Assembly: GCA_026075535.2 (NCBI GenBank)
Contig: AP026541.1
Coordinates: 1-64,000, forward strand
DNA length: 64,000 nt
Source of the DNA: Tricholoma matsutake
Lineage: Eukaryota > Basidiomycota > Agaricomycetes > Agaricales > Tricholomataceae
Direction of reading: 5' to 3'
The notes under the pieces were generated by a model. That model had not been told where the DNA came from. It made no database searches and worked only from the letters and a program-made list of their open reading frames with translations. Positions 1 through 64,000 of this stretch are shown one piece after another. Numbering within the stretch: the first letter of the stretch is position 1; the number at the start of each line of letters is the position of its first letter. The position numbers were made by a program, and so were the translations under genes.

Positions 1-87
1 CCCTAACCCTAACCCTAACCCTAACCCTAACCCTAACCCTAACCCTAACCCTAACCCTAACCCTAACCCTAAACCCTAAACCCTAAC
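1..87. repeat. Telomere repeat (CCCTAA)n, chromosome left end
   Basis: Uninterrupted CCCTAA hexamers run from base 1, with two CCCTAAA variants near 70-82, and stop at about 87. The C-rich strand reading 5' to 3' into the chromosome is what a left telomere should show (TTAGGG type, usual in filamentous fungi). The repeat passes directly into the body of a gene copy without a spacer; see the junction finding. Confidence 0.97.
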
Positions 88-1297
88 AACAATGTTGACG
101 TTGTTGCATGCCGTCCTGAGATCCCGCTCGTTGGTCAACGTCAGAGATTTGGGATAGGGGGTCTTTGTCACGGTCATTGCAGCGGTCATGAGGTCATTGT
201 CGCGCTGAACCTTGCATGCCGATGCAAGAAGATCTTGTGGGTGGGGGAACATTGGAACATCGAGGGACAACTTGAGTAAGTTGCACCAAAATTGGTCAAT
301 ATTCGTCCGATTCAATCCTGGATGTTCAGTACTAGAATAAATATCATTCAGAGGTTAATGGAGTATATGAGGAAGCATGGTACGTGCATGTAGTCGATAG
401 CAAGGCTAAAACCTCCCGCCATAAGGCTGAGATTTGACATATTGGTGATATGGCTGAAGTTTCCACTGAGTAGAATCTCTACGAACACGTCCCATTTCAT
501 CCATTGAACGGACCACCCTGCTTCCAGAAATGCAATTGCCCAGACCATCTGGTAGAACCATAATCAGATAAGAATATCCAAAGTGATACAATACTTGCCA
601 TGTCATGTATTTGGTACGACTCTAGGTCTGGATTATGGTCGTCCTTATGGGCCCACTCCCGATAGGCCATTCCTGCAGGGGCTGTCCGAATTGCAGCCTT
701 AATAGGGCCTGGGGTATTCCTTTCCATGACATAGCGATCGTACGTTAAGAGAGTCATGACGCTTTCGAGGCTATTCGGCTCTGTACAGATACGAGGACTC
801 TCAACCACGAGCAGTTTCGGCCGAGCACTCGATGCACTGCCTGAATTACCTGGATGTGATTGTACAGACATAGAGGCTATTGCTTCAGGCAGAGATCGAA
901 GATCTGGCAGTGGGTGAGGTGGCAGAGCACCTGAATAGGCGTCGTTGAGTGGTGTGGCAGGGATTAGTGATTGGAATTGAGGCGGAATGTGTCTGTGGTA
1001 CTTGGTATAATGGCCGAGATGCGGAACCCAAGCGGCGTACTCTTCATTTGTTAGTGCGCGACCTCGACTATCAAAATTTCCACACGCATCAGTGCAGTTT
1101 GGATGTACTTCTCTTGATTGGATATGGAAATTTAAGTGGTGGCCGTCCTTTAGGGTCAAAGGAGCTTGTCGCATCCATGCAGGCTGTCTGCGTGACCGGT
1201 TCGCTGCAGCCTGGGTTATTCGACATCCGCACGTGTGTGGACAAATCTCAAAGCCTAGCTGTGGATTCCCTTGCCGTCTTGCGGTACTTTCAGACAT
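88..1297 (-). pseudogene. Subtelomeric multigene-family protein, 3' end removed by the telomere
   Basis: The 5' exon starts at the ATG at 1297 and runs to about 497 (about 266 codons). It opens with a Cys-rich stretch (EICPHTCGC) and continues through a Pro/Ser-rich middle. Further coding sequence follows at about 548-348 and at 315-88, probably separated by short introns. The full-length relative at 44625-46580 continues for at least another 750 bp beyond the point where the telomere begins here, so this copy has lost its C-terminal part. The function is unknown; I know the family only as a repeated hypothetical protein of agaric chromosome ends. Unlike copy 2, the 5' exon here has CGA rather than TGA at 1220-1222 and carries no frameshift near 195. 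Confidence 0.7.
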
Positions 1298-1394
1298 GGT
1301 AGATGTTAGATGTTAGATGGTAATCGATAAGACGTATGATAAGGGGTATGTCACAACCCCATGTGACAGCGTAGCAGAGCTTATATTGTTCTCG

Positions 1395-2330
1395 CCTGCT
1401 GTCGCCGATACTGTGCCAGATACCGTTACAATTTCCATTTCCTACCTCTGGCCGGTCCATTAGACAACATTGGCATGACTATGGACGTCTGGGACGTCCG
1501 CGTACACTGGGTGAACACATGATATGGTAAGTCAGTGCGACCGCAGGCGAGCGCAGGCGAGCGCAGGCGAGCGCAGGCGAGCGCAGGCGACAACAATATT
1601 GTGCCAGATACCCTTACAATTTCCATTTCCTACCTCTGGCCAGTCCGTTAGACAACATTGGCATGACCATGGACGTCTGGGACGTCCGCGTACACTGGGT
1701 GAACACATGATATGGTAAGTCAGTGCGACCGCAGGCGAGCGCAGGCGACAACAATATTGTGCCAGATACCCTTACAATTTCCATTTCCTACCTCTGGCCA
1801 GTCCGTTAGACAACATTGGCATGACCATGGACGTCTGGGACGTCCGCGTACACTGGGTGAACACATGATATGGTAAGTCAGTGCGACCGCAGGCGAGCGC
1901 AGGCGACAACAATATTGTGCCAGATACCCTTACAATTTCCATTTCCTACCTCTGGCCAGTCTTTTAGACACCATTGGCATGACCATGGACGTCTGGGACG
2001 TCCGTGTACACTGGGTGAACACATGATATGGTAAGTTAAGTTAGTGCGACCACAGGCGACAACAATATTGTGCCAGATACCCTTACAATTTCCATTTCCT
2101 ACCTCTGGCCGGTCCTTTAGACAACATTGGCATGACCATGGACGTCTGGGACGTCCGTGTACACTGGGTGAACACATGATATGGTAAGTCAGTGCGACCG
2201 CAGGCGACAACAATATTGTGCCAGATACCCTTACAATTTCCATGTCCTACCTCTGGCCAGTCTTTTAGACAACATTGGCATGACCATGGACGTCTGGGAT
2301 GTCCATGTACACTGGGTGAACAGATGATAG
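1395..2330. repeat. Subtelomeric minisatellite, ~150 bp units (copy 1)
   Basis: Six units each contain 'gtgccagataccctta', 'cctacctctggcc', 'gacgtctgggacgtcc' and 'gggtgaacacatgatatgg'. Unit starts fall near 1412, 1601, 1759, 1917, 2070 and 2219, giving spacings of 189, 158, 158, 153 and 149 bp. The variable length comes from an internal 10 bp repeat, gcaggcgagc, expanded to about five copies at 1546-1592. Open frames across this array are products of the repeat and not genes. Confidence 0.95.
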
Positions 2331-2388
2331 CATTTATTCATAGAAGTACAGGTAGCAATTCAAAAAAATAAACGACGAAATTAAATTA

Positions 2389-3346
2389 TTAAATACTCCG
2401 ACTGCACCTGGGGCATGAGTACACTTTCCATGTCTTCTCAATGACAAAGTCCCGCAAAAAATTTTCGCCCAACAGCGCCAACCAATTCTCTGGCAAGCCG
2501 CCTCCATCTCTCCACTCCTGGATCAGCCCCTGTTGAGAGCCGCTGCCCGTAGTGGCCCAGTTGTTGTTGAAGTCATACTCGTCCATATGGCCTCGGACCG
2601 TAGGCCTGCGCATTACTTCATTTAGTATCTCCGGAAATCCATCTCGAAGGGTCTCGATATCGAGGGTTCCTTGGTTCCTGGGGACCTCGAAATCAGGGCT
2701 GTCCTCATCCTCACCGATACACTCAATGTCCATCCAAACTCCGCATGGGTTGCAGTACCGCTGGCGATCCTCGTGGGGGACATAGAACTCTTCACAAACC
2801 GGGCATGGTGTTTTCGTATGTCGAATGAACCAGATCTGGCTGTTCATTCGCGGTGGATTTGGTAAGGCATCATCAAATTCCCGAAAATATGCTCCAAGCT
2901 TATCGATAATTTTCTCCGATGAAAGCCAATCCACATCATCCTCCAGCAAAACCAGTTCGGTCGGAGACAAATTTTTGTCACTGCTGTGGGTTCCAGTTGA
3001 GTTGATTAGAGAGTTCACAATAACGAGCCACTCACTTTCGGGTATCAGTATGGTCTGTGTAGAACTGCAGCAAAAACCAGGCGGGAGCGCCCGGTTTCAC
3101 ACGAATCTCCCTTACATGCGCGATCCGAAAATCCCTTCGGAGGTTTTTGTTGGCAAGTCTTCCCTTCGGAACCACATAAACACTTGAAGAGAAGTTGGGT
3201 AAGATTGATGCAGCATAGATCAGCTAGATCGGCTGGGCTTACCAATCATTCAAGCTGACCGTGACAGAGTCGCCATTGCCCTCCACAACCGTCTCAGTCA
3301 CCATGGGGAGCTTTTGAATCTTTCTGGAATTGGCTTCAGAGACCAT
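2389..3346 (-). CDS. BAH-PHD domain protein, copy 1 (three exons)
   Basis: Proposed exons are 3346-3243, 3182-3036 and 2983-2389, joined across GT-AG introns of 60 and 52 nt, giving a 281-residue protein. The middle exon and the start of the third read as a bromo-adjacent-homology (BAH) domain: 'VYVVPKG', 'IAHVREIRV', 'WFLLQFYTD' and 'ELVLLEDDVDW'. A PHD-like zinc finger follows (CPVC, CNPC, WMDIEC, and a distant CPRC near the C-terminus), with Asp at the usual His position. BAH-PHD proteins bind modified histones, so a chromatin role near the telomere is plausible but is inferred. ATG 3346 was chosen because it keeps phase with exon 2. An intact second copy lies at 47522-48480. Confidence 0.78.
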
Positions 3347-4378
3347 GGTGGTTGACTCGAAAGACTTATTGATCATGCGATCCGTAGCGATAAGGTGACA
3401 CGTGTTTGGATGCCTGCGTCATTCTTGCGTTTTATCACGTGGTTGACTGCGAGATACTGTTAAAATTTCCTTGTGGCAAGTTCCCGTGACCACAGGTGAC
3501 AACGATATCATGCCAGATGCAGTTAAAATTTAGGTGTCACAGGACATGGACGCCTGTGACGTCCTCGTACACTCGGCGAACATATGATATGGCAAGTCAG
3601 TGCGACCGCAGGCGACAACAATATCGTGCCAGATACCCTTTAAATTTCCTTTTACAACCTCTTCTGAGCCTGGCACCCCAGAAAGACGACACAGCCTTAC
3701 AGGCTTGGAACTCGTTGTGTGATAATAATTAGATGGCGGACACTCAGTAGTAATATAATTGACTATATTCAATGCTAGAATATACGAGCGTTAGTGTAAG
3801 TACATACCCTAAGTAATCTGTAATGATAAACACGATATAATACTCACCTCAGTACTCATATAAGTAACTGAAGTGACCGAAGAATCTATCTAGCTATATA
3901 CATGTTGTGTTAGACAACGGGATAATGGGAGAAAGGTAACTATCAGATGTTTGTCCGGGCGCATCAAAGGGATGCACTAAGAATAGAATACGCATCAAAT
4001 ATGCCGACCGCAACGTGCCGACCGCATGTGATCACAGTGTGAATCTCAACAAACATAGGCACGGACATGGCCGTCTGGGACGTCCGTGTACAGTGGGTGA
4101 ACACATGATATGATAAGTCAGTGCGACCGCAGGCGACGACAATACTGTGCCAGATACCCTTACAATTTCCTTTTCCTACCTCTGGCCAGTCCATTAGACA
4201 ACATTGGCATGACCATGGACGTCTGGGACGTCCGTGTACACTGGGTGAACACATGATATGGTAAGTTAGTGCGACCACAGGCGACAACAATATTGTGCCA
4301 GATACCCTTACAATTTCCTTTTCCAACCTCTGGTCAGTCCATTAGACAACATAGGATGGACATCTGGGACGTCCGCGT
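3347..4378. repeat. Intergenic region with scattered minisatellite fragments
   Basis: No gene is seen. Single or partial units of the ~150 bp minisatellite occur at about 3484-3660 and 4070-4345, separated by AT-rich unique sequence. The same layout recurs at 48481-49560. Confidence 0.8.
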
Positions 4379-4445
4379 ATGATACAAGTCAGTGCAATCG
4401 CAGGTGTGCTTCCAATCGTCCTTCTGATTCACACTTGTCGATCGC

Positions 4446-4482
4446 GGTTTAACTTTAACTTTAACTTTAACTTTAACTTTAT
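4446..4482. repeat. CTTTAA hexamer run (five units)
   Basis: A perfect (AACTTT)n run with the same 6 bp period as the telomere repeat. Copies 43650-43677 (inverted) and 49953-49981 have four units. The repeat lies inside an open frame of about 100 codons (4379-4681) that I do not regard as a gene. Confidence 0.9.
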
Positions 4483-4794
4483 TATGTGGCTGCTTGCAAG
4501 CCCAGTATACTGCTGCAAATATATGACATGGTCATGTGACATCCCTGATTCACACACTCAGCAGGGCGAATTGGGGTGCCTGTGGTCTGAAATCAACCCT
4601 ATCACGGTTAGCCTGGTGTCCAAACCCACAGTGTGTCAAACCCTACAGTGGTTGTCACTAGGTCATGACAACTGCTTTTAGTGTAAACAAATATAAATTC
4701 CACAAGTTACCCTACATCTTGCAAATAGTCTGACAGATATCACATTAAAATCACTTGACAGAATATTGCTGCGTGCAACAATCCTTGGCATGCT

Positions 4795-4945
4795 CGAGAG
4801 AGCATTGTACCCCCTTCTGCCCTCATGGATCCAACCCTAGGTGAGCACTGTACCCCCTTCTGACCCTATGGATCCAACCCTGTGGCCCCCTTCTGCCCCC
4901 ATGGATCAAACCCTGTGGCCAACCCTGGGAGGTCCCATAACCCAA
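4795..4945. repeat. Inner edge of module: 'acccccttctg' repeats ending in telomere-like DNA
   Basis: Three to four ~40 bp units carry 'cccccttctg', 'atggatc' and 'aaccctg'. Module homology ends at 'ggaggtcccat'. The next bases here are AACCCAAACCCAAACCCCCC, a degenerate C-rich telomere-like tract. Confidence 0.75.
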
Positions 4946-5082
4946 ACCCAAACCCCCCACAACAAAGATGAAGCACAGAGAAACAAGGAGAAGAAAACAG
5001 ACAAACAAAAGAAGGATCAATGAGAAACCTACCATGGGTCCAAGTAGAAGGAGGCAGTAAGGAATTCTTCAGGATAAGATTT

Positions 5083-5224
5083 TGATAACTGACATCTAGC
5101 CAAGCACTTGATATTGAAATTGCAAACATACCTCACCAATGTGTAATGTTACTGTAGGGACACAATTCTTCACTCTCCCAGTCATGTGATGCTAGTGACT
5201 TTAGGGCAAGTTTTTTTGACTTTC
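5083..5224. repeat. Inverted-repeat arm, left (partner 11057-11191)
   Basis: The reverse complement of this ~140 bp matches 11057-11191 with small indels, sharing 'acagtaacattacacatt', 'tttgcaatttcaat' and 'actttagggca'. The two arms enclose about 5.8 kb including the helicase relic, so they may be terminal repeats of one old element. Confidence 0.7.
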
Positions 5225-6651
5225 TGAAGGATGCATCTTGGAACATCAGAATTCTTTGTGAGTATGACTTCCAGATGTTCTGATTATGTGGTGATGTCAT
5301 CATTAGGGAGACATGTGGTGTGGAACCAACTTTTGCATTCCCAACAAAATCTATGCTCTTTTATATCAGGGTTCCACAGTGCCATGCATGTCTCTAGACT
5401 GCAATGTCTGGATGACCCCTTTCATACCATTCAGTGAATGTAAGTAGTCCAACTTTTTACAGAAACAACATACTTGAAGACACTGATCCTTGTGGTTCCA
5501 GAAAAATCTTCCAAGTAATGTCAATTATAAGCCAGAGAGATTTATATATCTGACAACTCATATCAGGAGAAATATGTGACAATTGGGGGGTGGTCAAGAT
5601 GTATATTGTTGAGTATTATAGTTTCACACTTGTGTAGGTAGGCTATAAAGGTATTTCAGTCCAAATTGTTATGGGGTAAAGAACTAGCCCACCTGCAATC
5701 CCTTCAGAGCTGATTATAGATTCATGGTTTGAGGCATAAAGATCTTGTTGAGCTCCATTTTTAAGTGCCTGAACCCATATCAGTAGACTCTCATGAGCTG
5801 AATTCCATGATATATTACCTATCTAATATGTCGATACCCTTAGGGCCGACCTGCTTAATGTCATCTTTAGAGTAAAACCATTGCACTTTTAAATAGTGTT
5901 CCTGAAATAATATGAGGTGATCCAGTATCTTCTAGACATTTTCACTGCTTACTCCATTAGAGGGGGGGTTTCCTTTGCTCCTCGGCTCTGGATTTCTACA
6001 ATGAGTGCCTTCCAGTATCTATCTATTGTTTGTTTGTCCAGTGGAAGGCCATCAAGGCCTGCATGGCTCACTAGGCAAAATGAGCCCTCTCTAAACTTCC
6101 ATTCTGAAAGATTCCATGAGATTTCAGCAATGATAAGTCACAATCTCTGCTATACTACTCATCATCAGCTCTTCTCAACCCAGGCTCACTCGACTCTTTC
6201 TGGCACTGGGACATGTACATACCGGCTACACACATGCTGGACTGTTTCTGGTCCTGGAATAACTTGACCCAGTCCTGGTGCAGGACATGAAATACTATGA
6301 CAGCTCCCCAAGACAATAATGTGTCACTGTACTCCTCGACACATCACCTTTTCCAAACATAGACTCACCAGTTACAATGGCTAGGCCCAATGCAGCCCTA
6401 TTAGAACACAGGTTCAGCCTTTCCATCTTTTCACATATATCTTTCACCTTTTAATTAGATACCTTTGTTCCCACTTTTCCATGCAACAAAGATATAGTAG
6501 GTTTTATAGTGCCCATTGGTAGTACATTCCCACTTTGTAACTCTTGTCTCACCGTTCTGATCTTGTCTCACCGTTCTGACTCATTGAGGATACCTAACCT
6601 GCAACCTTCCAACTATGTTACACTAAGCTATGATGCTAATACTTACAACAC

Positions 6652-6681
6652 ACGTGATGGTTCAGAACCATCATGTGCACA
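6652..6681. repeat. Palindromic motif GATGGTTC-GAACCATC, first of a dispersed set
   Basis: The motif reads CGTGATGGTTCAGAACCATC followed by atgtgca. Related copies occur at 7374-7400, at 7584-7617 and about ten times at 33105-33800 (variant 'tgactgttctgaacaatca'). Confidence 0.75.
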
Positions 6682-7316
6682 GTTGGTGGCTGCATGGTAC
6701 AGGCTATTGCACTGGACTCCAGCCACCAGAATTGGAAATACCTATGATTCAAACCTTAGTAAATCTGAGGGACCCAAGAGCAGTTGGAATTATGAATATT
6801 GGATATGTAAAGATCAAGATACAACTATGCTTGGTTACACTATGATATCCTATGTTATAATATGTTACACTAAGCTATGACACTAAGCAAAGCTATCACA
6901 AATGGTCATGACCTGACAACTATAAAGGTGGGTATAGTACAGGCATGTTGGAGCTCAATCATTACTGGCCAAGGGTGGGTCACAGACAGAGTTGGGCAGA
7001 ACACTGCACTTACTGGATGGATCAGTCTTTGCCTACAACCACTTTCCCAAAGGGTTGTGCCTCTGCTTCTACTACAGGACTGGGATTTCAGATGGGATGA
7101 GGTGAGAGAGATAGATCTACAGGCACATGCTACTAAGGTGGGCGATACAGTAGGCAGGAGTATGAAAGAGCAGGGAGGAGGGTTGCATGCAGTGAGTGCT
7201 CCACAGTAACTAAGGTCAAAGAGCAGGTGGATGGGGATGGAGACTACGGAGGTAATAGTGAAGTAACCACACTGAGCTGAATTGTAATTGTCTTCAAGTT
7301 CCAGGTCAGTACTCAA

Positions 7317-7378
7317 TATCATTTGGAATTTATTTGGATGATCAAAATTGGCCATTTGACCGACTGATGTACTATGAT
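7317..7378. repeat. Dispersed ~60 bp repeat (also 10288-10349 and 32370-32438)
   Basis: Shared core: 'catttggaatttatt', 'tcaaaattggccatt', 'ac(c/t)..ctg.tgtactatg'. The copy at 32370-32438 is inverted. It probably represents the end of a short non-autonomous transposon, but no complete element was defined. Confidence 0.6.
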
Positions 7379-8101
7379 GGTTTTGAACCATCACGTGCAT
7401 TGAATAAATTTATTGTCAACAATGTTACTATTGATGTAAGACATTGTACAAAAGTAGTGGTGACTAAATGCACAGCACTATACATAACCCTAAGTTTTCC
7501 AAAGTGGCTACATGTGATGTCTGTCTCACATCAAAAGTAATGTTGTCGACAATAAATCTATTGAGAACTGTCACATGCATCTTAATGCACATGATGGTTC
7601 AGAACCATCACATGCACATTTGACATCTAGATAGTACAGGCCATTGCACTGTACTTGGGCCACTACAAATTGAGATACCTATGTTCCCAACTTTGATAGG
7701 CCTGAGGGACTTGGGAACAGTGAAAATCAAGAATTTTGCATGTGTAGTGCTCAAGATACAACTTCCAGTTGTCATAATCTCATGATCAGCTCCTTCAGAA
7801 CTTATGTAAGAGGGTAAAAATCACCAAACCATTTTTCTAACCTACTGGGACATGTTCCAAGACTAACTGTCAGAAAAGCCTGATTTTTGAGAGCCTCATT
7901 CATGCAGAAACTCATAAAACCTATATTTTCAGCATCTATATAAAATAGAACAATTTTGTATGTGAGTGTCTCACCTACAGAATAGGGAGCTTGCTTTATC
8001 CCAGTCTTTCACTCAATGCTTATTAAAGTACATATTTATTCATTGAATACATATTCCCCAAGATCCATCCCATGTGTATCTAAAGTGAATCCTAATGCTT
8101 C

Positions 8102-9055
8102 TCACCTTGTATTATCCTCTCTCAGCATCTTCATTGGCTCTGTTTCTTCACCATGCTGTAGGCGTTGGATTCCAAAGGGGACACGAAAGGCTAGACCCTT
8201 CAATTTTTTGACCTGGGAAATTGCAACAAATGACAGCCCAGATGAAAAGTCCTTTGGTCCAAGGTCAATTACAGCACATTCTAATGTGATGCCCTGACTC
8301 TTGTGTATGGTGATTGCCCATGCTAAAGTCAGTGGAAGCTGTTCACAAGAAAGCTGGTTTCCAGACTGATCTTCCCATCGGGCAACAACTGGAGAGATAG
8401 GAACCCATGATGGATCAACCCCATGCCAGCCTGGTGTCTGAGGACCTGGTATATTTATCAGACAATGTTTGGATGTGGAGAGAAACATACATACCTGAAT
8501 AACCTGGGCATTCCACAAATAACACTGCAGGAAGTTGGTGGGTCTTTCGATCATCTTGAGGTTGATACCAGATTTTTTTCACAATACCCTGAGATCCATT
8601 GACAAGTCCTAAATAGAATTTAGAAACCAGTTTGAGGACCAAACAGACACAGTACCTTTTGAAGTCCAGAGATTACAAGTGATCATTACACATGCACCCT
8701 CAGCCAGTAGAATCATAGGCTCCAGTCCATCAGCATCTTCATCTGAAGCCTTTTTGGCAGCAGGACTGTTATGTTTAGCCTGACATTGAACCACAGGCCT
8801 TCCAGTTCCTCCTAGACATTGGGTATTGCATTCATGCACTGCAGCTTGAGTTGGTAAAAGGTGCAAGACCTCATTGAACTGTGTGTGATCCTCTGGTGTA
8901 AGATTGGGCCAGAATTGGGTGGGAAATAGCTCATAGTCATCTGAAGATGTTGAGTATGTGCAAAGTTGAAGCAGAGCATCTCGAAATTTGATCTACTCAG
9001 GATCTTCACCTTCTTGGTGGAAAATATGCAGCTGCAAAGAATATAGTCAGTAAGG
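8102..9055 (-). pseudogene. Pif1-like DNA helicase, C-terminal remnant
   Basis: The encoded segment matches the C-terminal half of Pif1/Helitron-type superfamily 1 helicases. It has 'GACVMITCNLW', then 'GLVNGSQG', then the motif V-VI region 'TLAWAITIHKSQGITLEC' and 'SGLSFVAISQVKKLKGL'. Two introns with good GT-AG borders are visible at 8655-8609 and 8494-8446. The N-terminal Walker motifs are absent and a TAG interrupts the frame near 8995 (before 'KFRDALLQL'), so this is a 5'-truncated pseudogene. In fungi such fragments come either from the large Pif1-like gene family or from Helitron transposons. No Rep domain is present to decide, and it lies inside the 5083/11191 inverted-repeat pair. 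Confidence 0.8.
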
Positions 9056-9934
9056 AATTTGGATGTTGGAACTGCACAAAATACTAACAACCATCACCTC
9101 CAGTACATGGAAAAGGAAACACTGGAGTACTGGCAGATGAGATGTAGGCAGGTGGGGGGGAAGACAGAGCGGGAGGAACAGATATATGGATGTCATTTAG
9201 GATTTGTGATAGTGTCTGTGGATGAGATGCTGGGGTTAACTGAAACCTTGATGGTCCAGCCTCTCCAGCAGGTGGAGCACGGTTGAAATCTAAATGTTCA
9301 TCAGTTTTATTCATAACATTATTTCCATGCTTAACATAAAAACTGGAGAAGGATAATTCTAAGCCAAATCTGGTGTGACATTTGGTGCAATGGGAGAGGG
9401 ACCTAAGGATATTGTATGAACTGATTTGAACAATCAGAGGAAACAGTGAGCACACATACTGGGTATTGGTACTTCATGCTGTTTACCATGCCGCTTTGAT
9501 TGGCTGCAAGTGTCCTAGCCTTCTTCGCAGTAGCAAGAAGTGGATCTAAAGATAATCCAGGCATATTCCTAGCTGTGCTCTTGCAAGCACTATGGAATTG
9601 TACTGCAACTAGCAATAGACTGGTCCAGAAAGAGCCAGAGCCAAAGTCCAAGCCAAGAGCCCAAGACAGGTGTTGAACCTGTGTCCCCTGATATTCTGCT
9701 AAAGATTCACCAAATTTCAACATGCCGCAAGACATTGTTCAGGGGAATTAATCCAAAGCTTATAGCAACTCCTGACACACTCCTTTTCTGCCAGGCAGTG
9801 GAAGTGTCAAGGGAGGCAGTAAATGTACTGGAAGCTCCTGACACCATTGAGTGAGAGAGGTCCTGAAGGCTCAGCAAACTGGGACTAAGCAGGACTTCAC
9901 TAAATGCCAATGGACAAAAAGTCACAGCTGACAA
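9056..9934 (-). pseudogene. Unrecognised coding-like remnant upstream of the helicase
   Basis: Three minus-strand stretches (9934-9707, 9735-9403 and 9455-9084) could be pieces of one broken or spliced gene. The last contains a Cys pair ('CTKCHTRFG') and a Pro/Ser-rich tail. No domain was recognised. It may be the remaining part of the element that carried the helicase, or unrelated sequence. Confidence 0.25.
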
Positions 9935-12130
9935 CCTCTTAGTGCACTATATAGTTTAAATCTCAGCTCATCAATAGCCAAACCATGCAGAGGAGTCTCA
10001 GAAGTAGTAGCAAGCCCAAATGTAGCCAAAAGTCTCCAAGAATGTGCCATGCAATGCTTCTGACAGATTGTGTTGATGGTTGACACACATTAATGTTTGC
10101 TCAAATTAAAACTCAGTCAGCAAGACCTGCACATGCTTGAGGCCCTGTGTACACATGCAGCCATGCACACACAGCCTTGCAGCTATTCGCACAGGGGCTT
10201 CAAAAACCAAACAACTACAGAACCAGTAACCCTTACCAATCATCTGCATTTTGGATTGGTAGCATAACAAAGGGGAGCAAGCTCCCCAATCATTTGGAAT
10301 TTATTTTGGTGGTCAAAATTGGCCATTTAACCAACTGGTGTACTATGAAAACAATGTGAATAACAGAATTGCAAACATTGTATACAAGGAAGTGTTGAAT
10401 GGAGTTCTGTAGTAAAGGTGAGTAACCAAAACCATTTAGAAGAACTGAAAACTAAGAGAGGTATTAATATAGATTTCAATTTAGAATTAGACTAAGATTT
10501 AGAGATGGATTTTGAAATGTACTTGGATTGAATAAAGGGATTGAAAAGTTTCATTCAAGAAGACTTGAGGGCAGGCTTTTAAAATAACAAGTCAGCAACA
10601 AGTAAATGCAAGTTTCTAATGAAGTCAATAACAATTCATAGTGAAGTTAGTAATGAGTCAATACAAGGTTTGTAATGAGGTCAATAACAGAAGTCACTAA
10701 CAAGTCCATAATAATTTGTAATGAAGTTAGTAACAAGTCAATAAAAATTTGTAATGAAGTTAGTAGTAACACTCAATACAAGGTTGTAATGAAGTCAATA
10801 ACAACTTATAATGAAGTCTTCAGTTAAACCATTAATTACTTTTCTGCATTAGAATAAAGAACCTATCTATCTTACTTTTTCACTAGGCTAGCCTAGTGTG
10901 GGAACTTTTTTTTGAGCTAATGGATCATCTCCGTTCAACTTGCATCCTGGAGAAGTGGTCAATTACACCCCCCTCCTGTGCTTACTAAGCTCCCATGGTC
11001 ATGGGTCCTTCTTCATGGGCCCCCTTTGTGCTGATGAATCACCTTTTCTTTTTTTTTCAAGTCCAAAAAACATGCCCTAAAGTCTTTAGCATCATGTGAC
11101 ATGAAGGATTGTGTTGCTACAGTAACATTACACATTGCTGAGCTATGTTTGCAATTTCAATATTAAGTGCTTGGCTGGATATCAGTTATCAGAGCTGAAA
11201 CAACAGTGCCAGTTTGAAAAATACCAATACTGCTGGAAATGGGGTCTTCCACAGAATGAATTCATTCCTATCACTCATCCAGTTTTCAAGCCAGGTGTCA
11301 AGTTGGTTTGTCCCTTTGATGACTTGACACCTTTACTGATATTGTACATCATCAACACAGAGGATATCTGGGCAAAAGCCTGCTCTGTTTTCTCAGAGCT
11401 CATTTCTACAAGCCCCATTTATTTTCCAATGGATGAGAATTAGTTATTTAGTATTAGATTACATACAAGAAAGAATTTAATGGATAAGTAGAATTAATAA
11501 TGGACTTAGTATATTAACCCAATTACAGTGTTAATAGTTTCCTGTTCATTCTAAGTAATGACTGATATAATATCAGGATCTGCAACTCCCCCCCTACAGT
11601 CACACATTTTCCTACACAGAATCATGAAAACTGACATGGCCAATATACCTATTATGAGAAGACAGCACCTCAACAACTTATTAACATTACATAGACAAGC
11701 TAGAGAAATTATTCATTCAAAGAATAATAATTACATAGATAGACTGGACAGGGCCAGCACCAACATACAGGGTGGGTGGGGTGAGAAACATGTAACCCAA
11801 GGACATAACATGACAGACTGTTGAATAGTCCACTCCCCAAGCAATCAAAAATTGAGGAAGGTGTTAAGGCACAGCGGGGTCATACAAGGAAGAACCCTGG
11901 TAACATGGCTGAAGCAATGAAACCTCTATACCTGCTGAGGCGGTCCAACTGTGCCAAAATCCCATTCCCCAATCCTCAATGCAAGGTTCAGAAGCATCCA
12001 GTCATCTGCCATGAAGCACGAGGGCATTCATGGAAACCCAAGCCACACATCCCATTTCCGGGGTGGGTTACAAATAAAAATGATTGATTGCCATGTAAAA
12101 CATGTAGAGGTACACTAAGTAAATATACAA
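9935..12130. other. No recognisable gene; AT-rich, repeat fragments
   Basis: The stretch contains the ~60 bp dispersed repeat at 10288-10349, a degenerate 'taatgaagtcaataac' short-period repeat at about 10600-10820, and the right inverted-repeat arm at 11057-11191. A 102-codon plus-strand frame at 11135-11443 starts inside that arm. It shows no recognised domain and I do not call it a gene. Confidence 0.55.
11057..11191. repeat. Inverted-repeat arm, right (partner 5083-5224)
   Basis: Reverse complement of 5083-5224. Homology stops sharply at 'cagttatca', the outer edge of both arms. Confidence 0.7.
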
Positions 12131-12135
12131 ATGTA

Positions 12136-12512
12136 GGGAGGAACAACCAGAGAGGGGGTAACAACCAGAGAAGGGGTAACAACCAGAGAAGGGGTAACAA
12201 CCAGAGAAGGGGTAACAATCAGAGAAGGGGTAACAACCAGAGAAGGGGGGACAACTAGAGAGGGGGGAACACCCAGAGAGGGGGAGCAATCAGAGAAGGG
12301 GGAACAACCAGAGAGGGGGACACAACTAGAGAGGGGGGAACCACTAGAGAGGGGGGAACAACCAGAGAGGGGGAACAACTAGAGAGGGGGAAACAACCAG
12401 GGCAACTAGAGAGGGGGGCACAACCAGAGGGGGCAGAGCAACTAGCGAGGGGGTAACAACCAGAGCAGGGGTAACAACTAGAGAGGGGAACAACTAGAGA
12501 GGGGGGAAGAAC
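12136..12512. repeat. Minisatellite, ~18-19 bp units
   Basis: About 20 tandem units of the type 'aaccagagaaggggtaac' or 'aactagagaggggggaac'. The strand is strongly purine-rich. All minus-strand frames across it encode only short Pro/Ser/Val repeats. Confidence 0.93.
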
Positions 12513-12879
12513 CCAGACAACGAGATGGGAGGGGAAAGAAAGAAAGAATGGGAAAAGATGAAAAGGATTGGATTGATATCAGTAAAGTATTCTAACTCAG
12601 CTTGACATGTGAATGATTTGGATGAATGTTGATGGACATTTGATGGGTGTCGCTAGGCAACACCATCAGGAAAAACACTTTCGGACTCAGAATACTCCCA
12701 GGGTTCCTGACTGTTCTCAGGGTACCTGGCTCTTCCCAGGGCTTCTCAAAGTATCTCAAGGGAACACAGGGTACCTCAGAAACACATATGGTTTTTTAGT
12801 AAACACCATGAGTATCTACCACAGTAATTGATCTATATTTCTACTTACACAAATCAAAACTTCCATAATGCAAATGTTA

Positions 12880-13765
12880 CATCAACATAAGCCTCTCGAC
12901 TCACTGGGCCATTTGAACGACATGTAACTAGATTAGAATCAAATATAGGATCATGAGAAACAAAGCAGAACTCACTGTGTTCTGCCAGACCCAAATTGTA
13001 ACATCTGCAAAGCAAAAACTTCAAAAGGCAGAAGAACAGATTGACTTAGGCCTCTCATCTCACTGGGCCCTTCAAACAACAGGTAATTAGATTATAATCA
13101 AATATAAGATCATGAAAAATGAAGCAGAACTCACTGAGTTCTGCCATACCTATGTTGTAACCCCTACAAAGTAAAAACTTCGAAATGAAAAAGAATGGAT
13201 TGACGTAGACCTCTCGTCTCACTGGGCCCTTCAAATGACATGTAAATAGATTAGAATCAAATATAGGATCATGAGAAACAAAGCACAACTCAACGAGTTC
13301 TACCATACCCAAATTGTAACCCCTTCAAAGTGAAAACATCGAAATGCAAAAGAACGAATGGGCATAGGCCTCTCGTCTCACTGGGCCCTTTAAGCGACAT
13401 GTGAATAGATTAGAATCAAATGTAAGATCATGAAAAACGAAGCAGAACTCATTGAGTTCTGCGATACCTAGTATGTTGTAACCCCTACAAAGTGAAAATG
13501 TCGAAATGCGAAAGAACAAATTGATGTAGGCCTCTCGTCTTATTTGGCACTTCAAACTACATGTAAATAGATTAGAATCAAATATAAGATCATGAAAAAT
13601 GAAGCAGAACTCACCAAGTTCTGCCATATTCATGTTGTAGCCACTTTGAAATGAAAACATCAACATATGAAAGGACAGCATATCATAGGCCTCTGTGCTC
13701 TGAATGACATGAATATTAGATTAGAAAAGATCACAAAGCAGAACTCATCAACTTGTTACAACTTT
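12880..13765. repeat. Tandem array, ~160 bp units
   Basis: 'cctctcgtctcactgggccc' or close variants recur at about 12892, 13052, 13211, 13371 and 13531, with a decayed sixth unit at about 13690. The period is therefore 159-160 bp. Each unit also carries 'agattagaatcaaata' and 'gcagaactca'. The array abuts the 5' LTR of the copia element. Confidence 0.93.
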
Positions 13766-13778
13766 ACAAGTTGTAGGT

Positions 13779-13987
13779 TGTTGGGATAGGCAATCCAAGC
13801 CCGTGGTCTGAGGCCGGATGCTGGATATTATTAATAGAGTGGCTGTTTTGATGCGTGTTCTATTTATAGCACAGTTACATACAGCCGTAGTATAGGAGAA
13901 AGAATAAGAAGTTCCTTGTCTCATTTCCCCACTTGTCTCTAAGAGAATTAACTCTTCTCTGTTTGTTTCCCAGCCTGATTTCCAATA
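13779..13987 (+). repeat. 5' LTR of copia element
   Basis: Begins TGTTGG and ends CCAATA, an imperfect inverted pair, about 209 bp. It differs from the 3' LTR at about ten positions, mostly transitions (e.g. cccGtgg/cccAtgg, gCcgg/gCtgg). That is roughly 95% identity, so the insertion is not recent. Confidence 0.92.
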
Positions 13988-13999
13988 GGTTATGGGCCC
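13988..13999 (+). promoter_or_regulatory. Primer-binding site, half-tRNA(iMet) type
   Basis: GGTTATGGGCCC directly follows the LTR. It is complementary to the anticodon loop and stem of initiator tRNA-Met (GGGCCCAUAACC, anticodon CAU). The same site is used by Drosophila copia, which primes with a cleaved half tRNA and not with the 3' CCA end. Confidence 0.85.
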
Positions 14000-14089
14000 T
14001 GGCAGATTTTTCTAGGCAACAATTACTACTATGACAAATACTCCTGATGTCGAGGAGCAAGGGAACAACAACAAGAGGAAGAATATTAT

Positions 14090-15000
14090 ATGCCCCCTAA
14101 ACATGCAAAAAGGGTCTATCACAGCAGTACCAATGTGCTCACTGGAGAACTCAATGAAGATGAAGATTTACCATCTATCAAACTAATTTGTACTGAAGAA
14201 TATTCAAACGTAAACAGAATTGCTGATCGCGACCACTTGACAGACGAGAACTGGCACGAATGGAAAGAGAGGATGAAGAGGGTATTTTTCAATTGCAATA
14301 TAATTCGGTATGTTAGAGGGGATGTCAAACGCCCTAACAAGAGTATCGATCCCAAAGGCACATGCAACTAGTAAAAGAACGATTCTTGGGCGCAACAAAT
14401 TATTATTCATAACATCACCTCCTCGCAAATGAAACACATCAGGTCCAAGAACTCTGCAAAAGAAATGTACTCTGCACTCTCGGTAACTCATGAAAATAAG
14501 GCACATCAAACTGTTAAACATATTCAATGCCTATTATACGAGACCAAATTACTTGATGCTGATGACCTCCTAAAACATCTGGATGTTCTCAAATCATATC
14601 ATGACCACATAAACAGATTTCCTAATGAGGAATTTCATGTCTCTGACACACACTTCAAAGCAATCATATCTGCATCCTTACCTTCATTGTGGCATACCTA
14701 TGTTGAACCTTATAACAGGAATGCCAACAATCCAAATGATCCTGACCCTAAATGGCGCTTAACCTCTGATGCATCTATTGGACTGTTATAGGAGGAATAC
14801 AAGATACGGTTGACCAGATCTAATAATGGGAATGATAAAAACGAAGATTGAATCTCTGATCGAAAATCCTCCTTATGGCCTTATTGTGATCATTGTAAAC
14901 GTGCTGGACACTGGACAACCAAATGCCATAAATTTGAAGGGAACAAATGTGGGAGCTGTGGAAAGATCAGACATCAAGCAGACAAATGCTGGAGTAAGAA
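14090..15000 (+). pseudogene. gag: copia gag with two zinc knuckles
   Basis: The frame opens at 14090. It contains the usual copia Gag region ('LTDENWHEWKERMKRVFF') and ends in two CCHC knuckles, CDHCKRAGHWTTKC and CGSCGKIRHQADKC, at about 14885-14990. In-frame stops occur at 14369 (TAG), 14372 (TAA), 14789 (TAG) and about 14847 (TGA), so no full Gag can be made. The reading phase is the same throughout, which shows decay by point mutation and not by rearrangement. Confidence 0.85.
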
Positions 15001-16877
15001 GAAGGTAAAGGACAAGGGAAAGAAGAAAAAGAAGGATGCAGAAGAAACAAATGTGGCAGAAGAATATATTACGTTCCAAGCAAATGAAGAGCAGTACAAC
15101 TTCGATACCTATGATGCTTGTAATGCTGATGCAAATGATGAGCAATTGATCTACTATGATTGGTTAGCAGACACAGCAACAACATCTCACATTACGCATC
15201 AAAGAGAAGCATTTACCGATTACACACCTTTGAGGAATATTTCTGTCACAGGTGTAGGTGGTAAAGAAGCATTAATTTTAGGGCGCAGAACTGTTGAATT
15301 AAAATCAACATGCAACAGCACTGACTATATTCTGCATTTGTAGAACATTCTTCATGTGCCTGGAATACAAAGTAATTTAATTTCATTGGGGCCATGGGAT
15401 GCAGCTGGTGGACACTACAATGGCGGGAATGGAATAATCACACTCATCACAAAAGATGGAATGGTGGTAGCACAAGGAACAAATATATGCAAACATCTGT
15501 ATCACATGAAGATGGCTATTAGACATCCCACACCATGCAATATAATCCACCCTCACCAAACATTTGTCGAAAATAATACACTACCTACATGGGAAACATG
15601 GCATCGACGCTTTGGACATGTTGGATATACTGGGCTTCAAAAATTATTAGACGGAAAAATGGTTGATGGATTTATTGTGGATGAGGACTCACTCCCCTAA
15701 GCGGAATTGTGTTGTGTGCACAGAGGTGAAACAACATGTCAAACAGTTCCCAAAATCATCAATCAGAAATACCGAACCCAGTGAATTAATGCATATTGAC
15801 TTATGGGGAAAGTACACAATCCGATCGATCAATGGCAATCAATACTACTTGTTATTTGTGGATGATGCCAAGAGATTTGCAACCGTCAAATGTGTCAAGC
15901 AGAAATCTGATGCAGCACAAGCCATAATAAATTATTTGGCACATTTGAAGACTCAAGGGAGGAATCCAAAGGGTATTCAAATTGACAATGGGAAGGAATT
16001 CGTAAATGAGAAGTTGGAAAGTTGGTGCAAGGAACACGGTATGGAAATTTGTTACACTGCACTGTATTCACCTTCACAGAATGGTATTGCCGAATGGATG
16101 AACTGTACACTGGTTGAACTCTCTCGAGCAATGATAATCACCAATGATCTTCCTGAATTTCTCTGGGAATATCAGGTCCTGCATGCCGCTTATCTCCATA
16201 ATCAATCATTCACCAAACATTTGCTGAAATCTACACCATATGAAGGCTGGTATAATAAAACACCAAACATCTCTCATTTATGTGAATTTGGTGCACCTGT
16301 ATGGATTTTATTACAGGGACAACAGGTGGATCAAAAAATGCAGGCAAAATCCAAACGGCACGTTTACGTCGGTTTTGAAGATGGCACTGGGGCCATAAAA
16401 TATTATAATGCCGAAACACGCAACGTCCTCACCTCAAAAAATTTCAAGCAGATGACACTTCCAGAATCAACTCCTATCCCCCAGGGCATCAACATTACAC
16501 CCAATAGTCAACACAAGGGGGAGTCTGTGGGGGGCGCACCACCTATGGGTGTAACAGGCTCAGATGATATAACTCCAACTCTTGATCCTGGCAGCAAAAG
16601 GCATAAAAGAAATATATTGGAGGATGATATAGACTTAAATGCTCCATGGAAGACTCGTGGGATTCATATCAATTATAAAAACCTTCAAGATCCTTATTCA
16701 GTAGAAGAAAAGGAAGATAACTTTCTTACAATGGAAGAAGTTTATGCAATAATTGCTGGAGATGAGATGATGAGCCTCAAGGACACCAAGAATTCCCCCG
16801 ATTGGCCAGAATGGGAAAATGCCATACAAGCTGAACTCAACTTACTGAAAGAGAAGGGGACTTGGGGAATTTGTTGA
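15001..16877 (+). pseudogene. pol: copia protease and integrase region
   Basis: Continues in the gag phase. The aspartic protease motif DTATTSHI lies at about 15170. The integrase zinc region begins with 'WHRRFGHVGYTGL' (15600) and 'CVVC' (15710). The DDE core shows 'MHIDLWG', 'IDNGKEF' and 'SPSQNGIAEWMN'. A TAG at 15341 and a frameshift near 15695 break it. A second frameshift near 16862 separates integrase from reverse transcriptase. Confidence 0.88.
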
Positions 16878-18315
16878 AAAACTGCCCGATGCAATCCCAA
16901 TTGCCAATAAATGGGTATTCATCAAGAAGTGTGACAAACAAGGAAAAGTAATCAGGTACAGAGCAAGACTTGTGGCCAAAGGATGTGCACAATGTCCAGG
17001 GTACGATTATATGGAAACATTTTTGCCTGTGGTTAGAATGGACACTCTGCATGCAATTCTGGCTTTAGTACCGATGCAAAGCCTTAAATTGCAACAAATG
17101 GATGTCAAAGGTGCATATCTCAACAGCACATTACATGAAACTATCTACATGCGGCAATCTGAAGGATATGAAGATGGAACAGACTGAGTTAGTAAGCTGG
17201 TCAAACCATTATATGGATTAAAGCAAGCTGTATGCGAATGGAACAATGAACTTGATGGGAAACTCAAGAATCATGATTATCAATGCTTAACATCGGATCC
17301 ATGTGCATATATTCGACGAGATGGTGGTGACTATGGTATTCTAACCATCTGGGTTGACAAATCGCTTCTATTTGCATCATCGGATCAAATGATGGATCAC
17401 ATGAAGAATGCGCTAAGCTCAGAATAGAAAGTTATGGATCTAGGGGAACCACACAAGATCGTCGGCATTGAAGTAAGGTGTACCGACAATTCTATTTCCA
17501 TTTCTCAACAAAAATATATTGAGAACCTTCTTCACAAAGAAGAGATGCTGGATGCAAACCCTGTTGCCATACCTATGGACCCAAATATTAAATTTGCACC
17601 AAATCGGGACAACAATGAATTAAATCGTAGCAATTCATATGCTAGATTGCTGGGGTGTTTACAATTCATCTCAAATTCCACAAGACCGGATATTAGCTTT
17701 GCAGTCAACAAACTAGCTGCTTACACTGCTAACCCGGGTCTTCAACACCATGGTGCAATAAAGTGGATACTCAGGTACCTAGCAGGTACAAAAACTCTGG
17801 GGATAACTTATAGAAAAACCCCTGATGAAACTAATACTAATAACCTCTTCCATGGTTATGCTGATGCCACTTTTGCAAATGCCAATGACCATAAATCTAC
17901 TACTGGCTACGTCTTCCTAGGATCAGGGGGAGCAATCACGTGGAAATCGAAGAAGCAAACTGTGATCACACTTTCCTCAATGGAAGCAGAATATGTAGCT
18001 CTTTCAGAGGCTGGATGTGAAGCAACATGGCTCAGAAATTTGTATGGTGAACTTGGATTTCCTCAAAATTATCCAACTATTATTAAAGGTGACAACAATG
18101 GTTCTGTCATATTAACCCACAACCTGCAATTCCCTCAGCGATCAAAACACATTGCCTCATGTCATCATTGGGTCCGAGATCTCGTAACCAATAAAATACT
18201 CGATATTCAAAATTGTCGCGACCCGGAACAAACAGCGGACACATTGACAAAGGCACTACCGAGGCCCAAGTTTACGCAACATAGGGTGGAGATGGGAATA
18301 AAGTTGATTAAGTAA
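16878..18315 (+). pseudogene. pol: copia reverse transcriptase and RNase H
   Basis: The RT region has 'ANKWVFIKK', 'RARLVAKG', 'QMDVKGAYLN' and 'KPLYGLKQ'. The catalytic box normally reading YVDD is WVDK here (17349-17360), so the second metal-binding Asp is lost. Stops lie at 17185 (TGA) and 17425 (TAG). The last part, 17434-18315, is open for 293 codons and carries the copia RNase H signatures 'GYADATFAN', 'TLSSMEAEYVALSEA' and 'DNNGSV'. Confidence 0.92.
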
Positions 18316-18440
18316 CTCAGTAGCTTTCCTCGTGTGTGACTTGGGTTTTACCCACAGGGTTTTCCACCACACAGAGGTTTTAATGCACCTGAAAGATAAT
18401 CCAGTTAACCATTGCTAATAACTCAAACCATGCTTGGCTT

Positions 18441-18449
18441 GAAGGGGAG
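18441..18449 (+). promoter_or_regulatory. Polypurine tract of copia element
   Basis: GAAGGGGAG immediately precedes the 3' LTR. This is the expected position for the plus-strand priming site. Confidence 0.85.
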
Positions 18450-18659
18450 TGTTGGGATAGGCAATCCAAGCCCATGGTCTGAGGCTGGATGCCAGATATT
18501 ATTAACAGAGCAGCTGTTTTGATGCGTGTTCTATTTATAGCACAGTTACATACAGCCATAGTATAGGAGAAAGAATAAGAAGTTCCTTGTCTCATTTCCC
18601 CCACTTGTCTCTAAGAGAATTAACTCTTCTCTGTTCGTTTCCCAGCCTGATTTCCAATA
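18450..18659 (+). repeat. 3' LTR of copia element
   Basis: TGTTGG to CCAATA, 210 bp, matching 13779-13987 with one extra C. Confidence 0.92.
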
Positions 18660-18661
18660 GG

Positions 18662-18776
18662 TACTGTCAACTCTATGGTAGACCAGCTATACACATTCGC
18701 ATCGGAGGTAACAAGAATCATGTTGGAGGTAGGTTACAACAATGCCACCTGGTTGTCAATGCCTTGACCACCATAG
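18662..18776 (+). pseudogene. Fragment of a group III hybrid histidine kinase HAMP repeat
   Basis: About 35 codons directly after the copia 3' LTR read 'TVNSMVDQLYTFASEVTR' and 'LEVG' before a TGA. This is the hallmark of the HAMP-repeat region of fungal group III (Nik1/Os-1 type) osmosensing histidine kinases. Nothing else of the kinase is visible, so it is a captured or broken fragment without function. No matching piece was found left of the 5' LTR. Confidence 0.55.
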
Positions 18777-19306
18777 TATGATCTTGAAAATGATGTAGTA
18801 TTGTGTAACCTAGGGCGGCGACACATGACGAATTGTTCCTATGAGATGCAGAAAAAGCTCCAGGACGAAAGGCAGGTGACTATTGCTGTGTGATCTCGCA
18901 AGCAACTTAAAGTTGTCTGTGGTCCATGCTGATGCTGCAGCCCCATGGAGTTTATACGGGGTGTTGCATGGGTGTATCATCGAAATACAAACACCGTGAT
19001 GTCACTTCAGAGGTGTCATATGCCACCATTTGCTCATTCCACCAATGGGTCAGTTGCGCCTTCTCCATTGACAAGATGCGGTAGTTTTCTAGTCGGGTAA
19101 GACATGTCTCAACGACTTTGTCCCATATGCTGTGTACTGAGTTCAAGTTGCAGCAGTAAGTATTACTTTAAATAGTATTTATGAAATGGTAAAAGCCTCT
19201 GTCGTAACCACACCAGGCTTGGAGTTTTGATGTTGTTGGTTTTAAACTTCAGGTCTCAACAATCGAGTCATCGATGCAGTGCCAAAATCTATCAGTTTCT
19301 ACATAC
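18777..19306. other. No gene recognised
   Basis: A 64-codon minus-strand frame (19146-18952) has no recognisable domain. No repeat was detected. Confidence 0.5.
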
Positions 19307-21538
19307 TCAACATCTGGCATCCCTCTGTAATGCTTCAGACATAGCATCCATCATTTCGATGTCGTGTTCACAAGTAATCAGCATGCCATCCCGTGCTCCT
19401 TCAGGCCGCCATAGATCATCTCCATAATGAGTGTTCATTGGGTATCGAACCTTTCCACTCTCCCCTGCCCAGTCAAAATCAAGAAGAATGACGTGTCCGT
19501 TAGAAGAAACCATGACATTTGTGTCCCGGATGTCACCATGCACATAACCAGATTCATGCAGCTGGTCGATGACAGCTCGAATCTTGTCCGTGTGTATGAG
19601 AGATTCAGATTCATGGAGCATGTCATATCCTTCGATAAAAGTCATCACAACCATATACCATCCACCAGGCATACTCTCGAAGCCCAGGAGCTTCGGCGCA
19701 GCATTAATCGAAGCACAATATTCATGCACCTCCTTTGAATACTGACGAACAAATTTGACACAAAGATCAGAGCTGCCATCGCACAGTTTCGCGCGAAAAA
19801 TGAGCTTGTTGTTGTCCAAGTGAGAGCGATAAACAAAGCTTTGTTTCTTCGAATCCACAAGTGATGTGAAAGATGTCGGATATGGGAACAGTTGCATGGG
19901 CTGGGGTTGTGATTGGTTTGGAGGAGAAGGTGGGTTACGGGTGTGATATTCGTCCTCGTAAAAACGCTTGATACAATTAATGGCTCTCGTAGATGCTCCC
20001 AGTTGTCGCGCAGCCATCATCTTCAACCTTGTATCCGAAAAGTGGAAATGAAATGGTAGAACTGAGAGGATCTGTAGATTAGGGCGATTGTTCCAAGCTG
20101 CACCGGCGAAACATAGGTAGGGGCCTGGCATATAATTCGAGCTTAGTAAACAAGGAGTCAAGGACAGCTGAGGGGAACGAACCAAAAACGAGCATAATCA
20201 GACACGGCAGCGAGGATTGCGAGTATTTAGGAGCCAGTTTCCGGGTAAACTCTAGATAATATAGCGCGGCTTGAAGGTACGGTTCAGCACCTGACCATCC
20301 CACATCGTTCTTGAATTCCGCGAGAAGCGTGACGAATCGTCCCGAGGTCATATCTCCATCAGTTTCGAAACTTCCGATCTTGGTTGGTCGGAGGTATATC
20401 CCGTACGATTCGAAGACATCGCGGATAGCTTTTGCGCGGGATTTTTCGTCTGCGTAAATGTGGGACATGGCTGTGTGCAACTTGAGCACGACATCGTGGT
20501 CCGTTTTATTTGGCACGTAGTTATCGCAGTCATCAATGAATTCGCCGAATACGGGGTGGAGAAGCGTGACTGGTATTACATCACTGGCTGAGGAAGGGCG
20601 ATTGCACGCTATTGCCTGTGTATCACGATGTTGACGGCTGGAAAAGTCCGCTGTTTGCCCACGGGCGGAAGGGGACTTGTGAGGGGAGTTATTCAAGAAT
20701 GTGGACCGTAGACCTTCTACCGTCGAAGTGCCGGCAGGAGCGTTGTACGAAGATGGAGGGACTCTATGCAATCGTTGAACTAGCATCGGATGAATACCCA
20801 TGATCATTAACACTGGGGCAAAGCACGTACCAGGAGGCGCATAAACGACGATATGGAGGGTGTTGACGGCAGGAGTGCCGTTTGGAAATACATCCGACAA
20901 TATTTCCGTCGGACGTAAAGTCCTTTCGCGAGGACGCTCTCCAAGTTTCTCTGAAAGATCATCATCGATTTCAATGGAAACGTTCCATAGATCGAGTCTG
21001 TCGGCAGTAATGGAATCGAATGCAGGCTTCTTCTCATCTTTGATGACCTTCCTTAACACCGAGACATTCTCGTTGCTATCGATCTTTACGGAAAATACGC
21101 GTGAGGGATCGTCGCCGAGCACCAGGCAATTGAGGTGGAATAATGGGGGCCCATCGGATGCTTGCCAAAATCCTGTGTTAGGTAACATATAAACAAACGG
21201 AACTAGCAATGCTCACCCGCCTTGACGATCACATGTAGTGTTTCCTCTTCCAGACTCCCAAACACAGAACTGAGCTTCTTCGCGCCTCTCAATGAATCCT
21301 CATTTGCCACTATCCAGTTCAGTTTCGTTTGGAAATCCCGTTTGTCTCCGTCCGTTGGAATGTTGTTAGCGTTCCATAGATCGAGTCTGTCGGCAGTAAT
21401 GGAATCGAATGCAGGCTTCTTCGCTTTGATGACCTTCCTTAACACCGAGACATTCTCGTTGCTATCAATCTTTACGGAAAATACGCGAGAGGGATCGTCG
21501 CCGAAGACGCAACAATTAAGGCTGATGATCGTTGACAT
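19307..21538 (-). CDS. Crinkler-type protein: two tandem CRN headers plus kinase domain
   Basis: Proposed exons are 21538-21217, 21172-20183 and 20124-19307, joined over GT-AG introns of 44 and 58 nt, giving 709 residues in one continuous phase. The first exon and the start of the second each encode a ubiquitin-like Crinkler header ('GDDPSRVFSVKI', 'KPAFDSITADRLDLWN'). The headers are near-identical at DNA level and share 'LHVIV' or 'LHIVV' ends. A linker follows, then a protein-kinase-like domain with 'LCVKFVR' (Lys), 'HGDIRDTN' (catalytic loop) and 'LLDFDWAG' (DFG position). In agarics such CRN-kinase genes form families. In oomycetes, CRN proteins are effectors acting in host nuclei. The role here is unknown. 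The second intron's donor GTTCGT is unusual but keeps 'FGPYLCFAG' in phase. Confidence 0.85.
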
Positions 21539-22204
21539 TAGAAGTGGATCGAGTGGCACTACAGTGCGAGAAATAAACAATTGAACGCCACGTGATGAGA
21601 AATCGGTCATCCAAGCCATGGAAACTTCATAACATATGTAGCGAAGCGCGCTTCGCGGCCGCACTGACATGTGTTCATCGTAATGTATCTCTGCGATTGG
21701 CATTCTGTATTCTGATATCTTCCCTTCTTACCATTTAGCTTCGCTGCCCTTGATTTTCTTCTAGAATGGAATGGTCGTTCGCCCTCGGTGCCCACCAGCC
21801 TTGAATGGATCACCGCCTCACTTTCTCTGGGCCCGTCTATTTCTTCGCATGAAATCTCCTTCACAAATGCCTACCGTCTCTTCCTCCGGACCCCTTCACA
21901 ATGCCACACTCCTCCATCCTTACCACAATGCAGCCCCGATTTCCTCGAAAAATGTTCTCTTAATCTTACCCTACCTAGTAATCTATCCCAGGTTGGGCAT
22001 TGTTGTCTATCGCTATTTTTTTTGCACTAACGCATTCTTCTCTCACAGCACAACTGTCGATGAAACACCTTCCTCGTCCCATTTCCCTGTATCAACCATG
22101 TTGATGCTATTTGCCAGCGCCACAAAACCCCCAACATGTAATATGTTCCTCAAAGCTGCACTATTCTCCAATACGAAACCCAATTGTGGCATGAACAGGC
22201 ACTG
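21539..22204. other. Region upstream of the CRN-kinase gene, no gene called
   Basis: Probably holds the CRN-kinase promoter. A 161-codon plus-strand frame (21771-22256) runs into the neighbouring MITE and has no recognisable domain. Confidence 0.45.
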
Positions 22205-22466
22205 CACTGGGTGCAAGGCACAATACTGCTGGAGAAGTACTGTGGAAGTACCCTGACAGTATTCCTAATATTGTGAACAGACTTTGCCAGAAGTATTTTG
22301 ACAGTATCATATCATATTTTGACAGTACTGAAGGTACTCAAGTAGTATCTTAGATTGGAATGAATACTGGCAAAATACCTCTTGGTGAGTATGAAGACAG
22401 TATTAAGAATACTTCTACAATACTGACATGATACCTCCCCAGAAGTATCTTGCGGTGCAGCCAGTG
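22205..22466. mobile_element. MITE, CACTGG termini, copy 1
   Basis: 262 bp with CACTGG...CCAGTG ends and longer imperfect terminal inverted repeats (~50 bp, rich in 'agtac' and 'cagtatt'). A second copy of exactly the same length lies inverted at 32832-33093. ACTG is present on both sides. Confidence 0.85.
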
Positions 22467-22496
22467 ACTGAATGCTATTGACCCAGCAGATTCTTC

Positions 22497-23436
22497 ACAA
22501 CACATGACTTTTGGAAAATGCCATTGCTGGAACTTATGCAGATTTTTGGTGAGTGTTTGCTTGAGCGTTGTAGCCTTCTTACATAATACAGTTTTCACAT
22601 TGATACTGAGACTGTAGGAGACAGTCAGACTCCAAAGCATGGTAAAAGGTTTTCAGACCACAACTTCAATGCACTATCATATTACTGTGCAACTGGAAAA
22701 ACTTGTAAATTTGGTCATGTTTGTACCTTGATTTATTTCGAATGGGAGATCTTCTGCAAGCCATTCCTCAACAACCATGCCACATTTTGGCATGATTCTG
22801 TAGTCTATCTTATGTTACTAACTGAGCTCTAGAGCTCCACACAACATTTTTATTTTTTAGTTGATCTGTGAAAATTAGGTTGACCCTTGCCAATTATGTG
22901 TGTGTGCAAACAATATCTCAAGAACTAATGGTCAGAAAAACAAGCTGAGAGTGGTACACTGTCAAGGGTAATCTAGGTGAGGATGTCCCCTGCAAATAAT
23001 TGAGGTTGTGAGTCACTAGTTCTTGAGATATTGTTTGCACACACAAATAATTGGCAGGGGTCAACCTAATTTCCACAGATCAACTAAAAAATAAAAATGT
23101 TGTGTGGAGCTCTAGAGCTCAGTTAGTACCATAAGATAGACTACAGAATCATGCCAAAATGTGGCATGGTTGTTGAGGAATGGCTTGCAAAAGATCTCCC
23201 ATTCAAAATAAATCAAAGTACAAACATGACCAATTGCCAGTCATGCAGTAATATGATAGTGCATTGAAGTTGTGGTCTGAAAACCTTTTACCATGCTTTG
23301 GAGTCTGACTGTCTCCTACAGTCTCAGTATCAATGTGAAAACTGTATTATGTAAAAAGGCTACAACGCTCAAGCAAATGCTTGCCGAAAATCTGCATAAA
23401 TTCCAGCAATGGCATTTTCCAAAAGTCACGTGTTGC
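22497..23436. repeat. Large palindrome, ~430 bp arms, ~90 bp spacer
   Basis: 22497-22927 is the inverse of about 23016-23436, with the centre near 22967. Shared landmarks are 'ttttggaaaatgccattg'/'caatggcattttccaaaa', 'agactccaaagcatgg'/'ccatgctttggagtct' and 'gcaaacaatatctcaagaa'/'ttcttgagatattgtttgc'. The outer part of each arm encodes the same integrase tail ('FWKMPLLE'), so the palindrome includes an inverted second copy of gypsy sequence. Confidence 0.9.
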
Positions 23437-24336
23437 AACATCTTCCCCTAGATCGGGTGAGCATAGCCTCTTCAATCTCCCCAACAATTTTGTGTTCATC
23501 CCTTCTATGAGGCCATTGATCCAGGGGGAATATCCTGGGACGATCCGCAACTCAACCTTATGTGTGGTGCATGCTTCACGAACAGCGTTGTTGTCAAACT
23601 CAGGTCCTCTGTCAACCATGAGGGCTTCAGGTGCTGTGAACGTGGTACAAATGTTGTTGAATGTTCTGCATGTGGTTGCAGCTGTTGCAGCCGTCTTGAG
23701 TTTATCTGCCCAAACATGTTGTGAGTAGACGTCTGCATATAATGCAATTTTTGTGAAACCCCCTTTTCCTTTCAGCATTGACAGTGTGTCTCCCACAAGC
23801 AGTTCAAATGGGTGTTGCCACATTATGGGCTCTAGTAGTGAATGTAAGTGTTTCAGGCCATGTCCTTTGCACTTACCACAATCCATGATCGCCTTGGTGA
23901 TGGATTGGTCTAGATGTGGGCTGGCTATCTTGTCCATTATTGCAATCTTCACATTATCTCGGTGGAAATGTCCTTGGCTCCAGTGTACCTCCCATGCTAG
24001 TGTGACTGCCTCCGATTGTGGTACACATTCTACTCATGGTCTTGCCCATGTAGATTTGGTGTTGCCAATCCTCCAAAGCTTACCATCTTGGATTACATAC
24101 CCTTCTGCCCAGTGCTTAGCTTTCTTCCATTCCTTAATACTCCTCCCGTGATCTAGTTCAGCCAGCGCCTCTATAACATTTAGGAATACTTTTTCATTAG
24201 CGAACCGGGTTTTGAGAGCATCATAAATGAGTGGTGACTCAATTTGGAATATGTCGTTCTGAATGCCCGTTTGTGCTTCCCAATCTTCACTTACTGTCCA
24301 TGTGTGACCATCGTTTTCTTCCTTGGGTAGATTCAC
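23347..24336 (-). pseudogene. pol: gypsy integrase
   Basis: Contains the zinc-binding region ending 'CGKC', then the catalytic core with 'LLVGDTLSML', 'LMVDRGPEFDN' and 'GYSPWINGLIEGMN', so the D, D and E residues are retained. A TGA at 24034-24036 splits it from upstream pol. The C-terminal end ('MPLLEFMQIFGKHLLERCSLFT') coincides with the palindrome arm. Confidence 0.9.
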
Positions 24337-24387
24337 ATATTTCCTGCTGATACCATCTGCTACGGGGTTTAGGCGGCCAGGTCGGTG

Positions 24388-25580
24388 TCATACGTCCACA
24401 ATTTGGTGGGCTAACATGCCGTCCCTCCAATGAGCATGGGTGGAGTTGAGTTTGTCATTTAGCAGGTGGCCTCTGAGTGCCTGACAGTCTGTTTCTAGTT
24501 CCACTGGGTAGCCCCATATAAGGTCGGAGAATTTGTCTAAAGAGAACTTCAGTGCAGCAAATTCTAGTAAGTATGGTTTGTACTTCTCTTCTGTCTCAGA
24601 TGTTTGTTTACTGCCAAATGCAACTGGATGTATATGTGTGATGTCCTTTCCATTTGGTGAGACCATAGTATGTCTTTGTGACAGCATGCCTGCAAAACTA
24701 TATTTGCAACCATCCATGGTAACAATGAAGGGTGTTCCATCAAATTTTGGTCCTTTCAAAACTGGTTCATTGGTTAAGGCAATTTTCAGTCCCAGGAAGG
24801 CTTTTTCATGTTCTTCCTTCCATAGGCCTGCCAGCAAGTGCCCTTTCATGGTGTGTCAATATGCTGCTTTACCCTTTCCCTTTGGAAGGTCGAGGCCTCT
24901 GGCTAGGTCAGTGAGGGGTTGGGCCAAGGCTGCATAGCCTTTGATTAGCAATCTAAAATAACCTGTAAGTCCTGTGAATGCCACTGGATTCTGTAGATCT
25001 GTGGGCCGTTTCCAGTCTACGATGGCTGTTAGTTTTGTCAAGTCTGGTTTTATACCCGTTGGTCCCACTCTTGCTCCCACAAAGGTGGCTTCAGTCATGA
25101 AGAATTTTGATTTGGCTGCTGATAGAGAGAGCCCTTTTTCTCTTACCCTGGTTAGCAATGTTCAAATGTTGGCCAATGTTTCTTCAAAATCATCTCCGGC
25201 CATTCCACCATCGTCTACAAACAGTTCAAAAAGTATACCTATGAGGTCGCCAAGTGCTTGAGCTGTCATTTCTGCAAAGGTAGAGGGTGCACCTGTTAAT
25301 CTGAAGGGCATGCACTTGTAACAGAAGTACCCCCTTCCTTCCACATAGAAGCATACGTATGGTTGGTCCTCTGGGCTGATTTTGCAAGCATAGAATCCTG
25401 CTGCAAAGTCGAATGTATTTACCCATCGGTGGCCACTCAGGCGCTGTTGCCTGGCCCATATGTCTCCTTGGGGCATAGGTGGTACCTGTGTTACTTTGTT
25501 CAGTTCGGCAAAGTCCTGGCACACTCACCACTTAGTTTGTGTTTCTTCTGGTACCATGTCTGGCCATTCAGAATTTCTCA
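24388..25580 (-). pseudogene. pol: gypsy reverse transcriptase and RNase H
   Basis: RT motifs in order: 'FDFAAGFYACKI', 'YKCMPFRLTGAPSTFAEM', the catalytic box 'FVDDGG' (about 25203-25230) and 'KSKFFMTEATFVG'. RNase H follows ('TMDGCKYSFAGML', 'ELETDCQAL'). All pieces from 25560 to 23347 are in one phase, broken only by TGA at 25525, 25162, 24856 and 24388. Confidence 0.92.
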
Positions 25581-27170
25581 GTGGGAGTTTTTGAAGGCTG
25601 AAGGTATTCCAGCGGTGATGCATTCATCATTGACCTGGTGTTGCAGTTCTTCTAAGTTTAGACCTATGCCTTCATGTGCTTTCTTTGCCAAGGTAGTTGC
25701 ACTGCAACACTTGACCGCACTGTGGCTGATTGGGGCAATTATACCTGCCTCTAGCATTTTGTCGAGCACACCATTGAAGTATTCCTTTTGAGGGCCACTG
25801 AGAGGATGTTGATTTACCTTCTTTTCAAATGTTGTGCCATTGGGTATGTGTAGTTTGTGTGTGGCTCCTGCTACTACCATTACCTCGCTCATGGATAGTG
25901 CAAAGCAGTCAGCGAACTCGCGGAGTAGGTTATCGATGCTTATGTGTTGTTTTTCAGTTAAATCATCACCTATAGTTAGTTCTGAGAGCACTGCATTCAC
26001 ATGCTCAACTTTAAATGGATCTGATGACTGGGTGAACACCGCTTTGTCTCGGTCCCCGGAAAGTATTTTTTGCTCTGTGCCGGTATTGATGTCATGTTCT
26101 TCTGAGCTGATGTTCCATATGTTGCCTTTGCTTGGTTTGGGGTCTGGGCTGTTGGGTATATTATTAGTAAGAGGTATTTCGGTGGAGGATGAAAGCTGGG
26201 CAGTTAGTCGTTTATCTTTCTGTAGTGATTTCCCTAATCTCTTGCGCTTTGCTGATGCGCATTCTGCCCGAGACCTCCTTTCATGCAAGCCGTTGGCTAC
26301 TTGCCACTGGGCACATTCCACTTTTGTACGTCTCTTGTTTCCATCCTGCGTGAGTGGGTGTTGAGTTTGTGGTGTTGTGAGATTCTGGTGCATGTGCCTG
26401 TCCTGTGCCTCTGGATGCTCAGTTCTGGTTTCTTGATAACTCTCGTGTTCTTGGGGGGGATGCGCAGAGATCCCCCTTGGAGTGATGCCCTGGTTATTAC
26501 CGGAATTACCATTCACTGGAAACAGTGACTGGGTTCTTCCTTCCGAATTGTGCTGGTTCTGTAGCATGACCCAGTTGCCATCCTTGGGGATCCTTATGAT
26601 GTCCAGGTCATAATCGTGCACCGCTTTGAACTTCTTCAGGAGGGGTTTCCCAAACAGCACTGACCAAGCCCCATTGCTATTGAAGACTTCAAAGGTACCT
26701 TGATGTGAGACGTCTGCTGCTGTGACACTTCCTGTCCATGTTCCAGCAGATGGTACCAGCCTACCATCCGCCATATGCATGATACAATTTGACTTCCTCA
26801 GCATTTTGAGGCAGTGCTTGACAGTTTGGAATGTCTGGAGATCAACGGCATTCACCATTGCTCCATCGTCGAATGTGCTATTTAGCCTCACGATTTCTCC
26901 TCATGGTTGATGTAATTTGACCATGTATTGGAACAGTGTGGTTCTTGTTTCGTCGTCGTTGCTCTCCATGCAATACAGATCAACAATATGAGATTCTGCT
27001 TGGGCGGTATACATGGTGGTGTCTGGTTTACTATTCGCATCTGTAAGTAAGAGTTTGCCTTCCTTCTCTACGGTAAACCTTGCGCTCAATGGCATTTCAT
27101 TGTCCTTGGATGACGCCTTCTCACACCCAAGGACCGTTCCTCTGCTATCATGCTCGTTTCCTTGGGTCAT
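25578..27170 (-). pseudogene. pol: gypsy protease and protease-RT linker
   Basis: An aspartic protease with a DDGA active site ('FDDGAMVNAVD', about 26865) and the 'FGKPLLKKF' flap/C-terminal region. A long Ser/Thr/Gln-rich linker leads towards RT. A TGA lies at 26901-26903 and a frameshift near 25580 joins it to RT. Confidence 0.82.
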
Positions 27171-27187
27171 CAGCAGGACCTCTTGTT

Positions 27188-28902
27188 CTATGCTGACGAC
27201 CCTGGTCCTTTTCCCTGACTTGCTAAGTAGTTGGCGATCACTTGCTGGTCATACTCTTCCCTTGATGCCCATGGACTGATCTCGTTGATGAGGTTGATGT
27301 TTCTTGTTACATTTGGTGGGCAGCTGCATTTGATGGATGCAGCCATGGATCTCCAGCAACTTTCAGATCTTGGGACCGGCGTGGAGCTGTCGCAGCTGGG
27401 GCCCATGTGTCCTGGCAAGCCACACCTCCAGCACTCTCCTGACGCGACAGGCATGGTTCCGGGTGAGAGTGGGTATGGACGTGTCTCGCTCACTTGCTGT
27501 CCGGCGTATTCAGTGTGCCACTTTGTGATCTGGGCCTCGTACAAAGGCCAGCCAGCTGGGGTGTTTGGGTGGATGGGGAGTGCGAGCCTTATGACATTGT
27601 TCATGCGCTCAGCAGGGGTTCTGTTCTGCTGGTATGTTGGTTGGTTCGGTGTTTGGTAGGTGGTGCGTGGGGCCTGGTTGTTCACATTGAGCGTTGGTGT
27701 GGGGGAATAGTTTGGGGTGCTGGGTGGTTGTGTTCAGAGCATTGGGAATGGGGGAATGGGGGAATAGGGGGTGGTGCGTTGAGGGTGAGCTGTTGGAGTG
27801 CGTTTGTGACGTCTCGTGCAGACGTCTTGCATAGTTCCTGTAACTTCTTTACCTGCTCTCGTAACTCCTGTGCTTCCTTCTCTTCCTCTTTTGCCTCGGC
27901 AATCTGGGTGACTGTAGCTGCGCGTACAGCATTGCAGAATGATGCCCAGGTGGTGTGCCCTGATCCCATTACCTTCTGTAGGACCTTTGGCATTGATCTG
28001 TGAATGGAATTGACCAACAAACCGTTGGCGTCTGGGATTGCGGCTGCGAGATGCTCTATCTTGTCAGCCCATACGACGTGCATGAGTTCTTCTACTCCGT
28101 TCATCACCACTCATTTCCCCACCTCTTCTTCGCTAATCGTGGTTTGCTCTAGCGCTGCCTGCTTCTCCTCGACGGTCTTCACGGTGGGCACTTTGCTCAG
28201 CCACTTCCTCTTGAATGCACTGATGAGGTGGTCCCAGGTGATGTTGGTGGTAGGTAGGTTGTTGAACCATTGTTCTGCTGCAGCGTTTGATTTCAGGTTG
28301 AGCCCAAAGTTCTCCAGCTTCTGTGTGTCTGTGGTGTTGGTTTTGTTGAGGCCCCAGCGTTGCATCGCTTTTAGGAAGTCCTGAGGGCTCTCCTCTGGAT
28401 GTTCATTGTCGCCCCAGAATGGTTTGACATTCTCGGGCATGAAGTCGTCGTCGTCGGGTAGGGTTGTTGAGAGCTGAGGTGTAGACAGGGGTACAGGTGG
28501 TAGTATATACTCGAAGGTGGGAGTTGGGCTGGTTGCGAGGTTGGGTAACAATGGGAATATGTACAAGGTAGTTAGGGATGGTGCTTCACTCGGTGCAGTC
28601 GTCGAAGTGGCAGGCAGAAATCTGCCTCTAGGGTCACGTTGTACAGGTTTAGCCAGTGTTGCGGATGCGAGGCTCACCACGAGGCGGAGCAGGATGCACA
28701 ACACAAGGTGCATAGACGGGTGCATGTTGCAGGGACGCGATTGGGTGTCACGGATGTAGACAATAACCAATGTGGGCGAGCAATCAGAGGGCAACGTTGA
28801 GCTGAAAAGGATGGTAACTGAGATAAATGAGACGAGAAGGAGTGACTTGTGGAAATGAAAGTGGTCAGCTGTGTGCGTCGAGTTCAAATTCCCAGTTGTC
28901 AC
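27188..28902 (-). pseudogene. gag: gypsy gag
   Basis: Contains the retrotransposon Gag core ('FLKAMQRWGLNK', 'AAEQWFNNLP', 'WDHLISAFKRKW'). A coiled-coil-like 'EAKEEEKEAQELREQVKKLQ' segment follows, then one CCHC zinc knuckle (CWRCGLPGHMGPSC, about 27410). TGA at 28111 and a frameshift near 27685 break it. Confidence 0.87.
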
Positions 28903-28906
28903 CAGA

Positions 28907-29066
28907 TGGAGTCGTGTGGGCTCTCAGGGTCTCATCTACTACTAGATGAGACGGTTTGGACAGGGCTCACGTCTACTACTAGACACGAGTCGGAAAGGAC
29001 GCAGACAAGCAAAGATGATTCTCTGTCTACCACATGCACGTGTCTATCTATGAGGTCATGTGACCA
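28907..29066 (-). repeat. Candidate 5' LTR of gypsy element
   Basis: 160 bp running TGGTCAC...ACTCCA on the minus strand (TG...CA ends). It is followed after two bases by TGGTGACAACTGGG, a plausible tRNA-3'-end primer site at 28904-28891. There is no second copy to confirm it, so the borders are inferred. Confidence 0.45.
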
Positions 29067-29129
29067 CTAAGGGGAATGCCGGACTCTGGCATGGCTCTGC
29101 TATGGACTCTGCTATGGGCACTACTGCCA

Positions 29130-30815
29130 AGGCTACAGCGCGGGCCTGAGGAGACCGCAGTGGATACCACCACATTTGAGAATTACCCACACTCCACACC
29201 CCATCCCTCATCTCCATCCCTGATCGAGCTGCTCATGAGTGCACTCCAGGACCTGCCCTCCCTTCAATGCTATGCACGATGCACATATATCAAGATTGGT
29301 GGTATGGCCAGCCTGGAATGAGAGGGGGTGGGTGGGATTGGGTGTGGTGTCTGGGGGAGTGGGGGAGTGATCCTACCAATGCGCCCAAAAAAAAAAGAGG
29401 CTAAATTGCGAGATTTAGAAAGTGTGGGTAGGTGAGTATCAAGCTGGAAGAGGCAAGATGAAAATGAAGAGCATGATCCAGCCAAGGTGTGGTCACGGGT
29501 GTGGGGTGAGATTGGGTTTGCCACTGGAATTCCGGGTTTATTGGTGGCAGGGTACGGCGAGGTGGGTGGCTATATCATTTGAGGTGCAGCAGGAGACCCA
29601 TGAGCACTGGGACTCAATGCCAAAGTGAAGGGAGATGTATGAGGAGTGGGTTATTTTGCAGGAGCTGTTAGGGAGGTGGGGGCCCACGGACTCAGAACGG
29701 ATATGGGATTTGGGAATTGGGAGCAGGGCCAGGCTTGTGCCAAGGCAAGATAGAGAAGGTGTGGGTAGTGACCTTAAGTAAGCAGCTGAGAATTGGCTAA
29801 GAGTTCATATATTCTCAGAATGATGATGACTGTAGGTACTGACAATGAACAATGTGAAAAACTGTGGGTATGACGCTGCTTTGAAGGCCATCTGCTCAAG
29901 GCTACCTCATAATCACCATTGCTTGACAATTATTCATAATCCAATGGTGACCTACTTGCAATGGCTGTGTATCATTGTAGGAACCAACATCAATGCTAAA
30001 GACATGGAGACCACCCAGGATGCCAAACTCATCAAATTGCTTTATGATGCTATTGACATGGGCAACCCCCTGGGATGGTTTTACAAGCGCCGGTGATGTG
30101 CTATCGTACGTTCTTTACTTTGTGAAGACTAAGCCCCTCTGATTTGCATTACATAGGGAGAAGAGTGAGGGTTGACGCTACCTGCTTTTACTTGCCAATG
30201 TAATTTTTACCCCTCCTGTTGTCTCAGTTACTATCATTATAAAATACAGCTCCTCATTCCACCGAATCCTTTCATTTTGAGTTGTAACTCTTTACTCATC
30301 TACTCACACAGAATTCCAAGCTCTTAGTCTGAGTCATGAGCATGTGAACTTTTGAAGATGAGATCACCAAGGAACTTGCCCATTCTTCAAAATTCGATAC
30401 ATCCTCTACATTGACACATTGACTGCTGGCATGCTGTATCGCCTTGCATGGTGTTCACAAAGAGCTGGTGCAGAGTAAGATAGAGATTCTTCCCTGCTTC
30501 CATTCCACCCTCAAGCACCCCACCTCACCACCTGCAATTTGTCAATGGCCCCTCTGCATCCCTCACTCCTTCAATATACACCCGGAATGCTTCTTCATGT
30601 GAGATCAAGTCAAGTGCCTCGAATCCCACTTCACACCCGCATGCACAAAAAAAACCAGCAGAATCTCATTAATTGCTTGAACTCCTGTTCTATACTTGTG
30701 ACTCTTCCATCGGTTGCCTCCCTTGCTAATGCTATCCCTTGGATCTAACAAGGCCATCTGCGTACATGGCAAGCTCCTCTCATGCATCACTCTATCATCC
30801 CCCCTCATAGTGTCA
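29130..30815 (+). repeat. Inverted duplication, arm 1 (partner 61105-63040)
   Basis: Inverse match to 61105-63040 over its whole length, with indels. It encodes the same broken protein pieces: 'FEVQQETHEHWD' (29580), 'LPHNHHCL' (29910) and 'NQQNLINCLNS' (30650). The left edge lies next to the gypsy LTR. Confidence 0.85.
29422..30748 (+). pseudogene. Unrecognised repeated gene, copy 1 (decayed, 5'-truncated)
   Basis: Coding pieces at 29422-29628, 29845-30096 and 30539-30748 correspond to minus-strand pieces at 62484-62957, 61928-62260 and 61202-61474. The partner copy continues about 0.8 kb further upstream into a proline-rich N-terminal part that is missing here, where the gypsy element begins. 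No domain was recognised. Being multi-copy and degenerate, it is probably part of an uncharacterised mobile element. Confidence 0.5.
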
Positions 30816-31519
30816 TCATCTCGCCTCCACCTCCATCCCTCCAGGCCACACAGAGCTGATCAACACGCCGATGTTCCTTATGGGCTGCAGCCTGCTGTTC
30901 CATCCTTCACAAATCACAATCTGCAAGCTCTGATCTTGTTCTCAAATGCGAACGTGGACGAGAATCTCACAATCAAAACTTGATCAAAACAAAGACTTAC
31001 AGAATACCAATAAGAGGCCTATTGCCTCAAAGAGGATCATTTGCTGCATTTCTACATGGTTTGGGCATAATGGCAGCATGGAGGACATGTCTGCACCACT
31101 CTATAGACTCCCCCTGCACAGCCTCAAAGTGCAATCCCGTATCTGGAATGCAGATGTGTACCCCACGAATAGGAGATGTTGCTCTTTTGTCTCGTCTGAG
31201 CTGCATTCAACATATAAGGGAAAAAAAACATGATGGAAGGTTTCGATCAATGAAAACCCACCTATCATGAACAGAATCCCACTTTGCCCAAACAACCTCC
31301 CCAGCAGGGCTCTCGCGCGAATTGAGCAGCAACCGTCCAGAAGGTTGGGTGTCTGACCACCTCTCTCCATCCCAAGGTCTAGTAGCGTCTCCCCGCGTTC
31401 CCGGCCAGCTGTACCGAGATCAACGACTTGTAGACGAATGTGTTGTTGACGTTTGTCACCTTGCTCCAGCAATGGTCTCTCTTTACCTGGAATTATGTCT
31501 GCCTGTAAAAAACAAATAT
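30816..31519. other. No gene recognised
   Basis: A 143-codon minus-strand frame at 31532-31101 has no recognisable domain and starts at the edge of the neighbouring MITE. Confidence 0.45.
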
Positions 31520-31521
31520 TA

Positions 31522-32236
31522 GGGTTGTTCATGGTGGCATTTTTGGGCCATTTTCCAACTCATTTCCAACTTCATTCTTTGCTCATTTTGTACATATGGC
31601 AGAGGAACAAACAAAAGGGAATAGAAAATGGAACTAAAAATGATGGGAAAAATGGTTACTGTAAACACCCTGGAAACCAAAGTCCAGAAAAATGATGTAA
31701 AAATGCATTTTACTTGTCAGGCACAGTGCCAAAAACCCAAAAAATGATCATTTTTCGGATCACTTTTTGCAAGAGCAAGGGTATGGTTCCATTGTATCAA
31801 AATGGTTCATTTTCCTTGTCATTTTGCTTTCATTCTCAGTTTCATTTTTTTGGAAAAATGGGATCAAAATGGTATTGAAAATGAACAAATAGTGATGTGC
31901 AGGGCTGTACCCTTGCAGCCTCTGCATCATGCATACGGTACGGGTACAGAGTACACCCATAGATGATACTGTATCCCATATGGTATGGTTGGCAGCCCTG
32001 CACAATTATGCACCAGTGAATTCACAGCCACAAAGCCAGGGCTTAAGGGCTCAGCCCAGGCTTCAGAACCCTCGAGCCGAGCCTTGAGCCCTACCAAGCC
32101 CACTCCAAGGCTTGGCTCAGCTCAGGCTTCTAGGGCTCAGCAGCCATGGCTTGATGGCTTTGGGCCGAGCCTTGCACATCACTATGAACAAAGAATGAAT
32201 GAAAAATGGGCCAAAAATGCCAACTGTGAACAACCC
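31522..32236. mobile_element. MITE with GGGTTGTTCA termini and TA target duplication
   Basis: Terminal inverted repeats of ~40 bp (GGGTTGTTCA, then 'ggcatttttggg' or 'ggcatttttggc', then 'ccatttt') are flanked by TA at 31520-31521 and 32237-32238, as expected for the Tc1/mariner superfamily. It is 715 bp and non-coding. The interior holds an A/T-rich part and, at 32020-32180, a run of interleaved 'aagcc'/'ggctt' words; a similar run occurs at 51930-52040. Confidence 0.82.
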
Positions 32237-32785
32237 TATTGTCAAATAGTTACTGGAGGAGCAAGGTTTATGTCAGTGCTTGCATCTTTGGTTTACCAAG
32301 GGTTGACTTTACCATCAGGTCAACAGTTGACCAAAATACATTTTCCATTCCTTGGGCCAAATGAAGGGGGTGCCAGGATCATAGTACACCAGTTGGTCAA
32401 ATGGCCAATTTTGACCATCAAAATAAATTCCAAATGATATTCAAGATACATAGAGGACATGAATAGGATCATATTGATCCCAAAATCATGAATTTTGGTG
32501 GATGAGTTTTTGAGATATGGAGAAAATACTGAAAATACTGAGTTTGAGAGTTATTGCAACAATGAGATGTGAAAAAAATCGGTTTCTTGACATGGTCCAT
32601 CCATAAATATAACATAGTAAGTCCTCTGACAGGTTTGGTGATTTTTAGTAATTTACATAAGTGTGAAAGCAGGTGATCATACAAGTATGAGAGTTAGAAG
32701 TTGTAACTTGTTGTGTACACATTCAAAATTCTCGATTTTGACTGTTTCTGAATCCTTCAACCCCACAGACATTGGGAACATAATT

Positions 32786-33800
32786 ATTTCCCACCTTTTA
32801 CTTGTTAGAGTCCATTGCAAAGGCCTGTACTCACTGGCTGCACAGCAAGATACTTCTGAGAAGGTATGATGTCAGTATTCTGGAAGTACTCCTAATACTG
32901 CCACCATACTCACCAAGGGATATTTTGCCAGTATGCATACCAATCTAGAATACTACTTCAGTACCTTCAGTACTATCAAAATATAGTACAATACTGTCAA
33001 AATACCTCTAGTGAAGTATGTTGACAATATTAGGAATACTGTCAGGATACTTTCACAGTACTTCTCAGGCAGTATTGTGCCTTGCACCCAGTGACTCTTT
33101 ATTGCCATATGTGCATGTGACTGTTCTGAACAATCATGTGCATGGATTATTACACATGTGACAGTTCTGAACAATCATGTGCATAAATTATTACCCATGT
33201 GATGGTTCTGAACAGTCACATGCATGAATTATATATTTCATTTTTATTTATGGCTACATATATTTAATGTCAAGTCCTGCACATGATAGTTCCGAACTGT
33301 CACATGCATGAATTATTTTTATACATAATTATTTCCCACCCTTTACTTGTTTGAGTTTGTTGCAAAGGCCTGTGTTCTTTATTGCCATATGTGCATGTGA
33401 CTGTTCTGAACAATCACATGCATGAATTATTACACATGTAACGGTTCTGAACAATCATGTGCATGAATTATTGCACATGTGATGGTTCTGAACAGTCACA
33501 TGCATGAATTATACATTGTTTATAGCTACATATATTCTACTATGATTAATGAGAAGTCCTGCACCTGATAGTTCTGAATTGTCACATGCATGAATTATTT
33601 TACTACATAATTACTTCCCACCTTTTACTTGCAAAGGCCTGTACTCTTTAATGCCATATGTGCATGTGACTGTTCTGAACAATCATGTGCATGAATTATT
33701 GCACATGTGATGGTTCTGAACAGTCACATGCATGAATTATATATTTTTATTTTTATTTATGGCTACATAGTTTATTCCCCATGTGATAGTTTTTCACATG
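32786..33800. repeat. Nested tandem repeat of palindromic units
   Basis: A ~275 bp unit beginning 'atttcccacctttta' and 'gcaaaggcctgt' recurs at 32786, 33332 and 33612. Inside each unit are three ~55 bp subunits with 'catgtga(c/t)(a/g)gttctgaac', a palindromic core, ending 'catgcatgaattatt'. The first unit is interrupted by the 262 bp MITE. Confidence 0.85.
32832..33093. mobile_element. MITE, CACTGG termini, copy 2
   Basis: 262 bp, inverted relative to 22205-22466. Comparing the interrupted unit with its two uninterrupted neighbours shows the original sequence was '...gcctgtactcttta...'. The insertion therefore duplicated ACT (3 bp). CACTG ends with a 3 bp duplication point to the CACTA/CMC superfamily, to which Plavaka belongs. 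Confidence 0.85.
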
Positions 33801-33845
33801 CAATAATTTATTTCTGCTTTACATTTTCTCCATCTTGTTCGAACA

Positions 33846-35439
33846 TGCCTAATTCTTGGGGTTCACAATGCATAGCATGGTCTGATACAGTGGACTCATC
33901 CTCCTCTGAATTAGAAAATCCCAAAAGCTGGTCCAACCTCACAGATTCTGATGAAGGAATACAGGCTCTTAATGCTTGGAGTCCATGCCCTTCTTGGTCC
34001 CCATGAGATTGGAGCCCTTGTCCATCCTGGTCCTCATCTGACAATAATTCTAATCATCTGGGTCAAAAATGGGAGGCTTCAAGCTTGCAGAGCTGTCCCA
34101 GCTCTCAAGCTAGTAACAAATGTGATAAAGACTATCCCCCAGGTTCCACATTCAGTCCACTTAACCCTGCTCCAAAATCTCAGTCAGAAAGTGATACATC
34201 TAATGAGATAACACAGCTCAGACAAACTGTTGGTATGTTCAAGATGGATATTGCCAATGCATTCAATTCAGCCCTCATTTATTTATTCTCTAGCAACCCA
34301 CCTTGCCAATTCAACTCTTTGGGTAGCTGCCTATCCAGATCTACAAATACTGAAACCTGGAGATTTAATAAAACTATCTGTCCTGGACTTCTTTCTGAGC
34401 TGGGAATCATATCAAAGCCAGCATTCTGATGACTCTGCTAGCTTTTATTATCTCAACACCTCAACAATACAAAACCTTACTGGAGACCCTAGTCATGACC
34501 ATGCTCTTGTCCAGAAATGTCTTGACCTCTCCACTCAACCCATTAACTATGTTCCAGTCATTTTCTTGGTTGCCTTCCAACAAAACACATATTTTCTGGC
34601 CTTGTTTAATTTTTCAGAAAGCAAGGTCCTAATATTAGGACATCTTGGCTGTCCAACATTGGAACCTGTGGCTAGTCATGCAGAGTGGGAGTCCTGGGAT
34701 GGTCCTATACTCTGGGAAAGAATTGGGAAGGCATTCAGTTGGCCAGCATCTGAGATGAAAGAGGCTTGAAACATGGCAGTTGTATATGAAGCAAACTGGA
34801 TTCCGGTATTACTTTACATTATTTTACTGTAAAACCCAATTAACTATGTTTCTCTAGCAAAATTCCCACTCAGGCCCTGGTATTGCAGCATTTTCTAAGC
34901 TTCTACAAGAGGGGCAATGGTGTTGGAAGGATGTTTCATTTCACAGCCCAAGGCTCAAATCTTGCATGTGATCATAAACTAAGGGAGCAAATGTTTTATA
35001 CAGCTCTCAGTGCTGCTCATTCATGCTTCACTCTTTGGAACAAAATATCCCAAGACAACAAGGATCGCATGCAGCTGCCTGAAATATTCATTGATGAAAT
35101 GTGTATCCTGCCTTCCCACTTTCAGTGGGTTAGGAATCTTAGCCTCATCTTTTGAATCAGAGGTCAGGATGCAAGATGTGTCAACTTGACACTACCTCTG
35201 CACATTTGCCTGCAGATACCAAAGGCACTTATCAGCAAGACAGGACTGTCCATCCACATTCCAAAATAACAACACTTCACCTCCCCCATCCCCTTCCATT
35301 AGCAGAAGCTGAGGAGTCATCATCATCTTCATCAGATAGTCTTGATAAAGAGATTAACTTGGGTGACTTTGATGACTATAGCATAGCATCAATATGGAGT
35401 GGAAATGCTCCACCCCTCTTTGATGAAGATGAGGGTTAA
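33846..35439 (+). pseudogene. Ulp1-like protease family protein, degenerate
   Basis: Opens with a Ser/Asp-rich region (33846-34100). A segment at about 34290-34800 resembles the Ulp1-like cysteine-protease domain of large agaric repeat families: 'YFLALFNFSESKVLILG' for the HW strand region, then 'WESWDGPILWERIG' and 'NWIP'. A clean intron (34806-34857) joins 'NWIP' to 'QNSHSGPGIAAF', where active relatives have Asp-Cys-Gly-Pro. Ser replaces the catalytic Cys and the usual His is not evident. The frame breaks near 34976. A later part (34883-35155) and an acidic Ser-rich tail (to 35439) seem to be the C-terminus. Whether this is a host gene or a transposon accessory gene is undecided. Confidence 0.45.
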
Positions 35440-36236
35440 ATAAGCTGCCAAAACAGGAATTATGTTTTATTTGTTTTATTTAAACAAATAAATAAACAAA
35501 AATAAATATGTAAAAAAAAGGTGTGTGGACTTTTGATTCCTCTGGTTTGCAAGCTCTTCCCAACTTTGCTTGCACATGGAGAGACAGAGGATACAGATTA
35601 CCTCCTTATTTTGCCCAGGTCTCCAGCAAAAAAATACCCATGAATTTTATTTCATGCCTCCTGCCAACAATGGATAATGCTACTCAAGAAGGCACCAAAT
35701 TTGATACTGCCTCTCCATCTTCAAGGCAGCATGATCCTGAACTACCAGGAATCATCCAGGATATTCCAAGCAGGAGTTCCTCCCCAGAAGCTACTTTATT
35801 GGGTGCAAAAGGAATGCTGGATGAGGCAGGTAGGGTCACAAAAACAAGAGAAAGTTATAATGTTTTTGTTAGAGGAAAGACAAGGACAGATAATTTTCTA
35901 AAGCTGGACCTGGAACAAGATCATGTTGTGTTAACACAAGACCAGGTTTCAATTTCCATGTACATTGACAGCGTTCTTTTTGTCACAACAAGTACATTAC
36001 TTTCATGCAAAGGCACCGTCAATTTGCATCTCCTACCTCATTTTTCTGATCAACCACCATTTTCTGCAAATCCCTTGGTGTATGTCACACGTTTGGGACC
36101 TCCAGGAGATGAAACAGAGCTCGATAATCCACATCTTTGAAGCAAAGTTCAGCACCCCCTCAGTTACATTCTGCACATGCCATTTGTTTATTTTGGCGAA
36201 GCTTCTCAGCAGTTTAATCTTTATGTGTTCTTCCTA

Positions 36237-36606
36237 GTGTTGCCACTGGCTCAGCCGAGGTTTTTCAATAAAATGGATATAGCATGCCAGATAAATCTGC
36301 TAAATTCACCAGAATATTTGAGCCTATGGACGGGCCCATAAGCCGAGGGGTCATCTGCCAACATTAGTTAAACTGATCGATCATCCCTGAGTTATTTAAT
36401 AAACAAAATTCGGCTTGATGGCTCAGCTTCAAATCAAAGCCGAGTGAATATGTCAAGAAGGGATGATTCGATAAGCTAATGTTGGCGGAAGACCCCTCGG
36501 CTTATGGCCCCATCCATATGCTCAAATATTTCGGTGAATTTAGAGAATATATATGGTATGCTATGTCCATTTTATTGAAAAACCTCGGCTGAGCCAGTGG
36601 CAACAC
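36237..36606. mobile_element. Foldback MITE with TA target duplication, inside a gene
   Basis: 370 bp made of two ~180 bp arms: GTGTTGCCACTGGCTCAGCC at 36237 and its exact inverse ending at 36606, continuing with 'gaggtttttcaataaaatgg'. It is flanked by TA at 36235-36236 and 36607-36608. The single-stranded form would be one long hairpin. Confidence 0.9.
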
Positions 36607-38515
36607 TAGTTCTTCCCAAGAATGATACACAAGAGCATCAACACTAATTGAACAATCACCATCATGCCCCTTGAACTTCAAGAACTATGGATTTCGGAAG
36701 CCATCTTCAAAGCATTGGCTTCAGCCGTGAATCACTTTCCTGGAATTTCAGAATATCTCCCTCAAAGTACAGAGCAACTTCGTTGGAGAACAGGAGATCG
36801 TGCTAGATGTCCTACCATTCCTCTTACTCCCAAGTCCCTAGCTTCACTTTTGGTGGCCATTTGCTGCGAAGTATCCCAGAACAATGACCTTCTTTCTTGC
36901 TTTAGTTCATTTCTCTTTGTTCTTGATGCAAGAGGCATAAAGTTGCTGTCAAAACAGTGTGGACCAGGCAAAACTGTCTTTCAGGCACTTCAGAGAGTCA
37001 TACCAGGTCTAGATTGGAACTACATGCTGGACAGAGACAATGGAGAGCTATACCTTGATCTTGGAGTCTCTTTTCACCCAACAAACACCATAGAGCCAAT
37101 GGTTGGACTCTGGCGACTAGACAGCTTGAGATCCTCTTATGCTCTCATGGGAAAATCAAGCAGGAACAGCAAAGAATATCACTATAACACCATGCATGAC
37201 TATGGAGGTTTCAAGGCTGAAACATCAGGTCATGTCAAGCATCACACCCATATTGTGAAGCACATTTCATATAACCTATTCTTTGAGTCTGTCAGTCAGC
37301 CTGGGCAACAGGCCTATATCACATCTCTGGACAATGCTATTCAGTGCAATCAAAAGTATCTTGATGGGTGCACAAGATGGATGAAGGCTCTGATATCTGG
37401 TGGGAAACACTCATATGGTGTCCATGATGAACTTCGTGTAAGTGCTTCTGTAGTTTTGAAACTTCTGCCAGTTGTCATGGAGTGGGTGAGAAGAACATTT
37501 TGATTCTAATTCACTGATAGGACTTAAAACTCTATTCAGGCAGAAAGCTTCCTTAAAAGCAATCCCAGTATATGGATCTCAGCCCCAACCTTCTTTAATT
37601 TTGCTTTGCGATGGTTTACAGAGCTGCAAGACATTCACTGCAAACTTGCTGTCACTTGCCCACCTAATTATGGCACACTCACAGCCCTAATTCTCCATTT
37701 AATGTGAAATATTATGGTCAATCCATCCAATATCCCATCATACGTGGAATCTGCATTGAATATACTACATCAGAGCAGTGATGGAAAGGTTCGGGATGTT
37801 TTTCATCAATGACCTGGATCCCGAGGATATGGAATACATAAATGTAAACTTGGGACAGAAGGACGGCAATGAGATTGTGCAGGCCCACAACAGAAAAAGT
37901 AAAGGGTAGGGAAATCCAGCTTATTCCATCCCATATATTAAGTGAATCATATCGATGGGGTGAGAGTATATCATGGTCTACATTGCAGAAGATGTGCAAG
38001 CAGCATCCAGTGGACTTTCTTCACTGATTCAACTTTGAAGAGGTGGATATAGGGCGGACCTCTGAGGAAATCCTGGAAATAATAGAGGATCTCTTCATTG
38101 CTTTCACCACAGATACTTGGCTATGCCTCCAGGAGTCATTCTTGCCTGCTGGAATTCAACCCAAACCCACTACCCTCATGGATGCAATGGAGGTTTGGGC
38201 ATGCCAGACTATTTTAGCACTACTTGGTGGAAAATCCACTTTTCTGCCATTGTCATACCAGCTAGAAGGGGCACCAAAGAAAAGAAAATTAGATATAACA
38301 TTCCAGCACTTTAGGACGGTTTTCTTTCCAAGTCCTGGCAAAGAGTTCAAAACCAACAGTATCTGGTTTGCCTACATTGGTTCAGGCAGTTATATTTGAA
38401 GATACTGGGATTTTCTTGAGGAGAAGAAAGATGAGCCACACACAATTGAGGATGTGCACAAGAGGCTTGATGAAGTATTTGGTCCTTCCTCAAAGCAGGA
38501 CAGACACCTGTATAT

Positions 38516-39306
38516 AGTGTTTGAAAGTCCGGTCCATAGGACTGCAAAAAGACCAACAACCGAACTGGACTGCAACTGGTCCTACATGGACCATGGTTGA
38601 GGTCCTAGCTGGTTCAAAAGCGGTCTGGTTGTCAGTCCATCTCATTTGTAGATTAGTAGTTGAACCACAAAAGACTGGTCTAAACTGGTCTACAACCGGA
38701 CCACCAGTCTATCCAAAATGCTTCAAGAAAAGGCAGAGCATCTCAGATCTCCTGTGTATTTTGTATGGATTATCATGGGAAAAACCCATGAGTCAGGTTG
38801 CCATGACTGGTGGGTTCCTTTCCCATGATGACATACCCCACAAGTCATGTCAACATGAGGTGCGAGGTGCTCATATCTGTAATAATGTGTTGAAAAGATA
38901 CGAAATTATTATAGATTTGAGCAACCCGCACCTCATGGTGACCTGACTCGTGGGGTATGTCATTGCAGGAAAGGAACCCACCAGTCATGGCGACCTGACT
39001 CGTGGGTTTCTTGCAATCAGGTTTTTCATTTCTGTAATAATTTGTTGGAAAGATATGAAATTATTACAGAAATGAGAAACCCGCAAGTCATGGTGACCTG
39101 ACTTGTGGGTTTTTCTGGATATAAGAAAAGACTGGGCAAAAGACTGGTTGCAACCGGTCTTTTGTAGGCAACCGAACTGATGTGGACCAGTTGTAGTCGG
39201 TTCGGTTGCCGGTTGCTCTAAATTTGAAAAATGTATGGACCGGTCCAGTTCACGGTTGCCCCTTCTGGGGTCCAAAAAACCGGACTGGACCAGACTTTCA
39301 AACACT
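38516..39306. mobile_element. MITE with 10 bp target duplication, inside a gene
   Basis: AGTGTTTGAAAG...CTTTCAAACACT termini, 791 bp, flanked on both sides by ACCTGTATAT (38506-38515 and 39307-39316). A 9-11 bp duplication is typical of Mutator-like elements. The interior holds nested inverted repeats around 'gtcaggt(t/c)gccatgact' at about 38780-39120. A related terminus lies at 58672. Confidence 0.9.
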
Positions 39307-39775
39307 ACCTGTATATGGCATGCTACAGAAGGGTTGGTCTGCTTTTTGACAAACCCCCTTTATTAGAGGATTAAATCAGTCAGATCCATGGAACCTCAAA
39401 CCAAAATGGGACCCCAGTGACCTCAAGTAAGCACTGCAGAACTCCAGAAGCAGCTGAATCCAGGAAGCCCCGTGCCTCGCAAAAGAAAAAAAAAAGAAAC
39501 ACAACAAAGACATGCAAGAAACTACCGTAGGCCCCCTGCAAAGCGACAACAGATAGATAATCAATTACACCACCAGCTCAGCCCTATACAACGTGCCCAT
39601 CACCAACTCAGCCCTATACAATGTGCCCATATCAGAAGAAACACTTGGAAAAATGTTTTTCAGGATATTGAGGAGAGTAATAGTGAAGATGGCTCTTATT
39701 TCTTTTCAACACCTGACCAGTTGGACACAGATTCTGATAGCACTGCCAACTCAATTATTGATTAGTTTTGTGATA

Positions 39776-40556
39776 TTTACAATTGAGGACCTAATTTTAT
39801 TCTACTGTATTTATGATTGTTTTGATCCACAAAATACATATATAAGTCTACATTTTAGAATATCAATAGAAGCATTCTCCAAACATGGCCTCTGCACCAA
39901 CAGATGCACAATGGAAAGCTGGAAAGGCTTGCAGGTCATTTTCGCTTACTTATACAAACAAAAAGAGCAAAACCTCTGGTATGGCATGCATTAGGACTCT
40001 CATGTACAAATGTCTCACTGCATTTTTGTAGAATGGCAATTTCATGGGGGCTCATTTTGTCTAGTTAGCCATGAAGGCCTATCTATCTAACGTAATCATT
40101 GCAGTACCAGAGTGTGGGAACTTTTTTTCCTGCCTATCAATAAATCCCGGGAAAATTGTGGTGTGTCAGGGGCACCCCCAGAAGTCACATGACCAACTTT
40201 GAGGCTGCCTGGCAGGGCGGTTCCTGCTCCTTGGCCTCCAGGAGGCCATTGAGTGCTCTGCAACTCAAAAGTGCTATGTGCTCACTATCTCCACATGCAA
40301 GATAGGGCAGCAACAAACAGACTTATGACTCAGGGGGCCTTCCACTCTGGTGAAATGTTTGTATTTGTTTATATCCTTGTGTTGAATTCTGCTAAGTCGA
40401 AGTTTCCTGCCCTAAATCAGAATGGGCCTGATATTTCAAGTGGATTTGTTGTATTTGTTTATATCCTTGTGCTGAATTCTGCTAAGTCAAAATTTCCTGC
40501 CCTAAATCAGAATTGGCCTCCCCTAAGTTGCAAGTGACAAATCTAGAGGGGGAGAA
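39776..40556. other. Decayed retrotransposon tail?
   Basis: No intact gene. An ~87 bp direct repeat (40364-40440 and 40451-40525, 'tgtatttgtttatatccttg', 'aagtttcctgccctaaatca') lies just before a polypurine-like GAGGGGGAGAA at 40546-40556. Confidence 0.5.
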
Positions 40557-40926
40557 TGTAAGGGGGCTACAGCCACCCTGTATGGTCTTGTTGACCCTGG
40601 GTATCCCCGGGGTCAGGCATAGTGTGACTACCTGTCACTAGTAGTGACAGATCCATTTGTACCTCATTTACTCAGTACAGAGCCCATTCATACTCTAGCC
40701 TGCATGAGGTCTTGATCACCCCCCACCCACACTCTTACAGAGGCCTCCTGGCAGGGTGCTTCCCTCCCCCCTCCTCCCTGGAGGGGTGGCTGTCAACCAC
40801 TCTGCAACTGAAAAGCACTATGAGTTCATGATCCCCCCAGTTAGAGCTCAGGGGGGCCTTCTAGGACCACCTTCCCATTCCTGGCAAGGAGGGGGAGGCC
40901 AGCTGTCCACAGAAGGTGATCTTACA
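40557..40926 (+). repeat. Probable LTR (TGTAAG...CTTACA)
   Basis: 370 bp beginning TGTAAGGGGG directly after the polypurine tract GAGGGGGAGAA, and ending GATCTTACA. The TGTAA/TTACA ends form an inverted pair. AATAAA lies shortly downstream. There is no partner LTR in the window, so it is a solo or truncated 3' LTR. Confidence 0.55.
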
Positions 40927-41439
40927 GCAGAGCACAATAAACATTAACTAGAGTCTAAAACAAGTGCCAACCAAAATTGGGGCTCCTAAGTAAAATTGTA
41001 GGCATAGGTAGGGATCACTGGGACCTGCCCTCCATGTACTGAAAATTTTCACAAGACCAGCAGGACCTATAAACATGCATATATATTTTTATTGCATATT
41101 TAAAAATATGAAAAGGCATGAACCATAGAATAAAAGGAGAGTAAAGGGAAAAGAGCATAATAAAAAGAAAAAGAAAAAGAAAGAAAGAAACATAAAGTAT
41201 TAAGGAATATCTTGTAAGCAAAAAGAAAAAAAAAGAAAAACCATAAAAAATCAGTTTTACAGAAGGGGCTCCCATGCAGTAATTTACACTCCTCCACCTA
41301 TTCCGATCGGACTCACTGGAGTCCAGTGGATTCTGGTTATTCCGACCAGATTCTGGTTACTCCAGATGCTCAACTTACAGTATATACCCTAATGGATAGT
41401 CAAATTTCAAGTCTTAAGTTGTCAAAGTGCCTACAAAAT

Positions 41440-41527
41440 ATATTTGTGCAGAGTAAGAATTGAACTCAAGACATCTTGATTAGAGTGATCACATGACAAA
41501 CCAAACATGTGTGCTTAACCAGTTGAG
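41440..41527 (-). repeat. tRNA-like Pol III head (SINE-like)
   Basis: The minus strand reads 'ctcctgtggctcaactggtt', with an A-box-like TGGCTCAACTGG and, about 55 nt on, a B-box-like GAGTTCAATTC. The acceptor and anticodon stems do not close, so it is a tRNA-derived head and not a tRNA gene. A near-identical copy lies at 60577-60662. Confidence 0.65.
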
Positions 41528-41623
41528 CCACAGGAGAATTATTAGTTAGTAATATAATGTTTATTCATGACACTCTAATTTTTTTCAAAGTAGTTAAGAT
41601 CAAATTTTTTTAATTAACCACAT

Positions 41624-41882
41624 CCCTCACATTCAATGTGAGGGAGTGGGCATGATTGTGATTATATACAGAAACAAAAAATCCTCCCTCTCACAAGATG
41701 CGAGAGGGAGTTTTATTTATATACATAAAAAGCTAACCCCTCACACCGAATGCGAGGGGGGAGGTAAAAACATGAAGAAAAAAATCCCTCCCCCACGCAA
41801 AATGGGGGAGGGGGGGCACAATACTAATAAATAATTAAAAGTACAAAAAAAATCCCTCCCCACATGAAGTGCGGGGGAGGGG
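41624..41882. repeat. Array of five C/G stem-loops
   Basis: Stems: 41624-41632/41636-41644 (9 bp, CCCTCACAT), 41684-41692/41702-41710 (9 bp, CTCCCTCTC), 41737-41745/41751-41759 (8 of 9 bp), 41786-41795/41803-41812 (10 bp, CCCTCCCCCA) and 41854-41861/41874-41881 (8 bp). The stems differ in sequence, yet both sides change together. AT-rich spacers of ~25-45 bp separate them. Confidence 0.85.
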
Positions 41883-41924
41883 GAGGGGATGCGACCCTGC
41901 TGTTGTCTGTCCTTCCACCAATGA

Positions 41925-42295
41925 TCCACCCCACAAGCAGTTGCTCATGAGGCTGGGGGTAGGTGGCTTGTCATCATTGTCGTTCCACCCACAATCTACT
42001 CCACGAGCAGTTGCTCATGAGGCTGGGGGCGGGTGGTGCATTGTCATCTCCTATCCCTGCACCTGGGTGTTGTTCCACCCATGTTCCACCCCACGAGCAG
42101 TTGCTCATGAGGTTGGAGGTGGGTGGCTTGTTGTTGTTGTTGTTCCACCCACAATCCACCCCATGAGCAGTTGCTCATGAGGCTAGGGGCAGGTGGTGTG
42201 TCATTGTTGTCTCCTGTCCCTGCGCCTGGGCATTATTCCACCCATGTTCCACCCCACGAGCAGTTGCTCGTGAGGCTGGGGGTGGGTGGCTTGTC
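41925..42295. repeat. Dimeric tandem repeat around GAGCAGTTGCTC
   Basis: The palindrome GAGCAGTTGCTC (first unit aagcag) recurs near 41934, 42006, 42098, 42167 and 42259. Spacings alternate 72, 92, 69 and 92 bp, i.e. a higher-order repeat of two unit types. Single copies also occur near 51110, 54020, 54250, 56770 and 58390. Confidence 0.85.
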
Positions 42296-42956
42296 ATTGT
42301 TTGTCGCTGTTGTCCCCATTTGGATTTCTGTCTCTTTTTTTTTTTTGGGGGGGGGGGGAGGGGTTTGGGCATGTCAGTGCGATGTGGTGCATGTATGGGG
42401 GCTGGTGGGTGCTTACTAGGCAGGTATCCCCCTTCTGGGGTCTCCTGGCATCCCTCTGCACCCACCTAGCCTGTGTTGACAGCCTCACATCCCATTTGAA
42501 TGGGGAGGAGGGCATCAGGTGGGTGTGGGCATGGGTTGCACATTTTTCTGTTGTGCATTTTCCACTGCAGCAGGTTGTCCCCAGTAGTATATAGCCTAAA
42601 AAGCAATAAATTAAAATTAGTTGATTGATAAAAAGAAAAAGAAAAAAGAAAAAAACTTATCTATGGCCCAAACAACAATTGCCATCATTTGGGCCCGCGT
42701 TCCATCCAGTCGGCTCATTTGAAGGTGGTGGTGATGGTGGCAGTGGGCATGGGGATGGTGGTGGTGGGTGCGCCTGCAGTGGTGGTGGTAGAGTGGAGAG
42801 GAGGAGGAGGCAGTGTTGACGACGGTGGTGGTGGTTGTGAGCTGGCAGTCACATGTCATGTGTCATGCAATATGCATGTGTGCGTATTCCGTTAATGGCT
42901 GTAACTATGCACCTTGGTTGGGTAATAAAAGTATTAGATGTATGTAGATGAATAAT

Positions 42957-43022
42957 GACTTGGTAGCTCAGTGGTTAAGCGTGCTGTTATGTGTGCAGAC
43001 CCAAGGTCGAGTGTTCAATTCT
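42957..43022 (+). repeat. tRNA-like Pol III head, second type
   Basis: 'ttggtagctcagtggttaag' is a strong A box and 'gtgttcaattc' a B box. It does not fold as a full tRNA. Confidence 0.55.
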
Positions 43023-43195
43023 TGTTGCATGTCGAAATTTTATTTGGGAAAGCACATGCATTCCAGTTATTCCAGTTATGCTAGTGCTGTGCATCCAGTT
43101 GATCTGACTGTTCCAGGTAAAAATGAGTCCGGGTAGATTCCAGAGGTAAAATTGACCCTCTAGTCCAATCAGAATTATAGGGGTTTAGGGTTATG

Positions 43196-44340
43196 GGACC
43201 TCCCAGGGTTGGCCACAGGGTTTGATCCATGGGGGCAGAAGGGGGCCACAGGGTTGGATCCATAGGGTCAGAAGGGGGTACAGTGCTCACCTAGGGTTGG
43301 ATCCATGAGGGCAGAAGGGGGTACAATGCTCTCTCGAGCATGCCAAGGATTGTTGCATGCAGCAATATTCTGTCAAGTGATTTTAATGTGATATCTGTCA
43401 GACTATTTGCAAGATGTAGGGTAACTTGTGGAATTTATATTTGTTTACACTAAAAGCAGTTGTCATGACCTAGTGACAACCACTGTAGGGTTTGACACAC
43501 TGTGGGTTTGGACACCAGGCTAACCATGATAGGGTTGATTTCAGACCACAGGCACCCCAATTTGCCCCGCTGAGTGTGTGAATCAGGGATGTCACATGAC
43601 CATGTCATATATTTGCGGCAGTATACTGGGCTTGCAAGCAGCCACATAATAAAGTTAAAGTTAAAGTTAAAGTTAAACCGCGATCGACAAGTGTGAATCA
43701 GGAGGACGATCGGAAGCACACCTGCGATTGCACTGACTTGTATCATACATGGACATCCCAGATGTCCATCCTATGTTGTCTAATGGACTGACCAGAGGTT
43801 GGAAAAGGAAATTGTAAGGGTATCTGGCACGAGAAGAGGAATGATATATAGTTCTCGTAGTCATACTCAGCTCAGCCCCGGTTCGATAGCAGCAGGGTTA
43901 ATTACCATTGAAACCCACGGTCTCTCTTCTAAGGATTCCAGTGTGTCACATCCGCTCCCAGAGACATTAGTATGTTTGCTTAGACTAGATTTGTAATTGA
44001 CACCAGCATACCATGAGGCAATCAGATATTTCTACCGGTTGTAAATGTAAAGGGTATCTGCAATGATATTGTTGTCGCACTGAATTACCATATCATGTGT
44101 TCACCCAGTGTACACGGACGTCCCAGATGTCCATGGTCATGCCAATGTTGTCTAAAGGACTGGCCAGAGGTAGGAAAAGGAAATTGTAAGGGTATCTGGC
44201 ACAGTATTGTCATTGCCTGTGGTCGCACTGACTTACCATATCATGTGTTCACCCAGTGTACACGGATGTCCCAGACGTCCATGGTCATGCCAATGTTGTC
44301 TAATGGACTGGCCAGAGGTAGGAAAAGGAAATTGTAAGGG
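43196..44340 (-). repeat. Subtelomeric module, inverted partial copy
   Basis: Inverse of 49294-50436, symmetric about 46817, and identical over long stretches, for example the 98 codons at 43746-43450 and 49885-50181. The outer edge reads 'ggggtttagggttatggg', a telomere-like TTTAGGG remnant. Beyond 44340 only minisatellite pieces match, up to about 44500. Confidence 0.92.
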
Positions 44341-44624
44341 TATCTGGCACAATATTGTTGTCGCCTGCAGTCGCACTGACTTACCACATCAAAATTGTAA
44401 GGGTATCTGGCACAATATTGTTGTCGCCTGCAGTCATGCAGACTTGCCATATTATATGTTCACTGTTGTCTGGTGGAATAGCAAAAGGTTGCAAAAGCTG
44501 TAACAAGCAATAGTGGGAAACCCATATCCGCGTCTGAGTCATGTCTAAACATTGCAAGGATCACTAACTATAACTATACCAGACATGTAAAAAAGAAAAC
44601 TGAATTCAGTAACCTGCGCTTATC

Positions 44625-46580
44625 TCAGGACCTGAGCCTGCATGTATGTAGGTAATCGGGTATTAACCTGATAGTAGTGTTCACCATGGTCCAAGTATGG
44701 ACAGCGGTGACCCAGCGGTAGAGACCTACTGTAAGACTTCTCTCCAACTCATTGATGTAGTAGTGGAATTTTCCATCCCTCCCTTGTAAAACCCCAACGT
44801 CAACGTGGCAGAAGACTTGTAATGATGATAAATGATCACGTCGTCTGGTATTCTCAATGTTGAGGACTGCCTTCACCAACCCTTCCATGAAGTTTACAAA
44901 TTCATTATGGCTGGCAGTTGCCCAATCCGGCGTCAGATTCTCATTGCATATTTCTTTGGAAAACCCCCCCTCGTGGAGCACCGGTCCAAGGTGACCTGCA
45001 TCCCCAGGTCTACAAAGTGTTAGTTATCTTCCAAAGTATTGCGAATGTTGGGCTTACTTTAGTTGTTTCAAGGGTGTGTAATTGTCAACCAACTCGAAGT
45101 TGTGGGTCCAACCACCAGTGCTTTGTGGCCACGTATGAACAGCATGTAGTAGCTTACCTCCGACAACAAAAGCCCTAATCTCTCCCTTCTCCACTAAAGA
45201 AGGCATCCAAGGCTGGGCTAACCATGCCGGACGGGGCAGGCACTCGATTCCTTCGTACAATATTTCTGACTCAGCATATTTCTGGGGAACTGTCTCGGTT
45301 CGGTGGTCGGCACCCCTGTCCCTCGCAGGGAGAAATGTGCACGTTGTCGAGTCGCTGAAGTTGCGTTTAACAACAATGTTGACGTTGTTGCATGCCGTCC
45401 TGAGATCCTGCTCATTGGTCAACGTCAGAGATTTGGGATAGGGGGTCTTTGTCACAGTCATTGCAGCGGTCATGAGTCATTGTCATGCTGAACCTTGCAT
45501 GCCGATGCAAGAAGATCTTGTGGGTGGGGGAACATTGGAACATCGAGGGACAACTTGAGTAAGTTGCACCAAAATTGGTCAATATTCGTCCGATTCAATC
45601 CTGGATGTTCAGTACTAGAATAAATATCATTCAGAGGTTAATGGAGTATATGAGGAAGCATGGTACGTGCATGTAGTCGATAGCAAGGCTAAAACCTCCC
45701 ACCATAAGGCTGAGATTTGACATATTGGTGATATGGCTGAAGTTTCCGCTGAGTAGAATCTCTACAAACATGTCCCATTTCATCCATTGAACAGACCACC
45801 CTGCTTCCAGAAATGCAATTGCCCAGACCATCTGGTAGAACCATAATCAGATAAGAATATCCAAAGTGATACAATACTTGCCATGTCATGTATTTGGTAC
45901 AACTCTAGGTCTGGATTATGGTTGTCCTTATGGGCCCACTCCCAATAGGCCATTCCTGCAGGGGCTGTCTGAATTGCAGCCTTAATAGGGCCTGGGGTAT
46001 TCCTTTCCATGACATAGTGATCGTACGTTAAGAGAGTCATGACACTTTCGAGGCTATTCGGCTCTGTACAGATACGAGGACTCTCAACCACGAGCAGTTT
46101 CGGCCAAGTACTCGATGCACTGCCTGAATTACCCGGATGTGATTGTACAGACATAGAGGCTATTGCTTCAGGCAGAGATTGAAGATCTGGCAGTGGGTGA
46201 GGTGGCAGAGCACCTGAATAGGCGTCGTTGAGTGGTGTGGCAGGGATTAGTGATTGGAATTGAGGTGGAATGTGTCTGTGGTACTTGGTATAATGGCCGA
46301 GATGCGGAATGCAAGTGGCATACTCTTCATTTGTTAGTGCGCGACCTGGACTATCAAAATTTCCACACGCATCAGTGCAGTTTGGATGTACTTCTCTTGA
46401 TTGGATATGGAAATTTAAGTGGTGGCCGTCCTTTAGGGTCAAAGGAGCTTGTCGCATCCATGCAGGCTGTCTGCGTGACCGGTTTGCTGCAGCCTGGGTT
46501 ATTCAACATCCGCACATGTGTGGACAAATCTCAAAGCCTAGCTGTGGATACCCTTGCCATCTCGCGGTACTTTCAGACAT
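44625..46580 (-). pseudogene. Subtelomeric multigene-family protein, copy 2 (inactivated)
   Basis: The 5' exon begins at the ATG near 46580 and runs to about 45780. It is followed by coding pieces near 45831-45631, 45600-45054 and 44981-44625. The last has 'FCHVDVGVLQGRDGKFHYYINELER', shown here only to 45 residues from its start, and 'RWVTAVHTW', the C-terminal part missing from copy 1. It is dead: CGA at 1220-1222 of copy 1 is TGA here (46503-46505), and one G is missing from a 'gaggtc' string at about 45474, shifting the frame. No function is known. Confidence 0.75.
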
Positions 46581-46689
46581 GGTAGATGTTAGATGTTAGA
46601 TGGTAATTGATAAGACGTATGATAAGAGGTATGTCACAACCCCATGTGACAGCGGAGCAGAGCTTATATTGTTCTCGCCTGCTGTCGTC

Positions 46690-47455
46690 GATACTGTGCC
46701 AGATACCCTTACAATTTCCTTTTCCTACCTCTGGCTGGTCCTTTAGACAACATTGGCATGACCATGGATGTCTGGGACATCCGCGTACACTGGGTGAACA
46801 CATGATATGGTAAGTCAGTGTGACCGCAGGCGACAACAATATTGTGCCAGATACCCTTACAATTTCCATTTCCTACCTCTGGCCAGTCCATTAGACAACA
46901 TTGGCATGACCATGGACGTCTGGGACATCTGTGTACACTGGGTGAACACATGATATGGTAAGTCAGTGTGACCGCAGGCGACAACAATATTGTGCCAGAT
47001 ACCCTTACAATTTCCATTTCCTACCTCTGGCCAGTCCATTAGACAACATTGGCATGACCATGGACGTCTGGGACATCCATGTACACTGGGTGAACACATG
47101 ATATGGTAAGTCAGTGCGACCGCAGGCGACAACAATATTGTGCCAGATACCCTTACAATTTTGATGTGGTAAGTCAGTGCGACTGCAGGCGACAACAATA
47201 TTGTGCCAGATACCCTTACAATTTCCATTTCCTACCTCTGGCCAGTCCATTAGACAACATTGGCATGACCATGGACGTCTGGGACATCTGTGTACACTGG
47301 GTGAACACATGATATGGTAAGTCAGTGCGACTGCAGGCGACAACAATATTGTGCCAGATACCCTTACAATTTCCATGTCCTACCTCTGGCCAGTCTTTTA
47401 GACAACATTTGCATGACCATGGACGTCTGGGACATCCATGTACACTGGGTGAACA
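46690..47455. repeat. Subtelomeric minisatellite, copy 2
   Basis: Units start near 46697, 46847, 46992, 47138, 47206 and 47352. The 68 bp spacing marks one internally deleted unit. The gcaggcgagc expansion of copy 1 is absent. Confidence 0.92.
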
Positions 47456-47521
47456 GATGATAGCATTTATTCATAGAAGTACAGGTAGCAATTTAAAAAA
47501 ATAAACGACAAAATTAAATGG

Positions 47522-48480
47522 TTAGATACTCCGACTGCACCTGGGGCATGAGTACGCTTTCCACATCTTTTTGATGACAAAGTCCTGCAAAAAATTTTCG
47601 CCCAACAGCGCCAACCAATTCTCTGGCAAGGCGCCTCCGTCTCTCCACTCCTGGATCAGCCCCTGTTGAGAGCCGCTGCCTGTAGTGGCCCAGTTGTTGT
47701 TGAAGTTGTACTCATCCATATGGCCTCGGACCATAGGCCTGCGCATTACTTCATTTAGTATCTCCAGAAATCCATCTCGAAGGGTCTCGATATCGAGGGT
47801 TCCCTGGTTACTGGGGACCTTGAAATCAGGGCTGTTGTCGTCCTCACCGATACACTCGATGTCCATCCAAACTCCGCATGGGTAGCAGTACCACTGGCGA
47901 TCCTCGTGGGGGACATAGAACTCTTCACAAACCAGGCATGGTGTTTTCGTACGTCGAATGAACCAGATCTGGCTGTTCATTCGCGGTGGATTTGGTAAGG
48001 CGTCGTCAAATTCCCGAAAATATGCTCCAAGCTTATCGATAATTTTCTCCGATGAAAGCCAATCCACATCGTCCTCCAGCAAAACCAGTTCGGTCGGAGA
48101 CAAATTTTTGTCACTGCTGTGGGTTCCAGTTGAGTTGATTAGAGAGTTCACAATAACGAGCCACTCACTTTCGGGTATCAGTATGGTCTGTGTAGAACTG
48201 CAGAAAAAACCAGGCGGGAGCGCCCAGTTTCATGTGAATCTCCCTTACATGCACAATCCAAAAATCCCTTCGGAGGTTTTTGTTGGCAAGTCTTCCCTTC
48301 GGAACCACATAAATGCTTGAAGAGAAGTCGGGTAAGATTGATGCAGACATAGATCAGCTAGATTGGCTGGGCTTACCAATCGTTCAAGCTGACCGTGACA
48401 GAGTCGCCATTGCCCTCCACAACTGTCTCAGTCACCATGGGGAGCTTTTGAGTCTTTCTGGAATTGGCTTCAGAGACCAT
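47522..48480 (-). CDS. BAH-PHD domain protein, copy 2 (three exons)
   Basis: Exons by collinearity with copy 1: 48480-48377, 48315-48169 and 48116-47522, 281 residues. All three exons stay open and the GT-AG borders are conserved. The BAH core ('YVVPKGRLANKNLRRDF', 'HVREIHMKLGAPAWF') and the PHD cysteines (CLVC, CYPC, WMDIEC, CPRC) are kept. Amino-acid differences from copy 1 include R/W, N/Y and P/L changes, several explained by CpG transitions. The neighbouring family gene in the same module is dead, so maintenance of this frame suggests either selection or recent duplication. Confidence 0.78.
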
Positions 48481-49566
48481 GGTGGTTGACTCGAAAGACT
48501 TATCGATCATGTGATCTGTAGCAATAAGGTGACACATGTTTGGATGCCTGCGTCATTCTTGCGTTTTATCACGTGGTTGACTGCGAGATACTGTTAAAAT
48601 TTCCTTGTGGCAAGTTCCTGTGACCACAGGTGACAATGATATCGTGCCAGATGCAGTTAAAATTTAGGTGTCACAGGACATGGACGCCTGTGACGTCCTC
48701 GTACACTCGGCGAACATATGATATGGCAAGTCAGTGCGACTGCAGGCGACAACAATATTGTGCCAGATACCCTTTAAATTTCCTTTTACAACCTCTTCTG
48801 AGCCTGGCACCCCAGAAAGACAACACAGCCTTACAGGCTTGGAACTCGTTGTGTGATAATAATTAGATGGCGGACACTCAGTAGTAATATAATTGACTAT
48901 ATTCAATGCTAGAATATACGAGCGTTAGTGTAGGTACATACCCTAAGTAATCTGTAACGATAAACACGATATAATACTCACCTCAGTACTCATATAAGTA
49001 ACTGAAGTGACCGAAGAATCTATCTAGCTATATACATGTTGTGTTAGACAACGGGATAATGGGAGAAAGGTAACTATCAGATGTTTGTCTGGGTGCATCA
49101 AAGGGATGCACTAAGAATAGAATATGCATCAAATATGCCGACCGCAACGTGCTGACCACATGTGATCACAGTGTGAATCTCAACAAACATAGGCACGGAC
49201 ATGGCTGTCTGGGACATCCGTGTACAGTGGGTGAACACATGATATGATAAGTCAGTGCGACCACAGGCGACGACAATACTGTGCCAGATACCCTTACAAT
49301 TTCCTTTTCCTACCTCTGGCCAGTCCATTAGACAACATTGGCATGACCATGGACATCTGGGATGTCCGTGTACACTGGGTGAACACATGATATGGTAAGT
49401 CAGTGCGACCACAGGCAATGACAATACTGTGCCAGATACCCTTACAATTTCCTTTTCCTACCTCTGGCTGGTCCTTTAGACAACATTGGCATGACCATGG
49501 ACATCTGGGACGTCCGTGTACACTGGGTGAACACATGATATGGTAATTCAGTGCGACAACAATATC
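48481..49566. repeat. Intergenic, scattered minisatellite pieces (copy 2)
   Basis: Collinear with 3347-4300. Minisatellite fragments occur at 48610-48790 and 49200-49560. No gene. Confidence 0.75.
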
Positions 49567-50436
49567 ATTGCAGATACCCTTTACATTTACAACCGGTAGA
49601 AATATCTGATTGCCTCATGGTATGCTGGTGTCAATTACAAATCTAGTCTAAGCAAACATACTAATGTCTCTGGGAGCGGATGTGACACACTGGAATCCTT
49701 AGAAGAGAGACCGTGGGTTTCAATGGTAATTAACCCTGCCGCTATCGAACCGGGGCTGAGCTGAGTATGACTACGAGAACTATATATCATTCCTCTTCTC
49801 GTGCCAGATACCCTTACAATTTCCTTTTCCAACCTCTGGTCAGTCCATTAGACAACATAGGATGGACATCTGGGATGTCCATGTATGATACAAGTCAGTG
49901 CAATCGCAGGTGTGCTTCCGATCGTCCTCCTGATTCACACTTGTCGATCGCGGTTTAACTTTAACTTTAACTTTAACTTTATTATGTGGCTGCTTGCAAG
50001 CCCAGTATACTGCCGCAAATATATGACATGGTCATGTGACATCCCTGATTCACACACTCAGCGGGGCAAATTGGGGTGCCTGTGGTCTGAAATCAACCCT
50101 ATCATGGTTAGCCTGGTGTCCAAACCCACAGTGTGTCAAACCCTACAGTGGTTGTCACTAGGTCATGACAACTGCTTTTAGTGTAAACAAATATAAATTC
50201 CACAAGTTACCCTACATCTTGCAAATAGTCTGACAGATATCACATTAAAATCACTTGACAGAATATTGCTGCATGCAACAATCCTTGGCATGCTCGAGAG
50301 AGCATTGTACCCCCTTCTGCCCTCATGGATCCAACCCTAGGTGAGCACTGTACCCCCTTCTGACCCTATGGATCCAACCCTGTGGCCCCCTTCTGCCCCC
50401 ATGGATCAAACCCTGTGGCCAACCCTGGGAGGTCCC

Positions 50437-52189
50437 ATCACCCTAAGATGGTGGGTGGAATGATGATGAGGGGGATGGGAGATGAGAGGAGACAAGGGGG
50501 GAGGGGGAGAGAGACAATGAGGGAGATGACAATGGCACCCACCTGGGGGGGAGGAGGGGAGACAGCAAGGGAGACTGACAGGGATGACGCCGCCACGGGG
50601 TAAATATGGGGGTGTAAGAGTGTGGGAACGACAGGGAACAGGGAAGGAGGGATGACAATGACAACGTGCAGCCCTGCCACCACTGACTGCTATGTGAGAG
50701 GCGAGAGTCACGGGCACATGAGCAGGATTGTGGGGGGAGAGGGTGGCCCTCGCATTTGCGAGGGGGTTTTTTTTTTTTGTCAAATTAGTAGTCCTCCCAC
50801 TCATGAGGGAGCTTAGATGTATATTACATAAATCATACCCCTCATATGTGTGAGGGGGTCAACAAACTATATCATAAATCTATAAAAATTAAGTGACTAC
50901 TTGAATAGTTTGTGTGGACTCCGCGCAGACTGGTGTGGACTCTGTGTGGAAGGGGGTGTAATTTTTCATTTTGGTCACCAGATGGTTGGACTCCACATGG
51001 AGTCCCCACAGTCCATGCAGAACATATAGGGCAGTGTAAATTACAGTCATGTGGTGGCTATGTTGACATTCCCTCACCATTTTATTGTTGCTCCCCATTC
51101 CTACCCCATGAGCAGTGGCTCACAGTGGCAGTTGGGGTTGCTGTGATGGTGGTGGCATCATTGGGCATGGGCTTGTCATTTCAGCATCATTGTGCCATTG
51201 GAACATGGTTGGATCCCCTAGATTATTGAAAACATATGTTAGTTAAACAAAAAACATGAAACATTCATTCACCTGTCGTCCTCATTTTCATTGTTCTAGT
51301 CATCCTGTCATCATTGTCTCCCCCTCATTGTCCTCTCCCTCGACCTGGTCCCTGTCATTGCCATCTGCTTCCTCGTTGGGTCCCTGGTTGGGTGTGGTGT
51401 GGTGTGGTGGCATTGTTGTCACTCCCTTGCTGTGTTATCATTGCTCCCCATTCTAGTGGCTCATGGCAGCAATTGGGGTTGCTGTGGTGGTGGTGTTGTT
51501 GGGCATGGATTTGTCATTTCGACATTGTTGTGTCATTGTAACACAGTTGGATCCCCTAGATTAATGAAAACATATGTTAATTACACAAAATAAAACATGA
51601 AACAAACATGGAAAATTAGATGGCAAGGGGGCATGACAGGCCCTGGTCATCATGGTGAGAAACAAGAGAAAATGTTGTATTTGGTTAGTAAAGAATATGC
51701 AAAGAAGGAACCAAAAAAGTACTTATTATGATCTAAAATCACACTGCTCACTGTATGGATTAGGGAATGATGGTGGACCATGGTCAAAGTGGATGGTGTG
51801 GTTTGAATTTTGGTGGTGGTGATTGCATGCATGATATGTTACCATATTAAAATTACTTTCCCACCACCAAAGATTTTCAACATACATACAATGATACATC
51901 ACAGCCAGTTGAATTACACTCACCACAAAGCCGCAGCTTGATGGCTTGGCTTTGGCTTTTCAGAACCCCAAAGCTGTCATGAAGCCATCAACTTGGCCTG
52001 GCTTGGCTTTGCCCATGGCCTCAGGCCAGGCCAGGCACAGCACTATCATTGGATACACTGTTGGACATGGCCTGCATTTCCACTGAGGACCTCCTGGTAA
52101 TATTTCAGTGTGCTGCACAGATCCTTTGCTGTGTGGAATGAGAGGCCTAGCTTTTTAATCTGTGATTGGCTGATTTCAGAATGGTTGAT
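50437..52189. repeat. Modular hairpin-rich repeats and low-complexity DNA
   Basis: Purine-rich low-complexity sequence (50450-50600), a hairpin array (50745-50868), GGACTCC/GGAGTCC palindromes (50920-51010) and two related ~290 bp direct repeats (about 51070-51240 and 51430-51580, 'ttggatcccctagatta'). An 'aagcc/ggctt' word cluster lies at 51930-52040. No gene. Confidence 0.6.
50745..50868. repeat. C/G stem-loop array, second site
   Basis: Three stem-loops: CCCTCGC-GCGAGGG (~50747), CTCCCxCTCATGxGGGAG (~50793) and CCCCTCA-TGAGGGG (~50838). The first is followed by a run of T. They belong to the same class as 41624-41882, with different stem sequences. Confidence 0.8.
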
Positions 52190-52798
52190 TCAAGAACAAA
52201 AAATGAGATTTACAAGTTGAAGCTCCAAGAAATTGTTAATGGCTGTGATACTAAGGTTTGACTGCAAAAGAATTGAAGCAAGTTCCCATTCATCCTTTGA
52301 AGAAAATGGGTAATATGGTTGCTCTGCTTGTTTGTCTGCATGCTCATCCATATCAAAGGGATCCATAAATGAGCACCCTTTTCCATAGATTCGAGAGGCT
52401 GAAGGGTGCTGGTCTACAAAGAAAGAATTGTGATAAGTTAGTTTGTCGACATCCATAGGATCATTCCCTGTATCCCCATATCCAGCTGAACTCTCACTTG
52501 CCAAAGCATGGTCAACCTCTCCCTCAGCCGTTGGCTTGCAAGCATGAGACAGTGATTCAGAAAAGTTGTGTCCAAGTTGAAGGACCTGCAACATGTCAAC
52601 TAGCTCCTCAAAATGAGTGTGACACAAGATGCTTTGGCTATTCAGGTGAGCTTGAATACGCATATTGTCGTGAAACTTCTTGCCGCATTGTGGACAATGG
52701 GGCATCGTAGATGAGGATCTATTACCAGTGAGGCCGATACTGTGACAGACTGATTCAACAAGCAAATTTACTATTTCAGTCACATACATAAATAACAA
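52190..52798 (-). pseudogene. Plavaka-type transposase, N-terminal fragment
   Basis: The fragment has a C2H2-like finger near its start ('CPQCGKKFHDNMRIQAH', 'CHTHFEEL'), an acidic middle, and the diagnostic 'YYPFSSKDEWELASILL' followed by 'NLSITAINNFLELQLV'. This is how Plavaka (CACTA/CMC superfamily) transposases of basidiomycetes begin. It stops after about 200 codons and the catalytic DDE part is absent downstream. The finger start (MPHCPQCGKK, about 52708) is probably the true N-terminus. Confidence 0.72.
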
Positions 52799-54404
52799 CA
52801 GTCAATGATCTAAGAAATAAATGTCATATTCTTCAGAGGCTGGGGAACAGGTGAAAGGCAAAGATATATGGAGTCATGTGTATGATGAGCCTTGGCTGCA
52901 TCAATTGTATGGCTCAAGAGGGGGACCAAATACATTATGGAATGCATTGGAGATTTTCAAGGTCATCTCCAGGTAACAAAGATGGGCATGGGAAAGGCAG
53001 CAAACCTTTCCACCTCAGGTCACCACAGGGTCATTGGGGATGACATGACCGAATCCCTATTATTTGTGCTCTCTACATCAGCTTCTTGGGTACTGGGAAC
53101 AATTAAGAGTCCGTACATGGCTGGCACCAATTTGGCATTTGCCTCATTGTAAAGAAACTTGAGGTCGAATGACTTACAAAGAGATGGGCAGCTGCTGCAC
53201 CACATATGCACAGTGACACATATTTGCATGCAGACCCAGTGCTTGCTCTCCGATTCTCAGATATCATACAGGTGGGTCTGGAGTTGCACATTGTTTGGCA
53301 TGCCGGTTCCACCTTCAAAGTTGATGGAGACAAGCACAGCCTCAGTGGGGTGGTTGTCCAGCCAGTTGTAGAAACCAAAGAACACATCCTCGATGGTGGT
53401 GTGCAGTGCCAACATCGCAGCGGCTGTACTTGACATCAGCTATTGATTGTCATAGCATGGAGATCTGGGTGTGGGCACTTACAGTGGTGGAAGCCGATGG
53501 TGTCACTACTGGGGCTGTATGCAATGGGGAGATCAAAGATGTGAACTCTGTCATTCAGGCTCTGGAAGATGGATTTTTCCTGCAGAAGAAATTCGAATCA
53601 GGGATACTATGCATAATCATCAGATACACATAAAGGGTGTGTGATGCCATCACTTACGGTCCAGTGTAGTGCACCAATGAGGCCTGAGTAGCAGCTGAGT
53701 AGTTCCCTATATGTTATGTTAAAAGACATCAAAGATTGCTACATGTCAAGATATCTAGGTTGGCACACACAAGTGGCAGTATCATGGGTCCTGGGGAGGT
53801 TCATGTGCACCAGCTTAAGGCTATCAGGGAACCTGGCCATCCAGTTGCAGGTCTTGGTTGTTTTTGAGCACCCAGTGTTGAAACCTGCAAGGATGCATCA
53901 GTCATGAACAACAAGAAGCATACCAAGGATGGGTGCTCTGGGCACAAGACAACAGTGACAAGAGGGGGAGAGAACACCACCAACTGCCACAACCATGACC
54001 ATGAACCACCGCTGCAAGCAACTGCTCATGGGGTTGAAATGGGGAGCAACATGGTAATGATGACAGGGAGGGAGAGATCAGAGGAGGGAGGGGGAGACAA
54101 TGGGAAGGCGACAGCACCAGTACTGGATGATGGGACAAGGGGGGACGGGGGGGATGAAACAGCCAGGGGGGAGAGACAAGACAATACAAGGGGGTGGGGA
54201 TGACGAGATGAGCGGAACCCAAATGATGCACCACCCACCTCCAGCCTCACGAGCAACTGCTTGTGGGGTGGATGGTGGGTGGAATGACAACAGGGAGGGG
54301 GGGAAATGGCATGACAACAGAGGAAGGAATGACACAGGTTAGGGGGGTGAGACAAGGGGGGAGGGGAAAGGGCAACAATGAAACACCAGCAATGTGATGC
54401 AACA
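52799..54404. other. No gene recognised; low complexity at 53930-54400
   Basis: Short frames at 52892-53152 and 53406-53633 show no domain. 53930-54400 is purine-rich ('gggggagagacaa') with two GAGCA-TGCTC palindromes. Confidence 0.5.
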
Positions 54405-54560
54405 CCACCCCCTCCCCCCCATTTTGTGGGGGGGTGGGTTTTTTTAGTTTTAAATAGTATAATTAAATAGTATAATTAATTGTCCCCCCCTGCATTTTCG
54501 TGGGGTTTTTTTTTTTCATCTATATTAATTATATTACTCCCTCGTATCTTTGCAAGGGCT
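54405..54560. repeat. C/G stem-loop array, third site
   Basis: CCCCCC-attttgt-GGGGGG (~54413), CCCC-GTGGGG (~54486) and a weak ACTCCCT-AGGGCT (~54537), spaced by AT-rich DNA, upstream of the tRNA-like head at 54650. Confidence 0.7.
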
Positions 54561-54647
54561 CAACAATTTTTTTTACAAGCTCTCATGAAGTTAAAGTGAA
54601 CTATCTCTAAGTGCTTTAAATGGACATTAATTACATATCTATTAATT

Positions 54648-54735
54648 CTCCTGTGGCTCAGCCTGTTGAGCACTTGTTTGGTGGTCATATGACTTACATC
54701 CCAAGGTCCATGGTTCAATCCCTGCTCTACCCATT
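54648..54735 (+). repeat. tRNA-like Pol III head (SINE-like)
   Basis: 'tcctgtggctcagcctgttg' (A box) and 'tggttcaatccctgc' (B box, near consensus), about 50 nt apart. Same family as 41440-41527 and 60577-60662. Confidence 0.68.
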
Positions 54736-55173
54736 TATTCTGTAAGCACTTCGTGAAAAGTTCACCAAGTTAAGTCTTCCAAAATGGTGGTATTCCAACT
54801 TCATGTTGGAATTGCATAGGACTTTACTAGGACTTTACTAGGAATTTCTTGGAAACAAGAGTACATGGTCATCAAGATACATTCTGATTGGATTCCTATT
54901 GGACTCCTAGGACTCTGATAGGAATACAGGGGGGAGTGCAAAGTCTTGCAACTCTCAATGACATTACCAAATGTGGTAAGCATTCGGTGACAATCATTCT
55001 GATTGACATGGCCCATTTCTCCACTTTTAGAGTGGGTTAGAGTTAGGGAGGTGTATTCTACAACCTACAGAAGAGTTTGCAAGGTCTTAGGATGACAGGC
55101 ACTGGGGAATCCAAGTGCATCCTGTTTTGCTTTTATAAGCTCTTCAGGTCCTGTATTCTCGCACTGACAATTA

Positions 55174-55785
55174 TACAGGATGTTTCTAAAAATGGTTTGG
55201 GTTAGAGAAGGGTGCAGGTTACATTATTATCAGAGATGTTCCACATATCATAGTGCTTTAATATGTGGATCCATGTTAGACCTGAGAAACTTCTCCCCAG
55301 ATCACATTGCTATGATCAGGGGAGCCATTCTGACTTTGAACATATTCCACCTGTCTGTTTAAGGACTGTCTGACTAACAGTCTGAGTAGAGTCCATATAT
55401 TCCACCTGTCAAAGCACTATGGTATGTGGAGCTATATAGCCTAACTTTAGTCTGAGTAGAGTACACTTGGACAGCTTAGACAGTCCTAGAAGAAGCTCAG
55501 ACTTTGCTCAAGTAGAAGTTCAAATTTGGCAGAACTTGCAGTCGAAAAAGTCCAAGGAAAAACTAAACAGGGTCCAAGTTTTGGGACTGAGTTTGAAAAT
55601 ATTGGTATGTGGAGCTATATAGCACAACTTTATGCTCCCCTACCATTCCTGGAAGCTTCAAAGTTCCTGGATTGTATCTGGTATTCTTATCATGTACAGG
55701 AGTCTTGTTATAGTTGTGTGTGTCCTGGTCAATTCTATGTGCATAACCCTTTATTCTAGTTATCCAGAATATTAAACATCCTGTA
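55174..55785. mobile_element. Tc1/mariner-type MITE, TACAGGATGTTT ends, TA duplication
   Basis: 612 bp with TACAGGATGTTT...AAACATCCTGTA termini, flanked by TA at 55172-55173 and 55786-55787. The interior has smaller inverted repeats around 'ccacatatcatagtgcttt'. No transposase frame is present. Confidence 0.85.
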
Positions 55786-55787
55786 TA

Positions 55788-57160
55788 ATCCAATGAGAAA
55801 GAAAAAAAGCCTTACTTCTACACCTTGTTTGCAGCAAGTTGGAATGGAGCACAAAACAGATACCAGTTGAGTGAGAGGATGTTTTTCATATGACAATACT
55901 GTCAATGGTAGGGTGCAAGCAATAGATGAGATCATTGTGGATTTTCGAGTAAAGTTGTAAGATAACTGAGATTGTAGGAATAGTGTATTGGATGCACTCA
56001 CTACCAAAAGCCATTGAGAAATTTATATGAAGCATCTAATTGTCCAGCAAAAAGGTTAGACTTGGATTCAAACAGAAATCACATGATGTACCTCCATCAA
56101 ACACCGTGCATGCCAACCCATACGTTAAGATGGATGTTCAGTACTTTCTTTTGTTGCCTATTGTCAGGGTTGACTAGCAGCAACTAGTCTCCATTCTACA
56201 TTGTTGAAATTTCATCATTTTTTCTACTAATACAAAGTACAATACCACATAACTACAACAGATAATGTGCCAAGTATCAAGGCAGCACTGCTATTGATGG
56301 TGTGTTGATGATGAGCAGTGCTACATGGTGGTTGCTGGTTGAGTATGGAGGTTGTTTGCATAGGTTGTCTGGGAACTTTGCCTGTGAGTGAAGTTCCTGG
56401 TAAACACTCAGCACTCCTTTTTCCGTTTCATATACATCATCAGGTACCAGGCTCTTTTGTTGCTGTCTTCAACAATGAGAACAGCATTAAGTTTTATTAT
56501 TGTAAATATGTAATTATCTAGTCTTCCTAAGCATGTGTAATGCAAACCTCAGGAGCTCAGGGAAACAGAACAAAAGAAGATCAAAATAAAGCAGATCTCT
56601 GCTGATACCTAGAATAAAATTTGTTAATAAATTGAAAATGAAACAAGAATGAGAAAAACAACTTACCTGTGGCCCAAGAGACATCTGCGACATCTCTTGG
56701 GCCTTGTTTTTCCCCTCTCACTGCCGCCCTGTTGTCATTGTCATATTCCAGCCAGAATCTACCCCACAAGCAGTGGCTCGTGAGGCTGGAGGTGGGTGGT
56801 GTGTCATGTCTTCATCGTTGTCTCATTGTATAACCTAAAAAAGAACAAAATTGAACATTAGTTAATTGAAAAAGAAAGAAAAGAAGCTTAAAATTTACCT
56901 AGGGCCCAAACAATGCTTGTGTCGTTTGGGCCCACATTTGGTCGGATGGGGTTCATTCCTGGGATTTTCGGATCTCCACAGCATGGGATTGGGCATGGCA
57001 GGCATTAATGGCATGGAGGTGGTGGCAAGGTTTGAGGGGAGGGACATGTCATGGTGGTGGGTGATGGTTGTGATTCTAGTTGTTTGTTTAATACACATGC
57101 ATAGTTTCAACAATCATGTGATGTGATCACTACATGTGGAATTCTATTTATCAAAATTAT
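55788..57160. other. No gene recognised; two GGGCCCAAA-type stem-loops
   Basis: 56676-56703 (gcccaagagaca...tctcttgggc) and 56902-56932 (gggcccaaac...gtttgggccc) are perfect or near-perfect hairpins. A GAGCAGTGGCTC palindrome variant lies at ~56770. Nothing coding. Confidence 0.6.
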
Positions 57161-57169
57161 CAGACTGTT

Positions 57170-57250
57170 TGGCTCAGCTGTTGCAACACCTGATATAACT
57201 TATGTAAGCATACATAAGGTTACTGGTTCAATCCTTTTTCACTACATTCA
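57170..57250 (+). repeat. tRNA-like Pol III head (SINE-like), diverged
   Basis: 'tttggctcagctgttgcaac' and 'tggttcaatccttt' are spaced like A and B boxes. Downstream at 57290-57480 are 'gcatggactctgcacagatt' palindromic words, as at the other copies. Confidence 0.55.
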
Positions 57251-59420
57251 TTTTTCTACTTAATAGTAAGTAAGTAGAGGTCTTTGCTGTCCCCCTGGTG
57301 TTCCATACAGATTGCATGGACTCTGCACAGATTGCATGGACTGTTCAGACTGTCTGCAGACTCTACTCAGAATTTTTTTGGCAGAACATCCTGCCAATTT
57401 TAAATTCCTAGTCCTAGTTCAGTCCTAGTCCAGTCCATGGACAGTCCAAGTAAATTCCTAGTAAGAGCTCAGATGCTAGGACTTTCCATGGAACAACTGC
57501 TTGGACTGTCTGAGCTGTCCAAATGCAATGACTGTGTTACTATTAATATCAAAAGAATTGAACCATCAGTGTGTAGTATAAGTAGATATTGAACAAGTAA
57601 TAATACCACTAGTCAATGACACTTTATAACATAGTTGAACACTAAGCCATAGGTACCAACCACCACCACTACCATCTATGATGCCCACTCCCTACCACCA
57701 CTCTCTCCCACCTCCCACCTCCCACCTATGTAAGCAGAAACTGGCACAGCTCCCATGCCCTCCCATCAAGACCAAATGGCAATGCACGTGGTGGCAAGAT
57801 TGCCATGTCACGCACATTTTTCGGGTGTTGGCAACTGTCGACTAATGTTGAGGGGCTTGAGGCCCCTCAACCAAATGTAATTATGTATTTTTTGTTTGTT
57901 ATACTTCTTTTTTAAGCTAATAACAACTTTTTTCTATGTTCTTAGGTTATTGATTCTTATCTACAATGATGACCATGACACATGGCTGCCCCCTCCTCCC
58001 CATTCAAATGGGATGTGAGGGGCTTGTTTGGGGCTGGGAAAACCCCAGGGAGGTGCTGGGAGGCCCATGCAGTGGGGTACCCGCCAGGTATGCACCCCAA
58101 ACCCTGTAAATGGGCCACCACCCCACTAACCACCCACACCCGCCCACAGCTCAACAACAAAACCAGAGACCAGCAAAGCACCCACCACCACCACTGCGAG
58201 TGATGGCTTGCAGGGTGGATCGGGGTGCTAATGGTCAACGAGGATCCACAAAGCCACCAACAACATGACAACAATGGGGAGAGGGGACCATGATGACAAC
58301 ACCTGCCCATAGCAACATGAGGACCATGACACCAGCACCAACACAAATGGCACCAGGAGCAGGACAACACAGCACCTGCCCCACGCCCACGAGCCACTGC
58401 TCATGGGGTGGTTCATGGGATCCCTATCCACAATGAAGGGGATGAGAGGGATGACTCGACACCCACCACCACGTCTGCAAGCAGCTGCTTGTAGAGTGGT
58501 TTGCAGGTGTAGTATAAGGGAGACAAACACCAGCACCTGCCCCCACCACTGTGAGCCCTTGCTTGCAGGGTGGTTCATGTGCTACTGGCCTCCTCTCTGA
58601 TGGGCAGGATGAACACCACAGCAACAGCATGAGGGACGATGACAACAATGACCACTACCCACAGCAACAGCTAGTGTTTTAAGGTCTGGTTCGGTCCAGT
58701 TTTTTGACCCCCAAGAGGGGCAACCGGGACTGCAACCAGTCTAGACCGACACTGAAACTTGGAGGACCACAACCAAAAGACCAGTTTTGACCAGTCGCAG
58801 TTGTTCGCAGTGGTGTGATGCTAGAAAAGTAAAAATAATGAAAGGTGACAGAAAAACCCCTCCCCCACCTACAGGAGGCAGAGGAGGGGTGGGTAGGGGT
58901 CTGTTAACAGCAAGAGCAAATGAGAATAACAAAAAAAAAAGGTTCCACCATCTCCGGTTGGTAGTGAGGGTGGTGCACTGCTGCTCATAGGTCGTCCCCC
59001 TTCGCATTGTCCATTGTTCCTGCATTTGCATCATCCATCATTCCCCATTTGCATTGTCCATCGTTCCCCTGTTTGCATTGTCCGTCATTCCCCCATTTGA
59101 TTTGCATTGTTGTCTGTCGTTCCCCCAATCGCATTGTCGCCCGCTGTCCTCCTGTTTGTCCCTCATTGTGTTGCTGTGTGTCATCCCCCTGTTTGTGTTG
59201 TCAGTCCACACTGATGTGGTCGGTTGCCATTGTTGTATTGTCATAGTCCAGAAATGGGACCCATTGCCACCCTGCGAGCAGCAGCTTGCAGTGGCAGAGT
59301 AGGGCTTGGGTGTGAATGGGCGACATTGTAATCAAATGGCAAGAACCTAATAACAAAGAAAAAGATTTGATTAGTTAGTTAGATAGTAAAGAAAGAAAAA
59401 ACTATTAAAAAAATGTACCA
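57251..59420. repeat. Modular repeats and low complexity, no gene
   Basis: Includes GGACTG words (57290-57500), a C-rich stretch (58000-58640) with 'gagccactgctcatggggtgg' units, a terminus related to the 791 bp MITE ('agtgttttaaggtctggttc', 58673), and a 'cattgtccgtcattccccc' ~24 bp repeat (59000-59180). Confidence 0.55.
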
Positions 59421-59422
59421 TA

Positions 59423-59455
59423 GGGCCCAAATGATGCTAATTCATCATTTGGGCT
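59423..59455. repeat. GGGCCCAAATGATG stem-loop
   Basis: gggcccaaatgatg...catcatttgggc, a 12 bp stem. Same class as 42667-42696 (gggccc..caaa), 56676 and 56902, each placed just after an A-rich 'gaaaaaa' tract. Confidence 0.7.
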
Positions 59456-60429
59456 GCCTGCTTTGTGTTTGTTCATTGGCAATGCTTCAGGGGTGGGTGA
59501 ACATTGATGGTGGGAGTTGTCAAGAACCATTCCTTGCCCGATCAGAACCTGCATCCATCCGACTCTTTCCCGCACGTTGAACATGACTTTTGTCTATGCC
59601 TCCCAATTTTGTTCCCAGCCGCCTTGCACTGCCCATGCTGCTGTGCATCAGGCTGCCTTGTACAGCATCCACGGCTGCCGTCTCTATTGCAAATTCAACT
59701 ATGGATTCCTGTGCACCTCCCATAGGTAATTTATCTATGCAGTCGAGACACTGCCGCAGTCTTCGTTCCTGTTCCACATTATTCTGGACTACAGTATTTA
59801 AGCTTAGTTAGTTTTGCCTTGTATTCCTCAGTTCATATATCGACATAGACTCGACTTTACCCTGCCAAACCTCCTTCTACTCCAACCCCTGTCCTCTAAG
59901 AGTCTGAACTACATTCAACTCAACCTCTAGTCTCCCTCCGAAGTTCTAGTCTCATCTGAACTCAACCTAAGTCCCTCCATATTTACCTGCACTTTCCCAC
60001 TCCTACCTCTAAACCCTCGAGGACACCAGACAAGGTGAAGGGCGCAGCTTCTTACAAGCTGAAGCCAAGTCCTTTCCATTCCCCCTCCTGCAGAATCCGC
60101 ATTGACCTGACAATCTCCCACTATCATCACCCACAGTGTCCAGTTGGATTCTGAAGCGGCCTCTAGGATCAGTTCTTAACAGGAGTTGTGCATGTAGGAG
60201 TTGTTTGTTGTCATGGGAGTCAACTGGCAAATGGTGCCACTTTTGTTTTTTTGAGCACAAACATGACCACATGGTCTGTGCGCAGCCACAGGGTATATAA
60301 GCACCCAGCAAATGACTGTATTTTCCCCCAGGCTTCTCCCTCTTCATGTAAATACAAGTATATTAGTATAAATAGTTATTATATTCATACTTTTTTTTAC
60401 TGTACATGTACATTTTAGCCAGTAATTTA
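59456..60429. other. No gene called; possible retroelement start or LTR
   Basis: An 85-codon minus-strand frame (59777-59520) and a GGGTATATAAGCACCC box at 60291 hint at a decayed retroelement, but no paired LTR or protein domain was found. Confidence 0.3.
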
Positions 60430-61105
60430 CAGTGCCCCACATGTCCTAGCGGACTCCGCATGGACTGTGTGGAGTCCGAGCTAGTCTGTATGCAGAATCT
60501 GGGTCAATTTGATATCTTACGAGTTCCAAGCTTTTCAGACTTTATGAAAGTCATGACGTGCCTACAAAATATATGTGTGCAGAGCAAGGATTGAACCCAA
60601 GACCTCCAAGTCATCACACAACAAACCAAACACATGTGATCAACCAGTTGAGCCACAGGAGAATTATTTGTTAGTAATACATAGTTTATTTATGACACTC
60701 AAACTCAAACTCAAGTATTTATCTTTCAAAAATTGAACAAATAAATTTTATTAACTGCATCCCTTGCATTAGACGCGAGGGAGTATACAATACAATCAAA
60801 GAAATTACAAACTATAGATTTAAAAAAAAAAACTCCCCCCAAAATGTGGGGGAGGGCTAAAAGAAAAAGAAGAAAAAAAAACCCACCCCACGACCCCACG
60901 ATGGAGGCGGGTGGCTTGTTGTCATTTGTTGCCATCGTTCCACGTTTGGGTTTCTGTATTATTTTTTTGGGGGGGGGCAGTGGGGTTTGGGTGCGTCAGT
61001 GTGACGTGGTGCAATTACGGAGGTTGGTGGGTGCTTACTAGGCAGGTATCCCCCTTCTGGGGTCTCCTGGCACCCTCCTAGCCTGTGTCGACAGCCTCAC
61101 ATCCC
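60430..61105. repeat. Modular hairpin-rich composite repeat, copy B
   Basis: Same order as 41285-42500 but shorter: GGACTCC palindromes (60450-60480), minus-strand tRNA-like head (60577-60662), two stem-loops (60757-60780 and 60833-60854), 'gggtggcttgttgtc', T-run/G-run (60960-60980), 'gcttactaggcaggtatccc' and 'cagcctcacatccc'. The GAGCAGTTGCTC array is missing. Confidence 0.75.
60577..60662 (-). repeat. tRNA-like Pol III head (SINE-like)
   Basis: The minus strand 'ctcctgtggctcaactggtt' (A box) and 'gggttcaatccttgc' (B box) are closer to consensus than in 41440-41527, with which it shares at least 85 bp. Confidence 0.68.
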
Positions 61106-63040
61106 AATGAGGGGGAATGATAGAGTGATGCATGGGAGGAGCTTGTAATGGCCCAGCCATGTGTATTGTATGTATGTGGATGGCCTCATTAGATCCAAGG
61201 GTTAGATCATAGCTTTAGCAAGGGAGGAGGCAGCTGATGGAAGAGTCATGAGTGTAGGATGGGAGTTCAAGTAATTGATGAGATTCTGTTGGTTTTCTTC
61301 TGTGTGCAGGCATGATGTGGAATTCCAGCTGCTTGGCTTGATAAAGAAGCATTCGAGGTGTATATTGAAGGAGTGAGGGATGCAGAGAGGCCATTGACAA
61401 GTTGCAGGCAGCAAGGTGGGGCAGCAAGGTGGGGCAGAAGGGAGGCAGAGAAGAATCTTCATCTCACTTTGCACCAGCTCTTTGTTAACACCATGAAAGG
61501 CGATATGTCATGCCAGCAGTCAATGTGTCAATGTAGAGGATGTATCAAATTTTGAAGACAGGGTAAGCTTTATGACAATCTCATCTTCAAAAGTTCATAT
61601 GTTCACGACTCAGACTAAGAGCTCAAAATTCTGTGTGAGTAGATGAGTAAAGAGTTACAGCTTGAACACAAATGAATTTGCCGGAATGAGGAACTGTATT
61701 GCATATCAATTTATCATGATACTAACTGTGAGATGACAGGAGGTGAAAAAATTACATTGTCAAGGTAGCAACAACCCTCACTCTTCTCCCTATGTAATGC
61801 AAATCAGAGAGACTTAGTCTTCACAAAGTAAAGAACATATGATAGCACATCACTGGCACTTGCAAAACCATCCCAGGGGGTTGCCCATGTTGATAGCATC
61901 ATAAAGTGATTTGATGAGTTTGGCATCCTAGGTGGTCTCCCTGTCTTTAGCACTGACATTGGTTTCTACAATGATACACGTTGATTGCAAGTAGGTTGCC
62001 ATTGAATTGTGAATGAGGCAAAGGCGATGGTGATTATGAGGTAGCCTCTCACAGATGGCCTCCAAAGCAGTGTTGTACCTGACATAGGTCTCTGACTCTG
62101 GGTGTATGTTATGGTTTTCTACCCAGACTTGAATGTTGTCATGCATGAGTGGGAAGCCAAAGACTTGGGCATGGACTTGATGTTTCTTATACAACAGTGG
62201 CACCAATGGCACCCACTCGATTTGCTTCAAATCACCAGACCTGGAAAGTAGAGTGATCACTAGTTTACCATATGAAAGAGAGTACTAAACAACTTGAGTT
62301 GTTACTTGACACATGACAATATTGCAGAGGGTTGATCTCCAACTTGGAATTTACTGTCATGTCCTCATCTACCTAGTATAGTAAGAACTAATCTTTTCAA
62401 AGTGGTGGATGCTGACAATCAGTCATCATAGAGTCCAAGAATACTTGCCTTGCATGTGCCTGCCCAATTCCTGATCCCCATATCTATTGCATGTCCATGT
62501 GCCCCCACCTCCCTAACAGCTCCTGCAAAATAACCCACTCCTCATACATCTCCCTCCACTTTGGCATAGATGGGGCCAAGTTACCATCACCATCATCCTT
62601 TGATTCACATATCAAGTCCCAGTGCTCATGGGTCTCCTGCTGCACCTCAAATGACACAGCCACCCACCTTGCTGTACCATGCTGCCAATGAACTGGGAAT
62701 TCTAGTGGCAAATCCAATCTTGCCCTAAGCCTGCACCCACACCTTGGCTTGATCATGCTCTTCATTTTCACTTGCCTCTTCTGGCATTGATACTCGCCTA
62801 CCCACATGGGTGCATGTGTAGGATCACTCCCCCACTCCCACAAACACTGTGCCCAGTCCCGCCCCCCATCGTTCTGGGCTGGCCATACCACTGATCTCAA
62901 TATATGCATGTTGTCTGTAGCATTGAGGGGAGATTGGGTCCTGGAGTACACTCGCAAGTAGCTTGATCAGGGATGGGGTGTGGAGTGTGGGTTATTCTCG
63001 AATGTGGTGGTATCTGCAACCATCTTCTCAGGCCCACCCC
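61105..63040 (-). repeat. Inverted duplication, arm 2 (partner 29130-30815)
   Basis: Inverse of 29130-30815, beginning at 'gggggaatgatagagtgatg' and ending near 'gcccacccc'. Confidence 0.85.
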
Positions 63041-63992
63041 AAGCCCACTTGCTGCCATTTCCACCCCCACATCCACCTCCTCTGCATCCTACCCCCACAC
63101 TGTCTATCGCCCCACCCTGCCCCACATAAACATTCAATCTGCCCACTTCAAATGGGAACCCCCCCACCCCCCCCACACACACATCACCATTGCCAGGGCA
63201 ATCTCCCCATCGAACACACCTTTCCCCCTTGGCCTATCCTCATCTCCATCCCCATCACAGTGCTGAGACTGGCATGCTGCTCATCCCTTGCTGCAAATGC
63301 AAAATCCCTGACTCTGACATACATCAAGGGTCATTTCATGGTGATGGTGGTGCTGGGGCCTGCCATCCATATGGCAGTGGGATGGGACAAACATGGGCGA
63401 CATAGGTGAGAGGACCAATGAGGCATTGGCATCATTGCAAGTGATGTTGGTGATGTTCTGCCACTTGCTTGAGAGGTGGTTGAGGTTGGGAGTGGGAGAA
63501 TTGGAGGAGGGGTGGTGTTTGGAGGTAGAGTTGGTGCAAGAGATGAAGGCAGAGGGTAGGAGGTAGGATTTGTAGCTCCAGGAGCCACTGGGACAGCACT
63601 TGGAAGATCCAGTGGGAGATCATGGGGAAGTGGGCATTGGGCACATGGAGGATGGGGTATCATGTGTTCTGGTGATTGTGAAGAGGTGTATGGAGGGCTG
63701 GAGGGTGAGGTGGACTGGGTTGGGTTGTGAGGAAGAGGATTGGCTTGTTGGATTGGCTGCACAAGTTGGCCCAGAGCCTGCATGTACACTGCTGCCCAGA
63801 ATAATAGCGGGGAGGGTGGCTGTTGTGTTCCTGGCATTGCTGTGGGTGAGGGAGAGGATGGTGCTTCATGGATTGATTAGGGAGAGCATGGGACAGAAAG
63901 AAGGCAGTGATAGTGGCAATGGAGACAATGCACTGGGCATGCCATTGGGTTTCATATTTGAGAATAGTGCAGCTTTGAGGGAAGTATAACAT
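61202..63992 (-). pseudogene. Unrecognised repeated gene, copy 2 (longer, decayed)
   Basis: The minus-strand coding pieces run from the right edge of the window: a Pro/Ser/Thr-rich part (63837-63331), 157 codons at 62957-62484 ('GTARWVAVSFEVQQETHEHWD', 'KWREMYEEWVILQELLGRWG'), then 62260-61928 ('ALEAICERLPHNHHRLCLIH') and 61474-61202. It is longer at the 5' side than copy 1 and may extend beyond the window. No known domain was recognised. The pieces lie in different phases with intron-like gaps, so it is either a spliced gene or a broken one. Confidence 0.45.
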
Positions 63993-64000
63993 GGCAGGGG

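Follow-up and report, generated by a model that had tools for sequence, protein, structure and literature searches.

The window analysed here is a stretch of 64,000 nucleotides of the Tricholoma matsutake genome (GenBank assembly GCA_026075535.2, contig AP026541.1, positions 1 to 64,000 of the forward strand), which begins with CCCTAA telomere repeats and contains groups of short GC-rich hairpins at four sites. The hairpins that the original prediction placed there were borne out at all four, with five at the first site (41624-41881) and two or three at each of the others. They do not constitute a free-standing element. Each site is part of one of several related high-copy transposon families, termed A to D for the four sites, and the features are as follows.

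41269..41276, plus strand: left target duplication CTCCCATG; an identical octamer stands directly after the right end of the subtelomeric copies L032 and L034
41277..43178, no strand assigned: family A non-autonomous transposon copy, its right end lost at 43178 to a subtelomeric repeat
41277..41303, plus strand: left terminal inverted repeat (TIR), core GAATAGGTGGRGGAGTGTAA
41450..41535, minus strand: stretch resembling Pol III boxes (tRNA-like) and directed towards the left end, with A/B-box-like motifs seen by eye
41624..41644, no strand assigned: hairpin A-h1, with an inverted-type loop in the window copy (TTCAA for TTGAA)
41684..41710, no strand assigned: hairpin A-h2
41737..41759, no strand assigned: hairpin A-h3
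41786..41812, no strand assigned: hairpin A-h4
41854..41881, no strand assigned: hairpin A-h5
41913..42306, plus strand: G-rich tandem repeat with palindromic GAGCAGTTGCTC, adjoining the array in family A
42958..43035, plus strand: second stretch resembling Pol III boxes, directed towards the right end, seen by eye and not called by ARAGORN
50747..51046, no strand assigned: family C region with hairpins at 50747-50764, 50794-50811 and 50838-50857 and relatives elsewhere in the genome; its terminus, CTGTAATTTACAC on the reverse strand, ends at 51046
54410..54948, no strand assigned: family B region with hairpins at 54410-54438, 54487-54505 and 54537-54558, a box-like stretch seen by eye at about 54645-54740 and a terminus near 54948
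60420..60854, no strand assigned: family D region with terminus CAGTAATTTACAG at 60420, hairpins at 60761-60781 and 60833-60854 and a box-like stretch seen by eye

Folded as RNA, the region 41610-41890 attains a z score of -9.24, with none of 200 shuffles as good, and the other three sites score -2.83, -3.87 and -4.51, values equalled by 3, 0 and 0 of 200 shuffles. Perfect GC-rich stems of at least 7 bp number 22 in the window, about five times the 4.5 +/- 2.0 found in 30 local dinucleotide shuffles; six of them fall within the four sites, and six others represent one subtelomeric repeat. In the 161.04-Mb assembly of 13 contigs on which the genome-wide counts were made, the pattern CCCTCGC-N1..8-GCGAGGG occurs at 393 places and the reversed pattern at none. 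A scan of the window against Rfam gave nothing at the gathering score, and two weak matches to anti-hemB within the loci (21.5 and 20.6 bits against a cut-off of 49.5), which reflect a hairpin plus a run of T, were rejected.

A subtelomeric block recurs in the window at 84-4950, 43181-44463 and 45368-50446, once in inverted orientation, and contigs C6 and C11 each have, close to their beginning, a family A copy flanked in the same way (L032 and L034), pointing to subtelomeric duplication. Elsewhere in the window, two open reading frames with Copia-like integrase and weak reverse-transcriptase matches occupy 15663-18315, an open reading frame with a Crinkler N-terminal domain (E 2.9e-22) lies beside a weakly kinase-like one (19307-21209), and nested tandem repeats of 41 and 280 bases are found at 33094-33740.

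The left end of the window copy of family A, CAGTAATTTACACTCC, lies at 41277, and homology in other copies continues beyond 43178. Copies of this family start with C(A/T)GTAATTTAC(A/C)CTCC and end with GGAGTGTAA(A/T)GTACTC. The TIR core GAATAGGTGGRGGAGTGTAA has 725 exact matches in the genome, the reversed control having none, and among the first 100 matches listed, all of them on contig C1, 17 of the 19 neighbouring inward-facing pairs span 1.6-2.9 kb. Fourteen A loci were taken as carrying both ends by a script that missed L032 and L034, the right end of which is one base shorter, though both are flanked by CTCCCATG. Ten of the fourteen have flanking 8-bp duplications matching at 7 or more of 8 positions, eight of them perfectly, and the flanks of the remaining four are alike at only 5, 2, 5 and 3 of 8. 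For family B the duplication is present in two of three both-end copies, the third having no match. These figures cover A and B; families C and D were assigned from their termini and arrays only. Box-like stretches were judged by eye against the consensus of the A and B boxes, and none is visible by eye in family C. The sole ARAGORN tRNA call among the loci scanned (L001, 3024-3115) lies outside the box-like stretch.

A first look at dispersed matching DNA yielded 798 candidates for the array of the first site; for the sites at 54.4, 50.7 and 60.7 kb the numbers were 327, 28 and 443, respectively. The A copies used here are the best 40 of 1553 candidates by box-like stretch and the best 40 of 798 by array, the B copies the best 40 of 327, and for C all 28 were scored; since copies were picked by best score to the window copy, the sample leans towards similar copies. 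Sixty A loci gave 52 aligned arrays, L031 and L048 having been dropped as duplicates and L002, L012, L023, L032, L037 and L043 left out because the script match did not span the array. There were 30 B loci, with L080 a duplicate, and the C rows comprise the window copy and 13 further copies. One copy of D was read and one of a fifth family, E, with one more D/E-like match in L087. In all five families the hairpin array lies near the same end. An 11.2-kb TIR pair on C1, considered as a full-length element, was rejected, a transposon of family E with its own array being nested in its hairpin h1. Three A arrays were seen to be interrupted inside a hairpin, one in h3 (L012) and two at almost identical positions in the left arm of h1 (L023 and L098); palindromes perhaps attract insertions.

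The most plausible reading of these families is that they are non-autonomous KDZ transposons. One inward TIR pair on C1 spans 10.1 kb, has the same termini as family A and encloses a match to KDZ transposase (PF18758, E 9.5e-51 at C1:3003942-3004496 with one internal TGA; E 2.6e-28 for the scanned piece), together with a weak match to CxC1, a KDZ-associated domain (E 0.00044, under the curated cut-off). The flanks of this copy, GGACCAAC and GGACCAAT, are alike by eye at 7 of 8 positions. From the right-type end it presents an A-like box-like stretch and interior followed by the KDZ coding piece, and at the opposite end the array of hairpins is again present together with the G-rich repeats. 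KDZ matches just inside A-type TIRs on C1 form 4 TIR-hit pairs (3 distinct hits) where 1.3 are expected (P 0.06), which is suggestive only, and the same count gives two such TIR-hit pairs for hAT matches. The original prediction had recognised no named element of this kind. The carrier does belong to a recognisable class, and the other part of that statement stands, as no description of such an array was found in the open-access literature searched. The word hairpin is absent from the main text of the T. matsutake genome paper (PMC10211490) and of the T. bakamatsutake paper (PMC10627285).

Other carriers were weighed against this assignment. There is some residual chance that KDZ is a separate element nested in a family A copy, given that the link is that of one long copy with about 5 kb of its interior outside the sequence read, and that the other long TIR pair on C1 proved to be a nested insertion; on the other hand, no second A-type terminus motif occurs in the 3.6 kb and 0.9 kb examined from the two sides of the 10.1-kb copy. 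A retroelement with a tRNA-like head, such as a SINE, might be proposed on account of the A/B-box-like motifs at both ends. We regard it as extremely improbable, because it is refuted by the inverted termini and the 8-bp duplications, where a SINE would lack TIRs and have duplications of variable length, and neither ARAGORN nor Rfam calls a tRNA in the box-like stretches. A hAT rather than a KDZ carrier appears very unlikely. Domains of hAT type are common in this genome, and 8-bp duplications such as those found here are usual for hAT elements in the text available from PMC12730594, but the single long relative that was read encodes KDZ and, weakly, CxC1. Of the 15 hAT matches listed on C1, two are located inward of a TIR and no more than 9 kb from it, and no hAT match was obtained in the three scanned pieces of the 10.1-kb copy.

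It might also be argued that the individual hairpins are small palindromes mobile in their own right, comparable to the repetitive hairpin-forming elements or to the mitochondrial GC clusters, since the hairpins are alike and array size varies by family, from two to five. The order of the hairpins, however, is identical in the 52 aligned A arrays, the losses seen in L007, L010, L013, L014, L021, L022, L026 and L027 cut arms and spacers instead of removing single hairpins cleanly, and there is no clean pair of empty and filled sites among these A copies. Mobile palindromes may have given rise to the arrays originally, whereas for their present spread the idea is refuted by the shared flanks; we give this explanation as a whole a very small chance. 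The KDZ reading does not depend on the loop inversions described below.

The variation of the stems bears on a further claim, namely that the two sides of each stem change together and that the folded form is thereby maintained. The comparison behind it was made between different hairpins, which were noticed because they pair, and it fails when the same hairpin is followed across copies. The pairing test covered seven hairpins (A-h1 to A-h5, B-h1 and C-h1, with B-h2, B-h3, C-h2 and C-h3 left out) in up to 52 A arrays (44, 45, 49, 52 and 50 rows for A-h1 to A-h5), 21 rows of the B2 subfamily of B, the flipped L086 included, and 14 C rows. Out of 2638 pair cells, 295 are not Watson-Crick (78 of those being G.T), against 22 in which both sides have changed and pair, so that unpaired stem changes are the commoner, and the refuting comparison named in the original prediction came out against covariation. 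Watson-Crick cells number 2343, against 2338.1 +/- 6.1 after shuffling right arms among copies (P 0.22), a result that rests on A-h2, A-h3, B2-h1 and C-h1, the only hairpins with pairs variable on both sides; arm pairing across copies is thus that of random re-pairing. By hairpin, B2-h1 tends below chance and A-h3 and C-h1 slightly above it, and three A-h3 pairs are doubly changed in 2, 5 and 1 copies, against about 1.4, 4.7 and 1.0 calculated by hand under independence. Nor did this test reveal arm homogenisation above chance.

The same picture emerges genome-wide. With the outer CCCT/AGGG held fixed, both arms have CG at 393 sites, one arm has changed at 863 (399 + 464) and both have changed and match at 301, where independence predicts 437, 776 and 345; one-armed sites are hence in excess (chi-square 19.7), although these patterns cover just two of the possible CpG states and family A supplies part of the excess, its h1 left arm having CA in 44 of 44 complete rows. 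Reversed controls for the three pattern sets gave 0, 0 and 3 sites. In the light of these results, selection on the folded form, as RNA or as DNA, with compensatory changes that preserve stem pairing, seems improbable, and at the level of copies it is already largely refuted. Some observations do favour it: the hairpins of an array differ in stem and yet each is complementary, several loops have GCAAAATG-like cores in common, the outer stem of h4 type differs between A and E and pairs in both, and own arms pair better than swapped arms, a comparison that we do not count as support because the hairpins had been chosen for pairing. Against it stand the lack of arm coupling within families, the genome-wide excess of mismatched over matched sites, the outer stem of h1 type, which shows no differences other than CpG transitions among A, B, D and E, and the h4-type hairpin of B, which carries an uncompensated stem change.

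Stem variation follows instead the pattern expected from the decay of methylated CpG, methylation being its presumable cause. Per-site transition rates in CpG-type columns are 0.22 for hairpins and 0.18 for spacers, and in other columns 0.0035 and 0.0076, respectively, with the proviso that a CpG column was any in which some copy has CG, a definition that favours variable columns. Since a palindrome sets each CpG opposite another, decay yields TG or CA in one arm or the other, and two hits that occur independently may resemble a paired change, which means that CpG decay of palindromes can mimic covariation. Changes of non-CpG type are rarer in hairpins (32/4917) than in spacers (187/10268), a comparison confounded by the A/T tracts of the spacers, and, taken together with the same relative place of the array in all five families, this hints at some constraint on the array block.

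The loops behave differently from the stems, in that they flip to their reverse complement while the stem is kept. Five multi-base cases were found in three families. In A-h5, L018 and L028 each show three neighbouring transversions that amount to an inverted loop, and these copies lie far apart in a tree of the flanking DNA that carries no support values. The B1 and B2 subfamilies of B have mutually inverted B-h1 loops, and L086 shows the B-h1 loop inverted on a B2 background by four transversions. C-h1 is inverted in L101, one of 14 rows, by two transversions. Other changes are compatible with inversion: A-h3 in the long relative L097 differs by one transversion, and 4 of 44 A-h1 rows (L015, L034, L036 and L039) have the inverted-type centre base, again one transversion, two of these four being copies of one subtelomeric segment. 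Since a single transversion suffices in A-h1 and A-h3, these could be point changes instead of flips, and the count was kept at five multi-base events. Outside the hairpins of the A array, clusters of at least two transversions consist of A/T-tract shifts in eight rows, together with a single alignment shift (L056) and a single pair (L028). The border between A and T in the tract that precedes h1 has moved (from CAAATTTTTTT to CAAAAAATTTT, for example) in L003, L004, L007, L014, L017, L026, L047 and L053, which could reflect slippage or a flip of the tract itself.

The suggestion of a hairpin-templated process in the original prediction thus survives in limited form, as multi-base loop inversion in place in A-h5, B-h1 and C-h1. 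Inversion of loops or spacers by template switching has been described (in the text available from PMC8604942 and PMC8794818), and for yeast PMC8604942 reports, in its available text, that 9 of 10 spacer inversions occurred in already perfect arms. Here, perfect arms are found in 3 of 4 flipped and 6 of 40 unflipped A-h1 rows (Fisher 0.023, the rows not all being independent), and in 1 of 1 flipped and 9 of 49 other A-h5 rows (Fisher 0.20, with L028 excluded for a gap). Such flips are what template switching at inverted repeats is known to leave behind, and we infer that switching, rather than cruciform recombination, produced them.

Taken together, these results can be accommodated in a single account, in which the hairpins would form a subterminal palindrome block of several related KDZ-superfamily transposon families, mostly as short non-autonomous copies, and transposition would spread this block. 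After insertion, each arm would decay separately by CpG transitions, as in methylated repeats, so that stems lose pairing, and the palindromes would occasionally act as template-switch points in DNA replication, flipping a loop while the stem stays. Building on the observed transposon structure, copy number, KDZ link in one long copy, arm independence and loop flips, we consider this account as a whole likely. As to the role of the array, our best guess, which is a tentative one, is a cis-acting DNA site near the left transposon end, perhaps bound by the transposase. A more specific proposal, that the array is a working cis part of KDZ transposons, which extrudes as DNA hairpins near one end and serves transposition or replication, the flips being by-products of that process and not of ordinary replication, strikes us as unlikely; if true, it would represent a KDZ terminal architecture not yet described in the open-access papers searched. 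Should the array be needed for KDZ mobility, a structural part would be added to a little-studied group of transposons. In any case, an apparent puzzle of RNA-like covariation becomes a feature of transposons, and the hundreds of copies in one genome offer a natural system in which the inversion of loops at short nuclear hairpins could readily be followed.

With regard to known systems, the window families resemble MITEs and other non-autonomous DNA transposons in their TIRs, fixed duplication length and high copy number, and differ from them in containing an internal palindrome array; they are also longer than typical MITEs. Mitochondrial palindromic GC clusters are short hairpin-forming repeats. 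The repetitive hairpin-forming elements are likewise short hairpin-forming repeats of organelle genomes (text available from PMC2800124), and the likeness to both ends there, for theirs are organellar, whereas the hairpins of the window stand in fixed order inside nuclear transposons. The KDZ (Kyakuja-Dileera-Zisupton) transposons of fungi are matched by the KDZ transposase piece and the weak CxC1 match in the long relative. In the text available from PMC12730594, Zisupton makes 8-bp duplications, the length found in A and B, and Kyakuja makes 7-bp duplications and is devoid of TIRs; hairpin arrays and terminal box-like stretches are not described there for KDZ elements, the word hairpin being absent from the main text. 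Finally, the loop flips resemble template switching at inverted repeats in that the loop is inverted in place and flipped copies tend to have perfect arms, as in yeast (text available from PMC8604942), and they differ from it in that arm homogenisation does not exceed chance and in that inversion recurs at the same palindromes across many transposon copies.
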